In this document: piece after piece, positions 1 through 64,000 of the stretch | How the letters are laid out: every line of letters starts with the position of its first letter | Position numbering within the stretch: position 1 is the stretch's first letter | Assembly (NCBI GenBank): GCA_016462905.1 | Contig: JAEMSI010000001.1 | Location: 82,800-146,799, forward strand | DNA: 64,000 nucleotides | Direction of reading: 5' to 3' | DNA from: Polynucleobacter sp. | Lineage (GTDB): Bacteria; Pseudomonadota; Gammaproteobacteria; Burkholderiales; Burkholderiaceae | The notes under the pieces: model-generated | Told to the model about the DNA's origin: nothing | Database searches by the model: none | The model's input: only the letters and a program-made list of their open reading frames with translations | Program-made: the position numbers and the translations under genes

Positions 1-30
1 GCGAAAAACCGGTCTAGGTGCGTTACTCAT
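1..30 (-). CDS. sdhC: SdhC N-terminus, succinate dehydrogenase cytochrome b556 subunit (partial)
   Basis: Only ten codons are inside the window. On the minus strand an ATG opens the peptide MSNAPRPVFR, which runs off the window edge. The RPVFR/RPVYRN motif close to the initiator Met is typical of betaproteobacterial SdhC, the membrane anchor of succinate dehydrogenase. A GntR regulator and mdh beside sdhC is an arrangement I recall from Polynucleobacter and Ralstonia relatives. No strong Shine-Dalgarno precedes the ATG. The plus strand of the same bases could encode a 16-residue C-terminus, so the call rests on motif and context and the upstream sequence would settle it. Confidence 0.6.
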   Translation of the reverse strand, partial: MSNAPRPVFR

Positions 31-76
31 GGCTGGTTGGAACCCAATTTAAAGAAACCCATATTAATAATTGTTG

Positions 77-86
77 TGTTGCAACA
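77..86. promoter_or_regulatory. TGTTGCAACA palindrome upstream of sdhC
   Basis: A 10-bp perfect palindrome sits in the 131-bp gap between gntR and the sdhC start, about 47 bp upstream of the sdhC ATG. It is a plausible operator for sdhC. Its half-site resembles the TTGTTGCA half of the large palindrome at the phasin promoter, but it is too short to assign a regulator. The rest of the gap is AT-rich and shows no convincing -35/-10 pair. Confidence 0.3.
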
Positions 87-161
87 TATTCTATTGGAAA
101 CGTCAGGCAAATTGGACATTATTGGAAAAAAAATTAAGGATTCGATCAATTCAAGGCTTTT

Positions 162-890
162 TTAACTGAGCAAATTAGCATAATGTTGCTGGCTAGTATG
201 GTACTTGGCTAAGCGCAGCTCGACTGGCTTATTGCCATAGGTAAAGGATAAGCGCTCCACTTGCAGTAAAGCAGTCCCTTGGCTGATGCCTAATCTAGAA
301 CTTACATGAAGATCTGCCTCTATCGCTTTGATTTTCTCTTCAGCTCTCACCATATGGGTTGAAAATTCAGACTCAAAGAAGGCATACAAGGAGGTAGGCC
401 AACGGTTTAACTCGTCAAGACTAATCCCCTTAAAACGACTGCTGAGTAACCAAATCTCCTCCAGTACGATAGGCTTACCTTGCGCCAACTGAATCCGTTC
501 AATCTGAATCACGCTATCGCCAGTTTGTATTTTTAGAGCCCGCGCTATCCAGCTTAAGGCTTTGACACTTTTGCACGAAAGAAATTGATTTTGTAAAACT
601 AAGGGGGCGTTGGCATCCGAAACTAAGCGGAGAAAACGGTATTCCTTATTGATTTCCTGATGACTGGCTACATAGGTGCCCTTGCCTTGCCTACGCGTTA
701 ATAGGTTATCGGCCGCCAAAGAATCAATTGCCTTGCGAACCGTGCCTTGGCTAACCTGAAAACGGGCTGCCAAATCCATCTCACTGGGGATTAAATCCCC
801 TGGCTTCCACTCGCCTGACTGCAAACTAGTCATCAACAAATCTTTAATTTGTTGATAAAGGGGGCTAAATGAAGTAAACGTAGCGGGCAC
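162..890 (-). CDS. GntR/HutC-family transcriptional regulator (UTRA domain)
   Basis: A 242-residue DNA-binding regulator. Residues about 10-75 form a GntR winged helix (IPSEMDLAARFQVSQGTVRKAI, then TRRQGKGTYV). The remainder matches the UTRA effector-binding domain of the HutC subfamily (VIQIERIQLAQGKPIVLEE). The start used is GTG at 890; the next ATG lies at residue 20 and would clip the DNA-binding domain. It lies between the sdhC start and the divergent mdh gene, so it probably controls TCA-cycle genes. The palindrome TCTTATATAAGA in its divergent promoter region is the likely operator. The ligand is unknown. Confidence 0.85.
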   Translation of the reverse strand: MPATFTSFSPLYQQIKDLLMTSLQSGEWKPGDLIPSEMDLAARFQVSQGTVRKAIDSLAADNLLTRRQGKGTYVASHQEINKEYRFLRLVSDANAPLVLQNQFLSCKSVKALSWIARALKIQTGDSVIQIERIQLAQGKPIVLEEIWLLSSRFKGISLDELNRWPTSLYAFFESEFSTHMVRAEEKIKAIEADLHVSSRLGISQGTALLQVERLSFTYGNKPVELRLAKYHTSQQHYANLLS

Positions 891-917
891 GATCGGATTT
901 TATAAAGAGTCATTCAA

Positions 918-929
918 TCTTATATAAGA
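918..929. promoter_or_regulatory. Palindromic operator between gntR and mdh
   Basis: A perfect 12-bp palindrome, TCTTATATAAGA, lies in the 99-bp divergent gap between the GntR gene and mdh. Its size and AT-rich symmetric form suit a GntR-type dimer. It sits 60 bp upstream of the mdh ATG and 28 bp upstream of the gntR GTG, so one bound dimer could control both genes. Confidence 0.6.
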
Positions 930-989
930 CATGCGACTAGTGTAAATGTAAACTATTGGGATTCATCGATCTTTATCAGGAGTTAGTAA

Positions 990-1979
990 ATGGCAAAAAG
1001 CCCTATGCGTGTAGCGGTGACTGGAGCGGCTGGTCAAATTGGTTATTCCCTGTTATTTCGTATTGCCAATGGCGACATGCTCGGCAAAGACCAACCCGTG
1101 ATTCTGCAATTATTAGAAATTCCAGACGAAAAAGCGCAAAAAGCCTTAAAAGGCGTGATGATGGAAATTGACGACTGCGCTTTCCCTTTGTTGGCTGGCA
1201 TGAGTGCGCATAGCGACCCAATGGAAGCCTTTAAAGATATTGACATTGCCTTATTGGTAGGTGCGCGTCCTCGTGGGCCTGGGATGGAACGCAAAGATTT
1301 ACTGTCTGCGAATGCGCAAATCTTTACTGCCCAAGGCAAGGCCCTTGATGCTGTTGCCAAACGGACTGTGAAGGTCTTAGTAGTTGGAAACCCCGCCAAC
1401 ACCAACGCCTATATTGCGATGAAGTCGGCACCCAATTTACCCGCTAAAAACTTCACGGCCATGCTCCGACTTGATCACAATCGTGCGCTTTCGCAATTGG
1501 CAAGCAAAACTAACAAAGCTGTAGCCGATATCGAAAAACTAATCGTTTGGGGTAATCACAGCCCAACCATGTACCCCGACTATCGCTTCGCCACAGTCAA
1601 TGGTCAGTCAGTTAAAGACCTGATTAATGATGCCGCATGGAATAAAGAGGTATTTCTTCCAACCGTTGGCAAACGAGGCGCGGCCATCATCGATGCGCGT
1701 GGCTTATCTTCGGCTGCATCGGCCGCCAACGCTGCAATTGATCATGTGCGCGATTGGATCTTAGGTACGAACGGTAAATGGGTCACGATGGGAATCGCTT
1801 CACTGGGTCAATACGAGATCCCCAAAGAGGTGATCTACGGCTTTCCCGTGACCTGCCAAAATGGCGAGTACACTTTGGTTGAAGGTTTAGAAATTGACGC
1901 TTTCTCCAGAGAGCGAATGACGCATACATTGAATGAATTACTCGAAGAACAAGCTGGAGTGAAGCATTTGTTGATGTAA
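990..1979 (+). CDS. mdh: Malate dehydrogenase
   Basis: NAD-dependent oxidation of malate to oxaloacetate in the TCA cycle, cytosolic. The 329-residue protein is the usual length for the long proteobacterial/cytosolic-type MDH (about 325-330). It shows the Rossmann start [17 protein letters not shown], the [16 protein letters not shown] substrate loop, [10 protein letters not shown] and the catalytic histidine in [14 protein letters not shown] good ribosome site (CAGGAG) precedes the ATG. It is divergent from a GntR regulator with a palindromic operator between them. Confidence 0.97.
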
Positions 1980-2020
1980 AACAGTACAAAAATAAAACGC
2001 CATTAAAGGGGGTTTGCCAG

Positions 2021-2473
2021 ATGAAACCGATACAGGGTACCGCGACTGTTTTTTGTTTGATGCTAATGGCGAGCTCCGTAATGGGCCAACAAAATTCACA
2101 AAAAACCAATTCGCTAGCGACTCCAGTTTCATCAGGGAGCGCTTTGGCAGGCACAGAAGTGAATCTCAACGATGACCTGCATTTATGGACCTGCTCGAAC
2201 GGAGAAAAGTTTCATACCAAAGGTATCTTTACTAAGATCGCGATGATTCTAAAATCAAAATCCTACGACATGCAAAAAGAGATGTCTTTACCTGGAAGTT
2301 TGCGATATAAAAATCAAGAGCATGGGTATGATTTAGTCGTATTAGGCTCAAAAGCCATGCTGTTTAATGTTAAAACCGGTTCACGTGTTGCCGATGACTG
2401 CAAAACAGCGGCTATGAAAGAAGGTAAAGAATCGCACCTGATTCAACAAGCCGATAGCATGATCAAGAACTAA
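2021..2473 (+). CDS. Small exported protein of unknown function
   Basis: 150 residues with an N-terminal signal peptide (hydrophobic segment at about residues 8-21, ending SSVMGQ). The mature part has two cysteines (LWTCSNGEKF and VADDCKTAA) that could form a disulfide. I do not recognise a family. It follows mdh by 41 bp on the same strand, behind the purine-rich AAAGGGGG, so it may be co-transcribed. It is convergent with the next gene, and their ends overlap by 4 bp. Confidence 0.7.
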   Translation: MKPIQGTATVFCLMLMASSVMGQQNSQKTNSLATPVSSGSALAGTEVNLNDDLHLWTCSNGEKFHTKGIFTKIAMILKSKSYDMQKEMSLPGSLRYKNQEHGYDLVVLGSKAMLFNVKTGSRVADDCKTAAMKEGKESHLIQQADSMIKN

Positions 2474-3681
2474 TGAAATAAGGGCTGTTGAGAGGGGGTA
2501 TCTTCAGGCATTTCGGCGTGAACGATTTCCCCTAGACGGTCTGGAAACAAAGGGGCTCCGCAGTCGTCGCACAACTCTGGCGCAAATAACATCGCATGCC
2601 GAAATACATCTTCCACACCCGATTCATTTAAAGCATCGCAAATTCGTTTTACAAGGCTATCTTCATTAGACACATCGTTCAGTGCATCGCTAGGCACATT
2701 TTCGCGATCGTATAAAGGCCATATAACACCATAAATTACGTCAACAGAACCTTTTAAACTAAATGAAATGCGATATTCATCTGCCTGATCTTCACCAAAC
2801 GCAGCAACCACACAAGACAAACCGGCAGGCGAAAGACTTAAAGTAGTCTCTAAAAAATTGACTGCGGCGCGAATACTTAAAGGACGAACCTGCTTATCAG
2901 CCAAGCGGCAATTGGTGAAGTAAGCCTCGGGAAGTAATAATTCAAACTCACACCCCGGCAACAAAGCACCAATCGGTTCTTGCATCGCAGCTTGCCACTC
3001 CATCAAACTCACGCCCCGTTCTTGTCGCTGAGGTAACTCAGCCTGCCAGCGAAATAAAGGCTGTGAACTAGGCGCCGCAATCACGGCAATAATAAAGCGC
3101 GGATCAGCGAGTACGGCGATTGTCTCCGACATATCGCGTAGTTCCAACTTCATTTCACCACCCAACACAGCGGCTTTCGCCAAGGTTTCTAAGAGCGTTA
3201 AGGTTTGAGTATGCGAATGGGGCATCTGATCAATACTGTAGAGCCAAGGAATAATCGCTAAACGTGTGCCATCTGCTGCAACTGAACTCTGCAGTGCTGC
3301 TGCGGTTGCCTCTATCACTTGGCTTGGTAATGGGCCAGATGGTATTTGGTAGCGCGTGTGAGCCACAATGGGCATGGCAATCAATAAACAATCCCAGGCC
3401 TGATCTTCATGCTGAATCGTGATTGATTCTGCCAAGGTTTCGGCCGAATCAGCCAACACTTCAAAGGCAACAGTATTAATTTTGAAGGTTGCGTCTAACG
3501 CTAAATCGATGATATTTTGATGATGGCTTTTTAATAAGCGCATTAAACGTGCCCGCAATCGCCCCTCCCAAAACTGATCCTCAAGCCGACTTCCAGAGGC
3601 GGCCAAGGAAATCGAGTCGGCCACCAAACGCTCTGCTTCGGGTGATGAACGTTGGGAAGTTTTGGAACGATGAACAGACAT
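2470..3681 (-). CDS. DUF2863-like conserved protein of unknown function
   Basis: A 403-residue soluble protein with no signal peptide or membrane segment. It has a basic, Ser-rich N-terminus and a CDDC motif near the C-terminus (APELCDDCGAPLFPDRLGE) that could bind a metal. From memory it resembles the DUF2863 family, found in Burkholderiales next to housekeeping genes. The function is unknown. It is minus-strand, 28 bp downstream of yaaA, and convergent with the small exported protein. Confidence 0.7.
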   Translation of the reverse strand: MSVHRSKTSQRSSPEAERLVADSISLAASGSRLEDQFWEGRLRARLMRLLKSHHQNIIDLALDATFKINTVAFEVLADSAETLAESITIQHEDQAWDCLLIAMPIVAHTRYQIPSGPLPSQVIEATAAALQSSVAADGTRLAIIPWLYSIDQMPHSHTQTLTLLETLAKAAVLGGEMKLELRDMSETIAVLADPRFIIAVIAAPSSQPLFRWQAELPQRQERGVSLMEWQAAMQEPIGALLPGCEFELLLPEAYFTNCRLADKQVRPLSIRAAVNFLETTLSLSPAGLSCVVAAFGEDQADEYRISFSLKGSVDVIYGVIWPLYDRENVPSDALNDVSNEDSLVKRICDALNESGVEDVFRHAMLFAPELCDDCGAPLFPDRLGEIVHAEMPEDTPSQQPLFH

Positions 3682-3709
3682 AGTCCTGATTCGATTTTAG
3701 GAATTTAAA

Positions 3710-4486
3710 TTAACTGGCTTTAGCACGACGAAATACGGGTTGATTTGGTTTTGATTCGCTCGCACTATAACGATAGCCCTCAGCTTTAAATTGCTTTAAA
3801 TCGCGAGGATCGTCAATTCGATTCTCAACTACAAAGCGCGCCATTAAACCCCGCGCTCTTTTGGCGTAAAACGAGATGATCTTGTATTTACCGTCTTTGG
3901 CATCTTGAAATACAGGCGAAATAATCTCATAACCCAAGTCTTTTGTTTGCACTACTTTGAAATATTCTTCGGAAGCTAAATTTAATAAGACAGGATTTTT
4001 TTGTTTAGCTAAAACCTGTTTTAGTGACTTTGTAATTCGGTCACCCCAAAACGCATACAAATCCTTACCGCGCACATTCTTCAGTGCCGTGCCCATTTCC
4101 AAGCGATAGGGTTGCATTAAATCCAGCGGTTTTAAAGCGCCATACAATCCAGACAAAATCCGCACATGATCTTGGGCAAAATCAAGGTCTTTGACAGTTA
4201 AGCTACTAGCAGCAAAACCTTCATAAACATCGCCATTAAATGCCAATAAAGCGGGTTTGCTGTTGGAGCTACTGAACTTGGTCGACCAATCACGAAAGCG
4301 CCCCACATTTAAAGCGGCCAATGAATCCGATACACCCATTAGCTTAGCAAGCTGCTGCGGTGATAATTTTTTTAAGTCAGCAATTAATTGAGCCGATTCA
4401 GTAACAAAATCAGGCAAGGTATGCTTTTTTACCGAACTAGGCGTTTCGTAATCAAGCGATTTGGCGGGCGAAAGAACAATCAACAT
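3710..4486 (-). CDS. yaaA: Peroxide-stress protein YaaA (DUF328/UPF0246)
   Basis: 258 residues, the usual length of YaaA (E. coli, 258). It begins with the family signature [14 protein letters not shown] and contains [31 protein letters not shown] and the conserved end region [17 protein letters not shown]. In E. coli YaaA lowers free iron and protects DNA during peroxide stress. It sits between the SulP gene and the DUF2863-like gene on the same strand. No OxyR site is obvious. Confidence 0.93.
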
Positions 4487-4541
4487 AGGTCATATTTTTA
4501 GCTAAAACCTATTCTACTGACAAAAAATCAACGGCAGAAAA

Positions 4542-5822
4542 TTAAGGCTTTGAGCGTGGATAAAAACGTTGAATGAATAAGGCGACAAAGATTCCCAAAA
4601 GAATGGCCCATTCCAGCGCAATCGTTAACGTGGCGATGGCAGTAATCACCATCGGCACCCACTCTCTGGGACCGCTATGAAATTCATGGCGCATTTGTTT
4701 AAAGTCAATTAATTTCCAAGCCACCGCCAATAAGCTAGCCGAGATCACTAAATAAGGTAGATATTCAGCCAGTGGGGCAATAAACAACAAAATAAGAATT
4801 AAAAAGACGGTAGCCATAACGCCCGATAAAGGCGTTTGAGCCCCTGCTGCCAAGTTCACGCCCGAACGATTAAAAGAACCACTGACGGGGTAGGAAGAAA
4901 AAAAGGCGCCCGATAAATTAGCCAAGCCCTGCCCTAAAAATTCTTGATTCGCGTCGAAGCGATCTTTTGATTTAAGAGCAAGCGCCCGTCCAATCGACAT
5001 CGCTTCGGTTGAGGCCAACAACACCATAATCAGTGCTGGGCCGAACAAAGAACGCAAGGATTCGAGAGAAAGGCTTGGCAAAGAAAATGGGGGGAAAGCA
5101 CTGGGTACTGGCTCGACATAATTAATGCCTAAAAAATCAGGCCAATAGCGCTCTGAAATAAAAACCACTACGCTCGCTACCACGATTGAAACCAGCATCG
5201 CAGGAATGTAGCGATTAAAACGACGCCATCCACGAATCATCAACAGTGTAAGCAAAATAATCGTGAGATTTTCGGGATGCCATTGCTGCTGCCAAATCGA
5301 CTCGGCTGCGGTCATCCAGGTTTTGTAGACGGATAAGTTTTTAGCCAGCCCAATACCCAACAATTGACCGACTTGGCTATTCATAATCAAAATAGCGGCG
5401 CCAAAGGTAAAACCAAGAATCACCGAATGCGGGATTAAATCAACCCATTTACCCGCCTTGACCAAAGCCAAAACGATTTGCAAAATGCCGACTAACAATG
5501 TCAAGGTAAGAACTAGGGCAACGTATTCGTTTGATCCTGGCAAAGCCAAAGGCGCAATCAATGCCATGGTAGTTAAAGAAATGGCATTAGCCGGGCCGGT
5601 CATCATTAAACGACTGGAGCCAAATAAAGCAGCGATCAAGCAAGGCACCATAGCTGCATACAAACCATAATGCGGTGGCATCCCTGCCAGCATCGCATAG
5701 GCAATCCCCTGCGGCAACACCACTACTGCACCTGTTAAACCTGCAAAAACATCCGCACGGACAACGCCAGGACGTTTAAATTCTGGCCACCACTGCGCAA
5801 AAGGGAAAAAGCGCTTATTCAA
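4542..5822 (-). CDS. SulP-family anion transporter lacking a STAS domain
   Basis: A 426-residue inner-membrane protein with about 10-12 hydrophobic segments. SulP hallmarks near the N-terminus are DVFAGLTGAVVVLPQGIAYAMLAGMPPHYGLYAAMVP and later ANLSGAFFSSYPVSGSFNRSGVNLAAGAQTPLSG. Full-length SulP proteins are about 500-600 residues because a cytoplasmic STAS domain follows the membrane part. This one stops right after the last membrane segment (FVALFIQRFYPRSKP). Substrates of the family include sulfate, bicarbonate and dicarboxylates; none can be chosen from sequence alone. Confidence 0.88.
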   Translation of the reverse strand: MNKRFFPFAQWWPEFKRPGVVRADVFAGLTGAVVVLPQGIAYAMLAGMPPHYGLYAAMVPCLIAALFGSSRLMMTGPANAISLTTMALIAPLALPGSNEYVALVLTLTLLVGILQIVLALVKAGKWVDLIPHSVILGFTFGAAILIMNSQVGQLLGIGLAKNLSVYKTWMTAAESIWQQQWHPENLTIILLTLLMIRGWRRFNRYIPAMLVSIVVASVVVFISERYWPDFLGINYVEPVPSAFPPFSLPSLSLESLRSLFGPALIMVLLASTEAMSIGRALALKSKDRFDANQEFLGQGLANLSGAFFSSYPVSGSFNRSGVNLAAGAQTPLSGVMATVFLILILLFIAPLAEYLPYLVISASLLAVAWKLIDFKQMRHEFHSGPREWVPMVITAIATLTIALEWAILLGIFVALFIQRFYPRSKP

Positions 5823-5911
5823 AGTACGTTTGGAAACTAGTCTCTAATCGGATGAAACAAGGAATTAAGATCAACATGGCACAATCTGACCACTTAAATT
5901 AAGATCAAGAG

Positions 5912-5926
5912 GTATTGTAGCAATAC
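5912..5926. promoter_or_regulatory. Short inverted repeat in the sulP/gst divergent gap
   Basis: GTATTG-TAG-CAATAC has perfect 6-bp arms in the 138-bp gap between the SulP gene and the divergent glutathione-transferase gene, 34 bp upstream of the latter's ATG. It could be an operator. No adjacent regulator gene exists and the repeat is short, so the call is weak. Confidence 0.25.
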
Positions 5927-5960
5927 TTATCAACTGTTAAATAAAATCTGAAGCTTAAAA

Positions 5961-6707
5961 ATGCCTAAAAAATCCAATCCAAAAACCAAAGCGATGATCG
6001 ACGTTTATAGCTGGGCCACTCCCAATGGTCACAAAATTCACATCATGATGGAAGAATGCGGCTTCAAATTAAATCGTGACTGGCGCGCCATTCCCGTCGA
6101 CATTGGCAAAGGCGATCAATTTAAACCCGAATTCCTAGCGATCAGTCCCAATAATAAAATTCCTGCGATTCTTGATCCCAATGGTCCAGATGGAAAACCC
6201 ATTCATCTATTTGAATCGGGTGCTATCTTGTTATACCTTGCTAATAAAACAGGAAAATTTTTACCCAAAACAATTCGCGGCAAGTACGAAACCATGGAAT
6301 GGCTGATGTTTCAAATGGGCGGTCTAGGACCGATGCTCGGACAAAATCATCACTTTCGTTTATATGCACCCGAAAAAATTGAATATGCGGTTAACCGTTA
6401 CACCAATGAAGCCAAGCGTTTGTATGGAGTCCTAAATGAACGCTTAAGTAAATCAACTTATATTGCTGGTAATACTTATACGATTGCCGATATAGCGATT
6501 TTTCCATGGACACGCGGCTGGGAAAAACAAGGGGTAAATATCAACGACTACCCTGATTTCAAAAAGTGGTTCGAAAAAATCAATCAGCGCCCTGCTGTCA
6601 AGCGGGGTGTTGAGGTTCTTACGGCCCTACGCAAACCCTTGATTGACGACCAAGCAAAAGACATTCTATTTGGTAAGGGGCAATACGAAAAATCGAAAAG
6701 GAAATAG
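5961..6707 (+). CDS. Glutathione S-transferase family protein (YghU/YfcG-like)
   Basis: A 248-residue cytosolic protein with an N-terminal thioredoxin-like GST domain (IDVYSWATPNGHKIHIMMEECG, NNKIPAIL, FESGAILLYLANKTGKF) and a C-terminal helical domain (TYTIADIAIFPWTRGWEKQGV). The ATPNG segment and the long N- and C-terminal extensions match the nu-class YghU/YfcG disulfide-bond oxidoreductases rather than classical detoxifying GSTs. An alternative start at Met12 (MIDVYSW) would remove the basic leader. It is transcribed ahead of rarA, with an 18-bp gap. Confidence 0.85.
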   Translation: MPKKSNPKTKAMIDVYSWATPNGHKIHIMMEECGFKLNRDWRAIPVDIGKGDQFKPEFLAISPNNKIPAILDPNGPDGKPIHLFESGAILLYLANKTGKFLPKTIRGKYETMEWLMFQMGGLGPMLGQNHHFRLYAPEKIEYAVNRYTNEAKRLYGVLNERLSKSTYIAGNTYTIADIAIFPWTRGWEKQGVNINDYPDFKKWFEKINQRPAVKRGVEVLTALRKPLIDDQAKDILFGKGQYEKSKRK

Positions 6708-6725
6708 CACTGGAATAATGCGCTC

Positions 6726-8027
6726 ATGAATGACCTATTTCATTCCAAGCCATTGCCGCCACTTGCTGAGGCAATGCGCCCTAGTACCATTGAAGAGATC
6801 GTCGGACAAACGCATTTACTCGGAATAGGTAAGCCTTTGCAATTGGCATTTGCCTCGGGTCAGCCGCACTCGATGATTCTTTGGGGTCCGCCAGGAGTTG
6901 GCAAAACGACCTTAGCCCGTCTCTCAGCACAAGCCTTTCAACGCGCTTTCATTGCGATCTCCGCGGTTCTTGCGGGTGTCAAAGAAATTCGTGAGTCGAT
7001 TGAACAAGCCGAACACAATATGGCGCAGTTTGGTAAACAAACGATTTTATTTGTCGATGAAATCCATCGCTTTAATAAAAGTCAGCAAGATGCGCTGTTG
7101 CCACACATTGAATCAGGTCTATTTATTTTTATTGGTGCAACCACCGAGAATCCCTCCTTTGAAGTCAACTCGGCCCTGCTATCGCGCGCGCAAGTTTATG
7201 TTTTAAAGTCGCTCAGCGCAGATGAATTACTGGAATTATTGAAACGCGCACGCCAACAAGTATTACCGAATATTGATTTTGATAGCGCCGCATTAAATAC
7301 CATCGTGCACTATGCTGATGGCGATGCACGACGCTTAATTAATTTAATCGAACAAATTCAAAATGCATTACAAGCTAGTCCATCGATACAAAAAATTGAC
7401 CAAGCATTTGTTGAAAATGCCCTCACGATTGGCGCACGTCGTTTTGATAAAGGTGGTGATCAATTCTATGATCAAATTTCTGCTTTACATAAATCCGTGC
7501 GTGGCTCACATCCTGATGCTGCGCTTTATTGGTTATGTCGCATGCTCGACGGCGGTGCTGACCCCCGCTATTTAGCGCGGCGCATTATTCGGATGGCCTG
7601 GGAAGATATTGGTTTAGCTGATCCACGTGCCATGCAACTGGCTAACGATGCTGCACAAACTTATGAACGACTCGGCTCACCCGAAGGCGAACTCGCCTTA
7701 GGTCAAGCAGTCGTCTATTTAGCAATTGCTGCTAAAAGCAATGCTAGTTATCAAGCCTATAACGCGGCACGCGCCTTTGTTGCACAAGATCGCAGTCGTG
7801 AGGTCCCTGTCCATTTACGCAACGCACCTACCCAGTTGATGAAAGATCTTGGGCATGGGCATGCTTATCGCTATGCTCATGACGAACCCCATGCTTATGC
7901 GGCTGGCGAAAGCTATTTGCCCGAAGGAATGCATGAGCCGAACTGGTACCAACCAGTCGAGCGGGGCTTAGAAATCAAAATTGCTGAGCGCATGGCATTT
8001 CTACGCGCTTTAGATCAAAAAAAATAG
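6726..8027 (+). CDS. rarA: Replication-associated recombination protein A (AAA+ ATPase)
   Basis: 433 residues. RarA/MgsA is a clamp-loader-like AAA+ ATPase acting at stalled replication forks. Visible motifs are Walker A ([12 protein letters not shown]), Walker B ([20 protein letters not shown]), sensor 1 ([19 protein letters not shown]), sensor 2 ([12 protein letters not shown]) and the family-specific tail [32 protein letters not shown]. It precedes the SOS genes umuDC, which fits a DNA-damage-tolerance neighbourhood, but umuD has its own LexA-box promoter. Confidence 0.96.
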
Positions 8028-8055
8028 TCCTAAAAGCGTATTTTGTGAAATATCC

Positions 8056-8079
8056 TATACTGTATAAAAATACAGTATA
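8056..8079. promoter_or_regulatory. LexA (SOS) box at the umuD start
   Basis: The sequence fits the LexA consensus CTGT-N8-ACAG exactly (8060-8075). It extends to a perfect inverted repeat with 10-bp arms around AAAA (8056-8065 and 8070-8079). The right arm reaches the A of the umuD ATG, so LexA would cover the start site completely. It explains DNA-damage control of umuDC. Confidence 0.92.
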
Positions 8080-8507
8080 TGAAAATTACCGAACTAAGCC
8101 GTCAGGCCCTTTCTAATCAATCGCTTGCTTTACCGCTTTACTCTTGTTTGGCGCCAGCTGGCTTTCCCTCTCCCGCTGCCGATCACTACGATAAACGCCT
8201 CGATCTCAACGAATATTTAGTCCTACATCCCGAAGCGACTTTCTTTTTGCGTGTCAAAGGCGATTCGATGTTGGGCGCTGGTATTCATGATGGCGATTTA
8301 TTAGTAGTCGATCGCTCCACCGAGCCTTCTCATGGACGCGTCATCATTGCGGTACTCGATGGTGAACTCACTGTAAAACGACTGCATCGTCAGCGCGGCA
8401 AAATTAGTTTGCGCGCCGATAACCCCGCCTATAGCGATATCGTCATTGCCGATGACCAAGAATTACAGGTTTGGGGTGTAGTGACGCACGTGATTCATAA
8501 ACCATAA
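8079..8507 (+). CDS. umuD: UmuD, self-cleaving subunit of DNA polymerase V
   Basis: 142 residues, a LexA/signal-peptidase-like S24 fold. The expected cleavage site is Ala27-Gly28 (CLAPAGFPSP). The catalytic dyad is Ser63 (KGDSML) and Lys100 (LTVKRL). After RecA-stimulated self-cleavage UmuD' joins UmuC as translesion polymerase V. The ATG at 8079 is only 3 bp beyond the LexA-box core and has no room for a ribosome site, so the mRNA is probably leaderless. The next in-frame Met is Met64, too late to be the start. umuC follows after 21 bp. Confidence 0.95.
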   Translation: MKITELSRQALSNQSLALPLYSCLAPAGFPSPAADHYDKRLDLNEYLVLHPEATFFLRVKGDSMLGAGIHDGDLLVVDRSTEPSHGRVIIAVLDGELTVKRLHRQRGKISLRADNPAYSDIVIADDQELQVWGVVTHVIHKP

Positions 8508-8528
8508 GACACTGCTGAGCCGATCCCT

Positions 8529-9848
8529 GTGCGTCCTCCATCTAAATCACAATTTGCCTTAGTGGACGGCAATAACTTTTATGTTGCTTGTGAGCGTGTT
8601 TTTAACCCCCTCTTAGAAAATAAACCGGTTGTGGTGCTCTCGAATAACGATGGTTGCGTTGTGGCACGTAGCCAAGAAGCTAAAGACTTAGGGATTCGCA
8701 TGGGAATCCCCTTCTTCGAAGTAAAGCACCTGATTCAAAGTCACAACTTGCTTTGGTTTAGCTCCAATTACACCTTGTATGGCGATATGAGCGCACGTCT
8801 AATGAGTCTTTTAGGGGAATTCTCACCGCACCAAGAAGTGTACTCAATCGATGAATGTTTTCTCGACTTCGGTGGCATGACGCGCGATCCCATCGCCTAC
8901 GCACAAGCGATTCGTAAAAAAACCAAACGGTATCTAGGTTTACCTACCTGCGTTGGTATTGGCAGTAGCAAAACACTAGCCAAGTTGGCTAATCATATCG
9001 CCAAAAAACGCCCCTCCTATAGCGGGGTATTTGATTGGGGGGCATGCGATAACCTAAGCGCCGATAGCCTGATGGCGCAAATTCAAGTGGGCGAAGTGTG
9101 GGGCGTAGGTCGTCGCCTAAACCAACAATTACAAGCGATGCAAATTCGTACAGTACGCGATTTAAAGTACGCCGAAGCCAGTTTAATTCGTAAACAATTT
9201 GGTGTAGTGCTTGAACGCACGGTCGCCGAACTGAATGGCGTTCCGTGTTTAGCTCTGGAAGATACGCAAAGTGCCGGCAACATTCGTAAACAACAGATTA
9301 TTTCCAGTAAAAGTTTTGGTAAACCGATCCAGCATATTCAAGAATTACGCGAGGCAGTTGTTAGTTACACAGTGCGCGCCGCCGAAAAATTACGTCAACA
9401 AAATTCGATGTGCACTCATATCTCAGTTTACATTCGCACCAATCCGTTTTCTCAAAAAAACCCGCCCTATTCCAATAGTATTACTTTGCCTCTAATCTTA
9501 TCGAGTAACGATAGCCGACGTCTTTCTCAACTAGTCTGTGTTGGTCTTGAGCAAATTTACCGTCCTAACTATTTCTATAAAAAAGCGGGGGTGATGTTAT
9601 TAGGAATTCATCCCGAAAATCAATTCCAAGGTAATTTGTTTGAACCTAATCATCTTCAATCTAGGCAGCAACAGGCGCGCTCACAAATTCTAATGAAAAC
9701 CATCGATCAACTCAATCAAACCTATGGTCAGAGCACTCTGATGCTTGCTGGCGCTGGTTTATATGCCCATTGGCGCATGCAAGCAAAACAACGCAGCCCG
9801 AACTACACCACAGCTTGGAATCAACTTGCACAAGCCCAAGCCAATTAA
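8529..9848 (+). CDS. umuC: UmuC, catalytic subunit of DNA polymerase V
   Basis: 439 residues; a Y-family translesion polymerase. N-terminal palm motif [19 protein letters not shown], the catalytic [12 protein letters not shown], then helix-hairpin-helix ([18 protein letters not shown]) and a C-terminal little-finger region with the UmuC-specific tail ([22 protein letters not shown]). The first codon is GTG (8529). It forms an operon with umuD under the LexA box. Length is slightly above E. coli UmuC (422). Confidence 0.96.
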
Positions 9849-9897
9849 AACCAATACAATCCCATTCGTACCCTCATTTTTACTTAAAGGAAATAGC

Positions 9898-10467
9898 ATG
9901 CGCCAACGGATTCTTGCCCTGAGCCTCTTTCTAATTGCAGCACTCAGTGGTTTTAGCCAAACCGCTTTGGCTGGACCCAAAGTCGAATTTAAAACAAGCC
10001 AAGGTAATTTTGTGATTGAGCTCGATGCCGATAAAGCGCCCAAGACCGTTAATAATTTTTTAAACTACGTTAAAAGTGGTTTTTATAACGGCACCATTTT
10101 TCATCGCGTCATTAATGGCTTCATGATTCAAGGAGGTGGCTTTACTGCCGATATGAATGAAAAACCAACTCAGCCTCCAGTCGTATCAGAAGCACAAAAT
10201 GGTTTAAAAAATCAAATCTATACCATTGCGATGGCCCGTACCGCAGATCCTGACTCAGCTTCGGCACAATTTTTTATTAATGTGAAAGATAATCCAGCGC
10301 TCGATTATCCCAATGCGCGCGGCAATGGGTATGCGGTATTTGGAAAAGTCATTTCGGGTAATGACACGATTGATAAAATCAAACAAGTTCCAACTGGGTC
10401 ACGTGGTCGTTATGGCGATGTTCCTATCAATACCGTCACGATTGAATCTGCCACCCTATTAAAATAA
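9898..10467 (+). CDS. ppiA: Periplasmic peptidyl-prolyl cis-trans isomerase (cyclophilin)
   Basis: The ORF track starts at 9745, inside umuC. The real start is the ATG at 9898, preceded by AAAGGAA at proper spacing, giving MRQRILALSLFLIAALSGFSQTALA, a clean signal peptide. The mature protein is a cyclophilin: PKTVNNFLNYVKSGFYNGTIFHRVINGFMIQGG, ARTADPDSASAQFFIN and YAVFGKVISG. It accelerates prolyl isomerisation, probably of exported proteins. Length is 189 residues, similar to E. coli PpiA (190). Confidence 0.93.
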   Translation: MRQRILALSLFLIAALSGFSQTALAGPKVEFKTSQGNFVIELDADKAPKTVNNFLNYVKSGFYNGTIFHRVINGFMIQGGGFTADMNEKPTQPPVVSEAQNGLKNQIYTIAMARTADPDSASAQFFINVKDNPALDYPNARGNGYAVFGKVISGNDTIDKIKQVPTGSRGRYGDVPINTVTIESATLLK

Positions 10468-10476
10468 GCCCAATCA

Positions 10477-12297
10477 ATGCTGCTGCTTGATGATGCAGAA
10501 AGTTCGGCCAAACAGCCTAGTAGTCGCTTATACGGCGAAGTACAGCAACAATGGCGTGCGCAAGAATGGCAGGAGGTTCCAGCCTGCCTCGAGGCAATTG
10601 AAGCAGCATTAAAAAACCAGCACTATGTGGTTGCGGTTTTTGCTTATGAATTAGGTCTGCATCTCCAAAAAATACCGCTGCAATACCAAGCCAACACCCC
10701 GCTAATTCAGGCTTGGTCATTCAATTCGGTTGAAAAAATATCGAAGCAAGCGGTCGACGACTATCTCAGTATGCAAATCAATGCATTACAAAATGATTCA
10801 CACATTAGCGGTATCTGCGACTTAAGTCATAGTGTCACGCAAGCCCAATTTGAAGATTCAATCGAGACGATTCAAGAGTGGATACGCAAGGGTGACACCT
10901 ATCAAATTAATCGCACCTATCAAATTCAAGGCAGTTTCTATGGCGCCCCATTAGCTCTCTATGCTCGTTTACGAAGCCGTCAACCGGGACGCTATGGCGC
11001 TTTTATCCAAATCGATGACACCTGCATCTTGTCCCAATCACCGGAATTATTTATTCAAAAAAAGAATAATCAACTCGAGGCTAGACCCATGAAAGGGACT
11101 GCTGACGCTTTTCTGCAACAGGCCAGCGATCTTTCCGATGATCCTAAAAATCAAGCTGAAAACGTCATGATCGTTGATCTCTTGCGCAACGATCTCAGCA
11201 AAATTGCTCTACCCAATAGCGTTAAGGTTCCTGCTTTATTTGAAGTCAATCGCTACGGCAATGTCTTGCAAATGACGTCCACCATACAAGCCGAAGCCAA
11301 ACCAAAACTGTCTTTATTAGAAATACTCAAAGCCATTTTCCCCTGCGGTTCAGTGACGGGAGCCCCCAAAAAACGGAGTATGGAAATTATTCAAGCGCTT
11401 GAACAAACTCCACGTGGCTGGTATTGCGGTGCGCTAGGATGGTTTGATCCAGACGATCACTTTGCGCTGAGTGTGCCTATCCGAACTTTACAACTCGAGA
11501 TGAATCCCGCTTCCGGAAAAAAGCACTTTATCTTGGGAATTGGTGCTGGCGTCACAATCGATTCAGAACCTCGCCAAGAATGGCAAGAATGTTCAATTAA
11601 AGCAAAGTTTTTAACTGAACTCAAAGGCGAGATTGGTTTATTTGAAACTATGCGGGTGCAAGCTAATAATCCAAACTCGCAGCGCATCCCTCTGTTACAA
11701 GCCCATTTAAACCGCCTAGAAAATTCAGCGCGGGCGCTGTGCATTCCTTTTTCACGCGATGCCGCCGAACTGTTAATCAATGAATTATTAAATATAGTGC
11801 CACCTGAAAAAAACGTTCGCCTGCGATTGGATTTAAGTCATCATGGCAAGCTCAGTTCAAATCATGGTGTGATCGACGATTTGCCAACACTGAATACTAT
11901 TTTTTGGGCTAGCGATTTAATCCCAGATGCACGCATGCATTCCGAAAATGCTTTGCTGCTTCACAAAACTACGCAACGCCAACTCTATGATCAAGCTTGG
12001 CAAACTGCCGAAGCACGCGGTGGTTTCGATGCGATTTTTGAAAATGAAAAAGGCTTTGTTACCGAAGGCGGAAGAACCAGCCTATTTATTCGTCCAGCTA
12101 ACACTCAGGAATGGTTAACGCCACCCTTATCGGCTGGGGTTTTACCGGGTGTAATGCGCCAACATATCTTGCAGGACCCCAAATGGAATGCCCATGAGGC
12201 AAACCTGACTAAAAAAGATGTTTCAATAGCAGAAGAAATGATGTTAACCAATGCCTTGCGCGGAACCATATCTGTTGTTTTATCAAAACCCGAATAA
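10477..12297 (+). CDS. pabB: Fused aminodeoxychorismate synthase component I / aminodeoxychorismate lyase
   Basis: A 606-residue fusion. Residues about 1-380 are PabB-like chorismate-binding enzyme (GDTYQINRTYQIQG, SPELFIQ, ARPMKGTA, ENVMIVDLLRNDLSK, FPCGSVTGAPKKRSMEII). From about residue 388 to the end is a class IV PLP aminotransferase domain like PabC (GLFETMRVQ, then LLHKTTQRQLYD with the expected PLP lysine near residue 496, and GFVTEGGRTSLFI). Together they would convert chorismate plus ammonia to 4-aminobenzoate for folate. No pabA glutaminase is in the window. The ATG lies 9 bp after the cyclophilin stop. Confidence 0.92.
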   Translation: MLLLDDAESSAKQPSSRLYGEVQQQWRAQEWQEVPACLEAIEAALKNQHYVVAVFAYELGLHLQKIPLQYQANTPLIQAWSFNSVEKISKQAVDDYLSMQINALQNDSHISGICDLSHSVTQAQFEDSIETIQEWIRKGDTYQINRTYQIQGSFYGAPLALYARLRSRQPGRYGAFIQIDDTCILSQSPELFIQKKNNQLEARPMKGTADAFLQQASDLSDDPKNQAENVMIVDLLRNDLSKIALPNSVKVPALFEVNRYGNVLQMTSTIQAEAKPKLSLLEILKAIFPCGSVTGAPKKRSMEIIQALEQTPRGWYCGALGWFDPDDHFALSVPIRTLQLEMNPASGKKHFILGIGAGVTIDSEPRQEWQECSIKAKFLTELKGEIGLFETMRVQANNPNSQRIPLLQAHLNRLENSARALCIPFSRDAAELLINELLNIVPPEKNVRLRLDLSHHGKLSSNHGVIDDLPTLNTIFWASDLIPDARMHSENALLLHKTTQRQLYDQAWQTAEARGGFDAIFENEKGFVTEGGRTSLFIRPANTQEWLTPPLSAGVLPGVMRQHILQDPKWNAHEANLTKKDVSIAEEMMLTNALRGTISVVLSKPE

Positions 12298-12324
12298 CCA
12301 TCTTGCGATTTCTATTTTCTCTCA

Positions 12325-12885
12325 ATGAACTATTGCTCTCTTTGCGGCGCTAAGGTCAAGCTTCAAATTCCCTCAGACGATACGCGCGAACGTCATGTCT
12401 GTGAAGCGTGTGGAGAAATTCATTACTTAAATCCGAGAAATGTCGTTGGCACCATCCCTATTTGGCGTCAGCAAATTTTGCTCTGCAAGCGAGCCATTGA
12501 ACCGCGTTTAGGTTACTGGACTTTACCGGCAGGATTTTTAGAAATTGGTGAAAGCACCACGGCTGGTGCGATTCGCGAAACCACAGAAGAAGCGGGTGCT
12601 CGGGTCCAAATTGGGCCCCTGTTCTCTTTGCTCAACGTGGCCCATGTAGAACAAGTTCATTTATTTTATTTGGCTGAAATGCAATCGCCTGAATTTTCAG
12701 CAGGAGAAGAGAGTTTAGAAGTGGCTTTATTTGATGAAGCCGATATTCCATGGCAAGAAATCGCCTTTCCCACCGTAAAACAAACTTTGCAGTGGTTTTT
12801 AGAAGATCGCGCTGCAGGCCTTTTAGAAAAAGGCAAACCGACTCATGTCCATTCACGCGATATTGAACGTGGCGAACGCATTTAA
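12325..12885 (+). CDS. Zinc-ribbon NUDIX hydrolase
   Basis: 186 residues. N-terminal zinc ribbon with paired cysteines (YCSLCGAKV and HVCEACGEIH), then a NUDIX fold with a complete Nudix box (GFLEIGESTTAGAIRETTEEAGA fits Gx5Ex7REUxEExGU). The layout resembles NudC-like or zinc-ribbon NUDIX proteins that cleave NADH, FAD or other nucleotide diphosphates. The substrate cannot be named. It sits between pabBC and aat on the same strand. Confidence 0.9.
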   Translation: MNYCSLCGAKVKLQIPSDDTRERHVCEACGEIHYLNPRNVVGTIPIWRQQILLCKRAIEPRLGYWTLPAGFLEIGESTTAGAIRETTEEAGARVQIGPLFSLLNVAHVEQVHLFYLAEMQSPEFSAGEESLEVALFDEADIPWQEIAFPTVKQTLQWFLEDRAAGLLEKGKPTHVHSRDIERGERI

Positions 12886-12900
12886 GATGTCAGTATAAAA

Positions 12901-13644
12901 ATGACTCGTGCTAGCCGAATTCCTTGGCTGGGTCCACTGGACGCTTTTCCAGATCCCCGCACTCAAGCCGACCCAGACCCCGAGGTGCCTGGTTTATTAG
13001 CGGTTAGCGAACATTTAGAAGCACAGCAACTAGCAAGAGCTTATCGTCAGGGAATTTTTCCTTGGTACTCCGAAAATCAACCCGTCTTATGGTGGTCCCC
13101 CAACCCAAGAATGGTGCTTTATCCGAAGGAATTTCATGTCAGCGAATCATTTCAGAAAACCTTACGGCAGATAATGAAAGACGAATCTTCTGAAATTCGC
13201 GTAGACGATGACTTTACTGCAGTGATTCAGGCCTGCGCAACTACCAGTCGCAAAGGTCAAGATGGCACTTGGATCACCCACGAAATCGTCAATGCTTACA
13301 CCACCCTATTTGAAAATAAGCTAGCCCACTCGATTGCGCTTTATCAAAACGAAGAAATACAAGGGGGCTTGTATTGCGTGGCAATGGGTCAAATGGTGTT
13401 TGGGGAATCGATGTTTAGCCGCAGCAGCGATAGCTCTAAAATCGCCTTGGCAGCTTTATGTGCTTGGTGCTACGATCTTGGTGTGGACCTCATTGATTGC
13501 CAACAAGAAACCCCTCATTTACGCTCACTCGGTGGCAGGCCAATTGATCGCACCGCCTTTTTAGATCACCTTGCCAAAGCAACCGTCACTACTTCGAATC
13601 CGCACTGGCAATTTAATAAAGCGGTATTACAGCGTTGGCTATGA
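12901..13644 (+). CDS. aat: Leucyl/phenylalanyl-tRNA--protein transferase
   Basis: 247 residues. Transfers Leu or Phe from aminoacyl-tRNA to N-terminal Lys/Arg, making N-end-rule substrates for ClpAP. Family motifs: [64 protein letters not shown] and [17 protein letters not shown]. Its TGA stop overlaps the ATG of bpt (ATGA), indicating translational coupling of the two N-end-rule transferases. Confidence 0.97.
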
Positions 13645-14408
13645 GTCAGATTAAAGAACTCCCGCTTACCGCGATCCAGTTTTATGCCACTGCGCCCTAT
13701 CCTTGCAGTTACTTACCCAATCAATTAGCACGCTCACAGGTAGCTACCCCATCCCATGCGATTCAAGCGGATGTATACGGCGAGCTAGTCAATGCTGGTT
13801 TTCGACGCAGTGGATTATTTACGTATCGCCCTTATTGCGATTCCTGCTCGGCCTGTATTGCTACTCGCATACCCACATCCGCATTTCAAGCGAATCGCAG
13901 CCAACGCCGTGCCTTACAAAAGCACAGCGGCTTGCAAGTGGCAGTGCTTAGTTTGGCGTATTCCGATGAGCATTACAGCCTGTACCAACAATATCAATCC
14001 AATCGACATAGCGGAAGCGATATGGAACGCGATGATCGCGAACAATATATGCAATTTTTATTACAAAGTCGGGTGAACTCGCGTTTAGTTGAGTTTCGAG
14101 ATGGGCCAAATCATGCTCATCCTGGACGGCTTAGGATGGTCAGCATCATCGATATTCTCGAACAGGGTATTTCCTCGGTATATACCTTTTATGACACCGC
14201 TGATCAGTTGGCTAGTTATGGTACGTATAGTGTTCTGTGGCAAATCGAACAATGTAAGCAACTTAAACTAGCTTATCTTTATTTGGGCTATTACATTGAG
14301 AACAGTAAAAAGATGTCCTATAAAGCAAAATTTCAACCGATCGAGGGTTTAATCGATGATCAGTGGCAAGCTCTAAAAAAGCCTGAAGCTAATTCCCCTG
14401 CCCGATGA
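13641..14408 (+). CDS. bpt: Aspartate/glutamate leucyltransferase (bacterial ATE1-like)
   Basis: 255 residues from the ATG at 13641. The ORF track used the TTG two codons earlier, but the ATGA overlap with aat favours the ATG. Motifs: [20 protein letters not shown], the [19 protein letters not shown] cysteine segment and a GNAT-like C-terminal part ([21 protein letters not shown]). The enzyme adds Leu to N-terminal Asp/Glu, the second branch of the bacterial N-end rule. It ends with an ATGA overlap into pyrD. Confidence 0.96.
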
Positions 14409-15436
14409 TCAATCCTTATTCATTTCTGCGCCCTTTACTGTTTCAGCTCGACCCCGAAGTGGCGCACGACTTAGCGCTGAGCAATATGAAACGCGCCGAG
14501 CAACTGGGTTTATTAAAACACCTCACTCCATGCGTCCCGTCAGCGCCACTGCAAGTGTGCGGGATTGATTTTCCGAATCCCGTTGGTCTCGCTGCCGGTT
14601 TAGATAAAGACGGTCGTTATATTGATGCACTAGCCGCTTTAGGATTTGGTTTTTTGGAAATCGGTACGGTGACTCCGCTAGCCCAAGCAGGCAATCCAAA
14701 ACCGCGCATGTTTCGCCTACCAAGTGCAAATGCCCTAATTAATCGTATGGGATTTAATAATGACGGTGTCACTGCATGCGTCGAACGCGTCAAGCAATCG
14801 CGTTATTGGCAAAACGGTGGTGTGCTAGGAATGAATATCGGTAAGAATGCCATCACCCCGATTGAACGCGCCTCTGAGGATTACATCAAGGCAATGAATG
14901 CGGTTTATGAAGTCGCTACCTATATCACCGTCAACATTTCCTCGCCGAATACAAAAAATTTACGTGATTTACAAAATGAAGAACAACTCAAACAACTCTT
15001 AAATTCACTGAACTTAGCTCGCACCCGCTTAAGTCAACAATATGGAATTCGTAAACCCCTCTTTTTAAAAATTGCACCCGACTTAAACGATGCTGAAATT
15101 CAGTTAATTGCCAATCTGTTACTTGAATATCAGATTGATGCGGTGATTGCTACTAACACAACAGTAGCGCGCGACGCGATCCAGGGTTTAAATCATAGTG
15201 AAGAAGTGGGCGGTCTTTCTGGGGCGCCATTAATATCGCTTTCGAATCGTGTGATTCAAACTCTGCATCGCCACTTACAAAACCAAATTCCCATTATTGG
15301 GGTTGGTGGAATCCTCACTGGCAGCGATGCTAAGCAAAAGATCGATGCTGGCGCACGCTTAGTGCAAATTTATACGGGCCTGATTTATCAGGGACCCCAA
15401 TTAATTCAAGACAGCGTTCGCGCAATCCAAAACTAA
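14405..15436 (+). CDS. pyrD: Dihydroorotate dehydrogenase (quinone), class 2
   Basis: 343 residues; membrane-associated flavoenzyme oxidising dihydroorotate to orotate in pyrimidine synthesis. The N-terminal helices ([21 protein letters not shown]) for membrane/quinone contact mark class 2. Other motifs: [63 protein letters not shown] with the catalytic Ser, and GVGGI. The ATG overlaps the bpt stop codon. It is convergent with the lldD-type gene, with a 10-bp gap and no visible terminator. Confidence 0.97.
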
Positions 15437-15446
15437 ATTAATCCGA

Positions 15447-16583
15447 CTACAACTGCAAACTATCGCGCGTTACTTCACGTATATCGGTATTGCCTGTTAG
15501 CGCCATCGTTACATCCAACTCCTTACGAATAATTTCCAAGGCGGTTGACACACCTGCTTCGCCCATCGCACCCAAGCCGTATAGCCATGCTTTACCGATC
15601 AAACAGCCTGTGGCCCCTAACGCAATTGATTTAAAAACATCTTGCCCACTTTGAATACCGCCATCTATCCACACTTCAGTACGATCGCCAATTGCTTCGA
15701 CAATTTTGGGCAAAGCTCGAATCGCAGGTGACGCTCCATCCAGCTGACGTCCGCCATGATTACTGACTACCAAAGCATCGATCCCCACTTGCGCAGCCAT
15801 GCGCGCATCTTGGACGTCGAGCACCCCTTTAACAATTAATTTTCCACCCCATAAGCTTTTCACCCAAGCCACATCATCCCAACTTAAAGTCGGATCAAAT
15901 TGGCCTGCGATCCATTGCGATAAATTATTAATTCCAGTCGTGTCTTTCACGTACCCATCTAAATTCCCAAAGGTTTTCCGTTTGGTTGTCAGCATATTCA
16001 TCGCCCAAGGAATTTTTTTGCACATATCGAGCGCATTCGACAAGGTCATGCGAGGTGGCACGCTTAAACCATTGCGAATATCCATATGCCGCTGACCCTG
16101 AATTTGTAAGTCCATCGTCAGCATCAATGCAGAAACCTTGGCTCGCTTGGCGCGGGCAATTAAATCTGCCACAAAATCACGATCGCGCATGACATACAGT
16201 TGAAACCAAAATGGTTTGCTCACCGCAGCGCTCACGTCCTCAATCGAACAAATCGACATGGTTGATAAAGTAAACGGAATGCCTGCCTTTTCAGCAGCCA
16301 GGGCGCCTAAAATTTCACCATTCGCCCAATTTAGGCCAGTTAAACCGGTCGGTGCAATCGCCAATGGCATATTCACATCTTCACCGAGCATGGTTGTTTT
16401 GGTACTGCGATTTTCGACATTCCAACCCACTCGTTGACGTAGGCCAATTTCAGCAAAGGCAGCGCGATTTCCGCGCAAAGTCTGCTCGTCGTAAGAACCG
16501 CGGTCGACGTAATCGAAAACCGCTTTGGGAACCCGACGACGTGCCATTTGGCGCAAATCTTCAATATTGGTAATGACCGGCAT
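15447..16583 (-). CDS. lldD: FMN-dependent 2-hydroxyacid dehydrogenase, L-lactate dehydrogenase type
   Basis: 378 residues, the length of LldD. It belongs to the FMN alpha-hydroxyacid oxidase family: N-terminal EDLRQMARRRVPKAVFDYVDRGSYDE, LAIAPTGLTGL, the FMN Lys in KLIVKGVL and the catalytic His-Arg of VVSNHGGRQLDGA. The most likely reaction is L-lactate to pyruvate with electrons to quinone, but mandelate- or glycolate-type activity is not excluded by motif. It is divergent from an IclR regulator, with an operator-like near-palindrome in the gap. Confidence 0.85.
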   Translation of the reverse strand: MPVITNIEDLRQMARRRVPKAVFDYVDRGSYDEQTLRGNRAAFAEIGLRQRVGWNVENRSTKTTMLGEDVNMPLAIAPTGLTGLNWANGEILGALAAEKAGIPFTLSTMSICSIEDVSAAVSKPFWFQLYVMRDRDFVADLIARAKRAKVSALMLTMDLQIQGQRHMDIRNGLSVPPRMTLSNALDMCKKIPWAMNMLTTKRKTFGNLDGYVKDTTGINNLSQWIAGQFDPTLSWDDVAWVKSLWGGKLIVKGVLDVQDARMAAQVGIDALVVSNHGGRQLDGASPAIRALPKIVEAIGDRTEVWIDGGIQSGQDVFKSIALGATGCLIGKAWLYGLGAMGEAGVSTALEIIRKELDVTMALTGNTDIREVTRDSLQL

Positions 16584-16645
16584 AAACCTTCCTTAAATTG
16601 AACTACCCACCAAAAAATAACAAAATCAAGCTAGATTATAGGGAT

Positions 16646-16666
16646 CCATATTTCATAATATGCAAT
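16646..16666. promoter_or_regulatory. Operator-like near-palindrome between lldD and iclR
   Basis: ATTTCATA-A-TATGCAAT (16650-16666) is a 17-bp palindrome with one mismatched pair. On the minus strand a consensus TATAAT box lies at about 16635-16640, so a protein bound here would overlap the spacer and -35 region of the lldD promoter. The 13-mer ATTTCATAATATG recurs exactly in the aceE/kinase gap. The adjacent IclR regulator is the natural candidate binder. Confidence 0.6.
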
Positions 16667-16694
16667 TTTCTGCAAACTCGATACAATATCCATT

Positions 16695-17546
16695 ATGAAC
16701 TCGGATCAAGCCAATCAGCCTTTAAGTACGCTTAGCAAAGCGCACAAGAACAACGGCGAGGCAAGCAAAACTGCGATTCAGGTAATTGAGCGGATGATGA
16801 ATCTTCTCGACGCCTTGGCTGAACACGAAGAAGCAAGCAGTCTTAAAGACTTATCCAAGCAAACCGGTCTACACCCCTCTACCGCACACCGCATCCTCAA
16901 TGATATGGTGGCATGCCGCTTAGTAGAGCGCGCAGATGGGGGTAGCTATCGCTTAGGCTTGCGCCTTCTCGAACTGGGTAATTTAGTGAAAGAACGTTTA
17001 TCGGTTCGTGATGCCGCTCAACTACCGATGCGCGCCCTGCATAAACTCACTGGCGAGACCGTTAACCTCTCGGTTCGACAAGGCGATGAAATTGTTTATA
17101 TTGATCGCGCCTACAGTGAACGCTCTGGTATGCAGGTGGTCCGTGCTATCGGAGGGCGTGCGCCTTTGCATCTCACTTCGGTTGGTAAATTATTTTTAGC
17201 TAGCGACGATCCCAATCAAGTACGAGCTTATGCCACTCGAACGGGGCTAGCTGGGCATACCCGTAACAGCCTAACTCAAATCAATAAACTCGAAAACGAA
17301 TTAAGCCATGTCCGCGAGAACGGTCATGCGCGTGATAATGAAGAATTGGAATTAGGGGTAAGTTGTCTGGCTGCTGGAATTCTGGATGATGCCGGCAAAT
17401 TAGTTGCTGGTTTATCCCTCAGCTCACCAACCGATCGGATGCAGGCTGATTGGTTAAAGGCTTTGCAAGATACCGCCTTACAAATCTCTAAAGGCTTGGG
17501 TTATAAGGTCACTATCGGATCAAACCCATCTACATCAGTCGCCTAA
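16695..17546 (+). CDS. IclR-family transcriptional regulator
   Basis: 283 residues. N-terminal winged helix (ALAEHEEASSLKDLSKQTGLHPSTAHRILNDMVACRLVERADGGSYRLGLRLLELG) and C-terminal IclR effector domain (GETVNLSVRQGDEIVYIDRAYS, APLHLTSVGKLFLA, NEELELGVSCLAAGI, LSLSSPTDRM). It is divergent from the lldD-type gene and probably controls it. The shared motif upstream of aceE suggests a wider role in pyruvate/lactate metabolism. Its 3' end overlaps the convergent pbpG gene by 17 bp. Confidence 0.93.
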   Translation: MNSDQANQPLSTLSKAHKNNGEASKTAIQVIERMMNLLDALAEHEEASSLKDLSKQTGLHPSTAHRILNDMVACRLVERADGGSYRLGLRLLELGNLVKERLSVRDAAQLPMRALHKLTGETVNLSVRQGDEIVYIDRAYSERSGMQVVRAIGGRAPLHLTSVGKLFLASDDPNQVRAYATRTGLAGHTRNSLTQINKLENELSHVRENGHARDNEELELGVSCLAAGILDDAGKLVAGLSLSSPTDRMQADWLKALQDTALQISKGLGYKVTIGSNPSTSVA

Positions 17547-18522
17547 TTGCCTTCGGCTCTAAGGGGGCGTAATGCTCAATCCAATCTTTAACGCGTACCG
17601 CATCAGCAAAACGCGATTGCGTTCCCACCGAATCTAAAAAGACCAACAAAAATGGATGCCCGTTAACACGTGCTTGCATCACCAAGCACTTACCAGCCGC
17701 GGAAATATACCCTGTTTTTTGAAGACCAATATCCATATCCCCCGAACGCACCAGTCGATTGGTATTTAAAAATGTTTGCGGACGATTCTGAATCATCAAG
17801 GTTAAATCAGGCCAGGTCGAAAACTCACGAATTAACTCATATGCATATGCTGCATTTAGCATGCGCGTTAAATCCTCTACTGTAGAAACATTTTCACTTA
17901 ATAAGCCAGTTGGGTCAGCAAACTTCGATTGATGCATCCCTAGGTCTTGAGCCTTGGCATTCATCGCGGGTATAAAAGCCTGTAAGCCCCCAGGATAATT
18001 GCGCGCCAAAGTATAGGCAGCCCGATTTTCGGATGACATCAAGGCTAAAAGCAGAGCCTCTTGTCGCGTTAATTTAGTCCCTAAGCCCAGCCTTGACTTG
18101 TTGTATATCTTGACGTCCTCGGGATTAATGGTGATGACTTCATCTAAAGGCAAATTTGCATCGAGCACCACCATGGCTGTCATCAGTTTTGTAATCGAAG
18201 CAATCGGTAGTGCTACGCCAGGGTTCTTTTCGAATAAAACGTCTTTTGTTTCTTGTGAAACTACCATGGCGGCGCTCGATTTAAGATTCAACTCGTCGGA
18301 CTGGCCGCGCAAGCCCACTACAGCCGCTGAAGAAGGACGCACTGCTTGAGTTTTTGCCGCCGCCTTAGTTACTGTGACACGAACTGGTTTTTTAGTGGCC
18401 GCCTTTTCAGCGGCATTTTGAGCGCGCTTGGTAACGGTTTGCGCCAGCACAGGCGAACCGGTGAATACCGAGAACAGAAGGAAGGCCAATAGCGCTTGAA
18501 ATACAGACGTTTGTTTCATCAA
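17530..18522 (-). CDS. pbpG: D-alanyl-D-alanine endopeptidase (PBP7 type)
   Basis: 330 residues. A signal peptide (ALLAFLLFSVFTGSPVLAQ) is followed by an Ala/Lys-rich linker and an S11 serine peptidase domain: SxxK in ASITKLMTAM, SxN in MSSENRAAYT, KTG in LQKTGYISAAGKC. It acts in the periplasm on peptidoglycan cross-links or pentapeptides. The DacA-type C-terminal beta-domain and amphipathic anchor are absent, matching PbpG. The 3' end overlaps iclR. Confidence 0.92.
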   Translation of the reverse strand: MMKQTSVFQALLAFLLFSVFTGSPVLAQTVTKRAQNAAEKAATKKPVRVTVTKAAAKTQAVRPSSAAVVGLRGQSDELNLKSSAAMVVSQETKDVLFEKNPGVALPIASITKLMTAMVVLDANLPLDEVITINPEDVKIYNKSRLGLGTKLTRQEALLLALMSSENRAAYTLARNYPGGLQAFIPAMNAKAQDLGMHQSKFADPTGLLSENVSTVEDLTRMLNAAYAYELIREFSTWPDLTLMIQNRPQTFLNTNRLVRSGDMDIGLQKTGYISAAGKCLVMQARVNGHPFLLVFLDSVGTQSRFADAVRVKDWIEHYAPLEPKAIRRLM

Positions 18523-18609
18523 TTAAATATCAAGATGGGCTATGGGTATTGGCAAAAGCATCATTATCACCGATCTAGGTAATTTTGTAAGTAATTGAAT
18601 TTAATACTT

Positions 18610-18640
18610 TTTTTATTTGTTGCAATGCAACAAATAAAAA
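18610..18640. promoter_or_regulatory. 31-bp perfect palindrome at the phasin promoter
   Basis: Two 15-bp arms (TTTTTATTTGTTGCA and its exact complement) flank a single central A. The core TGCAATGCA recalls TGC/GCA-containing sites described for the polyhydroxyalkanoate repressor PhaR. The palindrome covers the predicted -35 box and most of the spacer of the phasin promoter, so a repressor bound here would block RNA polymerase. No phaR gene is in the window; the regulator assignment is inference. Confidence 0.75.
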
Positions 18641-18648
18641 GATATAAT
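18620..18648 (+). promoter_or_regulatory. Predicted sigma-70 promoter of the phasin gene
   Basis: TTGCAA (18620-18625) and a consensus TATAAT (18643-18648) with a 17-bp spacer. The -35 and spacer lie inside the palindrome. Transcription would start near 18655, leaving a leader of about 73 nt before the ATG at 18729, which is preceded by CGGAG. Confidence 0.7.
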
Positions 18649-18728
18649 TCGTTCAGGCTTCAAAAAATCAGTAACACTACCAAGAAACAACAGACCCAAC
18701 CCCAATATCCCAACAAACGGAGTAAGTA

Positions 18729-19280
18729 ATGAACCTAACGCCAGAACAAATCGCTGCAGCACACAAAGCTAATTTAGAAACCCTAACCGGCCTCACTACT
18801 CAAGCCCTCAAAAGCATCGAGCAATTGGTTGAGTTAAATATGCAAATCGCTAAGTCCACCCTCACCGATAACGTCGAAAAAGCAAAAAAAACGCTTGAAA
18901 TTAAAGATGTTCAACAATTGATTCAACATCAATCCGATATGGTTCAACCGATGGCTGAAAAAATTATGTCATATAGCCGTAGTTTGTATGAGATTGCTCA
19001 AGAAGCCCAGCAATCCATGACCAAGGTCGCTGAGTCTGAAATCAAAGAAACCCAGAAAAAGATGCAAGAGATGATGGAAAATTGGCAAAAAAATGCACCC
19101 GCTGGATCAGATGCTGCTGTTCAAGCTATGAAACAAGCGATTGCTGCTGCAACCAACACATTTGAAAGCAGTCAAAAGGCAGTAAAGCACGCTATCGATG
19201 TTGCTCAAAATAATATGAATTCAGCGACCGAAAGCCTAACTAAAGTCGTGAGCTCTGCAGCCAAAGCTAGCAAAAAGTAA
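18729..19280 (+). CDS. phaP: Phasin family protein
   Basis: 183 residues, largely helical, with no signal peptide. MNLTPEQIAAAHKANLETLTGLTTQALKSIEQLVELNMQIAKSTL is the typical Phasin_2 domain start of Burkholderiales phasins, which coat polyhydroxyalkanoate granules. The C-terminal half is coiled-coil-like and Ala/Lys-rich, ending SSAAKASKK. PHA polymerase genes are not in the window. A strong terminator follows the gene. Confidence 0.93.
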   Translation: MNLTPEQIAAAHKANLETLTGLTTQALKSIEQLVELNMQIAKSTLTDNVEKAKKTLEIKDVQQLIQHQSDMVQPMAEKIMSYSRSLYEIAQEAQQSMTKVAESEIKETQKKMQEMMENWQKNAPAGSDAAVQAMKQAIAAATNTFESSQKAVKHAIDVAQNNMNSATESLTKVVSSAAKASKK

Positions 19281-19303
19281 ACTCTTAGCCCCCAAGCTAA
19301 CAA

Positions 19304-19334
19304 TAAAAAGGTCGCTCATCGAGCGACCTTTTTT
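19304..19334. terminator. Bidirectional intrinsic terminator between phasin and lpdA
   Basis: GGTCGCTC-ATC-GAGCGACC is a perfect 8-bp stem with a 3-nt loop (19310-19328). It is followed by six T on the plus strand and preceded by an A run on the left, so it can end both the phasin transcript and the convergent aceE-aceF-lpdA transcript. Confidence 0.93.
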
Positions 19335-19374
19335 CATACTAGTCAATACTTTAGCGCTCTGTAGTGAGTGCCTA

Positions 19375-21180
19375 TTATTTTTTCTTGACTGGCGGTAAAT
19401 CAGTGCAATGCCCATGAGCCGCTTCGGCGGCCAATCCCACTGACTCACCCAGAGTAGGATGAGGGTGAATTGTTTTACCAATATCAACTGCGTCAGCGCC
19501 CATTTCAATCGCCAAACACACTTCGCCAATTAGATCACCCGCATGAGTCCCCACAATACCACCACCAATAATACGGTGAGTATTGGCATCAAATAGTAAT
19601 TTAGTAAAGCCCTCGTCGCGTCCATTAGCAATCGCGCGGCCGCTAGCAGCCCATGGAAATAATCCTTTTTCATAAGCAATACCCTGAGCCTTACATTGTT
19701 CCTCGGTTAAACCTGCCCAAGCCACTTCTGGATCGGTGTAAGCAACTGAAGGAATTTGCTTTGCATCAAAATACGACTTTTGTCCGGCCGCCACTTCAGC
19801 CGCAACATGACCCTCATGCACCGCTTTATGAGCCAACATCGGTTGACCAATAATGTCACCAATCGCAAATAGGTGAGCAACATTGGTGCGCATTTGTGAG
19901 TCCACTGGAATAAAACCACGCTCATCGACCTGAACTCCAGCCAAACTGGCATCGATTTTCTTACCGTTGGGGGTTCTGCCCACCGCAACCAAAACTAAAT
20001 CATAGATCTGTGGAGTGGCTGGGGCCTGCTCGCCTTCGAAGCTGACTTCGATTCCCTCTGATTTTGCTTCTGCTTTAGTGGCACGCGTTTTTAACATCAC
20101 CCGATCAAAGCGATGCGCATTCATCTTATCCCACACCTTTACTAAGTCGCGATCAGCTCCCGCCATTAATCCATCCATCATTTCGGCAATATCGACTCGA
20201 GTTCCTAGCGTGCTATAGACGGTGGCCATTTCCAAACCAATAATGCCGCCGCCAATCACCAACATCCGCTGGGGAATGGTATTTAGCAACAGGGCTCCTG
20301 TGCTATCAACAATGCGAGGATCTTTTGGTAAAAAAGGCAAGCTAACGGGCTGACTTCCAGCTGCAATAATGGCTTTTTGAAAACGAATCACTTCTTTCTG
20401 ACCATTGAATTCTTGTCCACTACCCTCAGTCAAATTGACTTCAAGGTGATGGGCATCAATAAAACGCCCAAGACCTCGAACGGTAGTTACTTTTCTTGCT
20501 TTAGCCATTCCTGCCAGACCACCCGTTAATTTAGCTATCACACCGTCTTTATAACTACGCAATTGGTCTAGATTAATTTTAGGTGCGCCAAAATCAATTC
20601 CATGCTTTGACATGGCTTTCACTTCATCCATGACTGCAGCAGTATGCAAAAGTGCTTTCGAAGGAATACAGCCGACATTTAAACAAACACCGCCCAATGT
20701 GGCATAGCGCTCCACTAAAATCGTATTTAAACCTAAATCGGCGGCTCGAAATGCAGCACTGTAACCGCCAGGACCAGAACCCAAAACTAAGACTTCACAT
20801 TCGCGCTGAACTGGTCCACTGTAACTCCCTGCTGGAAGTGGTATCGGTGGAGCCGATGCGGATTGGTTTGCAGCAGAAGCAATTGATGGGGTTGCCGCAA
20901 TCGGAGGAGTTGTTGGAGTTGCGCTTGCCGATGCCGCGGCGCCACTTAATTCCAATTGAGCAATGATTGAACCTTTGCTGACCTTATCTCCTACTTTGAC
21001 ATTGAGACTAATCAAGGTTCCAGATTGATCCGATGGCACTTCCATGGTGGCCTTATCCGATTCAAGAACAATTAAAGCCTGTTCTTTTTCGATCGCATCA
21101 CCAGGCTTAACCAAAACCTCAATCACAGGCACATCGTCAAAATCACCAATATCAGGAACTGCAATACCGTGCTGAGCCAT
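19375..21180 (-). CDS. lpdA: Dihydrolipoyl dehydrogenase (E3) with N-terminal lipoyl domain
   Basis: 601 residues. Residues 1-75 form a lipoyl domain (the lysine of ESDKATMEVPSD is lipoylated). A flexible Ala/Pro/Ser linker follows to about residue 120, then a complete E3 flavoprotein with GSGPGGYSAAFRAADLG, the redox disulfide GGVCLNVGCIPSKALL and the C-terminal HPHPTLGES active-site His. It reoxidises dihydrolipoamide of the pyruvate dehydrogenase complex. The fused lipoyl domain is common in Neisseria and Burkholderiales E3. It is last in the operon, 9 bp after aceF. Confidence 0.97.
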   Translation of the reverse strand: MAQHGIAVPDIGDFDDVPVIEVLVKPGDAIEKEQALIVLESDKATMEVPSDQSGTLISLNVKVGDKVSKGSIIAQLELSGAAASASATPTTPPIAATPSIASAANQSASAPPIPLPAGSYSGPVQRECEVLVLGSGPGGYSAAFRAADLGLNTILVERYATLGGVCLNVGCIPSKALLHTAAVMDEVKAMSKHGIDFGAPKINLDQLRSYKDGVIAKLTGGLAGMAKARKVTTVRGLGRFIDAHHLEVNLTEGSGQEFNGQKEVIRFQKAIIAAGSQPVSLPFLPKDPRIVDSTGALLLNTIPQRMLVIGGGIIGLEMATVYSTLGTRVDIAEMMDGLMAGADRDLVKVWDKMNAHRFDRVMLKTRATKAEAKSEGIEVSFEGEQAPATPQIYDLVLVAVGRTPNGKKIDASLAGVQVDERGFIPVDSQMRTNVAHLFAIGDIIGQPMLAHKAVHEGHVAAEVAAGQKSYFDAKQIPSVAYTDPEVAWAGLTEEQCKAQGIAYEKGLFPWAASGRAIANGRDEGFTKLLFDANTHRIIGGGIVGTHAGDLIGEVCLAIEMGADAVDIGKTIHPHPTLGESVGLAAEAAHGHCTDLPPVKKK

Positions 21181-21189
21181 TCAATTTCC

Positions 21190-22539
21190 TTAAAGAACAG
21201 CGCGGCGAAAATCGGCCAAGAGCTGAGCAATATAAACAGTGAAGCGGGTTGCTAAAGCACCGTCAATCACGCGATGATCTGCGGTTAATGACAGTGGGCA
21301 AATTAAGCGAGGAACAAATTCCTTACCATTCCAAACGGGTTTCATTGCTGCCTTGCTAACCCCCAAAATGGCCACTTCAGGGGCATTAATAATCGGGGCA
21401 AAATATGTTCCACCAATACCACCCAAAGAAGAAATCGTAAAACTAGCGCCCTGCATTTGATCTGGCTTCAGTTTTCCATCGCGCGCCAAGGCGGCTAATT
21501 CGGCCGTTTCGCGAGCAATCTCGAAGATTCCTTTTTGATCCACATTGCGGATCACAGGTACTACCAAACCATTTGGGGTATCTGCAGCAAACGCAATATG
21601 AAAATACTTTTTTAATACCAATTCATCACCATCGAGTGAGGAATTAAATTCAGGGTATTTTTTTAATGCTGCAACCGAAGCTTTCATTAAGAAAGCGAGC
21701 ATCGTAATTTTGCTTCCCTGCTTTTCATTTTCTTTATTGGTCGAAACGCGAAACGCTTCTAAATCGGTAATGTCAGCGTCTTCATGAAAAGTTACCCCAG
21801 GAATCATGACCCAATTGCGTGCTAAATTGGCCGATGATAATTTCTTAATCCGCGATAAAGCCTGACGTTCGGTAGGACCAAACTTATTGAAATCAACTTT
21901 GGGCCACGGTAATAAATTGAATCCACCTAAAGATCCGCCACTGCTAGCAGCGCCACCTAAACTTTGAGCGCCACTCATCACTGATTTTACAAATGCTTGT
22001 ACATCATCTTGCAAAATCCGACCCTTTGGACCGCTACCGCTAACTTGAGAAATAGTCACGCCCAATTCACGTGCAAATTTTCGAACCGAAGGACTAGCAT
22101 GAGCTGAACCAGCAATAGCCTGAGCCGTATTGGGTACGGCAGACGGAGCACTGATTTCTGTTTTGATCAATTCCTTACTTGGCACCCCCGCCATTACTTG
22201 GGGGCTGGGCTGCGGTGGCGCGAGATTCACTACAGGCGTAGGAACTGGCTGGTTTACTGAAGAAGAGGATGCTGGGGCAGACTGACTTGATGCTGCCTCG
22301 GAAATCTCCATCAAAACAATGATTTTGCCTTCCGCTACAGTATCGCCCACCTTTACTTTGATCTCTTTCACGATACCCGCATGCGAAGAAGGCACATCCA
22401 TCGTGGCTTTATCCGACTCTAGCGTGACTAGAGATTGATCTTGATCAACGGTATCGCCTACTTTAACCAATATCTCAATCACGGGGACGTCGGCAAAATC
22501 ACCAATATCCGGAACCTTCACTTCAATCAATTGACTCAT
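21190..22539 (-). CDS. aceF: Dihydrolipoamide acetyltransferase (E2) of pyruvate dehydrogenase
   Basis: 449 residues. A single N-terminal lipoyl domain (ESDKATMDVPSSHAG), a Pro/Ala/Ser linker, a peripheral subunit-binding domain (ASPSVRKFARELGVTISQVSGSGPKGRILQDDVQAFV, about residues 148-185) and a C-terminal catalytic domain with SFTISSLGGIGGTYFAPIIN and the active-site LTADHRVIDGA. It transfers acetyl from E1 to CoA. E. coli AceF has three lipoyl domains; here one is on E2 and one on E3. Confidence 0.97.
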   Translation of the reverse strand: MSQLIEVKVPDIGDFADVPVIEILVKVGDTVDQDQSLVTLESDKATMDVPSSHAGIVKEIKVKVGDTVAEGKIIVLMEISEAASSQSAPASSSSVNQPVPTPVVNLAPPQPSPQVMAGVPSKELIKTEISAPSAVPNTAQAIAGSAHASPSVRKFARELGVTISQVSGSGPKGRILQDDVQAFVKSVMSGAQSLGGAASSGGSLGGFNLLPWPKVDFNKFGPTERQALSRIKKLSSANLARNWVMIPGVTFHEDADITDLEAFRVSTNKENEKQGSKITMLAFLMKASVAALKKYPEFNSSLDGDELVLKKYFHIAFAADTPNGLVVPVIRNVDQKGIFEIARETAELAALARDGKLKPDQMQGASFTISSLGGIGGTYFAPIINAPEVAILGVSKAAMKPVWNGKEFVPRLICPLSLTADHRVIDGALATRFTVYIAQLLADFRRAVL

Positions 22540-22554
22540 GATTAACTCGTTCCC

Positions 22555-25257
22555 TTAAACCGTCATTGGATTTGGTTTTTGTGTATCGATCTGGTATTTT
22601 TGAATCGCTGCCGCCACTGTCGATCGATCAATCTCGCCAGAATCTGCCAGAGCCTTTAAGGCAGCCAAAACTACCCAATGCCGATCTACCTCAAAAAAGT
22701 GGCGCAACTGTTCGCGCGTATCCGAACGACCAAAACCATCGGTGCCTAATACTTCGTAACGACGGCCGAGATTCTGAATCGCAGGTCGAATTTGTTCAGC
22801 AAACATGCGCATATAGTCGGTTGCGGCAATGACAGGACCTTTTGTATCTTTTAGACAGGTTTCAACGTGCGACAGCTTTGGCTCACCCGCTGGATTTAAA
22901 AGATTATGGCGATTCACCGTATTCCAATCGCGACCTAATTCATTAAAGCTGGGACATCCCCAAATATCGGTGGCAATACCCCAATCGTGTTGCAATAAGT
23001 CGGCCGCTGCGATCACTTCTCTGAAGATCGTGCCGCTACCTAGTAATTGCACACGCGCTTTAGCGTTAGCATCACCAACCGTGCTTAACTTATACATCCC
23101 TTTAATAATGTCTTGCTCCACTCCAGCAGGCATTGCTGGGTGAGGATAATTTTCATTCATTAAAGTAATGTAGTAATACACGTCTTCTTGATCGGTCAAC
23201 ATACGGCGCATACCATCTTGAATTACCACGGCCAACTCAAACGAGAAAGTCGGGTCATAGCTAATGCAATTCGGTACCGCTGAACTCCAAATATGGCTGT
23301 GCCCATCTTCGTGTTGCAAGCCTTCACCATTTAAGGTGGTTCGACCAGCAGTACCGCCTAGCAAGAAACCGCGAGTCCGCATATCGGCCGCAGCCCAGGC
23401 TAAATCGCCAATCCGCTGAAATCCAAACATCGAATAAAAAATATAAAAAGGCAGCATCGGTACGCCGTGGGTTGAATAGGAGGTGCCAGCAGCAATCCAA
23501 TCGCACATCCCCCCCGCCTCATTAATACCCTCTTGCAAAATCTGACCTTGCTGATGCTCCTTATAGAACATCAATTGATCATGGTCTTCGGGCGTATAGA
23601 GTTGTCCAAATTGATGCCAGATACCTAATTGCCTAAACATGCCCTCCATCCCAAAAGTACGTGACTCGTCGGGAATAATCGGCACAACGCGTTGACCCAT
23701 TCCTTTATCCCTAACAATAGTATTTAGCAAACGCACAAAAACCATCGTAGTAGAAACTTCACGTCCTTCGGCAGTTGCTTCCAATAAGCCCGAAAAAGTA
23801 CTGAGTGCAGGTACTGGCAAACTTTCGGCTTTGGTACGTCGCTGCGGCAAATAACCCCCCAACTCCATACGACGCTGCTTCATATACTCCAACTCAGGGC
23901 TTCCCTCGGCAAATTGCACAAAAGGAATCTCATCCAAGTCTTCGTCTTTTACAGGAATATTGAAACGATCGCGGAAATTACGCACATCACTAGCGCCCAT
24001 TTTTTTAGTATTGTGGGCGGTATTCATTCCCTCACCCGATGCGCCCATGCCATAACCTTTAATGGTCTTTGCCAAAATCACCGTAGGTTGACCTTGATGA
24101 TTTACAGCGGAATGGTATGCAGCAAATACTTTGTGGGGATCGTGTCCGCCGCGATTCAAATTCCAAATATCGTCATCACTCCAATCGGCTACCAAGGCTT
24201 TTAGTTCGGGAGTATTAAATACCACCTCGCGAACATAGGCGCCATTTCTTGACTTTAAGGTTTGATATTCACCGTCGACGATTTCGCCCAGACGTTGCAT
24301 TAAAAGACCTTTTTTATCGCGTGCGAACAAGGCATCCCAATGACTACCCCAAACCACTTTAATCACATTCCAACCTGCTCCACGGAATTCGCTTTCTAAT
24401 TCTTGAATAATTTTTCCATTACCGCGCACAGGGCCATCGAGGCGTTGCAAATTGCAGTTCACGACAAAGATTAAGTTATCCAACTTCTCGCGACCCGCCA
24501 TACCAATAGCACCCAAAGATTCGGGTTCGTCGGTTTCGCCATCACCTAAAAAAGCCCATACCTTTCGGCCATCGGTTTTGGCAAAACCACGATCGCGCAA
24601 GTAACGCATAAAACGGGCTTGATAAATTGCCATAATCGGCCCCAGTCCCATTGACACCGTTGGGAACTGCCAAAAATCAGGCATCAACCAAGGATGAGGG
24701 TAGCTCGATATACCTTGCCCACCCACTTCTTGGCGGAAATGATCGAGTTGAGCGTGGCTTAATCGACCCAGCATATAGGCTCTAGAGTAAACACCGGGCG
24801 CCGAGTGGCCTTGAACAAAAACTAAATCGCCGCCGTGAGAATCAGATGGGGCGTGCCAAAAATGATTAAAACCAACATCATATAAAGTAGCAGCCGATTG
24901 AAAGGAAGAAATATGACCACCGACATTGGTCGTTTTATTGGCACGCAATACCATCGCCATCGCATTCCAGCGAGTATAAGAACGAATCTGATGCTCAATA
25001 TTTTGATCGCCCGGAATCCGTGCTTGCAACTCCACTGGGATGGTATTGATATAAGGGGTTTCAGCATGGAAGGCTTGGTTAACTCCATTTACTCTAGCGT
25101 GCGATATTTGCTGGTCGATTAAATAAGCAGCTCGCTCTGGACCTTCATTTTTAATGACCCCATCGAGGGCCTGAAGCCATTCTTGGGTTTCGCCGGGATC
25201 CTTATCCTCGCTTAGGCCCATGGTGTTAATGGGTAGATTCTCTGGAACTGCTGCCAT
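22555..25257 (-). CDS. aceE: Pyruvate dehydrogenase E1 component (homodimeric)
   Basis: 900 residues, the size of the homodimeric AceE (E. coli 887). The thiamine diphosphate-binding segment GDGETDEPESLGAIGMAGREKLDNLIFVVNCNLQ is intact, as are HISSFQSAATLYDVGFNHFW and EGLQHEDGHSHIW. It decarboxylates pyruvate and acetylates the E2 lipoyl group. First gene of the aceE-aceF-lpdA operon; its promoter region is shared with a divergent sensor kinase and carries a motif also found beside the lldD/iclR pair. Confidence 0.98.
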   Translation of the reverse strand: MAAVPENLPINTMGLSEDKDPGETQEWLQALDGVIKNEGPERAAYLIDQQISHARVNGVNQAFHAETPYINTIPVELQARIPGDQNIEHQIRSYTRWNAMAMVLRANKTTNVGGHISSFQSAATLYDVGFNHFWHAPSDSHGGDLVFVQGHSAPGVYSRAYMLGRLSHAQLDHFRQEVGGQGISSYPHPWLMPDFWQFPTVSMGLGPIMAIYQARFMRYLRDRGFAKTDGRKVWAFLGDGETDEPESLGAIGMAGREKLDNLIFVVNCNLQRLDGPVRGNGKIIQELESEFRGAGWNVIKVVWGSHWDALFARDKKGLLMQRLGEIVDGEYQTLKSRNGAYVREVVFNTPELKALVADWSDDDIWNLNRGGHDPHKVFAAYHSAVNHQGQPTVILAKTIKGYGMGASGEGMNTAHNTKKMGASDVRNFRDRFNIPVKDEDLDEIPFVQFAEGSPELEYMKQRRMELGGYLPQRRTKAESLPVPALSTFSGLLEATAEGREVSTTMVFVRLLNTIVRDKGMGQRVVPIIPDESRTFGMEGMFRQLGIWHQFGQLYTPEDHDQLMFYKEHQQGQILQEGINEAGGMCDWIAAGTSYSTHGVPMLPFYIFYSMFGFQRIGDLAWAAADMRTRGFLLGGTAGRTTLNGEGLQHEDGHSHIWSSAVPNCISYDPTFSFELAVVIQDGMRRMLTDQEDVYYYITLMNENYPHPAMPAGVEQDIIKGMYKLSTVGDANAKARVQLLGSGTIFREVIAAADLLQHDWGIATDIWGCPSFNELGRDWNTVNRHNLLNPAGEPKLSHVETCLKDTKGPVIAATDYMRMFAEQIRPAIQNLGRRYEVLGTDGFGRSDTREQLRHFFEVDRHWVVLAALKALADSGEIDRSTVAAAIQKYQIDTQKPNPMTV

Positions 25258-25338
25258 AAAGCCTCCAATAGTGGTTCATCGTTGCTGAGTATTGCATCGA
25301 TTCTTTTGCCAGTAAATTGTGTTTACCGAATGCCTAGC

Positions 25339-25367
25339 ATTTTAAGAATGCCAAAAATGCTTGACAA
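25339..25367 (-). promoter_or_regulatory. Predicted sigma-70 promoter of aceE
   Basis: On the minus strand TTGTCA (25367-25362) and TAAAAT (25344-25339) are separated by 17 bp, a good sigma-70 match. It implies a leader of about 75 nt to the aceE ATG. The CATATTATG element lies 30-42 bp upstream of the -35 box. Confidence 0.6.
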
Positions 25368-25371
25368 GAAA

Positions 25372-25411
25372 TATTTCATATAACGGGATTATTTGTCATA
25401 TTATGAAATAA
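25372..25411. promoter_or_regulatory. Operator-like element between aceE and the sensor kinase gene
   Basis: The minus strand reads ATTTCATAATATG (25409-25397), identical to 13 bases in the lldD/iclR gap. Around it is an imperfect palindrome centred on CATA-T-TATG. A third half-site-like copy, ATTTCATAT, lies 25 bp to the left on the plus strand (25373-25381). This fits a regulator of pyruvate and lactate metabolism acting at both loci. Confidence 0.5.
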
Positions 25412-25459
25412 TATTGCAGTGCAGAGGCGCCTAAGGTAAAACGCTAAACTATTGAAATC

Positions 25460-28078
25460 GTGAAAAAAACCTCACCCAAAACAGCCATGCCAAGCAATCA
25501 GCTAGCTTGGGTCGAGCGCTTAAAGAAGATACTGACTCTTCAGCGCGTCATCGGTAGCAAAATTATTTACACGCCATTATTGGCGATTATCTTATTTGTT
25601 TTGGTGATGGGGGTGATCTTAGGTACCCTCCAATTACAAGAACGCCAACAACAAGAAGGCGCCCTATTTAGAGAGCTCGCATTAGTTCAGCAACGCATAC
25701 AACTGCGCTTTGTATCCAATGGCGAAATCATCGAATCGATTGCGCGCGACCTTGGCAATTCTCAAGGTGATACTTCTTTACGCAAATCCGTACTCGAGAA
25801 ATCGCTCTCCTTTGTCATGAGCAATCAAGAGGTTGTTCAAATCATGTGGCTCAATGAAAATGAGTGGCGGCAATGGATGATTCCAGCCGCCTCAAAAAGT
25901 AATGAGTGGCTCGATCGAGCCCCCAATTCTGAAGCCTTGCAGCAACAATTACGCCGCGCTATTTACCTCAGTCGCGAAACCAATCGTGCCTCTTATAGTC
26001 AAATGGTGCAACTCCAATTTACTAAAGATGAACCCTATATGCGCGATTATCAATCGGTATTTTGGGAAGTAGTACCCACCACCAAAAATGGCGAGATATC
26101 GGGCGCCCTAGCTGTTCTCTACTCAGGGCAGGGAATTTTAAATTACATCATCCCCAGCGAAATTAAAAACCAATATCGCTTTTCTTTAATCAACCAAAAT
26201 AATGAAGTCTTGGCGATTTCCTCCGATCGAGATACCCCTTTTCGCGCATTAAGTAGCGAAACCATGTTAGATTTTGGCGCGCTGGGACCGAATGTCACGT
26301 TACGCGTAGATACTTATCCGCCACCAACGAATTTAACCTTACGCATGCTATTGGGGGTTGTGATTTGCTTAAGCCTGTTTGTGGTCTGGAGTTTATGGTC
26401 TGTGTTGAAACAAATTCAAGTCCGTCAACAAACTGAAGCAAACCTACGAACCGAAACTAGTTTTCGCCGAGTGATTGAAGATTCAACTCCGATTGGCATC
26501 CGCGCTCATGACATGGAAAAACGCATTACCTATGTGAATCGCTCCTTTTCAGAATTAACCGGTTGGCAACCCGAAGAGTTGATTGGTTTAAAACCACCAT
26601 TCCCATTCTGGCCCGCCGAACATCAAGAAGAACTGATGGAGAAAATGGAGTACGCTCTGAGTTCAAATGATAAGCGCGCTATTGACGGAACGATTCAAAA
26701 ACGCGACGGCACTCGAATTGCAACCCGCACCTTTGTTGCGCCCCTGATTAATGAAAAAGGCCAACAAACTGGTTGGGTTACCTCCTTAATTGACGTTTCT
26801 GAACCAAAACGAATTCGCGAAGAGTTAACAGCAACCCAAGAACGTTTTGTAACAGTACTTGAAGGATTGGATGCAGCAGTATCAGTAGTCTCGATCGAAA
26901 ACGGTGATCTCTTGTTTGCCAATCGCTACTATCGCGAACGGTTTGGTGAAACTTCGGTCGGCCATATTGATTTAGCGGGTCATGAAATGGATCCTAGCTC
27001 GATGATGGGTTTGGGAGACGACACTATAGATGCTTTAGCTGGATTGCCCGCCTCTATTTTGGAAATAAATCGTAGTTCGGAAACCCAAGAAATTCAATTA
27101 CGTAGTGATGCAAATCGCTGGTATGAAGTACGTCGACGTTTTATTCCATGGGTCGATGGTCACTTGGCTCAACTGTTGATTGCTACCGACATTACCTTAC
27201 GAAAAAACACTGAGGCACTGGCTAGGCAACAGGAAGAACGCATGCAATTTACCAGTCGCTTAACTACCATGGGTGAAATGGCATCGTCGCTGGCGCACGA
27301 ACTCAACCAGCCGCTTTCGGCAATTACAAACTATTGCAATGGAATCGCCAAACGCTTGTCTGGAAGCAGTAGCGACTTAGCCCAAGAACTATTGCCTGCT
27401 CTTAAAAAAGCAAGCGAACAAGCGCATCGGGCCGGAACCATCATTCAGCGCATTCGAAGCTTTGTGAAACGCAGCGAACCACAAAACAAACTTAGTCGAA
27501 TTGAAGACATTATTGCGGATGCAGTTGGCTTAATTGAATTAGAAGCAAATCGTCAAGGATTCAAAATTAGTAGCGAGCTTGATCCACGTTTGCCCGAGGT
27601 TGAATTAGACCCTATCTTGATTCAACAGGTTTTAGTTAATCTCTTAAAAAATGCTATCGATAGTATGCGTGATACTTACCCCAGTTCCGCGCGCTGGACA
27701 ACGTCGCCGATTAAAATTAAGGCTGATATTGAAAGTACAACCGCCACCCCGATGCTACGAATACAAGTAAGCGATTCAGGAGGCGGTATTTCAGCAGTGG
27801 CCAACGAAAAAATGTTCGAACCTTTTTTTAGCACTAAAACCGACGGGATGGGGATGGGGTTAAATATTTGCCGCTCGATTATTGAGTCCCATCATGGCCG
27901 GCTTTGGGCCCAAAACCTAACCCATTCTGAAACTCAGCGTTTAATGGGCTGCACCTTTACAATCCTTCTACCGCTAGAATTTAGTACAGAAGCAAAAAAA
28001 CAGGTTATTGCCACCAAAATGCAGTTAAATGAGAACCCAAATGAATCTAAGCAATCCCTTGAAAACGAACCTAACTGA
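25460..28078 (+). CDS. Membrane PAS-domain sensor histidine kinase
   Basis: 872 residues. A membrane helix (IIYTPLLAIILFVLVMGVILG, about 35-57), an extracytoplasmic region to about residue 290, a second helix (MLLGVVICLSLFVVWSLWSVL), then two PAS domains (SFRRVIEDSTPIGIRAHDMEKRITYVN and RFVTVLEGLDAAVSVVSIEN). The kinase core follows: SLAHELNQPLSAITNYCNG with phosphoacceptor His613, and the ATPase DSGGGISAVANEKMFEPFFSTKTDGMGMGLNI. The FixL/DctB-like HELNQP box fits the FixJ-type partner next door, which overlaps its 3' end. The signal is unknown. Confidence 0.93.
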   Translation: MKKTSPKTAMPSNQLAWVERLKKILTLQRVIGSKIIYTPLLAIILFVLVMGVILGTLQLQERQQQEGALFRELALVQQRIQLRFVSNGEIIESIARDLGNSQGDTSLRKSVLEKSLSFVMSNQEVVQIMWLNENEWRQWMIPAASKSNEWLDRAPNSEALQQQLRRAIYLSRETNRASYSQMVQLQFTKDEPYMRDYQSVFWEVVPTTKNGEISGALAVLYSGQGILNYIIPSEIKNQYRFSLINQNNEVLAISSDRDTPFRALSSETMLDFGALGPNVTLRVDTYPPPTNLTLRMLLGVVICLSLFVVWSLWSVLKQIQVRQQTEANLRTETSFRRVIEDSTPIGIRAHDMEKRITYVNRSFSELTGWQPEELIGLKPPFPFWPAEHQEELMEKMEYALSSNDKRAIDGTIQKRDGTRIATRTFVAPLINEKGQQTGWVTSLIDVSEPKRIREELTATQERFVTVLEGLDAAVSVVSIENGDLLFANRYYRERFGETSVGHIDLAGHEMDPSSMMGLGDDTIDALAGLPASILEINRSSETQEIQLRSDANRWYEVRRRFIPWVDGHLAQLLIATDITLRKNTEALARQQEERMQFTSRLTTMGEMASSLAHELNQPLSAITNYCNGIAKRLSGSSSDLAQELLPALKKASEQAHRAGTIIQRIRSFVKRSEPQNKLSRIEDIIADAVGLIELEANRQGFKISSELDPRLPEVELDPILIQQVLVNLLKNAIDSMRDTYPSSARWTTSPIKIKADIESTTATPMLRIQVSDSGGGISAVANEKMFEPFFSTKTDGMGMGLNICRSIIESHHGRLWAQNLTHSETQRLMGCTFTILLPLEFSTEAKKQVIATKMQLNENPNESKQSLENEPN

Positions 28079-28673
28079 AGTGGTTTATGTCGTCGATGAC
28101 GATGAGGCTGTTCGTGACTCCCTAACCTGGCTACTTGAAAGCAATGGTTACACCGTTCGTACTCATGCCAGTGCTGAACGGTTTTTACAATCACTGCAAA
28201 ATACCGACAAATCGACTGTATCGTGTTTAATTTTAGATGTCCGTATGCCGGGCATGTCGGGTCTGGAGTTACAAGAACGCTTGCTTTCTGAAAATCTACC
28301 CATGCCGATTTCATTTATTACGGGTCATGGCGATGTCACCATGGCAGTTTCAACTATGAAAAAAGGTGCGGTTGATTTCATCGAGAAACCATTTAAAGAG
28401 AGTGAACTTTGCACGCTAGTTGAACGGATGCTCAGTAAAGCCCGAGTTGATTTTGCTCAAGCCGATCATCGCAAAATAACCCAATCGCTTTTAGGGAAAC
28501 TCACCAGTCGTGAGCGCCAAGTATTGGAACGAATTGTTGCGGGTCGACTCAATAAACAAATTGCCGATGATCTCAATATTTCCATTAAAACGGTTGAGGC
28601 ACATCGTGCCAATATCATGGAAAAGCTCAATGTGAACACAGTTGCCGATCTATTGCGACTCGCCTTAAGCTAA
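28029..28673 (+). CDS. FixJ-family two-component response regulator
   Basis: 214 residues. Receiver domain with acidic pair [12 protein letters not shown], phosphoacceptor Asp in [15 protein letters not shown] and Lys in [12 protein letters not shown]-terminal LuxR-type helix-turn-helix [43 protein letters not shown]. The gene overlaps the kinase gene by 50 bp from the ATG at 28029. An alternative ATG at 28041 (MNLSNPL) also lies inside it. It is the partner of the PAS kinase; targets are unknown, though divergent aceE is a neighbour. Confidence 0.93.
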
Positions 28674-28678
28674 TTACG

Positions 28679-29554
28679 ATGCCAGCCAGAATCATTGACG
28701 GGGTTCAACTCTCGAAAAAAATTCGCGCTGAAATCGCAACCCGTTCAGCGATTCTGACAGCTAAAGGGGTAAGACCTGGTCTAGCAGTCATCATGGTCGG
28801 CGAGAACCCGGCTAGTGAAGTCTATGTTCGCAATAAAGTAAAAGCGTGTGAAGATGTTGATTTTCATTCGGTTTTGGAACGCTACGCTGACGACCTCGAA
28901 GAAAATGAGCTCTTAGCGCGCATTGCCATTCTGAATGCCGACCCCAGTATTCACGGCATCTTAGTGCAACTCCCTTTACCCAATCACATTTCGGCTGAAC
29001 GTGTGATTGAGTCCATCGCTCCCGAAAAAGATGTCGATGGATTTCATATTGCTAATGCAGGCGCACTAATGATTGGTAAACCCTTATTTAAACCCTGCAC
29101 CCCATACGGCTGTATGAAAATGTTAGAAAGCATTGACTACCCTTTGCGCGGTGCTCGTGCAGTGGTCGTTGGCGCCTCGAATATTGTGGGCAAGCCCATG
29201 GCCATGCTGTTATTGCAAGCGGGCGCGACCGTCACCCTCTGCAATAGTAAAACGAGAGATCTGGGGAGTGTTACCAAAGATGCCGATGTTTTAGTGGTTG
29301 CTACTGGTAAGCCAAAAATGATTATGGGCAATATGGTGAAGCCCGGTGCGGTTGTGATTGATGTCGGTATCAATCGCTTACCCGATGGCAAATTGTGTGG
29401 AGATGTCGATTTTGATACGGCCAAATACGTCGCCGACTGGATTACCCCTGTACCTGGCGGTGTAGGTCCGATGACCATTACGATGCTATTAATGAATACC
29501 CTCGAGGCAGTAGAACATAGCCTCACTCATCATAAACATGGCGCACACAAATAA
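28679..29554 (+). CDS. folD: Bifunctional methylenetetrahydrofolate dehydrogenase/cyclohydrolase
   Basis: 291 residues, as usual for FolD. Interconverts 5,10-methylene-THF and 10-formyl-THF. Motifs: [25 protein letters not shown] with the catalytic Lys, [37 protein letters not shown] and the NADP site [17 protein letters not shown], then [19 protein letters not shown]. It follows the response regulator by only 5 bp and overlaps prlC by 17 bp. Confidence 0.97.
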
Positions 29555-31634
29555 TCCACTCCTCTCCTTTGGCAGAGAAATTGCTGACTACGCGAGCGTC
29601 AAACCAACCGATATTCAAGCTGCGATCGAGCAATTATTAGTCGAGGCAGAAATCGCAGTTCATCATGCGCTCGACCCCAATACACCAGCAAATTGGAATC
29701 AACTATTAGAACCGCTTGAGGATGCTACTGAAGCATTGAGCCGGTCTTGGGGCGTAGTAACCCACCTCAATAGCGTTGCCGATACACCCGAGTTACGAGA
29801 GGCATATGGCAGCATTCTTCCTAAAGTAACTGCTTTTTATGCGAGCCTTGGACAAAACTTACCCTTATTTGAGCGCTTTAAAGAATTACAAAAAAATCCT
29901 GAATTCAAAAACCTCAAACCAGAACAAAAAAAGGTGATTGAAAACTCCTTGCGTGATTTTCGCTTAGGTGGCGCTGAATTAAGTGCTGAAAAAAAAGTGC
30001 GCTTTGCCGAAATCCAAGATCAACAAGCCATTTTAGGTAAGGCTTTTTCAGATCACGTACTAGACGCTACTGATGCATTTGTTCATGTGATTCATGATGA
30101 ATCGCAAATGAGAGGTCTGCCCAATGATGTGATTGCCGCTGCAGCTGATACGGCTAAGCAAAAAGACCTACTGGGTTGGGCTTTTACCCTGCACTTTCCG
30201 TCCTACTACCCTGTCCAACAATATTCCGAAAATCGAGCTTTACGAAAATTAATGTACGAGGCTTATGTCACACGTGCCTCAGAACTCGGTAAACAATATG
30301 GACAAGGGGATAGCGCTTGGGACAACACCGAGAATATGCTGCAGCAACTCCGACTGCGCAAAGAAGAGGCACAGTTGCTTGGCTTTAAAAATTATGCCGA
30401 ATTAAGTCTAGCCCCCAAAATGGCCAATAGCGTCATCGAGGTTGATCAATTTTTAACAGACTTTGCTAAACGCGCTAAACCATTTGCCCAGAATGACTGG
30501 GACGAGCTAAATCAATTCGCCCGTGATGAATTAGGAATCGATCGGATTGAACCGTGGGATATTGCGTATGCATCCGAAAAATTAAAACAACAACGCTATG
30601 CATTCTCAGAAAATGAACTGAAACAATATTTTCCCTTGCCCAAAGTGCTCGAGGGCTTATTTCGTGTGATTCAAACCCTTTTCTCAGTTGAAATTAAGCC
30701 AGCTACCTTGCCCAAGTGGCATCATGATGTGCAATCGTTTGCCTTAATAAACGAAAAACAAGAAACCATTGCTTTCTTTTATTTAGATCCCTATGCTCGG
30801 CCAGGTAAACGGGGCGGAGCTTGGATGGACGATGCTCGAGGCCGACGCGTCTTACCCAATGGTGATGTGCAAATACCCGTCGCCTATTTAGTCTGTAATT
30901 TTGCGGCACCTGCCGAAGTCAATGGTCAACTCATGCCACCTACGATTACGCACGACGATGTCATTACCCTGTTTCATGAAGCGGGACATGGAATGCATCA
31001 TTTGTTGACTCAGGTTGGCTCGCTTGGGGTTTCGGGCATTAATGGTGTTGAATGGGATGCGGTTGAATTACCCAGTCAATTGATGGAGAACTTCTGCTGG
31101 GAATGGGAAGTTCTTGAAAAAATGACAGCGCACGCACAAACACAAGCTGCTTTACCCAAAGAACTATTTGAGAAAATGCTAGCAGCAAAAAATTTCCAAA
31201 ATGGCCTTACTACCATGCGTCAGTTGGTGTTCTCGTTAACCGATTGGCGTTTACATTCCACTTTTAATGCCGAGGTCTCGTCTCCCCAAGGCATTCTTGA
31301 ATTAGCTCGTCAAACCAACGATGAATACCATGTGTTTTCACAACCCATTTTGTCGCGCTGGCCTAATAGCTTTACCCACGTCTTTGCTGGAGGGTATGCA
31401 GCGGGCTATTACAGTTATAAATGGGCCGAAGTCTTATCGGCTGATGCCTACGCAGCATTTGAGGAGGCCGCCAAACTCAGTGGCACAGTACTCGACAAAG
31501 AAACGGGTAAACGCTATCACCGCGAAATTTTGGCAGTAGGCGGAAGTCGTCCCGCAGCCGAATCGTTTAAGGCATTTCGTCAGAGGGAACCTCAAATCGA
31601 AGCCCTTCTTCGTCACGGTGGCATGCTGAAGTAA
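29538..31634 (+). CDS. prlC: Oligopeptidase A (M3 zinc metallopeptidase)
   Basis: 698 residues (E. coli PrlC, 680). Contains the M3 zinc site [14 protein letters not shown] (HEAGH) with the downstream Glu region [20 protein letters not shown], and the C-terminal [26 protein letters not shown]. It degrades short peptides, including cleaved signal peptides, in the cytosol. The ATG lies inside the folD 3' end (17-bp overlap). It is convergent with the PanB-like gene. Confidence 0.96.
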
Positions 31635-31658
31635 AAATCCTTCCGCATTCACCTTGAT

Positions 31659-32540
31659 TTAAATGTGTTTACGCTTTTCCACCATCGTCATAAACTTTTC
31701 ATACTCTTTATCGTCTACGGAGTAACTGTGGTCGTCATCAGGAAAAGTACCGCCTTTCACATCGGCAATGTACTCCTGAATGCCCTTAACGGCAACCTCG
31801 GTCAAATTCGCATAGCGCTTAGTAAATTTGGGCTTAAAGTCTGAAAACACACCTAATAAATCATGGCACAGTAATATTTGACCATCGGTGCCAACCCCAG
31901 CCCCAATCCCAATCGTTGGAATATCCAATTGCTTTGATATCACTGCGGCAATCTTGGCAGGGACAGCCTCAAATTCCAACATAAAACAACCAGCATCCTG
32001 AATTGCAAAAGCATCTTCTAAGATTTTCATCGCGGTATCAGCCGTACGACCCTGTATTCGGAATCCACCGAACATGGCCACCGTATGAGGTGTCAATCCA
32101 ATATGCGAAGCCGTTGGAATGCCAGAACTCACCATCGCTTTTAAAATATGCGCCTGTGATTTTCCGCCTTGAGGTTTGACTGCATCCGATCCCCCTTCTT
32201 GCATAAAACGGGTGGCGTTTTTCAAAGCAATCTCGACGGTGTGATAACTTTGGTAGGGCATGCATCCCAACACAAAGGTGTTCGGTGCCCCGCGACGAAT
32301 TGCCGCAGTATGCATCACCATCATATCCATCGTGGCAGGAATTGTATTGGGGTGCCCATGCGCAATCATCGCCAAGCTATCACCCGCAACCGCCACATCC
32401 ACTCCAGCCGCTTCAGCCCATTTAGCCGAGGTGTAATCGGGCACCGACATGTACACCATTTTTTCGCCTGTCTTTTTCGAATCGTAAATCTCTCCGATAT
32501 TGCGTTTCTTTTTATCTACAGTTGCGGCAGGCTGATTCAT
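31659..32540 (-). CDS. PanB-like enzyme with altered metal site (ketopantoate hydroxymethyltransferase paralogue)
   Basis: 293 residues with clear PanB similarity along its length (VAGDSLAMIAHGHPNTIP, HTAAIRRGAPN, SHIGLTPHTVAMFGGFRIQGR, IPTIGIGAGVGTDGQILLCHDLLG). Against E. coli PanB by eye, Asp45 is kept (Asp54), Lys112 is kept (Lys122) and Glu181 is kept in FEAVP. Metal ligand Asp84 is Cys93 (VLGCMPY) and Glu114 is Gln124 (VKPQGG). Loss of two Mg ligands argues against ordinary ketopantoate synthesis. It is last in a ten-gene cluster with a transporter and a PhyH dioxygenase, so a catabolic aldolase-like role is possible. Confidence 0.85.
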   Translation of the reverse strand: MNQPAATVDKKKRNIGEIYDSKKTGEKMVYMSVPDYTSAKWAEAAGVDVAVAGDSLAMIAHGHPNTIPATMDMMVMHTAAIRRGAPNTFVLGCMPYQSYHTVEIALKNATRFMQEGGSDAVKPQGGKSQAHILKAMVSSGIPTASHIGLTPHTVAMFGGFRIQGRTADTAMKILEDAFAIQDAGCFMLEFEAVPAKIAAVISKQLDIPTIGIGAGVGTDGQILLCHDLLGVFSDFKPKFTKRYANLTEVAVKGIQEYIADVKGGTFPDDDHSYSVDDKEYEKFMTMVEKRKHI

Positions 32541-32559
32541 TGCTTCTCCAGTTTAAAAA

Positions 32560-33423
32560 TTACATGGCTCTCACGCTGGGGTTGGCCAAATTGGCATCGT
32601 AACTATCCACTTTGGTTCCTTTATACAGAATTTTGGCACTTTTCTCGGTAATCGTCTGATGCAACTCAACAAAAGCCGGCTCCATCTCGATCGATGGTTT
32701 CGGTTCGTGAACAAACGTATTGAAGGTATCAACGCCCCTTACCAAGGTGGCCGAATCATCGCCCTCCAATTGGCGCACATAAGTCGGTATATAGCGAATC
32801 GCAAAACCAATTCTGCGTTGATTCGATTGATTCGGTGGCGAGCCATGAACAATCCTGACATGGTGCAAAGACATTTCACCAGGCTCCAGTTCTAATGCCA
32901 CAGCCTTACTTTTATCAATCTCAACGGCCACTTCTTGGCCGCGCGTTAACAGATTGTTTTTGCCAAAGGTATCTTGATGCGGAATTTGATCCATTAAATG
33001 CGTGCCGGGAATCACTTCCATGGCTCCATTGCTGCGATTGCTAGGAGATAAAGCAATCCACGCGGTCACCACATCGGGTGTTGATAAACCCCAATAAGTG
33101 GAATCTTGGTGCCAAGAGACAAAAGCGGGATCATTCGCTTCTTTAATAAAGAAATTGCTGGTCCAACATAAAATATGGTGGCCATATAAATCTTCAATAG
33201 CATCGACAATTTTTTCTTGCCGAACTAGCTCATTAAGCCAAGGAAATAATAAATGCGTCTTATGCCGTTGCGAACCATGCAAAGGCTCACCCTGTTTTTT
33301 TTCAAAAGCTTCTAATTGTTCTCGAATTTCAAGAGCGCTTGCTTCATTTAATACTCGCAAATTCGATAGATAACCATCTCTCTTAAATTGCTCAATTTGG
33401 GATCCACTTAAAAATAAACTCAT
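32560..33423 (-). CDS. Phytanoyl-CoA dioxygenase (PhyH) family protein
   Basis: 287 residues. An Fe(II)/2-oxoglutarate oxygenase of the PhyH family: iron ligands His105 and Asp107 in SWHQDSTYWG, distal His193 in IVHGSPPNQS, and Arg204 in NQRRIGFAIRYIP for 2-oxoglutarate. It would hydroxylate an unactivated carbon of a small carboxylate-like substrate. Its ATG overlaps the livF stop by 4 bp (ATGA), and the PanB-like gene follows after 19 bp, so import and oxidation are probably linked. The substrate is unknown. Confidence 0.9.
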   Translation of the reverse strand: MSLFLSGSQIEQFKRDGYLSNLRVLNEASALEIREQLEAFEKKQGEPLHGSQRHKTHLLFPWLNELVRQEKIVDAIEDLYGHHILCWTSNFFIKEANDPAFVSWHQDSTYWGLSTPDVVTAWIALSPSNRSNGAMEVIPGTHLMDQIPHQDTFGKNNLLTRGQEVAVEIDKSKAVALELEPGEMSLHHVRIVHGSPPNQSNQRRIGFAIRYIPTYVRQLEGDDSATLVRGVDTFNTFVHEPKPSIEMEPAFVELHQTITEKSAKILYKGTKVDSYDANLANPSVRAM

Positions 33424-34121
33424 GCGGCACCTCTCATCGATAAATGGGATTGTTTTTTTGCCTCTTCCACCGAACCAACAAAAACGATTTCACCACGCTC
33501 GATTACATAAACGCGATCAGCATAATCAGGAATATGAAAGGCATTCGATTCGGCCATCAAAATAGCTCTACCCATTTTGCGAATCGACGATAAACCTTCA
33601 TTAATCAAGGGGATAATAGCAGGGGATAAACCCTCAAATGGTTCATCCAAAATGAGTAATTTAGGATCTAAAGTTAAGGCACGGGCAATCGACAGCATTT
33701 TTCGTTCACCACCGGATAAATGATTACCACCGCGTTCGCGATACCCTTCTAGTTTTGGAAAAATACGATAGGCTAAAGCAATCCGCTCTTGATTCGATAA
33801 TTCGGTTTGAATCGTCCAGGTCGACATCTCAATATTTTCAGCAACCGTTAAATCACCAAAAACTTCGCTTTCCTCGGGAGCAAAACCAATTCCTTGACGT
33901 GCGATATCAAATGTTTTTTTACCCAGAATCGATTTGTTATCTAATAGAATATTGCCTGTTTTTGGTTTTAGATAGCCCATCACGCTCTTTAAGGTAGTTG
34001 TTTTACCGGCACCATTTCTGCCTACCAAACACACTAATTCGCCCGCTTTGATTTCAAGGCTAATGGCCCGCAGTATTGGGCTATTTTGAATATCGACCGA
34101 AATCGCCTGAATTTCAAGCAT
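33420..34121 (-). CDS. livF: Branched-chain-type ABC transporter ATP-binding protein LivF
   Basis: The ORF track runs to 34244 through livG in another frame. The true start is the ATG at 34121 (MLEIQAISVDIQNSP), giving 233 residues, the usual LivF length, with an 8-bp overlap with livG. Walker A is GRNGAGKTTTL, the signature LSGGERKML and Walker B LLILDEPFEGL. It energises a HAAT-family importer together with LivG. Confidence 0.93.
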   Translation of the reverse strand: MLEIQAISVDIQNSPILRAISLEIKAGELVCLVGRNGAGKTTTLKSVMGYLKPKTGNILLDNKSILGKKTFDIARQGIGFAPEESEVFGDLTVAENIEMSTWTIQTELSNQERIALAYRIFPKLEGYRERGGNHLSGGERKMLSIARALTLDPKLLILDEPFEGLSPAIIPLINEGLSSIRKMGRAILMAESNAFHIPDYADRVYVIERGEIVFVGSVEEAKKQSHLSMRGAA

Positions 34122-34878
34122 GCTGCACTCGCTTTCCAATAATCTTGGCTTGTAGCTCTTCACTAGCGAAAAATTCCTTGGGCGGTAAATCAGCCAATAA
34201 TTTACCCTCGGCCAAAGCGACGATCCGAGTTGAGTATTCCGCAACTAATTCCATATCGTGCTCAACCAGTAACATCGTCTTAATGCCTGCTAACTTAGCA
34301 GCCGTCATTAAGGTATCCATAATCCCACGCTTATCAGCAGTCGAAATGCCGCTAGTAGGCTCGTCTAATAAAATTACTTGAGGACTTAAAGCAAAAGCAC
34401 TAGCAATATCTAGTAATTTTTTCTCCCCTTGCGAAAGATAAGAAGCCTGCCAGTCCATTTTTTTATCTAAATTAAAGATCTTCGCCACCTCGAAAGCGCG
34501 CTCGACCATCTCGGTTTGACCAGCAGCTTGGGACCAAAAGTTATATTGCGTATTGCGCTGTGAGATCACGGCAGACATGATTGTCTCTTCAACTGTCAAT
34601 TGCGGAAAAATTTGTACCAGCTGAAAAGCCCGCGCCATGCCCAACTGGGCCAATTTGACTGGCCCCACCCCCGCAATCGAATTACCTAAAAAATGAACCT
34701 CGCCAGAAGTAGGCTTTAGTAAGCCGGTTAAAACATTCACAAAGGTAGTTTTACCAGCGCCATTGGGGCCAACGATAGCGACAATTTCATTTTCATAAAA
34801 TGGCAAAGTGACATCTTGTAAAGCTTTAAAAACACCGTAATGCTTTGATACGCTGGTGGCTTCGAGAATCGGTTTCAT
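34114..34878 (-). CDS. livG: Branched-chain-type ABC transporter ATP-binding protein LivG
   Basis: 254 residues. Walker A GPNGAGKTTFVN, signature YLSQGEKKLLDIA (LSQGE rather than the common LSGGE, normal in LivG) and Walker B VILLDEPTSGIS, followed by the H-loop LVEHDMELV. Overlaps livM by 4 bp and livF by 8 bp, so the transporter genes are translationally coupled. Confidence 0.95.
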   Translation of the reverse strand: MKPILEATSVSKHYGVFKALQDVTLPFYENEIVAIVGPNGAGKTTFVNVLTGLLKPTSGEVHFLGNSIAGVGPVKLAQLGMARAFQLVQIFPQLTVEETIMSAVISQRNTQYNFWSQAAGQTEMVERAFEVAKIFNLDKKMDWQASYLSQGEKKLLDIASAFALSPQVILLDEPTSGISTADKRGIMDTLMTAAKLAGIKTMLLVEHDMELVAEYSTRIVALAEGKLLADLPPKEFFASEELQAKIIGKRVQHA

Positions 34879-35840
34879 GATTCAATCTCTCTTTGGGGCA
34901 TTTTTTTCTTACTAAAGATGCCCATAATTCCATTGGGCAATAAAATCACCAGCAAAACTAAAACAACGCCCAAGGCAAAACGCCAATAGGGAGTTAGGGT
35001 CACCAATTGATCTTTTAGTCCAATAAAAACAAAAGCGCCAATAATCGGACCAAAGAAATTATTAAAGCCGCCCAAAATCGTCATAAAAACAATATTTCCA
35101 GATTGCGTCCAATACGCTAGCTCGGGATCTGCTAAGCCGACTGGTACGATCAATAAAGCTCCGCCTACCGCTCCGTAGACAGCCGAGATAACAAATGAAA
35201 TCAAACGGAATTGATGAACTTTAACCCCGAGATACTCGGCCTTACGTGGGTTATCACGAATTGCTTGCAAATGGAGCCCTAAGGGCGAACGCACGATGCG
35301 CCACATTAAATAACCAAAAATCAACATGACCACCAAGGAATAATAAAAAAAAGGGCCAATTAAAAAAGCAGTCTTATCTAATTCACTTAAATCCTGGCCT
35401 AGTAAATTAGGGCGTACAACCTTAATGCCGGAATCGCCACCCGATAAATCATAAAACTTGAACAAGATGGAATGAAACAACATTCCAAAAGCTAGGGTTA
35501 GCATGCCAAAGAAAATACGTACATAACGAACGCATAAAATACCAATCGGGATCGAAATCAATAAGCTCACGCCAATCGAAGCCAGAATATTGAGTTCCAT
35601 ACTTTTAATACCCAAGCGGCTGGTGAGAATGGCTACCGTATAAGCCCCTAAAGCAATATAAAGCGCATGACCAAAGGATAGTAAGCCGGTATACCCAAAG
35701 AGCAAATTAAAACCCAACAAAATCACGCTTGAGGCAATCGCAGGTAATAATAAAATCACATAATACGGTGGTAGAAAAAAAGGAGCGGCACACAAAACAA
35801 GCAATGCACCCAAAACAATTAGTTGTGTACGGAAATTCAT
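34875..35840 (-). CDS. livM: Branched-chain-type ABC transporter permease LivM
   Basis: 321 residues with about 8-10 hydrophobic segments. The LivM signature region is seen in LLFGYTGLLSFGHALYIALGAYT and in the cytoplasmic loop ICVRYVRIFFGMLTLAFGMLF; GLHLQAIRDNPRKAEYLGV is the coupling (EAA-like) loop contacting the ATPases. It overlaps livH by 4 bp and livG by 4 bp. Confidence 0.94.
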   Translation of the reverse strand: MNFRTQLIVLGALLVLCAAPFFLPPYYVILLLPAIASSVILLGFNLLFGYTGLLSFGHALYIALGAYTVAILTSRLGIKSMELNILASIGVSLLISIPIGILCVRYVRIFFGMLTLAFGMLFHSILFKFYDLSGGDSGIKVVRPNLLGQDLSELDKTAFLIGPFFYYSLVVMLIFGYLMWRIVRSPLGLHLQAIRDNPRKAEYLGVKVHQFRLISFVISAVYGAVGGALLIVPVGLADPELAYWTQSGNIVFMTILGGFNNFFGPIIGAFVFIGLKDQLVTLTPYWRFALGVVLVLLVILLPNGIMGIFSKKKMPQREIES

Positions 35841-36718
35841 TCGGCTGCCTTTCCGTATAAACCATTTGGTTTAAAAATTAATACTGAAATCACGATTAAA
35901 TAAATTAATAATAATTCGAGCTCAGCATAAAAATGGATCGTAAAGGCGCGCATTAATCCGACTACGAGAGCCCCCACTAGGGCTCCGCGCATACTGCCCA
36001 AACCGCCAATCACCACCACCGCAAAGGCTTCGACTACCACCTCTGAAATCATTTCTAATGAAGCGGCTGAGGTAGGTACCACCAAAGCACCTCCGATGGT
36101 TCCTAAAATAGCACCCAGCGTGAAAATAATTACGTTAATCCAAACGACATTGACTCCTAGCGCCTCACTCATGCGGCGATTTTCAGCAGTGGCACGAACA
36201 ATCCGCCCAAAATTGGTTTTTTGTAGCATCCAACCCATGCCAAGTGCCAAAACAAGGCTCGAAAAAATGACTAGTACTTTATATACGGGCAGAGAAACTG
36301 CCCCTAGGCTCACTTGCCCATAAACCATCGATAAATTACCTAGGGTCATGGGAGTTGCCCCCCAAATCATGCGTATTAAATCTTCTAATAACAACATCAC
36401 TGCAAAGGTTAGCAGTAGCTGAAAACCCTCTTCTCGGTCATACACTAAACGCAATAAGCGCTCAATCGCAATCCCCACTAAACCAATCCCAATTCCTGAG
36501 CCTAATAAAATCAAAATTAAAAAGTAAGAAGGGATGCCATATTTAATTGCTACCCCTACCATCGTGATGCCAAAATAAGCACCGAGCGCATAAAAAGCGC
36601 CGCACGCTAAATTAACAATTTTTTGCACGCCAAAAACTAATTGCAATCCTCCTGCAATTAGAAATAAAACTGCGGCATGAAAAATACCGCTTAAAAATAG
36701 ATCAATATAGGCTGTCAT
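35837..36718 (-). CDS. livH: Branched-chain-type ABC transporter permease LivH
   Basis: 293 residues, about 8 membrane segments. LivH motifs: GGLQLVFGVQKIVNLACGAFYALGAYFG and FGRIVRATAENRRMSEALGVNV (coupling loop), then GGLGSMRGALVGALVVGLMRAF. It lies downstream of livK past a terminator-like hairpin, so its expression is probably lower than that of the binding protein. Confidence 0.94.
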   Translation of the reverse strand: MTAYIDLFLSGIFHAAVLFLIAGGLQLVFGVQKIVNLACGAFYALGAYFGITMVGVAIKYGIPSYFLILILLGSGIGIGLVGIAIERLLRLVYDREEGFQLLLTFAVMLLLEDLIRMIWGATPMTLGNLSMVYGQVSLGAVSLPVYKVLVIFSSLVLALGMGWMLQKTNFGRIVRATAENRRMSEALGVNVVWINVIIFTLGAILGTIGGALVVPTSAASLEMISEVVVEAFAVVVIGGLGSMRGALVGALVVGLMRAFTIHFYAELELLLIYLIVISVLIFKPNGLYGKAAE

Positions 36719-36720
36719 AA

Positions 36721-36758
36721 CTTAAAAAAGAAAACCGAAGCGCATTACACGCTTCGGT
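36721..36758 (-). terminator. Attenuator-like terminator between livK and livH
   Basis: On the minus strand ACCGAAGCG, a 7-nt loop and CGCTTCGGT form a perfect 9-bp stem (36734-36758), followed by a U-rich tail TTTCTTTTTT. It begins 10 nt after the livK stop. It would end most livK transcripts while letting some read through into livHMGF, a usual way to make excess binding protein. Confidence 0.85.
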
Positions 36759-36768
36759 GGTTACCTGA

Positions 36769-38064
36769 TTAAAGGGTAATTTTGGCGGTCTCCAACCACT
36801 GCCAAAAATCCATTCCAGGTGGTTTTTGTAATTCACTGCTGAATTTCTTGTCCACAGGGTTGGAAGTAACAAAGTCATATTTATTTTTATGCGTCGTTAA
36901 ACCCTGATAGAAAGTCTGTTCGGCAATATGATCTTTGCGCATTTTTCCTGGTCCGCCTAAAGACTCAACCTCAATACCCTCGATTGCAGCTGCAATCTCC
37001 TCCGTTTTCGGCCAAGATCCACCCTTGGCTTTCTGAGCTTTTTCAGCGCCAGCCTTAAATACTTGCATTGCAAAATAGGCGCGATCAGCTTCCCAGTTCG
37101 GATAATCTTTGTACTTGTCAAAGTAATGCTGAACAAACTCTTTCTGCAAAGGTGATGCATTCGGATAATTAAAATCAAGCGTATTTGATCCAAACACGAT
37201 ACCCTCAGGCGTAAACTCTTTTTTCAATAAAGTTTGTTGGAACCCAGCTGCTGGCATTACAAACTTGGTATCTTTAGTTAAGCCAGCTGCATGAGCGTTT
37301 TGCATAAATACTGGTAAATCCGCAAATAGCAGTGAGGAAAAAATCAAATCAGGCTTTGCGGCTTTTAGTGAGGCAATATGACTTGATAAATCCATCGTAC
37401 CAACCTTAGGCCATTGCTCAGCAACTACCTTCACTTCAATACCAAAGCGCTTCAACAAAGCTTGGAAAGCAGCCCAGTTATTTCGACCGTATGAATAATC
37501 GGGGTTAATACCAGCGATCGTGGCAAACTTCCCTTTGTAATATTTAATCGCTAGTAACGATGCCATCACGGCTTCGCACTCATTATCGGTTGAGCGGAAT
37601 AAATATTTTGGATTAGGAATCGTTTCTTTAACACCGTCCTGAGAGGTACCATCCCAATAAATCGTTAAGGCCTTCATCTCCTCAACAGTCGGACTCATTG
37701 CCAACGAAACCCCTGAAGATACTAAGCCCTGCACACAGTCGACCTTATCTTGCAGAACCAATTTACGGAAACGTTCGGTGGTATCTTTGGCATTCGTTTC
37801 TTCTTCGATCACTAATTCCACTTTACGACCACCAATACCGCCTGCTTTGTTAATCCTTTCTACTGCAAATTGAGTGCCTCGTAAACCACAGACACCAATC
37901 GTACCGGCAATCCCCGCCTGCGGCGCAAGAATGCCAACTTTTAAAGGCGTATTTTGTGCAATCGCAGGAAATCCCCAGCCACCACCAGCCGCCAAAACCG
38001 AAGCGGCGCCAATTCCTTTAATTACGGTACGGCGATTTTCATTTTGAATCTGCTTCTTCTTCAT
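36769..38064 (-). CDS. livK: Branched-chain-type ABC transporter substrate-binding protein LivK
   Basis: 431 residues, a type I periplasmic-binding fold (LKVGILAPQAGIAGTIGVCGLRGTQFAVERINKAGGIGGRKVELVIEEETNA). The N-terminus ENRRTVIKGIGAASVLAAGGG, ending PAIAQ, is a twin-arginine-like signal, so Tat export is likely. The ligand cannot be read from sequence; relatives bind amino acids, amides, urea, aromatic acids or short carboxylates. Cluster partners (PhyH, PanB-like) suggest a carboxylate rather than leucine. Confidence 0.9.
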   Translation of the reverse strand: MKKKQIQNENRRTVIKGIGAASVLAAGGGWGFPAIAQNTPLKVGILAPQAGIAGTIGVCGLRGTQFAVERINKAGGIGGRKVELVIEEETNAKDTTERFRKLVLQDKVDCVQGLVSSGVSLAMSPTVEEMKALTIYWDGTSQDGVKETIPNPKYLFRSTDNECEAVMASLLAIKYYKGKFATIAGINPDYSYGRNNWAAFQALLKRFGIEVKVVAEQWPKVGTMDLSSHIASLKAAKPDLIFSSLLFADLPVFMQNAHAAGLTKDTKFVMPAAGFQQTLLKKEFTPEGIVFGSNTLDFNYPNASPLQKEFVQHYFDKYKDYPNWEADRAYFAMQVFKAGAEKAQKAKGGSWPKTEEIAAAIEGIEVESLGGPGKMRKDHIAEQTFYQGLTTHKNKYDFVTSNPVDKKFSSELQKPPGMDFWQWLETAKITL

Positions 38065-38124
38065 GTTGTCTCCTCTTATTAAAGTTGAATCAATTCTTAC
38101 GGCGTCTTACTACAATACTCCAGC

Positions 38125-38814
38125 TTAATTCTCAGCAAAGAAAGTGTTTCGAGTGCACTCTTCGATGTAATCCAACAACTTATCTAATGCAATTCCCGCC
38201 TGTTTTTCTTTTCCTTGAGCAATCTCCTCAGCTAATATCGCATGCAAGTTAGCCGATTCGACTAAATCAGTATGTTGCTGCAGATGCCCAAACCAAAAAC
38301 GACGTGACATCCCATGCAGAGAAGACATAGCTGCTGCGGCAAATTCATTGCGAGCCGCAATCACTGTAAAGTCATTAAGTTCTTTATCAATCTTTAAAAA
38401 TAAAGTGTTATTTTTGTCGCGCGCTGCCCGCCGAAACTCCTTAGCTAAACGCTCAAATTCTTTTTTATCTTCGGCATTGGCCCGTTTAGCTGCTTTTTTG
38501 CAAATTAAACGCTCTAACTCTCGCCGCGTTTCTAAAACACGTAATTGTTTTTGAGCATTGACATCGGTAATAAAAACTCCCCGTTTTGGCAGAATGGTAA
38601 CCAAATGCTCGCGGCTCAAGCGTTGTAAGGCTTCACGAATCGGGGTTCGACCAATATCTAAAAGAGCAGAGAGCTGGCTTTCGGAGATGGGCGTACCTGG
38701 GGCCAATTGGTTTGTCACAATCAGTTCCTCAATCTGACGATAGGCCAAATCGGATAACGACTGATCTTCTGGATTAATTACTAAGGCTAAATTCGTGAAT
38801 CGTCGAGAGGCCAT
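38125..38814 (-). CDS. GntR-family regulator, FCD subfamily
   Basis: 229 residues. N-terminal winged helix (QIEELIVTNQLAPGTPISESQLSALLDIGRTPIREALQRLSREHLVTILPKRGVFI) and a helical FCD domain (ETRRELERLICKKAAKRANAEDKKEFERLAKEFRRAARDKNNTLFLKIDKELNDF). It sits inside the ten-gene cluster between the ABM-like gene and livK. It most likely controls the cluster through the 16-bp palindrome upstream of the first gene. Confidence 0.92.
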   Translation of the reverse strand: MASRRFTNLALVINPEDQSLSDLAYRQIEELIVTNQLAPGTPISESQLSALLDIGRTPIREALQRLSREHLVTILPKRGVFITDVNAQKQLRVLETRRELERLICKKAAKRANAEDKKEFERLAKEFRRAARDKNNTLFLKIDKELNDFTVIAARNEFAAAAMSSLHGMSRRFWFGHLQQHTDLVESANLHAILAEEIAQGKEKQAGIALDKLLDYIEECTRNTFFAEN

Positions 38815-38829
38815 CTGAATAAAAAGCCC

Positions 38830-39420
38830 TTAAGCAAACTGTTGCGGAGCTTCGGCTCGATCAAACATGCCGTAATCACGGCATACCTCAAACCAACGTA
38901 AATCAATCTCTGCGCCGAGTTGCGAAGCCTTCAATGGCATCGCCTCAGCACCCTGTTCAATACTTAAATCACACAAGGCAATACCTCTTTGGGGATTAAT
39001 AATGCCTTTAAATAAACGCGGCTGGCGTAACTGCATATCAGCTTGTTTCACTAATGCGTTAATTTTTTCAAAATCACCGACCAAAACAGCAAGGCCTTCA
39101 CGAGCCCGATTCGGTGGAGCAAAGTCATCGGCTGTTTTCTCTTCACCCACCCGTAAGCGATAATCCTCCAATACTAAATTACGACCGCAAACCTGAGCAC
39201 CATTGTGATCGTATTGGCAACGCCATTGTTTTAAGGAGTCTTCATTTTTCCATTGAGAGAAAGATAAATACCAATCGGATTTCTGTAAATTAGCAAAACG
39301 CTCCACCGAAATAAAACCGGGATTTTGCTCAACAATCGGTCTCAAGCCAACCGCCATGGCAAAGTAAGCGTCGACAAAGTTTGGCTTGGGTAATACATCA
39401 AAGAAGACTGCTTGGGTCAT
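38830..39420 (-). CDS. ABM-like (antibiotic biosynthesis monooxygenase fold) protein
   Basis: 196 residues, no signal peptide. The N-terminal half (FVDAYFAMAVGLRPIVEQNPGFISVERFANLQKSDWYLSFSQWKNEDSLKQWR) matches the small alpha+beta-barrel ABM/YgiN-type domain, often a cofactor-less oxygenase or heme-degrading fold. The C-terminal half is a second, weaker repeat-like region ending in YGMFDRAEAPQQFA. It lies 15 bp upstream of the GntR gene. The function in the cluster is unknown. Confidence 0.7.
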   Translation of the reverse strand: MTQAVFFDVLPKPNFVDAYFAMAVGLRPIVEQNPGFISVERFANLQKSDWYLSFSQWKNEDSLKQWRCQYDHNGAQVCGRNLVLEDYRLRVGEEKTADDFAPPNRAREGLAVLVGDFEKINALVKQADMQLRQPRLFKGIINPQRGIALCDLSIEQGAEAMPLKASQLGAEIDLRWFEVCRDYGMFDRAEAPQQFA

Positions 39421-39443
39421 CGTTGCCTGTCGTTTGGATGATA

Positions 39444-40283
39444 TTAGCTAGCTAAAACTCTATTTTCTTCGGGGGATAAAATCGGCCCCTCTAAAGTCAC
39501 TTTCTCTTCCTGAACTCGACCATCTTTAAATTTATCAATGATGGGCTTAAGTTTTGGGTCAATATGCTGATCATTAAAGCCATTCAATAAAGTACCAATC
39601 AAACCGCGCTTCAAATCGGATGTGCCCATGATCCAATCGGCAATTGGAAAGGTCAAATTCATATTTTTATGCATCATGATTCCCATATTGTGATGGGCCG
39701 CATGATGACGACGAATGGTATTGATAAAAGGCATATGACGAACAAACCAGTTTTCTTTAATGTGACAGCAATAATGAAAGGTTTCGTAAACAATGTAATG
39801 GCCAACCATCGTCATATACACAATGTAGCCTACATTGGGATTAAATAGTTTCGCAGCAATATAACCCAAGATGCTTCCAGCGACCCCTAAAACAATCAAT
39901 ACTCGCCATGGGAAAAAAACGATTCGATGTTCCTTAACGGTATCAATCGTGTAATCAGTATCGGTAAAATATTGGTGATGTTGGCGAGTATGCCGATCAT
40001 AAATTGCGCGCAAAGCAAATACATCGACTAGACGATGCATGACAAAACGATGCATTCCCCACTCCACAAAATTACCAGCAATCGCCACTGGAATAATCGT
40101 CAACCATGCCCACGTTGGCTGATCCAACTGCGAATAGCAATAATAGATCGCTGTAATGCCTGCGATATACATCACGCCAATATGAAATAGTCCGTTATAA
40201 AAAGGGCTAACTTGATTGATGTAGGCTGCGCGAAATTTTTTCTGCCGCTCGGTCATCATCATCGGCTTTGAAAAACTGCTCAT
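39444..40283 (-). CDS. Membrane di-iron hydroxylase/desaturase family protein
   Basis: 279 residues with about four membrane segments and the histidine boxes of the fatty-acid hydroxylase superfamily: HRFVMH, HTRQHHQYF, HYCCH and RRHHAAHHN. Members oxidise lipids, sterols or carotenoids with a di-iron centre at the inner membrane. It is the first gene of the ten-gene cluster, behind a 16-bp palindrome. Substrate unknown; it differs strongly from the second family member at 54.3 kb. Confidence 0.88.
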   Translation of the reverse strand: MSSFSKPMMMTERQKKFRAAYINQVSPFYNGLFHIGVMYIAGITAIYYCYSQLDQPTWAWLTIIPVAIAGNFVEWGMHRFVMHRLVDVFALRAIYDRHTRQHHQYFTDTDYTIDTVKEHRIVFFPWRVLIVLGVAGSILGYIAAKLFNPNVGYIVYMTMVGHYIVYETFHYCCHIKENWFVRHMPFINTIRRHHAAHHNMGIMMHKNMNLTFPIADWIMGTSDLKRGLIGTLLNGFNDQHIDPKLKPIIDKFKDGRVQEEKVTLEGPILSPEENRVLAS

Positions 40284-40329
40284 TTAACTCTCCTTTTTTC
40301 ACAGCGTAGGCATGTATCAGTAAGTATAT

Positions 40330-40345
40330 ATCTAATATATTAGAT
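40330..40345. promoter_or_regulatory. 16-bp perfect palindrome upstream of the ten-gene cluster
   Basis: ATCTAATATATTAGAT lies 47 bp upstream of the membrane hydroxylase ATG, in the 104-bp gap after mdcH. Its size and symmetry suit a GntR/FCD dimer, and such a regulator is encoded two genes downstream. I see no second copy upstream of livK or the Bug/mdc operon. Confidence 0.65.
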
Positions 40346-40387
40346 GAATACTAGCATAACTATGAATCAATAGTCCCTGGGTAAACC

Positions 40388-41320
40388 CTAGAATTTAGAG
40401 AGGGTTGTACCAATCCAAGAAACAACACCCTGAATCGTTCTAAAGTCTGCAACCGAGCGGATTGCAACTTGCGGATGCGCCACGTTAAACATTTTGGTAA
40501 GGGCATTACCAGGCCCCAACTCAAGTACTACTCTAACACCACGATCCACCAAGGTTTGCATGCAGGCTTGCCAATCAATCGGTTCGCCAATCGCTCTAGC
40601 CAAAAGATGAAGACCGCTAGCAGTATCCGTTGAAATTGATCCAGAAAGACAGCTCAGTACAGGTATAAATGGTTTCGGTAAGAAAGTGGCTTGCTCCAAA
40701 TACTCCCTAAACTTCAATTGAGCTTGCCGCATTAGTGGCGTATGCGATGGTACGCTGACATCTAGCAGTTTTGTCCAAATCGAACTGCTTTCACAATATT
40801 GTTGAAGGATCCGTAAATCGTGTTTTAAACCGCCAATCACAAAATGATCAGGCTCGTTCACAATTGCGATATATGCTCGCGATTCCCCAAGCAACTGCTT
40901 AATTTGTAATTGGCAGGCCTCTTGACCAAGCCCGCGAATAGCAAGCATGCCCGCCTGTTGCGGTTGATATTGCTCCATCAAGGAACAGCGCGCATAGGTC
41001 ATTGCAACAAGCTGCTCTATCGTTAGTGCACCAGAACAACCCCAAGCCGATAGCTCACCCACGCTGTAACCTGCTACAAATTCAGGGGTGGGTAAATGCG
41101 GACTTAAAAGCGTCCAATTAGCAACTGCTGAAGCAACTGCCAAGGGCTGGGCAATCGCATTACGCGTTAGATTTTCCTCACTTGCTATCAGAGAAAGAAA
41201 ATTAATCTTAAACGTACTGGAGAATGAGTCAATAATCGCTCGGCCTTGATTTTCACTAGCGCTCTTTTCTAAGATAGCGCGATCGATATTTCCCTGACCC
41301 GAAGCAATCACAGCAAACAC
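40388..41320 (-). CDS. mdcH: Malonate decarboxylase epsilon subunit (malonyl-CoA:ACP transacylase)
   Basis: 310 residues, an FabD-like acyltransferase with the nucleophile elbow AGYSVGELSA and ARCSLMEQYQPQQAGMLAIRG. It first loads malonyl onto the acyl-carrier subunit to prime the enzyme. The start is GTG, immediately after the mdcB stop codon. Last gene of the mdc operon. Confidence 0.9.
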   Translation of the reverse strand: MFAVIASGQGNIDRAILEKSASENQGRAIIDSFSSTFKINFLSLIASEENLTRNAIAQPLAVASAVANWTLLSPHLPTPEFVAGYSVGELSAWGCSGALTIEQLVAMTYARCSLMEQYQPQQAGMLAIRGLGQEACQLQIKQLLGESRAYIAIVNEPDHFVIGGLKHDLRILQQYCESSSIWTKLLDVSVPSHTPLMRQAQLKFREYLEQATFLPKPFIPVLSCLSGSISTDTASGLHLLARAIGEPIDWQACMQTLVDRGVRVVLELGPGNALTKMFNVAHPQVAIRSVADFRTIQGVVSWIGTTLSKF

Positions 41321-42205
41321 TTAAATCTCCTTCGTTTCAATTTGATCAATCAACAAACAAGCACCTAAAAGATCGGCGCAACCACCGGGACTTAAATTCA
41401 TTGCAATAAATTGCTGATGTATTTTCTGGGTTTGCAAAAACCAAGAATCTTGAAACACACCACCTTGGTCGATGAATTGTTGCGCAGCTTGTTGGGCAAA
41501 ATTTAAGCCCGAAAGACCACCACGATATAGTAAATTAGTATCGTCAATCTGAGCCAGCAGGGCATAAAAGGCCTGAATTCGCGCTAATGAGGAATTATTA
41601 GTAAATTGATAAGTTATACGATAAGCAGGCAAAGCAATCGTGTACACCGACGAAAAGCCACTGATAGCCTGGGCTCTTGCTCCACCAGCATCATGATATT
41701 CCTTACGCACCAGTGAACCATGGCTATGGACTAAATCACGATGCTCTCGGAGGTCAGCGCCCCACTGTTGCTGAATAATTTCACCTAGGGTGAACTGACG
41801 TAATTGATGTGTAAGGCGATAGGCAGCAGCTGCCGCTAATAAACCCAAAATAAAAATCGCGCCGCGATGTGTGTTAACGCCCTTCGTAACCAACATCATA
41901 TGTTGCTCGGCAGCCATTCCAAGTTCTTTTAGGGCTCCAAATGGCTCTTGATTCATACCGGCATGAGCCATCCGTAAAAAATAGTTACGTAAACTAAATA
42001 GGCTACGGAACATTAAGTCAGCATTCATATCGCGATGACTACCACAGTCTTCTTTGCTGACTAAACCTGCCTTAGGAAATGTAATTAATTCTTCCCATAA
42101 AGCTCGAATGCAGGCTCTTTGAATAAAAAGACAAGTTTTACGAGATGATTGCTCAACGATGACGTCATCATGCAAAATCAGATCGTCCATTAATGCGCTC
42201 TCCAA
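41321..42205 (-). CDS. mdcB: Triphosphoribosyl-dephospho-CoA synthase
   Basis: 294 residues, CitG/MdcB family. Makes the 2'-(5''-triphosphoribosyl)-3'-dephospho-CoA precursor of the ACP prosthetic group. Family features: LVSKEDCGSHRDMNADLMFRSLFSLRNYF, GVNTHRGAIFILGLLAAAAA and a C-terminal GLSGLNFAQQAA, then SPGGCADLLGACLL. Overlaps mdcG by 16 bp. Confidence 0.92.
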   Translation of the reverse strand: MESALMDDLILHDDVIVEQSSRKTCLFIQRACIRALWEELITFPKAGLVSKEDCGSHRDMNADLMFRSLFSLRNYFLRMAHAGMNQEPFGALKELGMAAEQHMMLVTKGVNTHRGAIFILGLLAAAAAYRLTHQLRQFTLGEIIQQQWGADLREHRDLVHSHGSLVRKEYHDAGGARAQAISGFSSVYTIALPAYRITYQFTNNSSLARIQAFYALLAQIDDTNLLYRGGLSGLNFAQQAAQQFIDQGGVFQDSWFLQTQKIHQQFIAMNLSPGGCADLLGACLLIDQIETKEI

Positions 42206-42849
42206 AGGTCAGTTTTCGAAATTAGCAGCGGCTCAAAATCTGATTTCAACAATAAGTAATCGCTAGCGCTAAGCCACTCTTTCCAAGCTACCGATTGACC
42301 ATGATCTAATTCGATTTCGCCATCTAACTTAGAAAATAAAAGCCTGTCCAATTTCATCAAATCGGCAATCAATAGTTGCGCCTGCGCTAGCTTCCCAAGC
42401 TTAAACAGTAAATCAATATCCGACTCAGGACTCATTAAAACTTTTTTTTGAGCGAGGCTCCAAAAGGCAGAACCATAAACCTGCACTGCTATTTGATGCC
42501 GCTTAGCAATCACCAAGACTTGTTCACAAAGGCTTTGCAAATGGTTTGGAATAAAAGGCTGTGCTTCGCTTAATAATGCGGGTTCATCAACCCGCAAAAT
42601 CAAATCGCGCGGAATATAAAAAGCGAGGCGTAATTTATATCCATCAGGCCCAAAATACATCAGACCTAATGGCGCAAAATGATTTCGCAATGCTTTTTCA
42701 TCGGCGCGCCATGCCCTGCCTACGAAAGGTCTTTCAGATAATATCCAATTCTCTAAATAAGATTGTTCCAACTGATTTAAGCTTTGTAAAGAAACCAGTT
42801 GGTCCAAAGCATTTTTTTTGAGAATAACTCTGCGGTGGCGCCAAGTCAT
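42190..42849 (-). CDS. mdcG: Malonate decarboxylase holo-ACP synthase (phosphoribosyl-dephospho-CoA transferase)
   Basis: 219 residues. Nucleotidyltransferase-like: VYGSAFWSLAQKKVLMSPESDIDLLFKLG holds the G-S and D-x-D motifs that bind metal and nucleotide. It attaches the CoA-derived group to the serine of MdcC. The N-terminal region RPFVGRAWRADEKALRNHFAPLGL is typical of MdcG. It follows mdcE by 9 bp. Confidence 0.9.
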   Translation of the reverse strand: MTWRHRRVILKKNALDQLVSLQSLNQLEQSYLENWILSERPFVGRAWRADEKALRNHFAPLGLMYFGPDGYKLRLAFYIPRDLILRVDEPALLSEAQPFIPNHLQSLCEQVLVIAKRHQIAVQVYGSAFWSLAQKKVLMSPESDIDLLFKLGKLAQAQLLIADLMKLDRLLFSKLDGEIELDHGQSVAWKEWLSASDYLLLKSDFEPLLISKTDLWRAH

Positions 42850-42858
42850 AAAACTAGA

Positions 42859-43563
42859 CTACTTGGCTTTTTTAATAGTGCGGATCACAAAATCGGCCTT
42901 TGTACGACCCCCTAACTGAGAGCCTCGTTCTGCTCGCCTATCCTCTGTCTGCGGATGATTTAAAGCTAACTCAAGTGAGTTTGCTAAATTTTTTTCCCAG
43001 ACCCCGTCGAGCGCTCCCATAGATAAATAATTGGCCACCCCTGGTCCAAAAATTGGCGATGATTTACAAAGCTCTTCTAATTGATCAAGTGGAATTAATG
43101 TGATCCTCGACATCGCAGGCAAAGCCATCACCCGAATCTGAGCATGACTCAAGGCATACGATTGATCGGCCATCATACCCAAGGCAAGATATCCGCCACT
43201 AACGGCTTCGTTATAGACTAAACTAATAATCGGGTGGCCTTGGATTCGAGCTAATTCAAAACATTTTGATAAGTGCGCTAAGTAACCAGCATTGCCTAAC
43301 AATTCATCCCGTCGCGAGAGTAGCTGACCTTGAGTATCAACTAACACTAAAATCGCTTGCTGAGGGGATTTTTTAATAATTTCTAAAAGTTTGCCAGCTA
43401 AAGCAAAAGCTAGATCCACACCAATTGGAGCTGAATTACGTGTTCCCAAGATAGAAACGGTTTGATTGGCACAAACACCCTCCCCGTAAATCATCTCTCC
43501 AGCATTTTCCAGATGAAAACCTGCAGGAAAAAGCTCTGCGCAAATTATTTGAGCATCAGCCAT
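42859..43563 (-). CDS. mdcE: Malonate decarboxylase gamma subunit
   Basis: 234 residues, carboxyltransferase (crotonase-like) fold: DLAFALAGKLLEIIKKSPQQAILVLVDTQGQLLSRRDELLGNAGYLAHLSKCFELAR and VYNEAVSGGYLALGMMADQSYAL. With MdcD it decarboxylates malonyl-S-ACP to acetyl-S-ACP. The ATG overlaps the mdcD stop by 8 bp. Confidence 0.92.
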   Translation of the reverse strand: MADAQIICAELFPAGFHLENAGEMIYGEGVCANQTVSILGTRNSAPIGVDLAFALAGKLLEIIKKSPQQAILVLVDTQGQLLSRRDELLGNAGYLAHLSKCFELARIQGHPIISLVYNEAVSGGYLALGMMADQSYALSHAQIRVMALPAMSRITLIPLDQLEELCKSSPIFGPGVANYLSMGALDGVWEKNLANSLELALNHPQTEDRRAERGSQLGGRTKADFVIRTIKKAK

Positions 43564-44467
43564 GGGTTCGTACCCGATTAGCGATTGACATAAACTCGGA
43601 ATAATCTAGACTAGATATTTTTTCAGGCTCAGTAATTCCTAAGATCTTCCAGATATCAAAAGCCTCTGTGCATGTTCCAAATTGATTTAAGCGCTGACCA
43701 AGCTCGCGATGCTCGGCTTCCAATTGATCTAAATTGATTGGAATTGGATGATTTAGTAAGGAAATTAAATGGTCACGAATCGACATAAAGGAATCTTCTG
43801 CAAAGGATTGGGCTTCGTTGATCAAATAGCGATGCTTGCCACCCATGGTTCGCCACACTAGGGCTCGATCGCGGGCGTCAAATTCTTCTACCCCTTTTTG
43901 AGCCTCAATAACCTCGGGACCCGAAACAGAAAGTCGACCTTCCTCGGTAATCAAAACATAATCACAACAGCGCGCGACGATACTGATGCCGCCATAAATA
44001 CCATTTGAACCAGCAGAGACTGCGATCACAGTAACGCCAGAATTCCTAGCTTTAAAAAGTGCTCGTTGGATTTCAGAAATCGCGATCAAACCAGCATTTG
44101 CCTCATGCAAACGCACTCCACCGGTATCTAAAATTAAAATCACGGCACTTGGCTTTTCATCGGATGCTAATTCCAACAAACCGGTGAACTTAGCCCCATG
44201 CACCTCGCCTACAGAACCGCCCATAAATCCGGGTTCTTGAGCGGCACACAATACTTTCTTACCAGCCAGCAAGCCACGACCCACCACCATGCCATCATCA
44301 AAAGCGACCGGTAAATTTAATTGCTTTAAGTGAGGGCTAATTACACGCTCAGATGGAGGTAAGAACTCAATAAAACTATTGGGATCTAATAAATGCGCCA
44401 CCCGAACACGAGCTCGTGCCTCATAAAAACTATCGTGTCGAATTGAGTTCATCCTGATTTGCTCCAT
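43556..44467 (-). CDS. mdcD: Malonate decarboxylase beta subunit
   Basis: 303 residues, the partner carboxyltransferase: AKFTGLLELASDEKPSAVILILDTGGVRLHEANAGLIAISEIQRALF and SVSGPEVIEAQKGVEEFDARDRALVWRTMGGKHRYLI. The ATG at 44467 overlaps mdcC by 19 bp. Met6 (MNSIRHDSF, 44452) is an alternative start still inside the overlap. Confidence 0.94.
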   Translation of the reverse strand: MEQIRMNSIRHDSFYEARARVRVAHLLDPNSFIEFLPPSERVISPHLKQLNLPVAFDDGMVVGRGLLAGKKVLCAAQEPGFMGGSVGEVHGAKFTGLLELASDEKPSAVILILDTGGVRLHEANAGLIAISEIQRALFKARNSGVTVIAVSAGSNGIYGGISIVARCCDYVLITEEGRLSVSGPEVIEAQKGVEEFDARDRALVWRTMGGKHRYLINEAQSFAEDSFMSIRDHLISLLNHPIPINLDQLEAEHRELGQRLNQFGTCTEAFDIWKILGITEPEKISSLDYSEFMSIANRVRTHG

Positions 44468-44769
44468 TCGCTTGCCGCTTGAGCAAGTCGCAAAGAAACT
44501 ACCGCTGGAGTTGCGCCGCCATCGTTAATGGTCATCACGGTATTGCCAAACTGATTTAACTCAGCAAAATCAGATAAAACAGCAACCCAAGTGCTAGCGA
44601 AGCCCCGCACCGAAGTCTCCACATAAATCTGTATTTTTCCAGTCAGATCGGCCCACTCAACCAATATTTCTAGATTACCCGATCCAACAACACCCACTAA
44701 AACTGGGGGTTTTTTCGAGTCCAGAAGCGACTTGGGCCATGGGCCGAAGGTATATTGCAAACTTTCCAT
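44449..44769 (-). CDS. mdcC: Malonate decarboxylase acyl-carrier protein (delta subunit)
   Basis: 106 residues. Serine 30 in VGVVGSGNLEIL is the expected attachment site of the phosphoribosyl-dephospho-CoA group. The conserved RGFASTWVAVLSDF and INDGGATPAVVSLRLAQA follow. It carries acetyl/malonyl thioesters between the subunits. It lies 3 bp after the mdcA stop codon. Confidence 0.94.
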   Translation of the reverse strand: MESLQYTFGPWPKSLLDSKKPPVLVGVVGSGNLEILVEWADLTGKIQIYVETSVRGFASTWVAVLSDFAELNQFGNTVMTINDGGATPAVVSLRLAQAASEWSKSG

Positions 44770-44772
44770 GAT

Positions 44773-46413
44773 TTACCAATTCCTAAAACGTTTAGGGGGA
44801 TCATAAAGCCCTCCTGACCAACGTACTAAATCTTTAATTGAGCGAGCTGCTAATAAATTACGATTCGCATCGCGGGGATCAATTCCTAAATCAGCCGGTC
44901 CCTGCACAATTCCACGTGCGCGCAAGGATTCAACCATTTTTTTATTTCGTTTTAAACCCACCGGCGTGTAGCCCGCAACACCACGAATCGCCTGCTCACG
45001 TTCCTCGATATTTTGACAGCGGTGCAAGTGGGCAATACCTTCCTCAGTCACCAAGTGAGTTAAATCATCGCCATAAACCATCACTGGCGGCAAACTCAAC
45101 TGAAAGTCTTCCATCAATTGCCAAGCATCTAAGCGCTCGACAAAGGTAGCTTGCATTTTTTCGCGAAAAGTTTCCACCGTCTGTACCACTAATTTCCTAC
45201 CACGTGGCATGGTAGAACCAGATAAAGAAACGCTTTCAGCCCCCGCTTTTAACCAAGCTTTACTGGCATGGCGACGGGCTCGTGAATCAGAACCAAAGTT
45301 AGGCGCCCCGCCAAAACCAGTGATTCGGTTTAAAGTCGCGGTTGAAGAATTGCCCTCGATATCCATTTGCAGAGTTGAGCCAATAAATAAATCTGAATAA
45401 TGCCCCGCTAACTGACAAAAGGCTCGATTTGATCGCATCGAACCATCACTACCAGTAAAGAAAATATCGGGTCGCGCAGAAATATAATTCTCCATTCCTA
45501 ACTCAGATCCAGCGCTATGAATATTCTTAATAAATCCAGACTCAATCGCTGGAATTAAGGTGGGACAAGGATTGACACTCATGTATTGGCAAATTTTATT
45601 TTTTAGGCCCAAAGACTCTGCATAGGTTGGCAAAATTAATTCAATCGCCGCCGTATCAAATCCGATACCATGATTCAAACGATTAATTTCATACGGTAAA
45701 TAGATGCCTTTAATCACCATCATCGCCATCAAAATTTGAACTTCCGTAATTAAGGCAGGATCGCGCGTAAAAATCGGCTCGATATGGTGCTGTTTGGGAG
45801 ACTTCACCACAAATGAAACCCAATCACTGGGAACATCAATGCGCGGAAGCACATCGACCATTTCGTTGACCTGCGCAATCACAATGCCATTTTTAAAGGC
45901 AGTAGCCTCAACAATTGGCGGAGTATCTTCGGTATTCGGTCCAGTATATAAATTACCCTCTCGATCGGCGCTTTGTGCTGCAATAAAGGAAACGCGTGGA
46001 GTTAAATCGACAAAATAACGGCTATACAACTCAAGGTAAGTATGAATTGCCCCCACCTGAACAATATTTTCCTTAATCAATTTACCGAGTCGCACACCCT
46101 GATCGCCGGAATAACAAAAATCTAATTTACGAGCAATCCCCTTTTCAAAAATATCGAGATGCGATGGCAGTGCTATATTGGACTGAACAATATGTAAATC
46201 ATGAATTTTTTCTGGGTTTACTTGAGCTAAACATTGCGATAAAAAGTCAGCGTGTTTTTGATTATTTCCTTCAATACAAACTCGATCATAGGGCTCTAGA
46301 ATGAATTCAAGTAGTCGCACCATGTCATTCGTTTGAACCTGCTTGCCCAAGGTAATCGCCTTGGCGCGTTCCAAACGCTTAGCCAAATTAAGGGCTAATG
46401 AATTCCATGTCAT
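44773..46413 (-). CDS. mdcA: Malonate decarboxylase alpha subunit (acetyl-S-ACP:malonate ACP transferase)
   Basis: 546 residues, CoA-transferase-like. It exchanges malonate for acetate on the ACP. Conserved segments: GNNQKHADFLSQCLAQVNPEKIHDLHIVQSNIALPSHLDIFEKGIA, RVSFIAAQSADREGNLYTGPNTEDTPPIVEATAFKNGIVIAQVNE and ITGFGGAPNFGSDSRARRHAS. First enzyme gene of the operon, 29 bp after the Bug receptor gene. Confidence 0.96.
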   Translation of the reverse strand: MTWNSLALNLAKRLERAKAITLGKQVQTNDMVRLLEFILEPYDRVCIEGNNQKHADFLSQCLAQVNPEKIHDLHIVQSNIALPSHLDIFEKGIARKLDFCYSGDQGVRLGKLIKENIVQVGAIHTYLELYSRYFVDLTPRVSFIAAQSADREGNLYTGPNTEDTPPIVEATAFKNGIVIAQVNEMVDVLPRIDVPSDWVSFVVKSPKQHHIEPIFTRDPALITEVQILMAMMVIKGIYLPYEINRLNHGIGFDTAAIELILPTYAESLGLKNKICQYMSVNPCPTLIPAIESGFIKNIHSAGSELGMENYISARPDIFFTGSDGSMRSNRAFCQLAGHYSDLFIGSTLQMDIEGNSSTATLNRITGFGGAPNFGSDSRARRHASKAWLKAGAESVSLSGSTMPRGRKLVVQTVETFREKMQATFVERLDAWQLMEDFQLSLPPVMVYGDDLTHLVTEEGIAHLHRCQNIEEREQAIRGVAGYTPVGLKRNKKMVESLRARGIVQGPADLGIDPRDANRNLLAARSIKDLVRWSGGLYDPPKRFRNW

Positions 46414-46442
46414 AAATAAATTAAGCGATCAATCTAAAGCGA

Positions 46443-47423
46443 TTAGCTATCAAGAGTAATTTTCGAATCCTTAATCACTGTGCCCCATTTTTTTAAGTCG
46501 GCCTGAATTAGACTTAGTAATTCACTGGGGGTTCTAGGTTCAATTTCATCATTGCCCAATTTTTCTAACTCTTTGGCGACCGCAGGATCAGAAACAACTT
46601 GTTTGAGTTCGCTTTGCAGTCTTGATGCAATTGGGGACGGCAACTTGGCGGGGCCCACCATCATGAAACGTAAGACCGCTTCATACCCTTTGACCCCCTG
46701 CTCGGCTATGGTGGGAACATTGGGCAAGGCGCTTGATCTCGCAGTGGTAGTAACACCCAAGGCCTTTGCCTTGCCTGCGGCAATCATTGGCAACGCAGGT
46801 CCAATAGTGGCAAACATGATCGGAATTTGACCGCCAACTAAATCAACTAGTGCTGGGCCTGCTCCCCGGTAAGGAATATGAACTACAAAAGTACCTGTTC
46901 TGGCTTTAAATAATTCACCGGCAAGGTGGTGAACTGATCCTACGCCTGAGCTAGCATAACTATATTGGCCAGGCTTCGATTTTAAAAGGGCTACCAATTC
47001 AGGAATGTTTTTTGCATTGACGCTAGGGTTGACCAACAGCACTAATCCAGTCGAGCAAACATACGAAAGCGGTGTGAAATCAGTCAGGGGATCGTAAGAT
47101 ACCTTTCTTAAATTAGGCATGATACAAAGTGGTCCAGTATCGGTTAAGCCGATGGTGTATCCATCTGGATTACTTCTCGCAACAAATTCTGCACCAACCG
47201 ATGCGCCTGCACCCGGTTTGTAATCAACCACCACAGACTGCTTTAGTTTTTGTTCAAGCGGACGATTCAGAATTCGAGCGGTTGCATCCGATGCCCCGCC
47301 CGTTGTATAGCCCAAAACTAATTTAATTGGTCGATCTGGCCAAGTTTGTGCTCGCAGCACAGGAGCGAACAATGCGGCTAATAAACCGCCTATCAACTTT
47401 AAAGTATTTCTCTTTTTCATCAT
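46443..47423 (-). CDS. Bug/TctC-family tripartite tricarboxylate transporter receptor
   Basis: 326 residues. Signal peptide ending APVLRAQ, then the hallmark start WPDRPIKLVLGYTTGGASDATARIL and later YSYASSGVGSVHHLAGELF, PYRGAGPALVDLVGGQIPIMF. It binds a carboxylate in the periplasm. Placed directly ahead of mdcA, it probably binds malonate or a related dicarboxylate. No TctA/TctB membrane partners are in the window. Confidence 0.92.
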   Translation of the reverse strand: MMKKRNTLKLIGGLLAALFAPVLRAQTWPDRPIKLVLGYTTGGASDATARILNRPLEQKLKQSVVVDYKPGAGASVGAEFVARSNPDGYTIGLTDTGPLCIMPNLRKVSYDPLTDFTPLSYVCSTGLVLLVNPSVNAKNIPELVALLKSKPGQYSYASSGVGSVHHLAGELFKARTGTFVVHIPYRGAGPALVDLVGGQIPIMFATIGPALPMIAAGKAKALGVTTTARSSALPNVPTIAEQGVKGYEAVLRFMMVGPAKLPSPIASRLQSELKQVVSDPAVAKELEKLGNDEIEPRTPSELLSLIQADLKKWGTVIKDSKITLDS

Positions 47424-47498
47424 CGCCCCGTTTTAATTGATGAATTCGGCTCTTTTACAAAACCCTCATATCGAATAGTACACAAACTTTCTACCGCT

Positions 47499-48365
47499 CT
47501 ATTCCTTTGTTCCAATCTCAGCTATTACAGGAGCATGATCCGATGGTTGCTCCCAAGAACGCGGTTTTTTATCCACCATACTACTTAAACAATCTCGCTT
47601 TAGCGATTCACTTAATAAAATATGATCAATCCGCATACCGGCATTGCGTCTAAAAGCCATCATGCGGTAATCCCACCAGCTATACGTTTTGGGTGCTTGT
47701 TCAAATAAACGAAACGAATCTGACAGGCCTAAATCCAAGAGTGCTTTAAATGCGTTGCGCTCTTCTGGCGAAACTAAGTTCTGCCCCACCCACGCAGCAG
47801 GATCATGCACATCCTCATCCGTCGGCGCAATATTAAAATCGCCCAATAATGCCAAACGTGGGTGTTGTTGTAACTCCGTACCCAACCAATCCTGCAAGGC
47901 CTTTAACCAATGCAGTTTATATACAAACTTATCGCTGGCAGGATCTTGTCCATTTGGAAAATAAGCTGATATCAGGCGCATCGGCTCAACCCCTTTAAAG
48001 CAAATAGTTGCTGCTAATACGCGTTGCTGTTCATCTTCAAACCCAGGAATATTGCGCGTGGGTTTCAAAAAAGCAGTTGCAGTATCACTCGCAATCGCCG
48101 CCAAAGCCGATTTACGCAAAATAATAGCAACGCCGTTATAGGTTTTTTGTCCAGCAGTTAAACTGATATAGCCTGCATTTTCAAATTCACGATGAGGATA
48201 CTTATCGTCCGTTATTTTTAATTCCTGTAAGCACAAGGCATCAATCGGTTTTTGCAAGGCTTCTTGCACTTGTAGCCATTGCAATACATGAGTAACACGA
48301 ACTTTAATCGAGTTCACATTCCAAGCTGCAATACGTATCGAATGGCTAGAGGACATAATCCCCAT
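47499..48365 (-). CDS. xth: Exodeoxyribonuclease III (AP endonuclease)
   Basis: 288 residues. EEP-family nuclease: IRIAAWNVNSIKVRVTHVLQWL, LCLQELKI with the metal Glu, GVAIILRK, LLGDFNIAPTDEDVHDP, YSWWDYRMMAFRRNAGMRIDHILLS and the C-terminal PSDHAPVIAEI His. It repairs abasic sites and trims 3' blocks. The start may be Met1 (48365) or Met4. It follows ntrC by 26 bp. Confidence 0.95.
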   Translation of the reverse strand: MGIMSSSHSIRIAAWNVNSIKVRVTHVLQWLQVQEALQKPIDALCLQELKITDDKYPHREFENAGYISLTAGQKTYNGVAIILRKSALAAIASDTATAFLKPTRNIPGFEDEQQRVLAATICFKGVEPMRLISAYFPNGQDPASDKFVYKLHWLKALQDWLGTELQQHPRLALLGDFNIAPTDEDVHDPAAWVGQNLVSPEERNAFKALLDLGLSDSFRLFEQAPKTYSWWDYRMMAFRRNAGMRIDHILLSESLKRDCLSSMVDKKPRSWEQPSDHAPVIAEIGTKE

Positions 48366-48391
48366 TGTAGACAGAAGTGAATCGGTCGAGC

Positions 48392-49864
48392 TTAGTCTTC
48401 GATTTGCAGTTCTTGTAATTTTCGGGTAATCGTATTTCGTCCGATACCCAAGCGCGTAGCTGCCTCTACTTTTCTACCTCGAGTGACCTGCAGGGCGGCA
48501 CGTAATACCGATTTTTCAAAACGCTCCAACAATTCATCAAATACATGCTCTCGATTATCTTGTAATAGTTTTACGGCTTCGCGATTTAAAGTGCCTTCCC
48601 AGTCCAGATTGGCATTTCGTGTCGAACTAATCAAGGCACCATTCAGTTCACTGGAATGAACAGCACTATCTTCCAAATGAGCAGTCTCGAGCGATCCCGC
48701 CATACGATTCAAATCTTCAGGCAAATCATGAATGCCCACTTCGGTGGACGGAGACATGACCGTCATCCAATGGCAGAGATTTTCTAGCTGACGCACATTA
48801 CCGGGAAAAGGCATCTTACTAATTACTTTGAGGGCTTCATCTGATAAACGTTTTGCCTCAACCCCCAATGATTTAGCACTAGACAGCATAAAATGCCGTG
48901 CTAAGGTGGGGATATCCTCAGCACGTTCGCGCAATGCAGGCAAACGCAAACGAATCACGTTCAAACGATGTAATAAATCTTCGCGGAATAAACCAGACGC
49001 GACACGCGCCTCTAAATTTTGATGAGTAGCTGCAATCACTCGCACATTGGAGCGAATTGGTTCGTGACCGCCAACCCGATAAAAATGGCCATCAGACAAC
49101 ACTCGTAATAAACGGGTTTGTAAATCAAAAGGCATATCACCAATTTCATCTAAAAATAAAGTGCCACCATCGGCCTGTTCAAAACGACCGCGACGCAAAG
49201 TTTGAGCACCTGTGAATGAACCACGTTCATGACCAAATAATTCAGACTCCAATAAGTCTTTGGGGATTGCTGCAGTATTTAGCGCAATAAAAGGTCCTTT
49301 AGCGCGTGGGCTATGGCGATGTAAGGCCTGAGCAACTAGCTCTTTACCGGTACCCGACTCTCCTGTAATTAAAACGGTTACCAACGATTGCGATAAACGT
49401 CCAATCGCGCGAAATACTTCTTGCATCGCTGGCGCTTGGCCAATAATTTCAGGGCTAGCTTGTAATAATCCCAAGGTTTCCTTGGGGCTACCGCTTGCTT
49501 TATTTTCACTCGCAGCGCGTTGAATTAACTCAACCGCTTTATCGACATCAAAGGGTTTGGTTAAATATTCAAAGGCCCCGCCCTGAAAAGACGATACCGC
49601 CGAATCCAAATCCGAATAGGCAGTCATAATAATGACGGGTAAATTAGGATGACTTGCTTTGACATGCTGCAATAAATCGATTCCATTGCCACGTGGCATA
49701 CGAATGTCAGAAATCAAAACTTGAGGCGATTCCTTTTCTAATGCATTGAGTACATCGTTCGGATTGGTAAAGCTCCGATGCGCAATCTTCTCGCGCGTTA
49801 AGGCCTTCTCTAGAACCCAGCGAATCGACTGATCGTCGTCAACAATCCAAACTGGTTTCATCAT
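48392..49864 (-). CDS. ntrC: Nitrogen regulation response regulator NtrC
   Basis: 490 residues. Receiver (Asp53 in [16 protein letters not shown]), sigma-54-type AAA+ domain ([58 protein letters not shown]) and a C-terminal Fis-type helix ([29 protein letters not shown]). The sigma-54-contacting loop reads GSFTGA, a conservative variant of GAFTGA. It activates glutamine synthetase and other nitrogen genes. The ATG overlaps the ntrB stop by 4 bp. Confidence 0.96.
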
Positions 49865-51012
49865 GCCGCCATCTCCTGTTTCCGATATGGAATTTGTATA
49901 TGAAAGTCGGTAACCCCAGGTCGACTATCGCAGGCAATAAAACCTTGATGCTGCTGAACAAAAGTTTGGGCCAAAGTCAGACCTAAACCACTGCCACCAT
50001 CTCTTCCCGAAACCAAAGGGAAGAAAATGCGCTCACGAATATCACTGGGTATTCCCGGACCGTTATCAATCACATGCAAATCTAATGCCAATCGATGCCG
50101 TTGCTTAGCGATTGTGACTGAGCGAGCCACTCGCGTCTTGAGTTCAATCACCGCGGTATCTGCCCTCATTTCTTCAGAAAGAGCTTGAGCAGCGTTATGA
50201 ACGATATTCAAAACGGCTTGAATTAACTGCTCCTTGTCCCCTAAAAACTCGGGTAAGCTGGTATCGTAATTACGAATAATCTTCAGCCCTTTTGGAAACT
50301 CAGCTAAAACTAGACTACGAATCCGCTCCAAAACTTCATGAATATTCATTAATTCCATGGTGTGTGCCTTGCGATGCGGCGCCAATAAGCGATCGACCAA
50401 GGTTTGCAAGCGATCCGATTCTTTAATAATCACTTGGGTGTATTCGCGTAAGCCTTTTTCAGGAAGCTCAAATTCTAGCAATTGGGCTGCGCCCCGAATT
50501 CCGCCCAGTGGATTTTTAATTTCATGAGCTAAATTACGCATGAGTTGTTTATTTGCCTCTACTTGTTGAGAAACCCGTTCATCGCGCTCACTTCGCAATT
50601 GCTGATCAATCGGAAACCACTCCATCACTAAATAAGTCGGGTCTTCCAACATCGAGATCACCACATGAGCTGATATCGGCTCGCGGCTAATACTAGTAGG
50701 GGTGGCATGCAGAACTAATTCTTGACGTTGCGTAGCGACATTGCCTGCATAAACCCCGTCAATCATGTCATTGAGTTTTTTACTGTCGCCAAATAAATCG
50801 TAGAGGGTTGTCCTCTGCAAAGTCTTACGCGATAAATCAAGTGCGACCTCGGCAGCGGGGTTAGCATAAATTAAGTCTTTGCTGGCGCCCAAGAAAACAA
50901 TCACCGCATTCGGCAATTGGTCTAGCAAACCAGAAACAAAAGGGGCAGCCGATGGCTTACCAGCAGCTGCCCTTGTGCTTAAGTTGCGCAACATGACTGC
51001 GCTTTCACTCAC
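49861..51012 (-). CDS. ntrB: Nitrogen regulation sensor kinase NtrB
   Basis: 383 residues, soluble. N-terminal PAS (LLDQLPNAVIVFLGASKDLIYANPAAEVALDLSRKTLQR), phosphoacceptor His in LMRNLAHEIKNPLGGIRGAAQLLE and the ATPase boxes VLNIVHNAAQAL, LHVIDNGPGIPSDIRERIFFPLVSGRDGGSGLGLTLAQ. It phosphorylates NtrC under PII control. It is 31 bp downstream of glnA. Confidence 0.95.
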   Translation of the reverse strand: MSESAVMLRNLSTRAAAGKPSAAPFVSGLLDQLPNAVIVFLGASKDLIYANPAAEVALDLSRKTLQRTTLYDLFGDSKKLNDMIDGVYAGNVATQRQELVLHATPTSISREPISAHVVISMLEDPTYLVMEWFPIDQQLRSERDERVSQQVEANKQLMRNLAHEIKNPLGGIRGAAQLLEFELPEKGLREYTQVIIKESDRLQTLVDRLLAPHRKAHTMELMNIHEVLERIRSLVLAEFPKGLKIIRNYDTSLPEFLGDKEQLIQAVLNIVHNAAQALSEEMRADTAVIELKTRVARSVTIAKQRHRLALDLHVIDNGPGIPSDIRERIFFPLVSGRDGGSGLGLTLAQTFVQQHQGFIACDSRPGVTDFHIQIPYRKQEMAA

Positions 51013-51043
51013 TCAATATCTTTAAAAAGATGGATGGCGTGAA

Positions 51044-52459
51044 TTACAGCGAATAGTACATTTCAAACTCAACCGGATGCGTTGTCATACGGAACTTGGT
51101 GACTTCTTCCATCTTCAAGTCAATATATGCATCCAACATCGAGTTTGTAAACACACCGCCGCGAGTTAAAAACTCACGATCCTTATCGAGCGCCTCTAAA
51201 GCTTGATCTAAGCTATGGCATACGGTGGGGATCTTCGCATCTTCTTCTGGCGATAAATCATACAAATTCTTATCCGCTGCTTCGCCTGGATGAATCTTAT
51301 TCTGAACACCATCTAAACCAGCCATCAACAAGGCAGAGAATGCCAAGTATGGATTTGCTAGTGGATCAGGGAAGCGGGTTTCAATCCGACGTCCTTTGGG
51401 ATTAGGAACATATGGAATGCGAATTGAAGCAGAACGGTTGCGGGCAGAGTAAGCTAATTTGACTGGTGCCTCAAAGCCAGGAACCAAACGCTTATACGAG
51501 TTTGTGCCAGGATTGGTGATGGCATTTAAAGCACGTGCATGCTTAATAATGCCGCCGATGTAATACAAAGCAAACTCAGATAAACCGGCATACCCATTAC
51601 CGGCAAATAAATTCTCACCATTTTTCCAAACCGATTGGTGAACGTGCATACCAGAACCATTATCGCCAACAACGGGCTTTGGCATAAAAGTAGCGGTCTT
51701 GCCATAAGCATGCGCTACGTTTTGCACCACGTATTTTTGCCAAATGGTCCAATCAGCGCGCTGAACTAATGTGCTGAATTTAGTACCTAACTCATTTTGA
51801 CCTTGACCAGCCACTTCATGGTGATGTACTTCGACAGGAATTCCAAGTGATTCAAGAATCAAACACATTTCCGAACGCATATCTTGGAAGGAGTCTACTG
51901 GAGCAACTGGGAAGTAACCGCCCTTCTTGCCAGGACGATGGCCCGTATTACCACCTTCAATATCTAGACCAGAAGACCAAGGCGCTTCTTCTGAATGAAT
52001 CTTCACCGAGCAACCCTGCATATCGACATTCCACTGCACGCCGTCAAAAATAAAAAATTCAGGCTCTGGACCAAAGTAAGCAGCATCGCCCAAACCTGAA
52101 CTCTTTAAATAGGCTTCAGCGCGCTTGGCAATCGAACGGGGATCGCGGTCGTAACCCTTACCATCGGATGGCTCAATCACATCGCAGGTAATAACTAAAG
52201 TAGACTCTTCATAAAACGGGTCGACATACGCGGCGCTTGGATCTGGCATTAACAACATATCCGAAGCTTCAATGCCTTTCCAACCGGCAATCGAGGAACC
52301 GTCAAACGCATGACCGCTCTCAAATTTATCTTCATTAAAAGCTGAGATTGGCACCGAGACGTGCTGCTCTTTACCTTTAGTGTCTACGAAACGAAAGTCA
52401 ACGAATGTACATTCCTTCTCTTTCACCAACTTCATCACATCTGCAACGGTCTTGGTCAT
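51044..52459 (-). CDS. glnA: Glutamine synthetase type I
   Basis: 471 residues. ATP-dependent synthesis of glutamine from glutamate and ammonia. Motifs: [96 protein letters not shown] and the adenylylation tyrosine in [10 protein letters not shown] (around residue 399). First gene of glnA-ntrB-ntrC. Two NtrC-type sites lie upstream. Confidence 0.98.
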
Positions 52460-52541
52460 GCAAATCTCCTATTGAAATAGTTCGACAATTACTACAATGG
52501 ATACAACTTTAATGAATCAAAATGGGGTATTTGTGTATTAT

Positions 52542-52558
52542 TGCACATAAATAGTGCA
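52542..52558. promoter_or_regulatory. NtrC-type binding site 1 upstream of glnA
   Basis: TGCAC-N7-GTGCA, an exact match to the symmetric NtrC enhancer form, extending to TTGCAC...GTGCAA. It lies about 83-99 bp upstream of the glnA ATG. Confidence 0.88.
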
Positions 52559-52572
52559 AAATAGATCAAATA

Positions 52573-52589
52573 TGCACTTATTTAGTGCA
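52573..52589. promoter_or_regulatory. NtrC-type binding site 2 upstream of glnA
   Basis: A second exact TGCAC-N7-GTGCA, 31 bp from the first centre to centre, about three helical turns, which suits side-by-side binding of two NtrC dimers. It abuts the end of the CinA-like gene. Confidence 0.88.
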
Positions 52590-52590
52590 A

Positions 52591-53409
52591 TTAAAGCTCG
52601 CAAGCCTCATAACCCAAGGCAATCACACCTTTCTTTAATGAATCAAACGCTTGGGGAATCAAAGGGGCCTCGCCTTTTACGCCCAACTCAATATGGCGTT
52701 TCGCATAAACTCCGCCACGGACTGGGTCGCCCACCGAAGGCAAACTAAATACTTTGCAACCAGGGTGTTGAAGTTGAATTTGCTCCATTAGCGGAGTTAA
52801 AACCGATTCAATGCCCAGCGGAACAATGCAACTCTTTTCAAGCCAATTCGTGCGATGAAATAAAGTGCTGTAATGCTGATCTAAGCACCACGCCATCATC
52901 GGAGCAGCCATCACAGGAAAACCTGGAACAAAATGATGCTCACGAATTCGAAAACCAGGAATCTGGTTGTAGGGATTGGGAATAATTTCACAGCCCACAG
53001 GAAACTCACCCATTTTGAAACGATGCTGATTATCAGGCTGATTCAGGTCCGCCTTAACAGGGTCGCCCTCCGCACTGGCAATAATTCGCGCTGTAATTAA
53101 TTGTTTGGCTTCGGGGTGCAAGGCAATTTCTAAACCCAAAGCTGTAGCGGCACACTGACGCGTGTAATCATCTGGAGTAGCGCCAATACCACCCGTTGAA
53201 AAAACCACATCGCCACTCGCAAAAGTATCTTGCAGCGTTTTCACAATTTGATCGGGATCATCGGCAACATAACGAGCCCATGACAAGGATAAACCTCGTT
53301 CACCCAGCAGCTCAATCAGTTTGCTGAGATGTTTATCTTGGCGACGTCCGGAAAGAATCTCGTCGCCAACCACAATTAAACCAAAACGCCGTTGCACATC
53401 AGGGACCAT
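52591..53409 (-). CDS. CinA-like molybdopterin-binding-domain protein
   Basis: The track starts at 53436 inside the EI24 gene. The ATG at 53409 (MVPDVQRRFGLIVVGDEIL) is preferred, giving 272 residues and an 11-bp overlap with the upstream gene. It has a MoCF-biosynthesis domain (GLIVVGDEILSGRRQDKHLSKLIELLGERGLSLSWARYVADDPDQIV and VVFSTGGIGATPDDYTRQCAA) like the N-terminal part of CinA. The C-terminal amidase domain of full CinA is absent. Possible roles are nicotinamide-nucleotide or ADP-ribose processing, not molybdenum itself. Confidence 0.88.
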   Translation of the reverse strand: MVPDVQRRFGLIVVGDEILSGRRQDKHLSKLIELLGERGLSLSWARYVADDPDQIVKTLQDTFASGDVVFSTGGIGATPDDYTRQCAATALGLEIALHPEAKQLITARIIASAEGDPVKADLNQPDNQHRFKMGEFPVGCEIIPNPYNQIPGFRIREHHFVPGFPVMAAPMMAWCLDQHYSTLFHRTNWLEKSCIVPLGIESVLTPLMEQIQLQHPGCKVFSLPSVGDPVRGGVYAKRHIELGVKGEAPLIPQAFDSLKKGVIALGYEACEL

Positions 53410-54250
53410 TCTCTTGAACCGCCTCCATATCAACAACTTGAGAAATAAGCTGAGACTGAGAACGCAAGTCTTTTAACGCATCTAATAAGTAATGCGTAAA
53501 CCACAAAGCCGCAAAAATAAAAATCAAGGAATAAACCCATAAAGCAATAAAAGAAACAAAGGGAAATAGTGCAATCGACAAGATCGATCCAGCCCAGAAA
53601 AAAGTCGGTACAGCGCCCATCATGCCCGTAACGATACCAATCACCAATAAATTCCAACGGTGTTTTTTAAGCAGATCAGCACGTTCCTCGGCGCTCGCAT
53701 GATGAGCCAAAACATCATACGACATTAAACGCATCGTTAGCCAACCCCACAACAAAGGCGGCAAAACTGCAAAAAATGGCGGTATCCACCAAATTGGCAA
53801 GGTGGCCATTAACAAAAATAAACACAATAAACAAGACCACAGGGTAAAGAAGAAGCTGCCCACAAAACTACCGCCCCGTTTATTGACTAATCCTTGATAT
53901 GGCGTTTGGCTCGCCACCACCTTCACTACCGCGGGTACCGATGAAAAGGCAATCACCACCAACAGAGTCATCATCACCAAGGGAATCAGCAGCATCATTA
54001 ACAAGATTGGCTTAGCCCATTCGCTCACGCCACTAAAGCCAATCCAAGCAAAACCGTTTTCTATTCCAGACAAGATCGTTGAGGTAATTGCAAAATTAGC
54101 CATCGCCGCTAAGGCAGGAACCCAAATAATCCAACCAATTAAACCCCAAAAGATAAGCACAATTAAAAAGGGTCGCAAGCTCAACCACAACATTCTGGGA
54201 TTCAATACACCCACGATTGACAGCGCTAAAGACCGCAAAATTAAACCCAT
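53399..54250 (-). CDS. EI24-domain (CysZ-like) membrane protein
   Basis: 283 residues with about 5-6 hydrophobic segments (LRPFLIVLIFWGLIGWIIWV, PILLMMLLIPLVMMTLLVVIAFS, FFFTLWSCLLCLFLLMATLPIWWIPPFFAVLPPLLWGWLTMRL). The EI24/CysZ family includes the E. coli sulfate importer CysZ, but this protein is only distantly similar, so the substrate is uncertain. Its 3' end overlaps the CinA-like gene. Confidence 0.8.
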   Translation of the reverse strand: MGLILRSLALSIVGVLNPRMLWLSLRPFLIVLIFWGLIGWIIWVPALAAMANFAITSTILSGIENGFAWIGFSGVSEWAKPILLMMLLIPLVMMTLLVVIAFSSVPAVVKVVASQTPYQGLVNKRGGSFVGSFFFTLWSCLLCLFLLMATLPIWWIPPFFAVLPPLLWGWLTMRLMSYDVLAHHASAEERADLLKKHRWNLLVIGIVTGMMGAVPTFFWAGSILSIALFPFVSFIALWVYSLIFIFAALWFTHYLLDALKDLRSQSQLISQVVDMEAVQENGP

Positions 54251-54295
54251 CGTTTTTTACCCCTTAATTTCATCTCAATCTAGGATCAAAATCCA

Positions 54296-55246
54296 TCACT
54301 TTAAAAAGGCTAAGAAAGAATGCCGCAAACCTTGCCATTGCTGCACCAATACCTGATTCGATACCTGTAAATCACGAACCCCAGTTGGATAAATCGTTTT
54401 CGAAAATACAGCCGTTTTAAAGAGCATATCCCACCATGGGAATAAGACCCCAAAATTACATCCACCCAATACTCCCGGCTTGCCTAAAGCCTCATGCCCA
54501 AAACCCACGGCATGGTGATAACGGTGGTACATCGGCGAAATGAGGAGGTATTTGGCCCAACCTAAATCAATTCGTAAATTAGCGTGTTGCCAACTCTGAA
54601 TTAAATGGCTCAAAACGACCAGATAAATAAATTGTCCGGGCGGGACACCAATCCATAAAGCAAATAATGAAAATACGGCAGCGCGCATTAAATCATCGAC
54701 TACATGATTGCGATCATCCGACCAGGCGGTCATTACCGTTTGACTATGATGCAAGGCATGCAATTGCCACCACCAGTTAAAACGATGCGATGCACGATGA
54801 TAAAAATAATCCAGTAAATCAAGTAATACCAAATAAATTAAAAAACTAACCCAAGGATTCGCGGTAACGTCCGGCCACCAAGTCTCAACATTAAATCGTT
54901 GAAAACGAAAGTCGTGCAAGTGAGACGATAAATAAAAAAAGAATCCTGAAAAACTTAAAAAGAAAAATCCATGAAATAAACCCAAGCGATGAATCAAGGT
55001 ATAAAAATAATCAGCCAGCATTGGCGGTGCAAATGTGCTCTGTTTTTCAGCGGGATTCCATTTTTCCCAGGGCCTAAATATCAAAACAATGATCAATAGC
55101 TGAAATAGACCCAATAAAAACCACTCGGTTCCATCAAACGCATCTTCAGCCATTGCCATCAAACCCAATTGATAAAGCAAAGGTTCTATGGCATTTGCAA
55201 AAAGCCATTCGTGCAAGGCGTCGTAACTTAAAAATAAATCATGCAT
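54296..55246 (-). CDS. Sterol desaturase/fatty acid hydroxylase family membrane protein
   Basis: 316 residues, about five membrane segments. The histidine boxes are HRASH, HALHHSQ and HRYHHAVGFGHE, as in the FA_hydroxylase family. The core reads YLVLLDLLDYFYHRASHRFNWWWQLHALHHSQTVMTAWSDDRNHVVDDLM. It probably oxidises a lipid at the inner membrane; the product is unknown. Not closely related to the one at 39.4 kb. Confidence 0.88.
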   Translation of the reverse strand: MHDLFLSYDALHEWLFANAIEPLLYQLGLMAMAEDAFDGTEWFLLGLFQLLIIVLIFRPWEKWNPAEKQSTFAPPMLADYFYTLIHRLGLFHGFFFLSFSGFFFYLSSHLHDFRFQRFNVETWWPDVTANPWVSFLIYLVLLDLLDYFYHRASHRFNWWWQLHALHHSQTVMTAWSDDRNHVVDDLMRAAVFSLFALWIGVPPGQFIYLVVLSHLIQSWQHANLRIDLGWAKYLLISPMYHRYHHAVGFGHEALGKPGVLGGCNFGVLFPWWDMLFKTAVFSKTIYPTGVRDLQVSNQVLVQQWQGLRHSFLAFLK

Positions 55247-55269
55247 AAACTAGATTGAGTATCCTTCCA

Positions 55270-56052
55270 TTATTGAGCAATCGCTGCAAAACAAAATCCT
55301 TGCCTCTTCCATTCTTGAATCAGTGGCTCTAATACTGCAGGAGCCCATGGATCTTGGCGCGACCATATGCCCAAATGAGCCATCGCGATATCGCCGTCCT
55401 TTAAATTCTTGCTAGCCCGTTCGAATAGTACCGCATTGGGGTGACGATTTGAATCAAGCTCGTCGCCCAAAAAACCAGCGCTTGACCAGCCGACATGGCG
55501 ATAACCACACTGCTCGCCCATGGCCGTTAATCGGGCTGATATCTTCCCACCCGAAGCCCTCCAAATCGGATCGAGTTTGCGCCCGGTCAATTCTTGAAAA
55601 CGCGTATCGACGCGTTTAATTTCAGCACAGAGTGTATTTGCATCATAGACAACAGTCTTACCCGCATTCTTACCAAACTGAGGTTTCATCAATACTTTAT
55701 CGTCTCCACTATCGGCAAGCCAGTAGACGTGGTCATAGGTATGGCTACCAAAACGATGGCCCTCGCGGACCCGCTCTTGCCAATAGCTCTGCCAACTAGT
55801 ATCTAAAGCAAAATCGCCGCGCTTGGTTTTTTCATTCGATAAAAAAAAGGTGGCTTGAATTTGATTTCGCTTTAGGACATCAGCAACCAACTGAGCTACT
55901 GCCATATTGCCCGTATCAAACGTTAAATAAGTCGTTTTTGTGCAGGTTTTATTTTTTGTGCTCAGTTCGCTTGCGTTACTAAACTGACATAGAAAAAAAA
56001 GTAGGCTAATAAACAAGCGGTAGCGATTCATTGCTGACCTAATACGATGCAT
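55270..56052 (-). CDS. Exported polysaccharide-deacetylase-like protein with a TFDTG motif
   Basis: The track begins at a TTG (56061). The ATG at 56052 overlaps the yncE-like stop as TAATG and is preferred, giving 260 residues. An internal Met at residue 8 opens a clear signal peptide (YRLFISLLFFLCQFSNA). It has an NodB-like fold with metal histidines 104 and 108 in GSHTYDH. The first motif is TFDTG instead of TFDDG, so the usual metal-binding Asp is Thr47. The catalytic Asp46 is kept. Activity may be changed or metal-free. Translationally coupled to the propeller gene. Confidence 0.82.
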   Translation of the reverse strand: MHRIRSAMNRYRLFISLLFFLCQFSNASELSTKNKTCTKTTYLTFDTGNMAVAQLVADVLKRNQIQATFFLSNEKTKRGDFALDTSWQSYWQERVREGHRFGSHTYDHVYWLADSGDDKVLMKPQFGKNAGKTVVYDANTLCAEIKRVDTRFQELTGRKLDPIWRASGGKISARLTAMGEQCGYRHVGWSSAGFLGDELDSNRHPNAVLFERASKNLKDGDIAMAHLGIWSRQDPWAPAVLEPLIQEWKRQGFCFAAIAQ

Positions 56053-57050
56053 TACTGCCAAGGCGCACTGGGATAAAAGAAAACGCCGTGGGGCGATCGT
56101 CCCACTGGAATGGTGGTAATTAACTTCATGGTGGGAACATCAATCACACCTACTTTTTTTGCAAAGCGCAAAGTCACCCAGAGAGTTTTTCCATCTTGGC
56201 TTAATTCCATATCATCTGGACCTGCTGGCAACCCAGTAATATCGCCAACCTTCTCCAAAGTTTGCATATTCAACAAGCTAATGGATGAAGCCACCCGATT
56301 GCTTACAAATACATGCTTGCGATCGCCTAAAGGGCGAAAATTATGCGCGCCTTTAGCGGTAATAATTTTCTTCAGTTCACGCTGATTGCGCCAATCAATC
56401 ACCTGAACATAATCGGCGCCGGTAATCCCGACGAGTAAATACTGGTCTTTTGGTGTCATCCATAATCCAGCCGGAACGGGACCAGTCGGCATTTTCCATA
56501 AAACGGTTTGGCTGGCTAAATCAATCGCCGCTATTTCTGCTGAATCTTGCAAAGTTACAAATGCGGTCTTGCTGTCTGACGTAAAAGCAATATGACTGGG
56601 CGTTTTGCCAACAGGTATAGCTTTAATTAAGCGCAAATCAGTTCCGTTGGCGGGATTGGCCGCGTAGATATCGACTCGATCCAAACGATTACCAGCGGCC
56701 ACAAACCACTGGTTATCTGGAGAATAGCCAATTTGATAAGGATCAATAATTTTAGGAATTCGCCCCGTAATATCCCCCGTAACGGGATTGAGCAAGGCAA
56801 TATCATTGCCAGCAGCATTCGCAACCAACAAGGTTTTACCGTCCGGGGTCACCATCAAATGGTGCGGCTCTTTACCAATCGGAATGGTTTTTGTTACCTG
56901 ACGACTTACTATATCGATCAAACTTAAACTGGCATCGCCGGAATTCAGAATCACGGCTACTTTAGCCTCTTCAGCCATCGCATTGGGAAGCATCAAACTC
57001 GCTGCGATGCCAAACAGAGTCGTTAAAAGGGAGAGTATCAGGTGCGGCAT
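56052..57050 (-). CDS. YncE-like exported beta-propeller protein
   Basis: 332 residues with a signal peptide (LILSLLTTLFGIAASLMLPNAMA) and YVTN-type propeller repeats: DASLSLIDIVSRQVTKTIPIGKEPHHLMVTPDGKTLLVANAAGNDIALLNPVTGDI, GKTPSHIAFTSDSKTAFVTLQDSAEIAAIDLASQ and DDMELSQDGKTLWVTLRFAKKVGVIDVPTMKLITTIPVGRSPHGVFF. Similar proteins accompany PQQ-dependent alcohol oxidation, but no such genes are here. It is followed at once by the deacetylase-like gene (TAATG overlap). Confidence 0.88.
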   Translation of the reverse strand: MPHLILSLLTTLFGIAASLMLPNAMAEEAKVAVILNSGDASLSLIDIVSRQVTKTIPIGKEPHHLMVTPDGKTLLVANAAGNDIALLNPVTGDITGRIPKIIDPYQIGYSPDNQWFVAAGNRLDRVDIYAANPANGTDLRLIKAIPVGKTPSHIAFTSDSKTAFVTLQDSAEIAAIDLASQTVLWKMPTGPVPAGLWMTPKDQYLLVGITGADYVQVIDWRNQRELKKIITAKGAHNFRPLGDRKHVFVSNRVASSISLLNMQTLEKVGDITGLPAGPDDMELSQDGKTLWVTLRFAKKVGVIDVPTMKLITTIPVGRSPHGVFFYPSAPWQ

Positions 57051-57176
57051 CCCTCCATTGTAAGGGTTTCAAGCACTTTCTTCCCCCTAGTGAGTGAGGT
57101 GTCAATATGCCTCAGATCCAACAAAATCATTGATTTTTATTGGTATTAGCAGATTAGCACCCTATAATTTTCATCT

Positions 57177-58550
57177 ATGGCACCTAAAAAAAATTCACCT
57201 CCCGCAAAAGACTCTCAAAAAACCGCGTCGAATAATTTTCCGTTTGTCAGTTGGTTGCGGGATGTGGCGCCTTATATTCATCGCTTTCGCGAAAATACCT
57301 TCGTGATCGCCTTTGCGGGTGAATTGGCTCACGGCGAAAGTGGCCTCGAAGGATTGATTGAAGATATCGCCATGCTCCATGCGATGGGAATGCGGATTGT
57401 CTTAATTCATGGCATACGACCCCAAATCGAAGAACAATTGCAGTTACGCAAAATTAAAAGTAAATTTGGCAAAGGGAATATGTCAAATTATCGAATTACC
57501 GATGCTGCTGCACTCGAATGCGTGAAAGAAGCGGCCGGTGAATTACGCCTTGATATCGAAGCCGCTTTTAGTCGCGGTCTACCCAATACCCCGATGGCAG
57601 ATTCGCGCGTCTCGGTTATTTCGGGTAACTTTATTACAGCCATGCCAATCGGCGTAGTCGATGGAGTCGACTTTATTCATACAGGTCTAGTCCGTAAAGT
57701 TGATGCCGATTCAATTAAGCTCTCACTTGATAACAATAAAATTGTTTTACTCTCACCACTGGGTTTCTCGCCAACGGGTCAGGCTTTTAATTTATCGTTT
57801 GAAGACGTTGCTGCCTCGACGGCATCAGCACTGAAAGCCGATAAATTAATTTTCCTAACGCCCTTCGGTGGTTTGCAAGATACTGATGGTAATTTAGTCA
57901 CCGAGCTCTCGATTGCCCAGTTGCAAGCCTATATTTCGGCTTACCCCGATTTGCCGAGTAATTTCCGCAACTTCCTCAATACTGCGATGCGCGCCGTGAA
58001 ATCGGGGGTTAGCCGTGCTCATTTCTTATCATGCGATCGCGATGGCGCTGTTTTAGAAGAACTCTTTACGCACGATGGTGTCGGGATGATGTTGGCTGCT
58101 TCGGATATTGAGAATTTACGCGAAGCCACACAAGATGATATTGGTGGCATATTGCAACTTACTATGCCCCTAGAGGAGGTAGGCATCTTGGCGGCACGCG
58201 GTCAAGATGTGATCGAACGCGATATTACGCGTTTCTCGGTGATTGAACACGATAAAGTACTCTTTGGTTGTGCCGCCCTTTTTCCTTTCCCTAACCATGT
58301 GGGTGAATTAGCTTGCCTAGCAGTTGATTCCGATGTCCAAGGCGCCGGCGATGGAGAGCGTTTGCTAAAACGGATTGAAGCGCGCGCCAAACAAGAAGGA
58401 ATTAAAAAATTATTTGTTCTCACCACACGTACGGAACATTGGTTTTTAAAACGGGGCTTTATACGAGCTACTGTCGATGACTTGCCTGAAGAGCGCAAAC
58501 AAATTTATAACTGGGATCGTAAATCCATGGTCTTAACTAAAAAGCTGTAA
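57177..58550 (+). CDS. argA: Amino-acid N-acetyltransferase (N-acetylglutamate synthase)
   Basis: 457 residues, classical ArgA: an amino-acid-kinase-like domain (residues about 35-290: [52 protein letters not shown]) and a C-terminal GNAT domain ([50 protein letters not shown]). First step of arginine synthesis. The kinase-like domain usually binds arginine for feedback inhibition. The first ~30 residues are Lys/Ser-rich. Confidence 0.96.
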
Positions 58551-58590
58551 TTCGAATCAATCAATTAAGTTTAAAAAAGGGTTGTTAATA

Positions 58591-58863
58591 ATGGCACGCA
58601 TGGTTCAATGCATCAAACTCAATAAAGAAGCCGAAGGCCTCGATTTTGCACCTCTACCAGGCGAATTAGGTAAACGACTTTGGAATCAAGTTTCTAAAGA
58701 GGCTTGGGCCGATTGGTTAAAACACCAAACGATGTTAATTAATGAAAATCGCCTGAATATGGCCGACCCTCGAGCACGCCAGTACTTACTTAAACAAGTT
58801 GAAAAATACTTCTTTGAGGGTGGTGCCGATGCGGCCAGCGGCTATGTGCCGCCAAACACCTAA
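58591..58863 (+). CDS. yggX: Fe(2+)-trafficking protein YggX
   Basis: 90 residues from the ATG at 58591. The track used a TTG three codons earlier; the ATG gives the family start [27 protein letters not shown]. Conserved [37 protein letters not shown] follows. It protects Fe-S clusters from oxidation. It follows argA by 40 bp. Confidence 0.96.
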
Positions 58864-58910
58864 TTATTTGCCGCCAAGCAACTAATAGCGCGAATACGCC
58901 TGCTCGCCAT

Positions 58911-59636
58911 TTAATTAAACGTAATTCGTTCTACTTGCGTTTCACTGCCCAAGAGTAAGAGATCGGCCTTACGCTGGGCAAACAAGCCTACGCTAATCAC
59001 GCCCGCAATTTGGTTTAATTCGTTTTCGAGTTGCGCTGGATTAGTGATTTGCAAGCCATGAACATCCAAAATCCAAGCGCCATTATCGGTTAACAAAGGC
59101 TGCCCTGCCGCTTTACCCGACTTGATCATTCGCAATACCGCGCGTCCACCCCAAGCTTGCAAAGCCTTAGTAACAGCACTTTCAGCCAAAGGGATCACCT
59201 CAATCGGTAAAGGAAATTGGCCCAACACCGCGACTTGCTTTGAAGCATCACAGATACAAATAAATTGTTTTGCCATGCTCGCGATGATTTTTTCACGCGT
59301 TAAGGCGGCGCCACCGCCCTTAATCATATGGCCCTGGGGATTAATCTCATCGGCCCCATCCACATAAATCGGCAAAGGCAAAAGCTCGGAAGAAAACAAC
59401 TCAGGTAATTGATTGGCGTCGTAGACCGTAAAACCTAACTTTAGTAAACGTTCGGTACTGGCTAAAGAACTTGAAACTACGCCAGCAAAATGCTGACGCT
59501 GAGGTGCCAACAAATCGATAAACCAATTGGCGGTAGAACCGGTACCCACTCCCAAGAGCTGACCCGCTGGCATACGCTCCAAGACCTCTTTGCAGGCGGC
59601 TTGCGCTACAGATTGTTTTAGTTCGTCTTGAGTCAT
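58911..59636 (-). CDS. rpiA: Ribose-5-phosphate isomerase A
   Basis: 241 residues (E. coli 219). Interconverts ribose-5-P and ribulose-5-P. Motifs: [79 protein letters not shown]. It is opposite in strand to tal, the neighbouring pentose-phosphate gene, with 74 bp between them. Confidence 0.96.
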
Positions 59637-59710
59637 ACGTTTCGTTTCAGGTTCGTTATCATAGGATCTTAACCGATCAATTCAACCGACTACCGCATCG
59701 ACTAAACCCT

Positions 59711-60658
59711 ATGTCCAGCAATTCTCTGGCCCAACTAAAACAACTCACTACCGTAGTTGCCGATACCGGCGATTTTGAACGGATGCGCGAATTTCATCCA
59801 CAAGACGCCACAACCAACCCGTCACTCATTTTAAAAGCCGTTCAAATCCCCTGTTATGGCGTATTGGTTGAAAAGGTACTGATTAATAACCCCAGTGATA
59901 GTCCAAGCGATTTGCTTGACCGAGTATTGGTGGCTTTCGGCCTTGAAATCCTCAAAATTGTTCCCGGCCGGGTCTCCACCGAGGTGGACGCTCGCCTTTC
60001 CTTCGATACAAAGGAAACTATTGCCAAAGCACGTCATTTAATTGGTCTCTATGAAGAGCTTGGAATTGATCGCCAACGGGTTCTGATTAAATTAGCAAGC
60101 ACTTGGGAAAGCATCGAAGCAGCCAAAGTACTGGAAGCCGAAGGGATTCACTGCAATATGACCTTGCTCTTTTCTTTAGTTCAGGCGGTAGCTTGCGCTA
60201 ATGCGCAGGCTACCCTGATTTCACCTTTTGTAGGTCGCATTAGCGATTGGTACAAAAAATCACTCGGCGCAGAATGGTCTACCGAGAAAAATGCAGGACC
60301 AAATGATCCTGGCGTCTTATCGGTGAAGTCGATATACGGCTATTACAAACATTTCGATATCAAAACAGAAATTATGGGGGCCAGTTTTCGTAATGTCGAC
60401 CAAATTTTGCAACTCGCTGGTTGTGATTTATTAACTATTAGCCCTGAACTCTTGGCTGAATTGCAAAGTATGGAAACGCACGTTGAAGCCCGCTTACGGG
60501 TAGCTGATGCCAAACAAAATCCGATTCAAGCGATCGAACTCAATCGAGATCGTTTTCATCAACTCCTCAATGCCGACCCGATGGCAAGCGAAAAACTCAG
60601 TGAAGGAATCAAAACCTTCTGTGCCGATATTGAAAAACTCGAGGCCTTATTGGCCTAA
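59711..60658 (+). CDS. tal: Transaldolase
   Basis: 315 residues, TalB-type. Motifs: [105 protein letters not shown] with the Schiff-base Lys (LIKLAST). Transfers dihydroxyacetone units in the pentose-phosphate pathway. Convergent with rlmB, with a 17-bp gap. Confidence 0.97.
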
Positions 60659-60675
60659 ATTAATTTTTCATTAGC

Positions 60676-61446
60676 TTAATTTTTAATTAGCAGACGTTGG
60701 CGTTGCGCTTCGTATAAAACGATGGCCGAAGCCACCGACACATTGAGGCTTTCAACCACGCCGTGCATCGGAATATGAACCAATTGGTCGCAATTCTCAC
60801 GCGTTAAGCGCCGCATCCCCTCACCTTCAGCACCCATCACAATTGCAGTCGGGCCGGTAAAATCAAGTTCGTAAATCGATTTTTCGGCAGTGTCGTCGGT
60901 GCCAACTAACCATATTCCTAATTCTTGCATTTCTCGCATGGTGCGCGCTAAATTCGTTACTGTAATTAATGGCATCACTTCAGCAGCGCCACTAGCGACT
61001 TTACTCACCGTCGCATTTACCGATGCCGAACGATCTTTTGGTACAACCACACCATGAACCCCAGCGCCATCGGCAGCGCGTAAGCAAGCGCCTAAATTAT
61101 GGGGGTCGGTAACGCCGTCTAAAACCAAGAGCAAAGGCGCATTTTTTTCTAAATCTAGACTATCGAGCAATTCAGGTAAAGTACGTGCCACTATAGTGGG
61201 ATCGGCTAAAGCAACAATCCCCTGATGTCGATCGTGCCCTGCTAAATTATGTAAGCGTTCGGCATTACCAGCATAGAGACGTTTGCCTAAAATCGGCTCA
61301 GCTTGTTTTATAAAATCGGTCATCCGCCGATCGCGGCGCGCGGGATCGTAATATACCGCTTGAATACTTTGTGCGTCCGTTCGTAAGCGCGTTTGCACCG
61401 AATGAAAGCCCAACAGAATTTGCTTGCCCTTTGACGCTAAATTCAT
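60676..61446 (-). CDS. rlmB: 23S rRNA (guanosine-2'-O-)-methyltransferase RlmB
   Basis: 256 residues. SpoU-family knot methyltransferase with an N-terminal substrate-binding domain (ILLGFHSVQTRLRT) and motifs LLVLDGVTDPHNLGACLRAADGAGVHGVVVPKDRS, IVMGAEGEGMRRLTRENCDQLVHIPMHGVVESLNVSVASAIVLYEAQRQR. It methylates G2251 in the P-loop of 23S rRNA (E. coli numbering). The ATG overlaps the rnr stop by 4 bp, as in the common rnr-rlmB pair. Confidence 0.96.
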   Translation of the reverse strand: MNLASKGKQILLGFHSVQTRLRTDAQSIQAVYYDPARRDRRMTDFIKQAEPILGKRLYAGNAERLHNLAGHDRHQGIVALADPTIVARTLPELLDSLDLEKNAPLLLVLDGVTDPHNLGACLRAADGAGVHGVVVPKDRSASVNATVSKVASGAAEVMPLITVTNLARTMREMQELGIWLVGTDDTAEKSIYELDFTGPTAIVMGAEGEGMRRLTRENCDQLVHIPMHGVVESLNVSVASAIVLYEAQRQRLLIKN

Positions 61447-63866
61447 TTCCGTTTGCCTTTATTGCTCTTGCGTGCCATCGTAGCGCCTGTCCCAGGCTGT
61501 CTAGCAGTTTTATTGTCTCTCCCAGAACGTGATTTAGAGGAGGATTTTTTGCGACCAGCAGGTGTAGTGCTAGCTACACCCGTAGTTGGTTTATTGTCGG
61601 GTCTAGTTTTATGACTGGCTGCTTTTTTACCCGACTTGCCGTTTTTCTTATTGGTTTTGTTTGGCTTATTCACAGCATCGCTCATTAAGCTTAAGGGTCG
61701 ATGACGTGCTGCTGGTGATAGTCCTAGGCCATCACGATCTAAAGTGGCCGATTTAACTAAACTGAACTCTATTTTCCGCGCATCTAAGTCAACCCGACTG
61801 ACTAATACGTGTAAACGATCGCCTAAGCGATGCCGAATACCAGTCCGCTCACCCCGCAATTCTTGACGCGCCTCATCGTATTGATAATAGTCACCACCCA
61901 ATTCGGTGACGTGCACCATACCCTCAACAAATAGATTTTCGAGTTGCACAAACAAACCGAAGCTGGCGACACTCGTAATCGAACCGGCGTATTCTTGCCC
62001 AAGATGATCGCGCATGTAATAACACTTTAACCATGCCTCAACATCGCGCGAAGCTTCATCGGCGCGCCGCTCATTCGATGAGCAATGCACACCAAATTGC
62101 GCCCACACCATATTGGCGCTTTCCTTGGCCATTTTTTGGCCATCCTTGCCTCCCGAATTCGTCTTACTAGACTTTGATTTAGCCTCGTTTTTATTCGCTT
62201 CATGCGATTGTTTTGCTGCCGCGGCATTGCTTCTTCCCAAACCTTTTCGGGGCATGGTGAGATTCATCGGCACATCAGCAGGAATGCTGGGGTAGTAATT
62301 TTTCTTACTCAGAATTGCTTTAATCGAGCGATGCACTAATAAATCAGGATAGCGTCGAATTGGGCTCGTAAAGTGCGCGTAAGCCGGATACGATAAACCG
62401 TAATGTCCCAAGTTCTCAGGTTGATAAATTGCTTGCTGCATCGAGCGCAAGACCACCATCTGTAACATCCCCGCGTCAGGACGCTGTTTAATTTCCTTCA
62501 TTAAACGCGAAAAATCTTTGGGTTGAGGTTTTTCGTTACCCGATAAGTTCAAACCGGCATTACGTAACACTTGCTTTAAGGTTTGAATTTTTTCTTCTGA
62601 AGGTTGATCATGAACACGATACAAACTTAGATGATTATGTTTCTTTAAAAAATCGGCAGCGCAAACGTTAGCGGTTAACATACATTCTTCAATTACACGA
62701 TGTGCATCGTTACGCATACGCGGCTCAATCCGCAAAATCTTACCGAGCTCGTTACTAATAATCTGAGTTTCGGTGGTTTCGAAATCAATTGCCCCGCGCT
62801 TCTCTCGTGCGGCTAGCAATACCTTAAATAATTGATATAAATTTCCAAGATGTCCTCTAAACTCGGCGTAATGGGCCGCTTCAGGACCTTTGGTGTTACT
62901 TAAAATTTCCCATACGGTGTCATAGGTAAAACGTTGCGCTGAATGCATTACGGCGGGATAAAACTGGTAAGCCAAAATTACGCCACGCAAATCCACCACA
63001 GCATCGCACACCATGCATAAGCGATCGACTCCAGGGTTTAATGAACACAAACCATTCGAGATTTTCTCAGGCAACATCGGAATCACCCGCCGTGGAAAGT
63101 ACACTGAGGTAGCGCGCAAAAGCGCTTCTTTGTCGAGTGGATGCCCTGGTTTAACGTAGTAAGAAACATCCGCAATCGCCACAATTAAGCGCCATGCTTT
63201 GGCATTGTTGTGGGTAATGGGCTCACAATAGACGGCATCATCAAAATCCCGAGCGTCTGCGCCATCAATGGTCACCAAAGGAATATCGCGCAAATCAACC
63301 CGTTGCTCAACATCGTTTTCAGTTACGGTGCTGGGCAAAGCTTCGGCTTCTTTTAATACTTCGGGTGGAAAAATATGCGGCACACCGTATTTACGTACGG
63401 CAATTTCAATTTCCATTCCTGGATCATCGATCTCACCCAAGACTTCAACCACCCTACCTACCGCTTGGCGATAACTATCGGGATAGTCAATAATTTCAAC
63501 GCTCACTACTTGACCCAATTTAGCGTTAGCTTGGCCCCGTGGAGGAATCAAAATATCGTGACCAATTCGTTTATCTTCAGGGGCCACAATCAGGACGCCA
63601 TTCTCATTTAAAAGGCGGCCAATCACGACTTTATTGGCATGCACCAATACTTCAACAATTTGTCCCTCAGGTCGTCCACGACGATCTGTGCCCACTAGAC
63701 GCAAGGACACGCGATCGCCATGCATCACACGAGACATTTCTCGTTCAGAAAGAAAGATATCCTCACCACCATCATCGGGAACCACAAAGCCGAAACCATC
63801 GCGGTGACCCTGTACGGTTCCCATGCGATCAGAGTCGCGTTGCACTACTACATCGTTTTTACGCAT
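61443..63866 (-). CDS. rnr: Ribonuclease R without the N-terminal winged-helix domain
   Basis: 807 residues. It begins directly at the first cold-shock domain (MGTVQGHRDGFGFVVPDDGGEDIFLSEREM), then RNB (DGADARDFDDAVYCEP with metal aspartates) and S1 (YAGSITSVASFGLFVQLENLFVEGMVHVTELGGDYYQYDEARQELRGERT). The usual ~70-residue HTH is missing, and an in-frame TAG lies three codons upstream of the ATG. A Lys/Ser/Asn-rich insert sits in RNB near residues 545-585. The ~75-residue C-tail is Lys/Arg/Ser/Thr-rich and unstructured. 3'-5' exoribonuclease for structured RNA. Confidence 0.95.
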   Translation of the reverse strand: MRKNDVVVQRDSDRMGTVQGHRDGFGFVVPDDGGEDIFLSEREMSRVMHGDRVSLRLVGTDRRGRPEGQIVEVLVHANKVVIGRLLNENGVLIVAPEDKRIGHDILIPPRGQANAKLGQVVSVEIIDYPDSYRQAVGRVVEVLGEIDDPGMEIEIAVRKYGVPHIFPPEVLKEAEALPSTVTENDVEQRVDLRDIPLVTIDGADARDFDDAVYCEPITHNNAKAWRLIVAIADVSYYVKPGHPLDKEALLRATSVYFPRRVIPMLPEKISNGLCSLNPGVDRLCMVCDAVVDLRGVILAYQFYPAVMHSAQRFTYDTVWEILSNTKGPEAAHYAEFRGHLGNLYQLFKVLLAAREKRGAIDFETTETQIISNELGKILRIEPRMRNDAHRVIEECMLTANVCAADFLKKHNHLSLYRVHDQPSEEKIQTLKQVLRNAGLNLSGNEKPQPKDFSRLMKEIKQRPDAGMLQMVVLRSMQQAIYQPENLGHYGLSYPAYAHFTSPIRRYPDLLVHRSIKAILSKKNYYPSIPADVPMNLTMPRKGLGRSNAAAAKQSHEANKNEAKSKSSKTNSGGKDGQKMAKESANMVWAQFGVHCSSNERRADEASRDVEAWLKCYYMRDHLGQEYAGSITSVASFGLFVQLENLFVEGMVHVTELGGDYYQYDEARQELRGERTGIRHRLGDRLHVLVSRVDLDARKIEFSLVKSATLDRDGLGLSPAARHRPLSLMSDAVNKPNKTNKKNGKSGKKAASHKTRPDNKPTTGVASTTPAGRKKSSSKSRSGRDNKTARQPGTGATMARKSNKGKRK

Positions 63867-63949
63867 GTATACCTATATTAATTCTTATTCTTCTTATTAT
63901 TGCCGATTATTGTGAAACCCCGACCAAAGGGCTCGTTTCGCTTTACTTC

Positions 63950-63955
63950 TATAAT
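63950..63955 (+). promoter_or_regulatory. Predicted -10 box of the tRNA-Leu gene
   Basis: A consensus TATAAT lies 9 bp before the tRNA 5' end, which would place the start site a few bases ahead of the mature tRNA. No good -35 element is seen at 16-18 bp. Confidence 0.45.
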
Positions 63956-63964
63956 GGTCGCTGT

Positions 63965-64000
63965 GCCCAGATGGCGAAATTGGTAGACGCACCAGCTTCA
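63965..64000 (+). tRNA. tRNA-Leu, 5' part (truncated at window edge)
   Basis: GCCCAGATGGCGAAATTGGTAGACGC matches the acceptor strand and D-arm of class II leucine tRNAs. The anticodon arm begins CCAGC-TT-CA, so the first two anticodon bases are C and A. The third base is outside the window; CAG or CAA, both leucine, are possible. Divergent from rnr. Confidence 0.9.

Follow-up and report, generated by a model that had tools for sequence, protein, structure and literature searches.

A candidate GntR-controlled gene module for uptake and oxidative cleavage of a small acid in Polynucleobacter

Which compound is taken up and oxidised by a gene set of a Polynucleobacter sp. that combines a complete branched-chain-type importer, a PhyH dioxygenase and a relative of the vitamin-biosynthesis enzyme PanB? 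The set was originally predicted, from the sequence of the window (the whole stretch of 64,000 nucleotides that was analysed), to be a ten-gene cluster for the import and oxidation of a branched or methyl-bearing carboxylate. ORFs and family matches confirm the ten genes at 31659-40283 on the minus strand and in the predicted order, and the short spacing (19, -4, -8, -4, -4, 50, 60, 15 and 23 bp from panB to fah) and the overlap of phyH with livF via ATGA were found as described. The limit of the unit was set too early, as the mdc genes, which begin 104 bp beyond 40283 on the same strand, had been overlooked; the unit continues with mdcHBGEDCA and tctC to 47423 (Table 1). Family assignment is firm for GntR, Liv, PhyH and the PanB-like protein and weak for ABM. 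According to the coding model livF starts with the ATG at 34121, and a longer TTG ORF to 34244 is unlikely.

Table 1. Features of the block, with positions in the window
Feature	Position	Strand	Evidence
PanB-like enzyme, clade PanB-A	31659..32540	-	PF02548 312 bits; residue table; tree; AF2 fold
PhyH Fe(II)/2OG dioxygenase	32560..33423	-	PF05721 99 bits; invariant iron-site residues
LivF-like ATPase	33420..34121	-	ABC_tran; ATG start from coding model
LivG-like ATPase	34114..34878	-	ABC_tran
LivM-like permease	34875..35840	-	PF02653 (BPD_transp_2)
LivH-like permease	35837..36718	-	PF02653 (BPD_transp_2)
Terminator-like hairpin after livK	36734..36758	-	11-bp stem, T-rich tail
LivK-like binding protein	36769..38064	-	PF13458 (Peripla_BP_6, 200 bits); alignment to 4n0q
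GntR/FCD regulator	38125..38814	-	PF00392, PF07729
ABM-like protein	38830..39420	-	PF03992 27.8 bits, cut-off 23.1
Fah, FA-hydroxylase-type di-iron membrane protein, first of the ten genes	39444..40283	-	invariant His clusters; PF04116 in orthologues
Candidate operator, perfect 16-bp palindrome ATCTAATATATTAGAT	40330..40345		contains CTAATATATTAG at 40332-40343
mdcH-type malonyltransferase	40388..41320	-	PF00698
mdcB-type (CitG family)	41321..42205	-	PF01874
mdcG	42190..42849	-	PF10620
mdcE, malonate decarboxylase gamma	42859..43563	-	TIGR03134 219.6 bits, just under cut-off 237
mdcD, malonate decarboxylase beta	43556..44467	-	TIGR03133, above cut-off
mdcC acyl carrier (delta)	44449..44769	-	PF06857
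mdcA, malonate decarboxylase alpha	44773..46413	-	TIGR01110 898 bits, above cut-off
tctC, orphan TTT-type binding protein	46443..47423	-	PF03401

The block and its insertion site

Four related genomes have prlC directly next to xth, and in the window the ten genes, the mdc set and tctC make up the 15.8 kb that lie exactly between these two genes, so that comparison with the relatives shows a single inserted block. Further relatives have different DNA at the prlC/xth junction, which makes the site a hot spot of insertion. With a GC content of 0.43-0.46 the block is close to its flanks (0.45-0.46), and a recent foreign origin is therefore not readable from it. A search for Rfam matches within 28-50 kb of the window found none. 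Like known malonate decarboxylase operons, the block has mdcA, C, D, E, G, B and H complete, but it differs from them in having no dedicated malonate carrier, an orphan tctC and a direct link to the ten genes.

Related loci and a common operator-like site

The linkage was compared in 80 named PhyH loci, by PanB searches in two samples of 399 genomes and by a fah search in 399 genomes, with the ORFs of the compared loci chosen by a codon-based criterion. Among 43 fah loci, two of which (L109 and L167) represent one and the same contig so that counts with both are one too high, GntR is present in 32/43, a PhyH enzyme (both types counted) in 24/43 and PanB-A in 14/43; nine have Liv, 12 have TRAP, none has both, and 22 have neither transporter in view. 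Liv and TRAP importers substitute for each other across the related loci, and the stable core consists of fah, GntR, one of these importers and a PhyH enzyme, fah being the most constant gene besides GntR. PanB-A occurs in 7/399 genomes of the order, at least six of the seven being among the 29 with a close fah (binomial ~1e-6), an association that exceeds chance. The place directly after phyH is taken by panB-A in the window, by an ADH gene in 14 loci and by panB-B in 7, which represent 6 distinct contigs, and in L056 a PEP-mutase-family gene has the PanB position after livF-phyH. The co-occurrence of PhyH, PanB-like enzyme and Liv expected from the original prediction is thus conserved only in part: phyH, panB-A and the Liv set are found together only in the window and in two further loci (L036, L038), whereas six loci have Liv and phyH with no panB in view, and L166 has panB-A and Liv and no phyH.

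The module is rare in the genus, as among the same-genus genomes listed the PhyH orthologue is present only in the own genome and one other (G254). Polynucleobacter 71A-WALBACH has the identical order tctC-mdcACDEGBH-fah-abm-gntR-livKHMGF-phyH, with flanks that differ from those of the window and with an alcohol dehydrogenase at the end instead of PanB, and the sole PanB match in that genome reaches 33%. In G543, from another family of Burkholderiales, livH-livK-mdc-tctC-gntR-panB-A are on one strand, with fah divergent beside them. As such related blocks in many proteobacteria share parts and a DNA control site, the arrangement looks like an undescribed pathway and not like a chance neighbourhood.

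This control site is the palindrome CTRATATATYAG, which is common to the upstream regions of related loci and in the window precedes fah. With one mismatch or none it has 59 matches in 1.82 Mb of loci, 16 of them exact, as compared to 0-3 in first-order Markov simulated sequences, a count that is partly circular because the motif was derived from the same loci, and nearly all matches lie upstream of fah, phyH, livK, panB-A, gntR or dctP. Two checks are free of this circularity. The Tistlia panB-A locus, which was outside the motif-discovery set, has sites before both fah and panB-A, and exact matches are scarce genome-wide, with nine across 12 genomes, of which six are at this module. A pattern search of the own genome gave one exact match before fah (40332), the only one in the block, and another inside a gene. 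The module genes share an operator-like site, as would be expected of one regulon, and the GntR/FCD protein is the candidate reader of that site. Neither tctC/mdc of the window nor the mdc genes at four separate loci are preceded by an operator, and in G543 the mdc genes lie downstream of the panB operator site. Since the single exact site is at fah, fah-abm-gntR-livKHMGF-phyH-panB can be regarded as the regulated unit and mdc as a linked neighbour. The strong hairpin right after livK makes an equal expression of the ten genes from one mRNA doubtful and suggests uneven expression inside the unit.

The enzymes and the importer

The PanB-like protein scores 287 with TIGR00222, above the cut-off of 207.6, its AlphaFold model (pLDDT 85) has the PanB fold, and the top Foldseek matches are all PanB, so that the protein derives from PanB. 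Its nearest solved relative is E. coli PanB (1m3u), and the fold as well as D45, S46, K112, H136 and E181 are kept in the window protein. D84 and E114, which in the 1m3u structure belong to the metal site of PanB, are kept in every other PanB compared, always with no acid at residue 179, whereas the 13 PanB-A and 6 sister PanB-B sequences, which form one branch of the tree (support 100/98), have D84 replaced by C, A or S, E114 by Q and V179 by E without exception (E. coli numbering). Residue 84 is C in all PanB-A and A or S in PanB-B, and residue 114 is Q in both clades; the window copy, which also differs from PanB in sitting in a catabolic block, has D84C, E114Q and V179E, with the putative placement of Glu179 taken from the strand pattern. 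As every member has other residues in place of two metal-site acids, PanB chemistry is not readable from the family name, and at this point the original prediction is not supported; the protein may carry out no PanB-type chemistry. Naming such genes panB is unsafe, because the panB equivalog cut-off is passed despite the two lost acids. A housekeeping PanB was ruled out by this residue swap and by the canonical PanB that is encoded elsewhere in the own genome.

In PhyH, H105, D107, H193 and R204, which represent the HxD...H triad and the 2OG arginine, are invariant in 83 sequences, and because HxD...H is intact, the enzyme is of the hydroxylase and not of the halogenase type. A SyrB2-type halogenase was rejected, as the iron-site Asp is invariant where Ala or Gly would be needed, and TIGR01762 gives 80 bits with a cut-off of 226. 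The Fe(II)/2OG motif is shared with the PhyH family (phytanoyl-CoA dioxygenase, ectoine hydroxylase; nearest solved chain 6zyk), but unlike the known enzymes the window PhyH belongs to an orthologue group of its own. The window copy of Fah has no match in Pfam, but PF04116 (FA_hydroxylase) is matched by 16/26 of its orthologues (best 1.4e-9), and three clusters of the eight-His FA_hydroxylase pattern, HxxxxH, HxxxHH and HHxxHH, are invariant in 26 sequences. ABM relatives are found in only a few loci (7).

The importer has the complete KHMGF set of the Liv/HAAT branched-chain amino acid importers, but differs from these in its LivK and in being replaced by TRAP in relatives. In the alignment to 4n0q, an Ala of LivK is aligned with the ligand Glu near residue 226, the amino-group ligand in leucine-binding proteins, and PAAG is found in 11/11 orthologues. 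A plain leucine importer is unlikely, as this Glu, the mark of leucine-specific LivK/LivJ, is absent. The TRAP binding proteins of related loci have 2hzk, 2zzv (lactate) and 7ug8 (ketoacid) as nearest solved relatives, the former two likewise being binders of a keto-acid or lactate. These relatives are TRAP importers of the TakP/TTHA0766 type, which do not occur in the window, and since they bind 2-oxo or 2-hydroxy acids, they fit a carboxylate substrate, a clue that comes by likeness from the TRAP substitutes and not from LivK. A calcium-lactate structure is cited in the reference list of PMC5812351. In Caballeronia and Cupriavidus an FMN lactate-dehydrogenase-like gene lies beside phyH, and in four loci (L065, L106, L169, L170) genes for corrinoid methyl transfer and formate dehydrogenase accompany panB-A. 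Jointly, these clues speak in favour of a small, methyl-bearing acid of the hydroxy or oxo type and of C1 release, and a methyl-bearing 2-hydroxy or 2-oxo monocarboxylate would be the most likely substrate class.

Proposed pathway and alternatives

With a probability of roughly 0.4, the locus is a mobile catabolic module under GntR control in which a small acid is imported, hydroxylated by PhyH and cleaved at a C-C bond by the PanB-like enzyme, with release of a one-carbon or other short fragment. In the presence of the substrate, the GntR protein would leave the palindrome before fah, LivKHMGF would take up the small organic acid, and PhyH would use O2 and 2-oxoglutarate to hydroxylate it. 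The PanB-like enzyme would then cleave the C-C bond beside the new hydroxyl, lacking the D84/E114 acids and having the new Glu179, and the fragment might be passed on to tetrahydrofolate. In loci without PanB a dehydrogenase would process the alcohol further, and in Polynucleobacter a malonate end product may be used by malonate decarboxylase. The more specific version, a new aerobic route by which a PanB homologue whose metal site is rebuilt reverses the hydroxymethyl transfer after 2OG-dioxygenase hydroxylation of a methyl-bearing carboxylate, with C1 going to tetrahydrofolate, is unlikely. Of the import and oxidation unit as originally conceived, the linkage of importer, PhyH and PanB-like enzyme stands and is joined by the C1 genes in relatives, while the chemistry is plausible in outline but relies on a PanB name that the active site does not bear out; that the pathway has no described counterpart agrees with a literature search, in which no paper on this gene set was found.

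The C-C bonds of the substrate would stay intact if PhyH instead hydroxylated an O-, N- or S-methyl group, so that formaldehyde leaves and is captured or oxidised with tetrahydrofolate by the PanB-like protein or ADH. The CmuA-like corrinoid methyltransferase, methyl-THF:corrinoid transferase, corrinoid activase and formate dehydrogenase of related loci are in line with such an oxidative demethylation, as are the best scores of the ADH beside phyH, which are with formaldehyde-type ADH families, and the GcvT-type gene that adjoins a further PanB paralogue (L003) encoded in the own genome, but the window block itself has no corrinoid and formate genes, the ADH matches are under every cut-off, and the importer relatives indicate hydroxy or oxo acids, so that this reading is doubtful, if plausible. 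The mdc genes could also be the core of the unit, with GntR as an MdcY-type malonate sensor and the ten genes as feeders, PhyH for example converting methylmalonate to hydroxymethylmalonate, from which the PanB-like enzyme strips the hydroxymethyl to give malonate. The mdc set, tctC and the ten genes are indeed in one block in two Polynucleobacter and interleaved in G543, and in L262 a decayed fah fragment adjoins mdcA; against this, mdcA is absent from 6/10 panB-A genomes and merely remote in a seventh, Polynucleobacter IMCC 30228 has mdc elsewhere in its genome, the mdc promoters have no operator, and an MdcY-type site ATTGTATACAAT had no match in the block. As mdcA is mostly absent and mdc has no operator, malonate need not be the product, and a malonate-centred unit is quite improbable.

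The fixed loss of D84 and E114 together with the new E179 would also suit a protein that has lost the THF and metal chemistry and acts on the hydroxylated acid simply as a lyase within the PEP mutase/isocitrate lyase superfamily. The PEP-mutase-family gene in the PanB position of L056 points the same way, but this replacement is known from a single locus, and overall sequence and fold are nearest to true PanB, which makes the plain lyase decidedly improbable. The usual substrates of FA_hydroxylase proteins are membrane lipids, which fits poorly with a small-acid pathway, and as fah has no importer in 22/43 loci, Fah and ABM might serve to modify a lipid or a component of the surface and have only the mobile island and the regulator in common with the uptake genes. 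They share the same operator, however, and are recurrently linked to the importer and PhyH, so that such a separate role is very hard to believe.

What the comparison defines is an undescribed, mobile catabolic regulon, with a gene list, an operator of 12 bp, two importers that can replace each other and a PanB subclade with jointly changed metal-site residues. If the transfer of C1 to tetrahydrofolate is true, the PanB clade with the changed residues would represent a new class of enzymes, found repeatedly in Proteobacteria under the control of one operator. Solving the pathway would identify a carbon source of freshwater bacteria and would show how a vitamin-biosynthesis enzyme became catabolic.

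The prlC-xth interval and FA_hydroxylase genes

In relatives (L233, L237, L239 and L240), an RND-type efflux set lies between prlC and xth, at the place that the block occupies in the window, and this interval is therefore an insertion hot spot. A Herminiimonas genome carries a decayed fragment of the di-iron hydroxylase gene fah immediately ahead of mdcA, and retains an intact fah at another place. The window also has a second, unrelated FA_hydroxylase gene (PF04116), whose position is conserved in relatives.

Features outside the block
Feature	Locus	Position
PanB paralogue	L003	G000:C71:30756-31529
Exact CTGATATATCAG	L289	G1054:C33:93202
Second-type PhyH gene, tctC	L283	G254:C9
Decayed fah fragment	L262	7581-7985
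Second FA_hydroxylase gene	window	54296-55246

Neighbours of phyH and matches to the operator candidate

The dioxygenase gene phyH is adjoined by a cysteine-dioxygenase-like cupin gene in several Polynucleobacter and Burkholderiaceae loci (L034-L042), six of which have a sodium:solute symporter gene ahead of phyH. In Polynucleobacter IMCC 30228, a second-type PhyH gene is followed by tctC, within which an exact match to the operator candidate is located. As an exact CTGATATATCAG also separates another GntR/FCD gene from a LivK-type gene (L289, together with an aldehyde dehydrogenase), the site may be common to a paralogous regulon.

PanB paralogues

Further PanB paralogues, with canonical metal residues, adjoin a GcvT-type gene at L003 (with ABC ATPase and TSUP-like permease genes also adjacent) and L171 (with an OYE-like gene); PanB relatives may function in other C1 pathways.

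Follow-up and report, generated by a model that had tools for sequence, protein, structure and literature searches.

Operators of the FadR subfamily of GntR regulators are mostly palindromes with conserved TKGT/ACMA boxes, and exceptions have been listed (PMC4494728). The closest analogue in mechanism to the locus analysed here is AlkR of Pseudomonas aeruginosa (GntR/VanR, FCD; PMC12042122, PDB 9ISW), an FCD-GntR repressor with a single palindrome over the −10 element and a membrane monooxygenase gene as its target. MdcY, the malonate decarboxylase repressor from the group with a 2-nt GT-AC spacing (PMC4494728), is likewise an FCD-GntR protein. BioR (TTATMKATAA; PMC4494728), also of the FadR subfamily, has an AT-rich palindrome that is free of GT/AC boxes. 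In a 64,000-nucleotide stretch of Polynucleobacter sp. DNA (the window), we describe a predicted FCD-GntR repressor that resembles AlkR in each of the features named; the two proteins have detectable sequence similarity, which does not in itself establish orthology. Unlike the window regulator, AlkR acts on alkB2, recognizes an operator, ATTGTCAGACAAT, with GT/AC boxes and responds to long-chain acyl-CoAs. The MdcY group also differs from the window in having GT/AC boxes, whereas BioR shares their absence but has a shorter operator of another sequence and serves an unrelated pathway. An ordinary kind of bacterial regulation that uses an unusual recognition sequence is a well-supported description of the window locus.

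The first-pass annotation had drawn attention to a 16-bp perfect palindrome just upstream of a cluster of ten genes with an FCD-type GntR gene inside it. Reading the window directly, we found this palindrome, ATCTAATATATTAGAT, at 40330-40345. It precedes by 46 bp the first gene of a co-directional set of ten (40283-31659: fah, an ABM-domain gene, gntR, livKHMGF, phyH and panB), and open reading frames and domain matches bore out both the cluster and the regulator gene (38125-38814) within it. On one side of the palindrome is mdcH, with its stop side at 40388, and on the other the ATG of fah at 40283, which leaves a 104-bp gap; no terminator-like hairpin was found in this region. The sequence has no other match in the window at up to three mismatches, or in the 1.84-Mb genome to which the window belongs at up to two. 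The dyad is larger than first reported, as outer arms (AGTAT/ATACT, minus-strand reading) extend it to 30 bp (Table 1).

Table 1 Features of the putative operator and the operon downstream of it, in window coordinates.
Feature	Position	Strand	Remarks
Reported palindrome ATCTAATATATTAGAT	40330..40345	.	Inner part of the predicted operator
Conserved core CTAATATATTAG	40332..40343	.	Kept before fah, gntR/abh, mfs, phyH and livK in relatives
Extended interrupted dyad AGTAT-AT-ATCTAATATATTAGAT-GA-ATACT	40323..40352	.	13/15 pairs, 30 bp
Candidate promoter element, extended −10-like TGCTAGTAT	40346..40365	-	Inferred; directly upstream of the operator
fah, first operon gene	39444..40283	-	279-aa membrane protein; histidine-box pattern of fatty-acid hydroxylase/sterol desaturase type
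ABM-domain protein	38830..39420	-	Domain match
FCD-type GntR regulator, third operon gene	38125..38814	-	PF00392 and PF07729; presumed repressor acting at the palindrome
livK, periplasmic binding protein of Liv/urea type	36769..38064	-
livH, livM, livG, livF, Liv-type ABC importer permeases and ATPases	33420..36718	-
phyH, PhyH-family Fe/2-oxoglutarate dioxygenase	32560..33423	-
PanB paralogue, last operon gene	31659..32540	-	One of three in the genome

Taken by itself and on the scale of the window, a perfect 16-bp palindrome is no better than chance. Resampled windows contain about 1.5 of them on average, and a second one, GATTGCAGCTGCAATC, which is consistent with chance, occurs within livK at 36982-36997; both points would suit an AT-rich sequence with no function. 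For a stretch of 104 bp with the base composition of this intergenic region, the probability of such a palindrome is about 0.006. What makes the palindrome a real site, despite its chance-level frequency, is its conservation upstream of orthologous genes. The search of related genomes that had been proposed as a check recovered the core, CTAATATATTAG, no more than 150 bp ahead of fah in 60 of 80 named-genome loci (≤2 mismatches), which rules out a lack of conservation. These loci represent Polynucleobacter, Cupriavidus, Pandoraea, Paraburkholderia, Caballeronia, Herminiimonas, Oxalicibacterium, Hydrogenophaga, Achromobacter, Advenella, Azoarcus, Stutzerimonas and Pseudomonas, among others. Across 25 sampled genera of the family, homologues of GntR were present in 13 and of fah in 11, distant homologues included. 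In the 20-kb loci of GC-rich relatives that have both genes, the core mostly occurs in two or three copies before cluster genes. Around fah it was found within about 60 bp in 30 of 34 loci at up to two mismatches, whereas the reversed core never came closer than four mismatches. Upstream of gntR it was present in 32 of 36 loci, and two of the four exceptions are the window and G254, a sister genome of the same genus, in which gntR lies inside the fah operon. Where gene order is reshuffled, the core also precedes gntR, the hydrolase gene, the MFS transporter gene, phyH and livK; in Advenella, fah comes after the transporter gene and the site stands before the hydrolase gene instead. Loci totalling 1.71 Mb held 107 distinct near-exact sites, of which 105 were just upstream of cluster genes, as against no sites at all for the reversed core, and the exact core occurred in 59 of 300 family genomes, as against one for the reversed control. 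Since GC-rich genomes from many genera keep the exact core in this position and reversed sites are absent, the chance reading is, on this comparison, already refuted, and we give it next to no probability.

We next considered which protein might use the site. It was present in 53 of 60 fah loci with a gntR orthologue and in one of seven loci on long contigs without one (Fisher p 1e-4, with loci counted as independent and their relatedness ignored). An FCD-GntR gene lay within 1.5 kb in 27 of 30 fetched exact-core loci of the family, and the other three were fah promoters. Three GntR homologues (43-49% identical) that occur without fah had no operator-like site upstream of the regulator. In orthologous loci, the site stands upstream of the regulator's own gene or operon as well as of linked targets, as expected of an autoregulated operator. 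The earlier proposal that the palindrome is the operator of the cluster, with the GntR protein encoded there as its presumed regulator, has strong backing from both conservation and this co-occurrence. We consider it highly probable that the palindrome is the core of a predicted operator of about 30 bp that mediates negative autoregulation by the FCD-GntR protein encoded at 38125-38814. The same core lies beside other FCD-GntR groups in Burkholderiaceae that are 24-37% identical to the window regulator, so that the main user in this genome could be a regulator encoded elsewhere; this is very unlikely, as the presence of the site here follows that of the local gntR orthologue, and an unlinked regulator would normally have a site before its own gene. 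No regulatory site other than the palindrome was convincing in the genome of the window. A search of this genome for further members of the regulon gave, besides two CTGGTATGTTAG matches, a single extra near-core site, on contig C21; this site and an exact core on contig C9 of G254 both lie within open reading frames and were taken as chance. In G254, the nearest sites carry two mismatches, and phyH has an operator-like site of its own.

The putative local user of the operator is a protein of 229 residues with an N-terminal GntR winged helix-turn-helix (PF00392, 62.4 bits) and a C-terminal FCD domain (PF07729, 55.4 bits), both above cut-off, which places it in the FCD (FadR) subfamily of the GntR family. 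Its best NCBIfam match, TIGR03338 (phnR_burk), is also a top match of most other GntR proteins beside the core; at 78.4 bits against a cut-off of 271.5, the window regulator falls outside this equivalog. Residues R56, T57, R60 and E61, which align with the recognition helix of FadR, are invariant in 74 orthologues. Arg35 of FadR prefers G (PMC4494728), and its counterpart in the window regulator, by an alignment made by eye, is Ser46, a replacement that fits the AT-only core. The core departs from the usual operator of the subfamily in having A/T where the GT/AC boxes stand, and our literature search did not find CTAATATATTAG reported in this context. Its occurrence beside several other FCD-GntR genes points to a group-level motif of related FCD regulators, another of which could bind the site in some genomes. 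Tentatively, and with less than even confidence, we suggest that several paralogous FCD-GntR groups of Burkholderiales form one recognition class that reads this GT/AC-free core within a dyad of about 30 bp with outer TAT/ATA boxes, perhaps as two dimers. If so, a shared recognition class might allow cross-talk between catabolic regulons. Recognition in the absence of GT/AC boxes can also serve as a test of the GntR recognition code. We note that some of the other FCD-GntR genes beside the core (loci L082-L111) lie next to a glucarate-dehydratase-like gene.

The position of the site relative to promoters suggests how it might act. In 47 of 82 distinct fah promoters, compared with about 0.3 expected, the core is preceded at a distance of 15 or 16 bp by a TTGAC or TTGAT hexamer. 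Read as a −35 box, this hexamer implies that in relatives the core covers the −10 element, which suggests repression. At the fah promoter of the window itself, a consensus scan gave no sigma-70 promoter and no −35 box was recognisable; the candidate element TGCTAGTAT overlaps the outer arm of the operator. The outer TAT and ATA boxes, like a C/G pair located three bases beyond the core, are kept not only at fah sites but also, independently, in front of other genes, which makes them probable parts of the operator and not of the fah promoter. Starting from conservation, the position before targets, co-occurrence with the regulator and the −35 spacing in relatives, we infer that this GntR physically binds the site, that it represses and does not activate, and that a ligand releases it. 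A GntR dimer, possibly two, would sit on the promoter of the ten genes and block RNA polymerase at the −10 region; with gntR third in the operon, this would close a negative autoregulatory loop, and binding of a pathway metabolite to the FCD domain would release the promoter. Some FCD regulators have dual roles, and the protein might activate from the palindrome instead, which we regard as very unlikely indeed given that the site in relatives covers the −10 element and does not lie upstream of −35. Autoregulated repression through covering of the −10 region is probably the mode of action.

Metal-dependent FCD regulators use an Asp and three His residues as metal ligands. We set these positions by alignment to 3sxy and from general knowledge of FCD domains. 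Among 74 aligned orthologues, the presumed ligands D143 and H191 are invariant, the first of the three His is Asn (N147) in every one, and the last, at position 216, is mostly Asn or Tyr. The regulator therefore departs from the metal-dependent type at two of the four presumed ligands, and the classical metal-carboxylate pocket looks broken, which weakens the case for a metal-bound carboxylate effector. The idea of a substrate-sensing switch that responds to a carboxylate, proposed in the first-pass annotation, had no support here other than the habit of the family. Sensing of a carboxylate substrate via a metal-containing FCD pocket concerns only the ligand and is compatible with the operator reading; although FadR-subfamily regulators often bind carboxylic acids (PMC4494728) and the cluster has malonate decarboxylase genes next to it in the window and in several relatives, we consider it unlikely in view of the replaced ligands, one of them in all 74 orthologues.

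These malonate decarboxylase genes (mdcH, mdcB, mdcG, mdcA and relatives; 40388-47423 of the window) are frequent neighbours of the cluster in relatives, and in some of them a GntR protein 46-48% identical to the window regulator adjoins mdc genes and is a possible MdcY. An MdcY-type site was rejected, as neither the surroundings of mdcA in the window nor eight mdc-linked loci contained a TTGTATACAA-like sequence (≤1 mismatch). No mdc regulator gene was seen in the 46.4-52 kb stretch upstream of mdcA; a gene for a TctC-like binding protein lies upstream of mdcA.

With its Liv-type importer, histidine-rich membrane protein, PhyH dioxygenase and PanB paralogue, the ten-gene operon looks like one for uptake and oxidation; livF probably starts at 34124. 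In other genomes, gntR and fah are accompanied by an MFS symporter, an alpha/beta hydrolase and an iron-dependent alcohol dehydrogenase instead. The fah product had no match in Pfam or NCBIfam, a profile search gave no relative of solved structure, and its predicted structure (mean pLDDT 53.8) was too poor for use; from its sequence, we describe it as an unclassified hydroxylase-like family. The histidine-rich protein is kept across many Burkholderiales at 62-84% identity. Literature on the operon yielded only an unrelated nod-box fatty acid hydroxylase. The comparison would assign a regulator, an operator and a promoter geometry to an operon of catabolic appearance that is spread over Burkholderiales and also occurs in some Pseudomonas, Stutzerimonas and Azoarcus; its lead enzyme has no counterpart in Pfam or NCBIfam. 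The motif allows the regulon to be traced in unannotated genomes. At locus L063 (genome G034, 8600-8611), an operator-like site with one mismatch has a partial fah copy on one side and, on the other, three genes similar to those of glycolate oxidase subunits (glcDEF), which may be a further target. Besides the panB gene of the fah operon, the window's own genome has PanB-family genes on contigs C49 and C71. The C49 copy adjoins a folK-like gene (identified by eye) and looks like the biosynthetic one, as expected from such a neighbour; the third lies beside ABC transporter genes.
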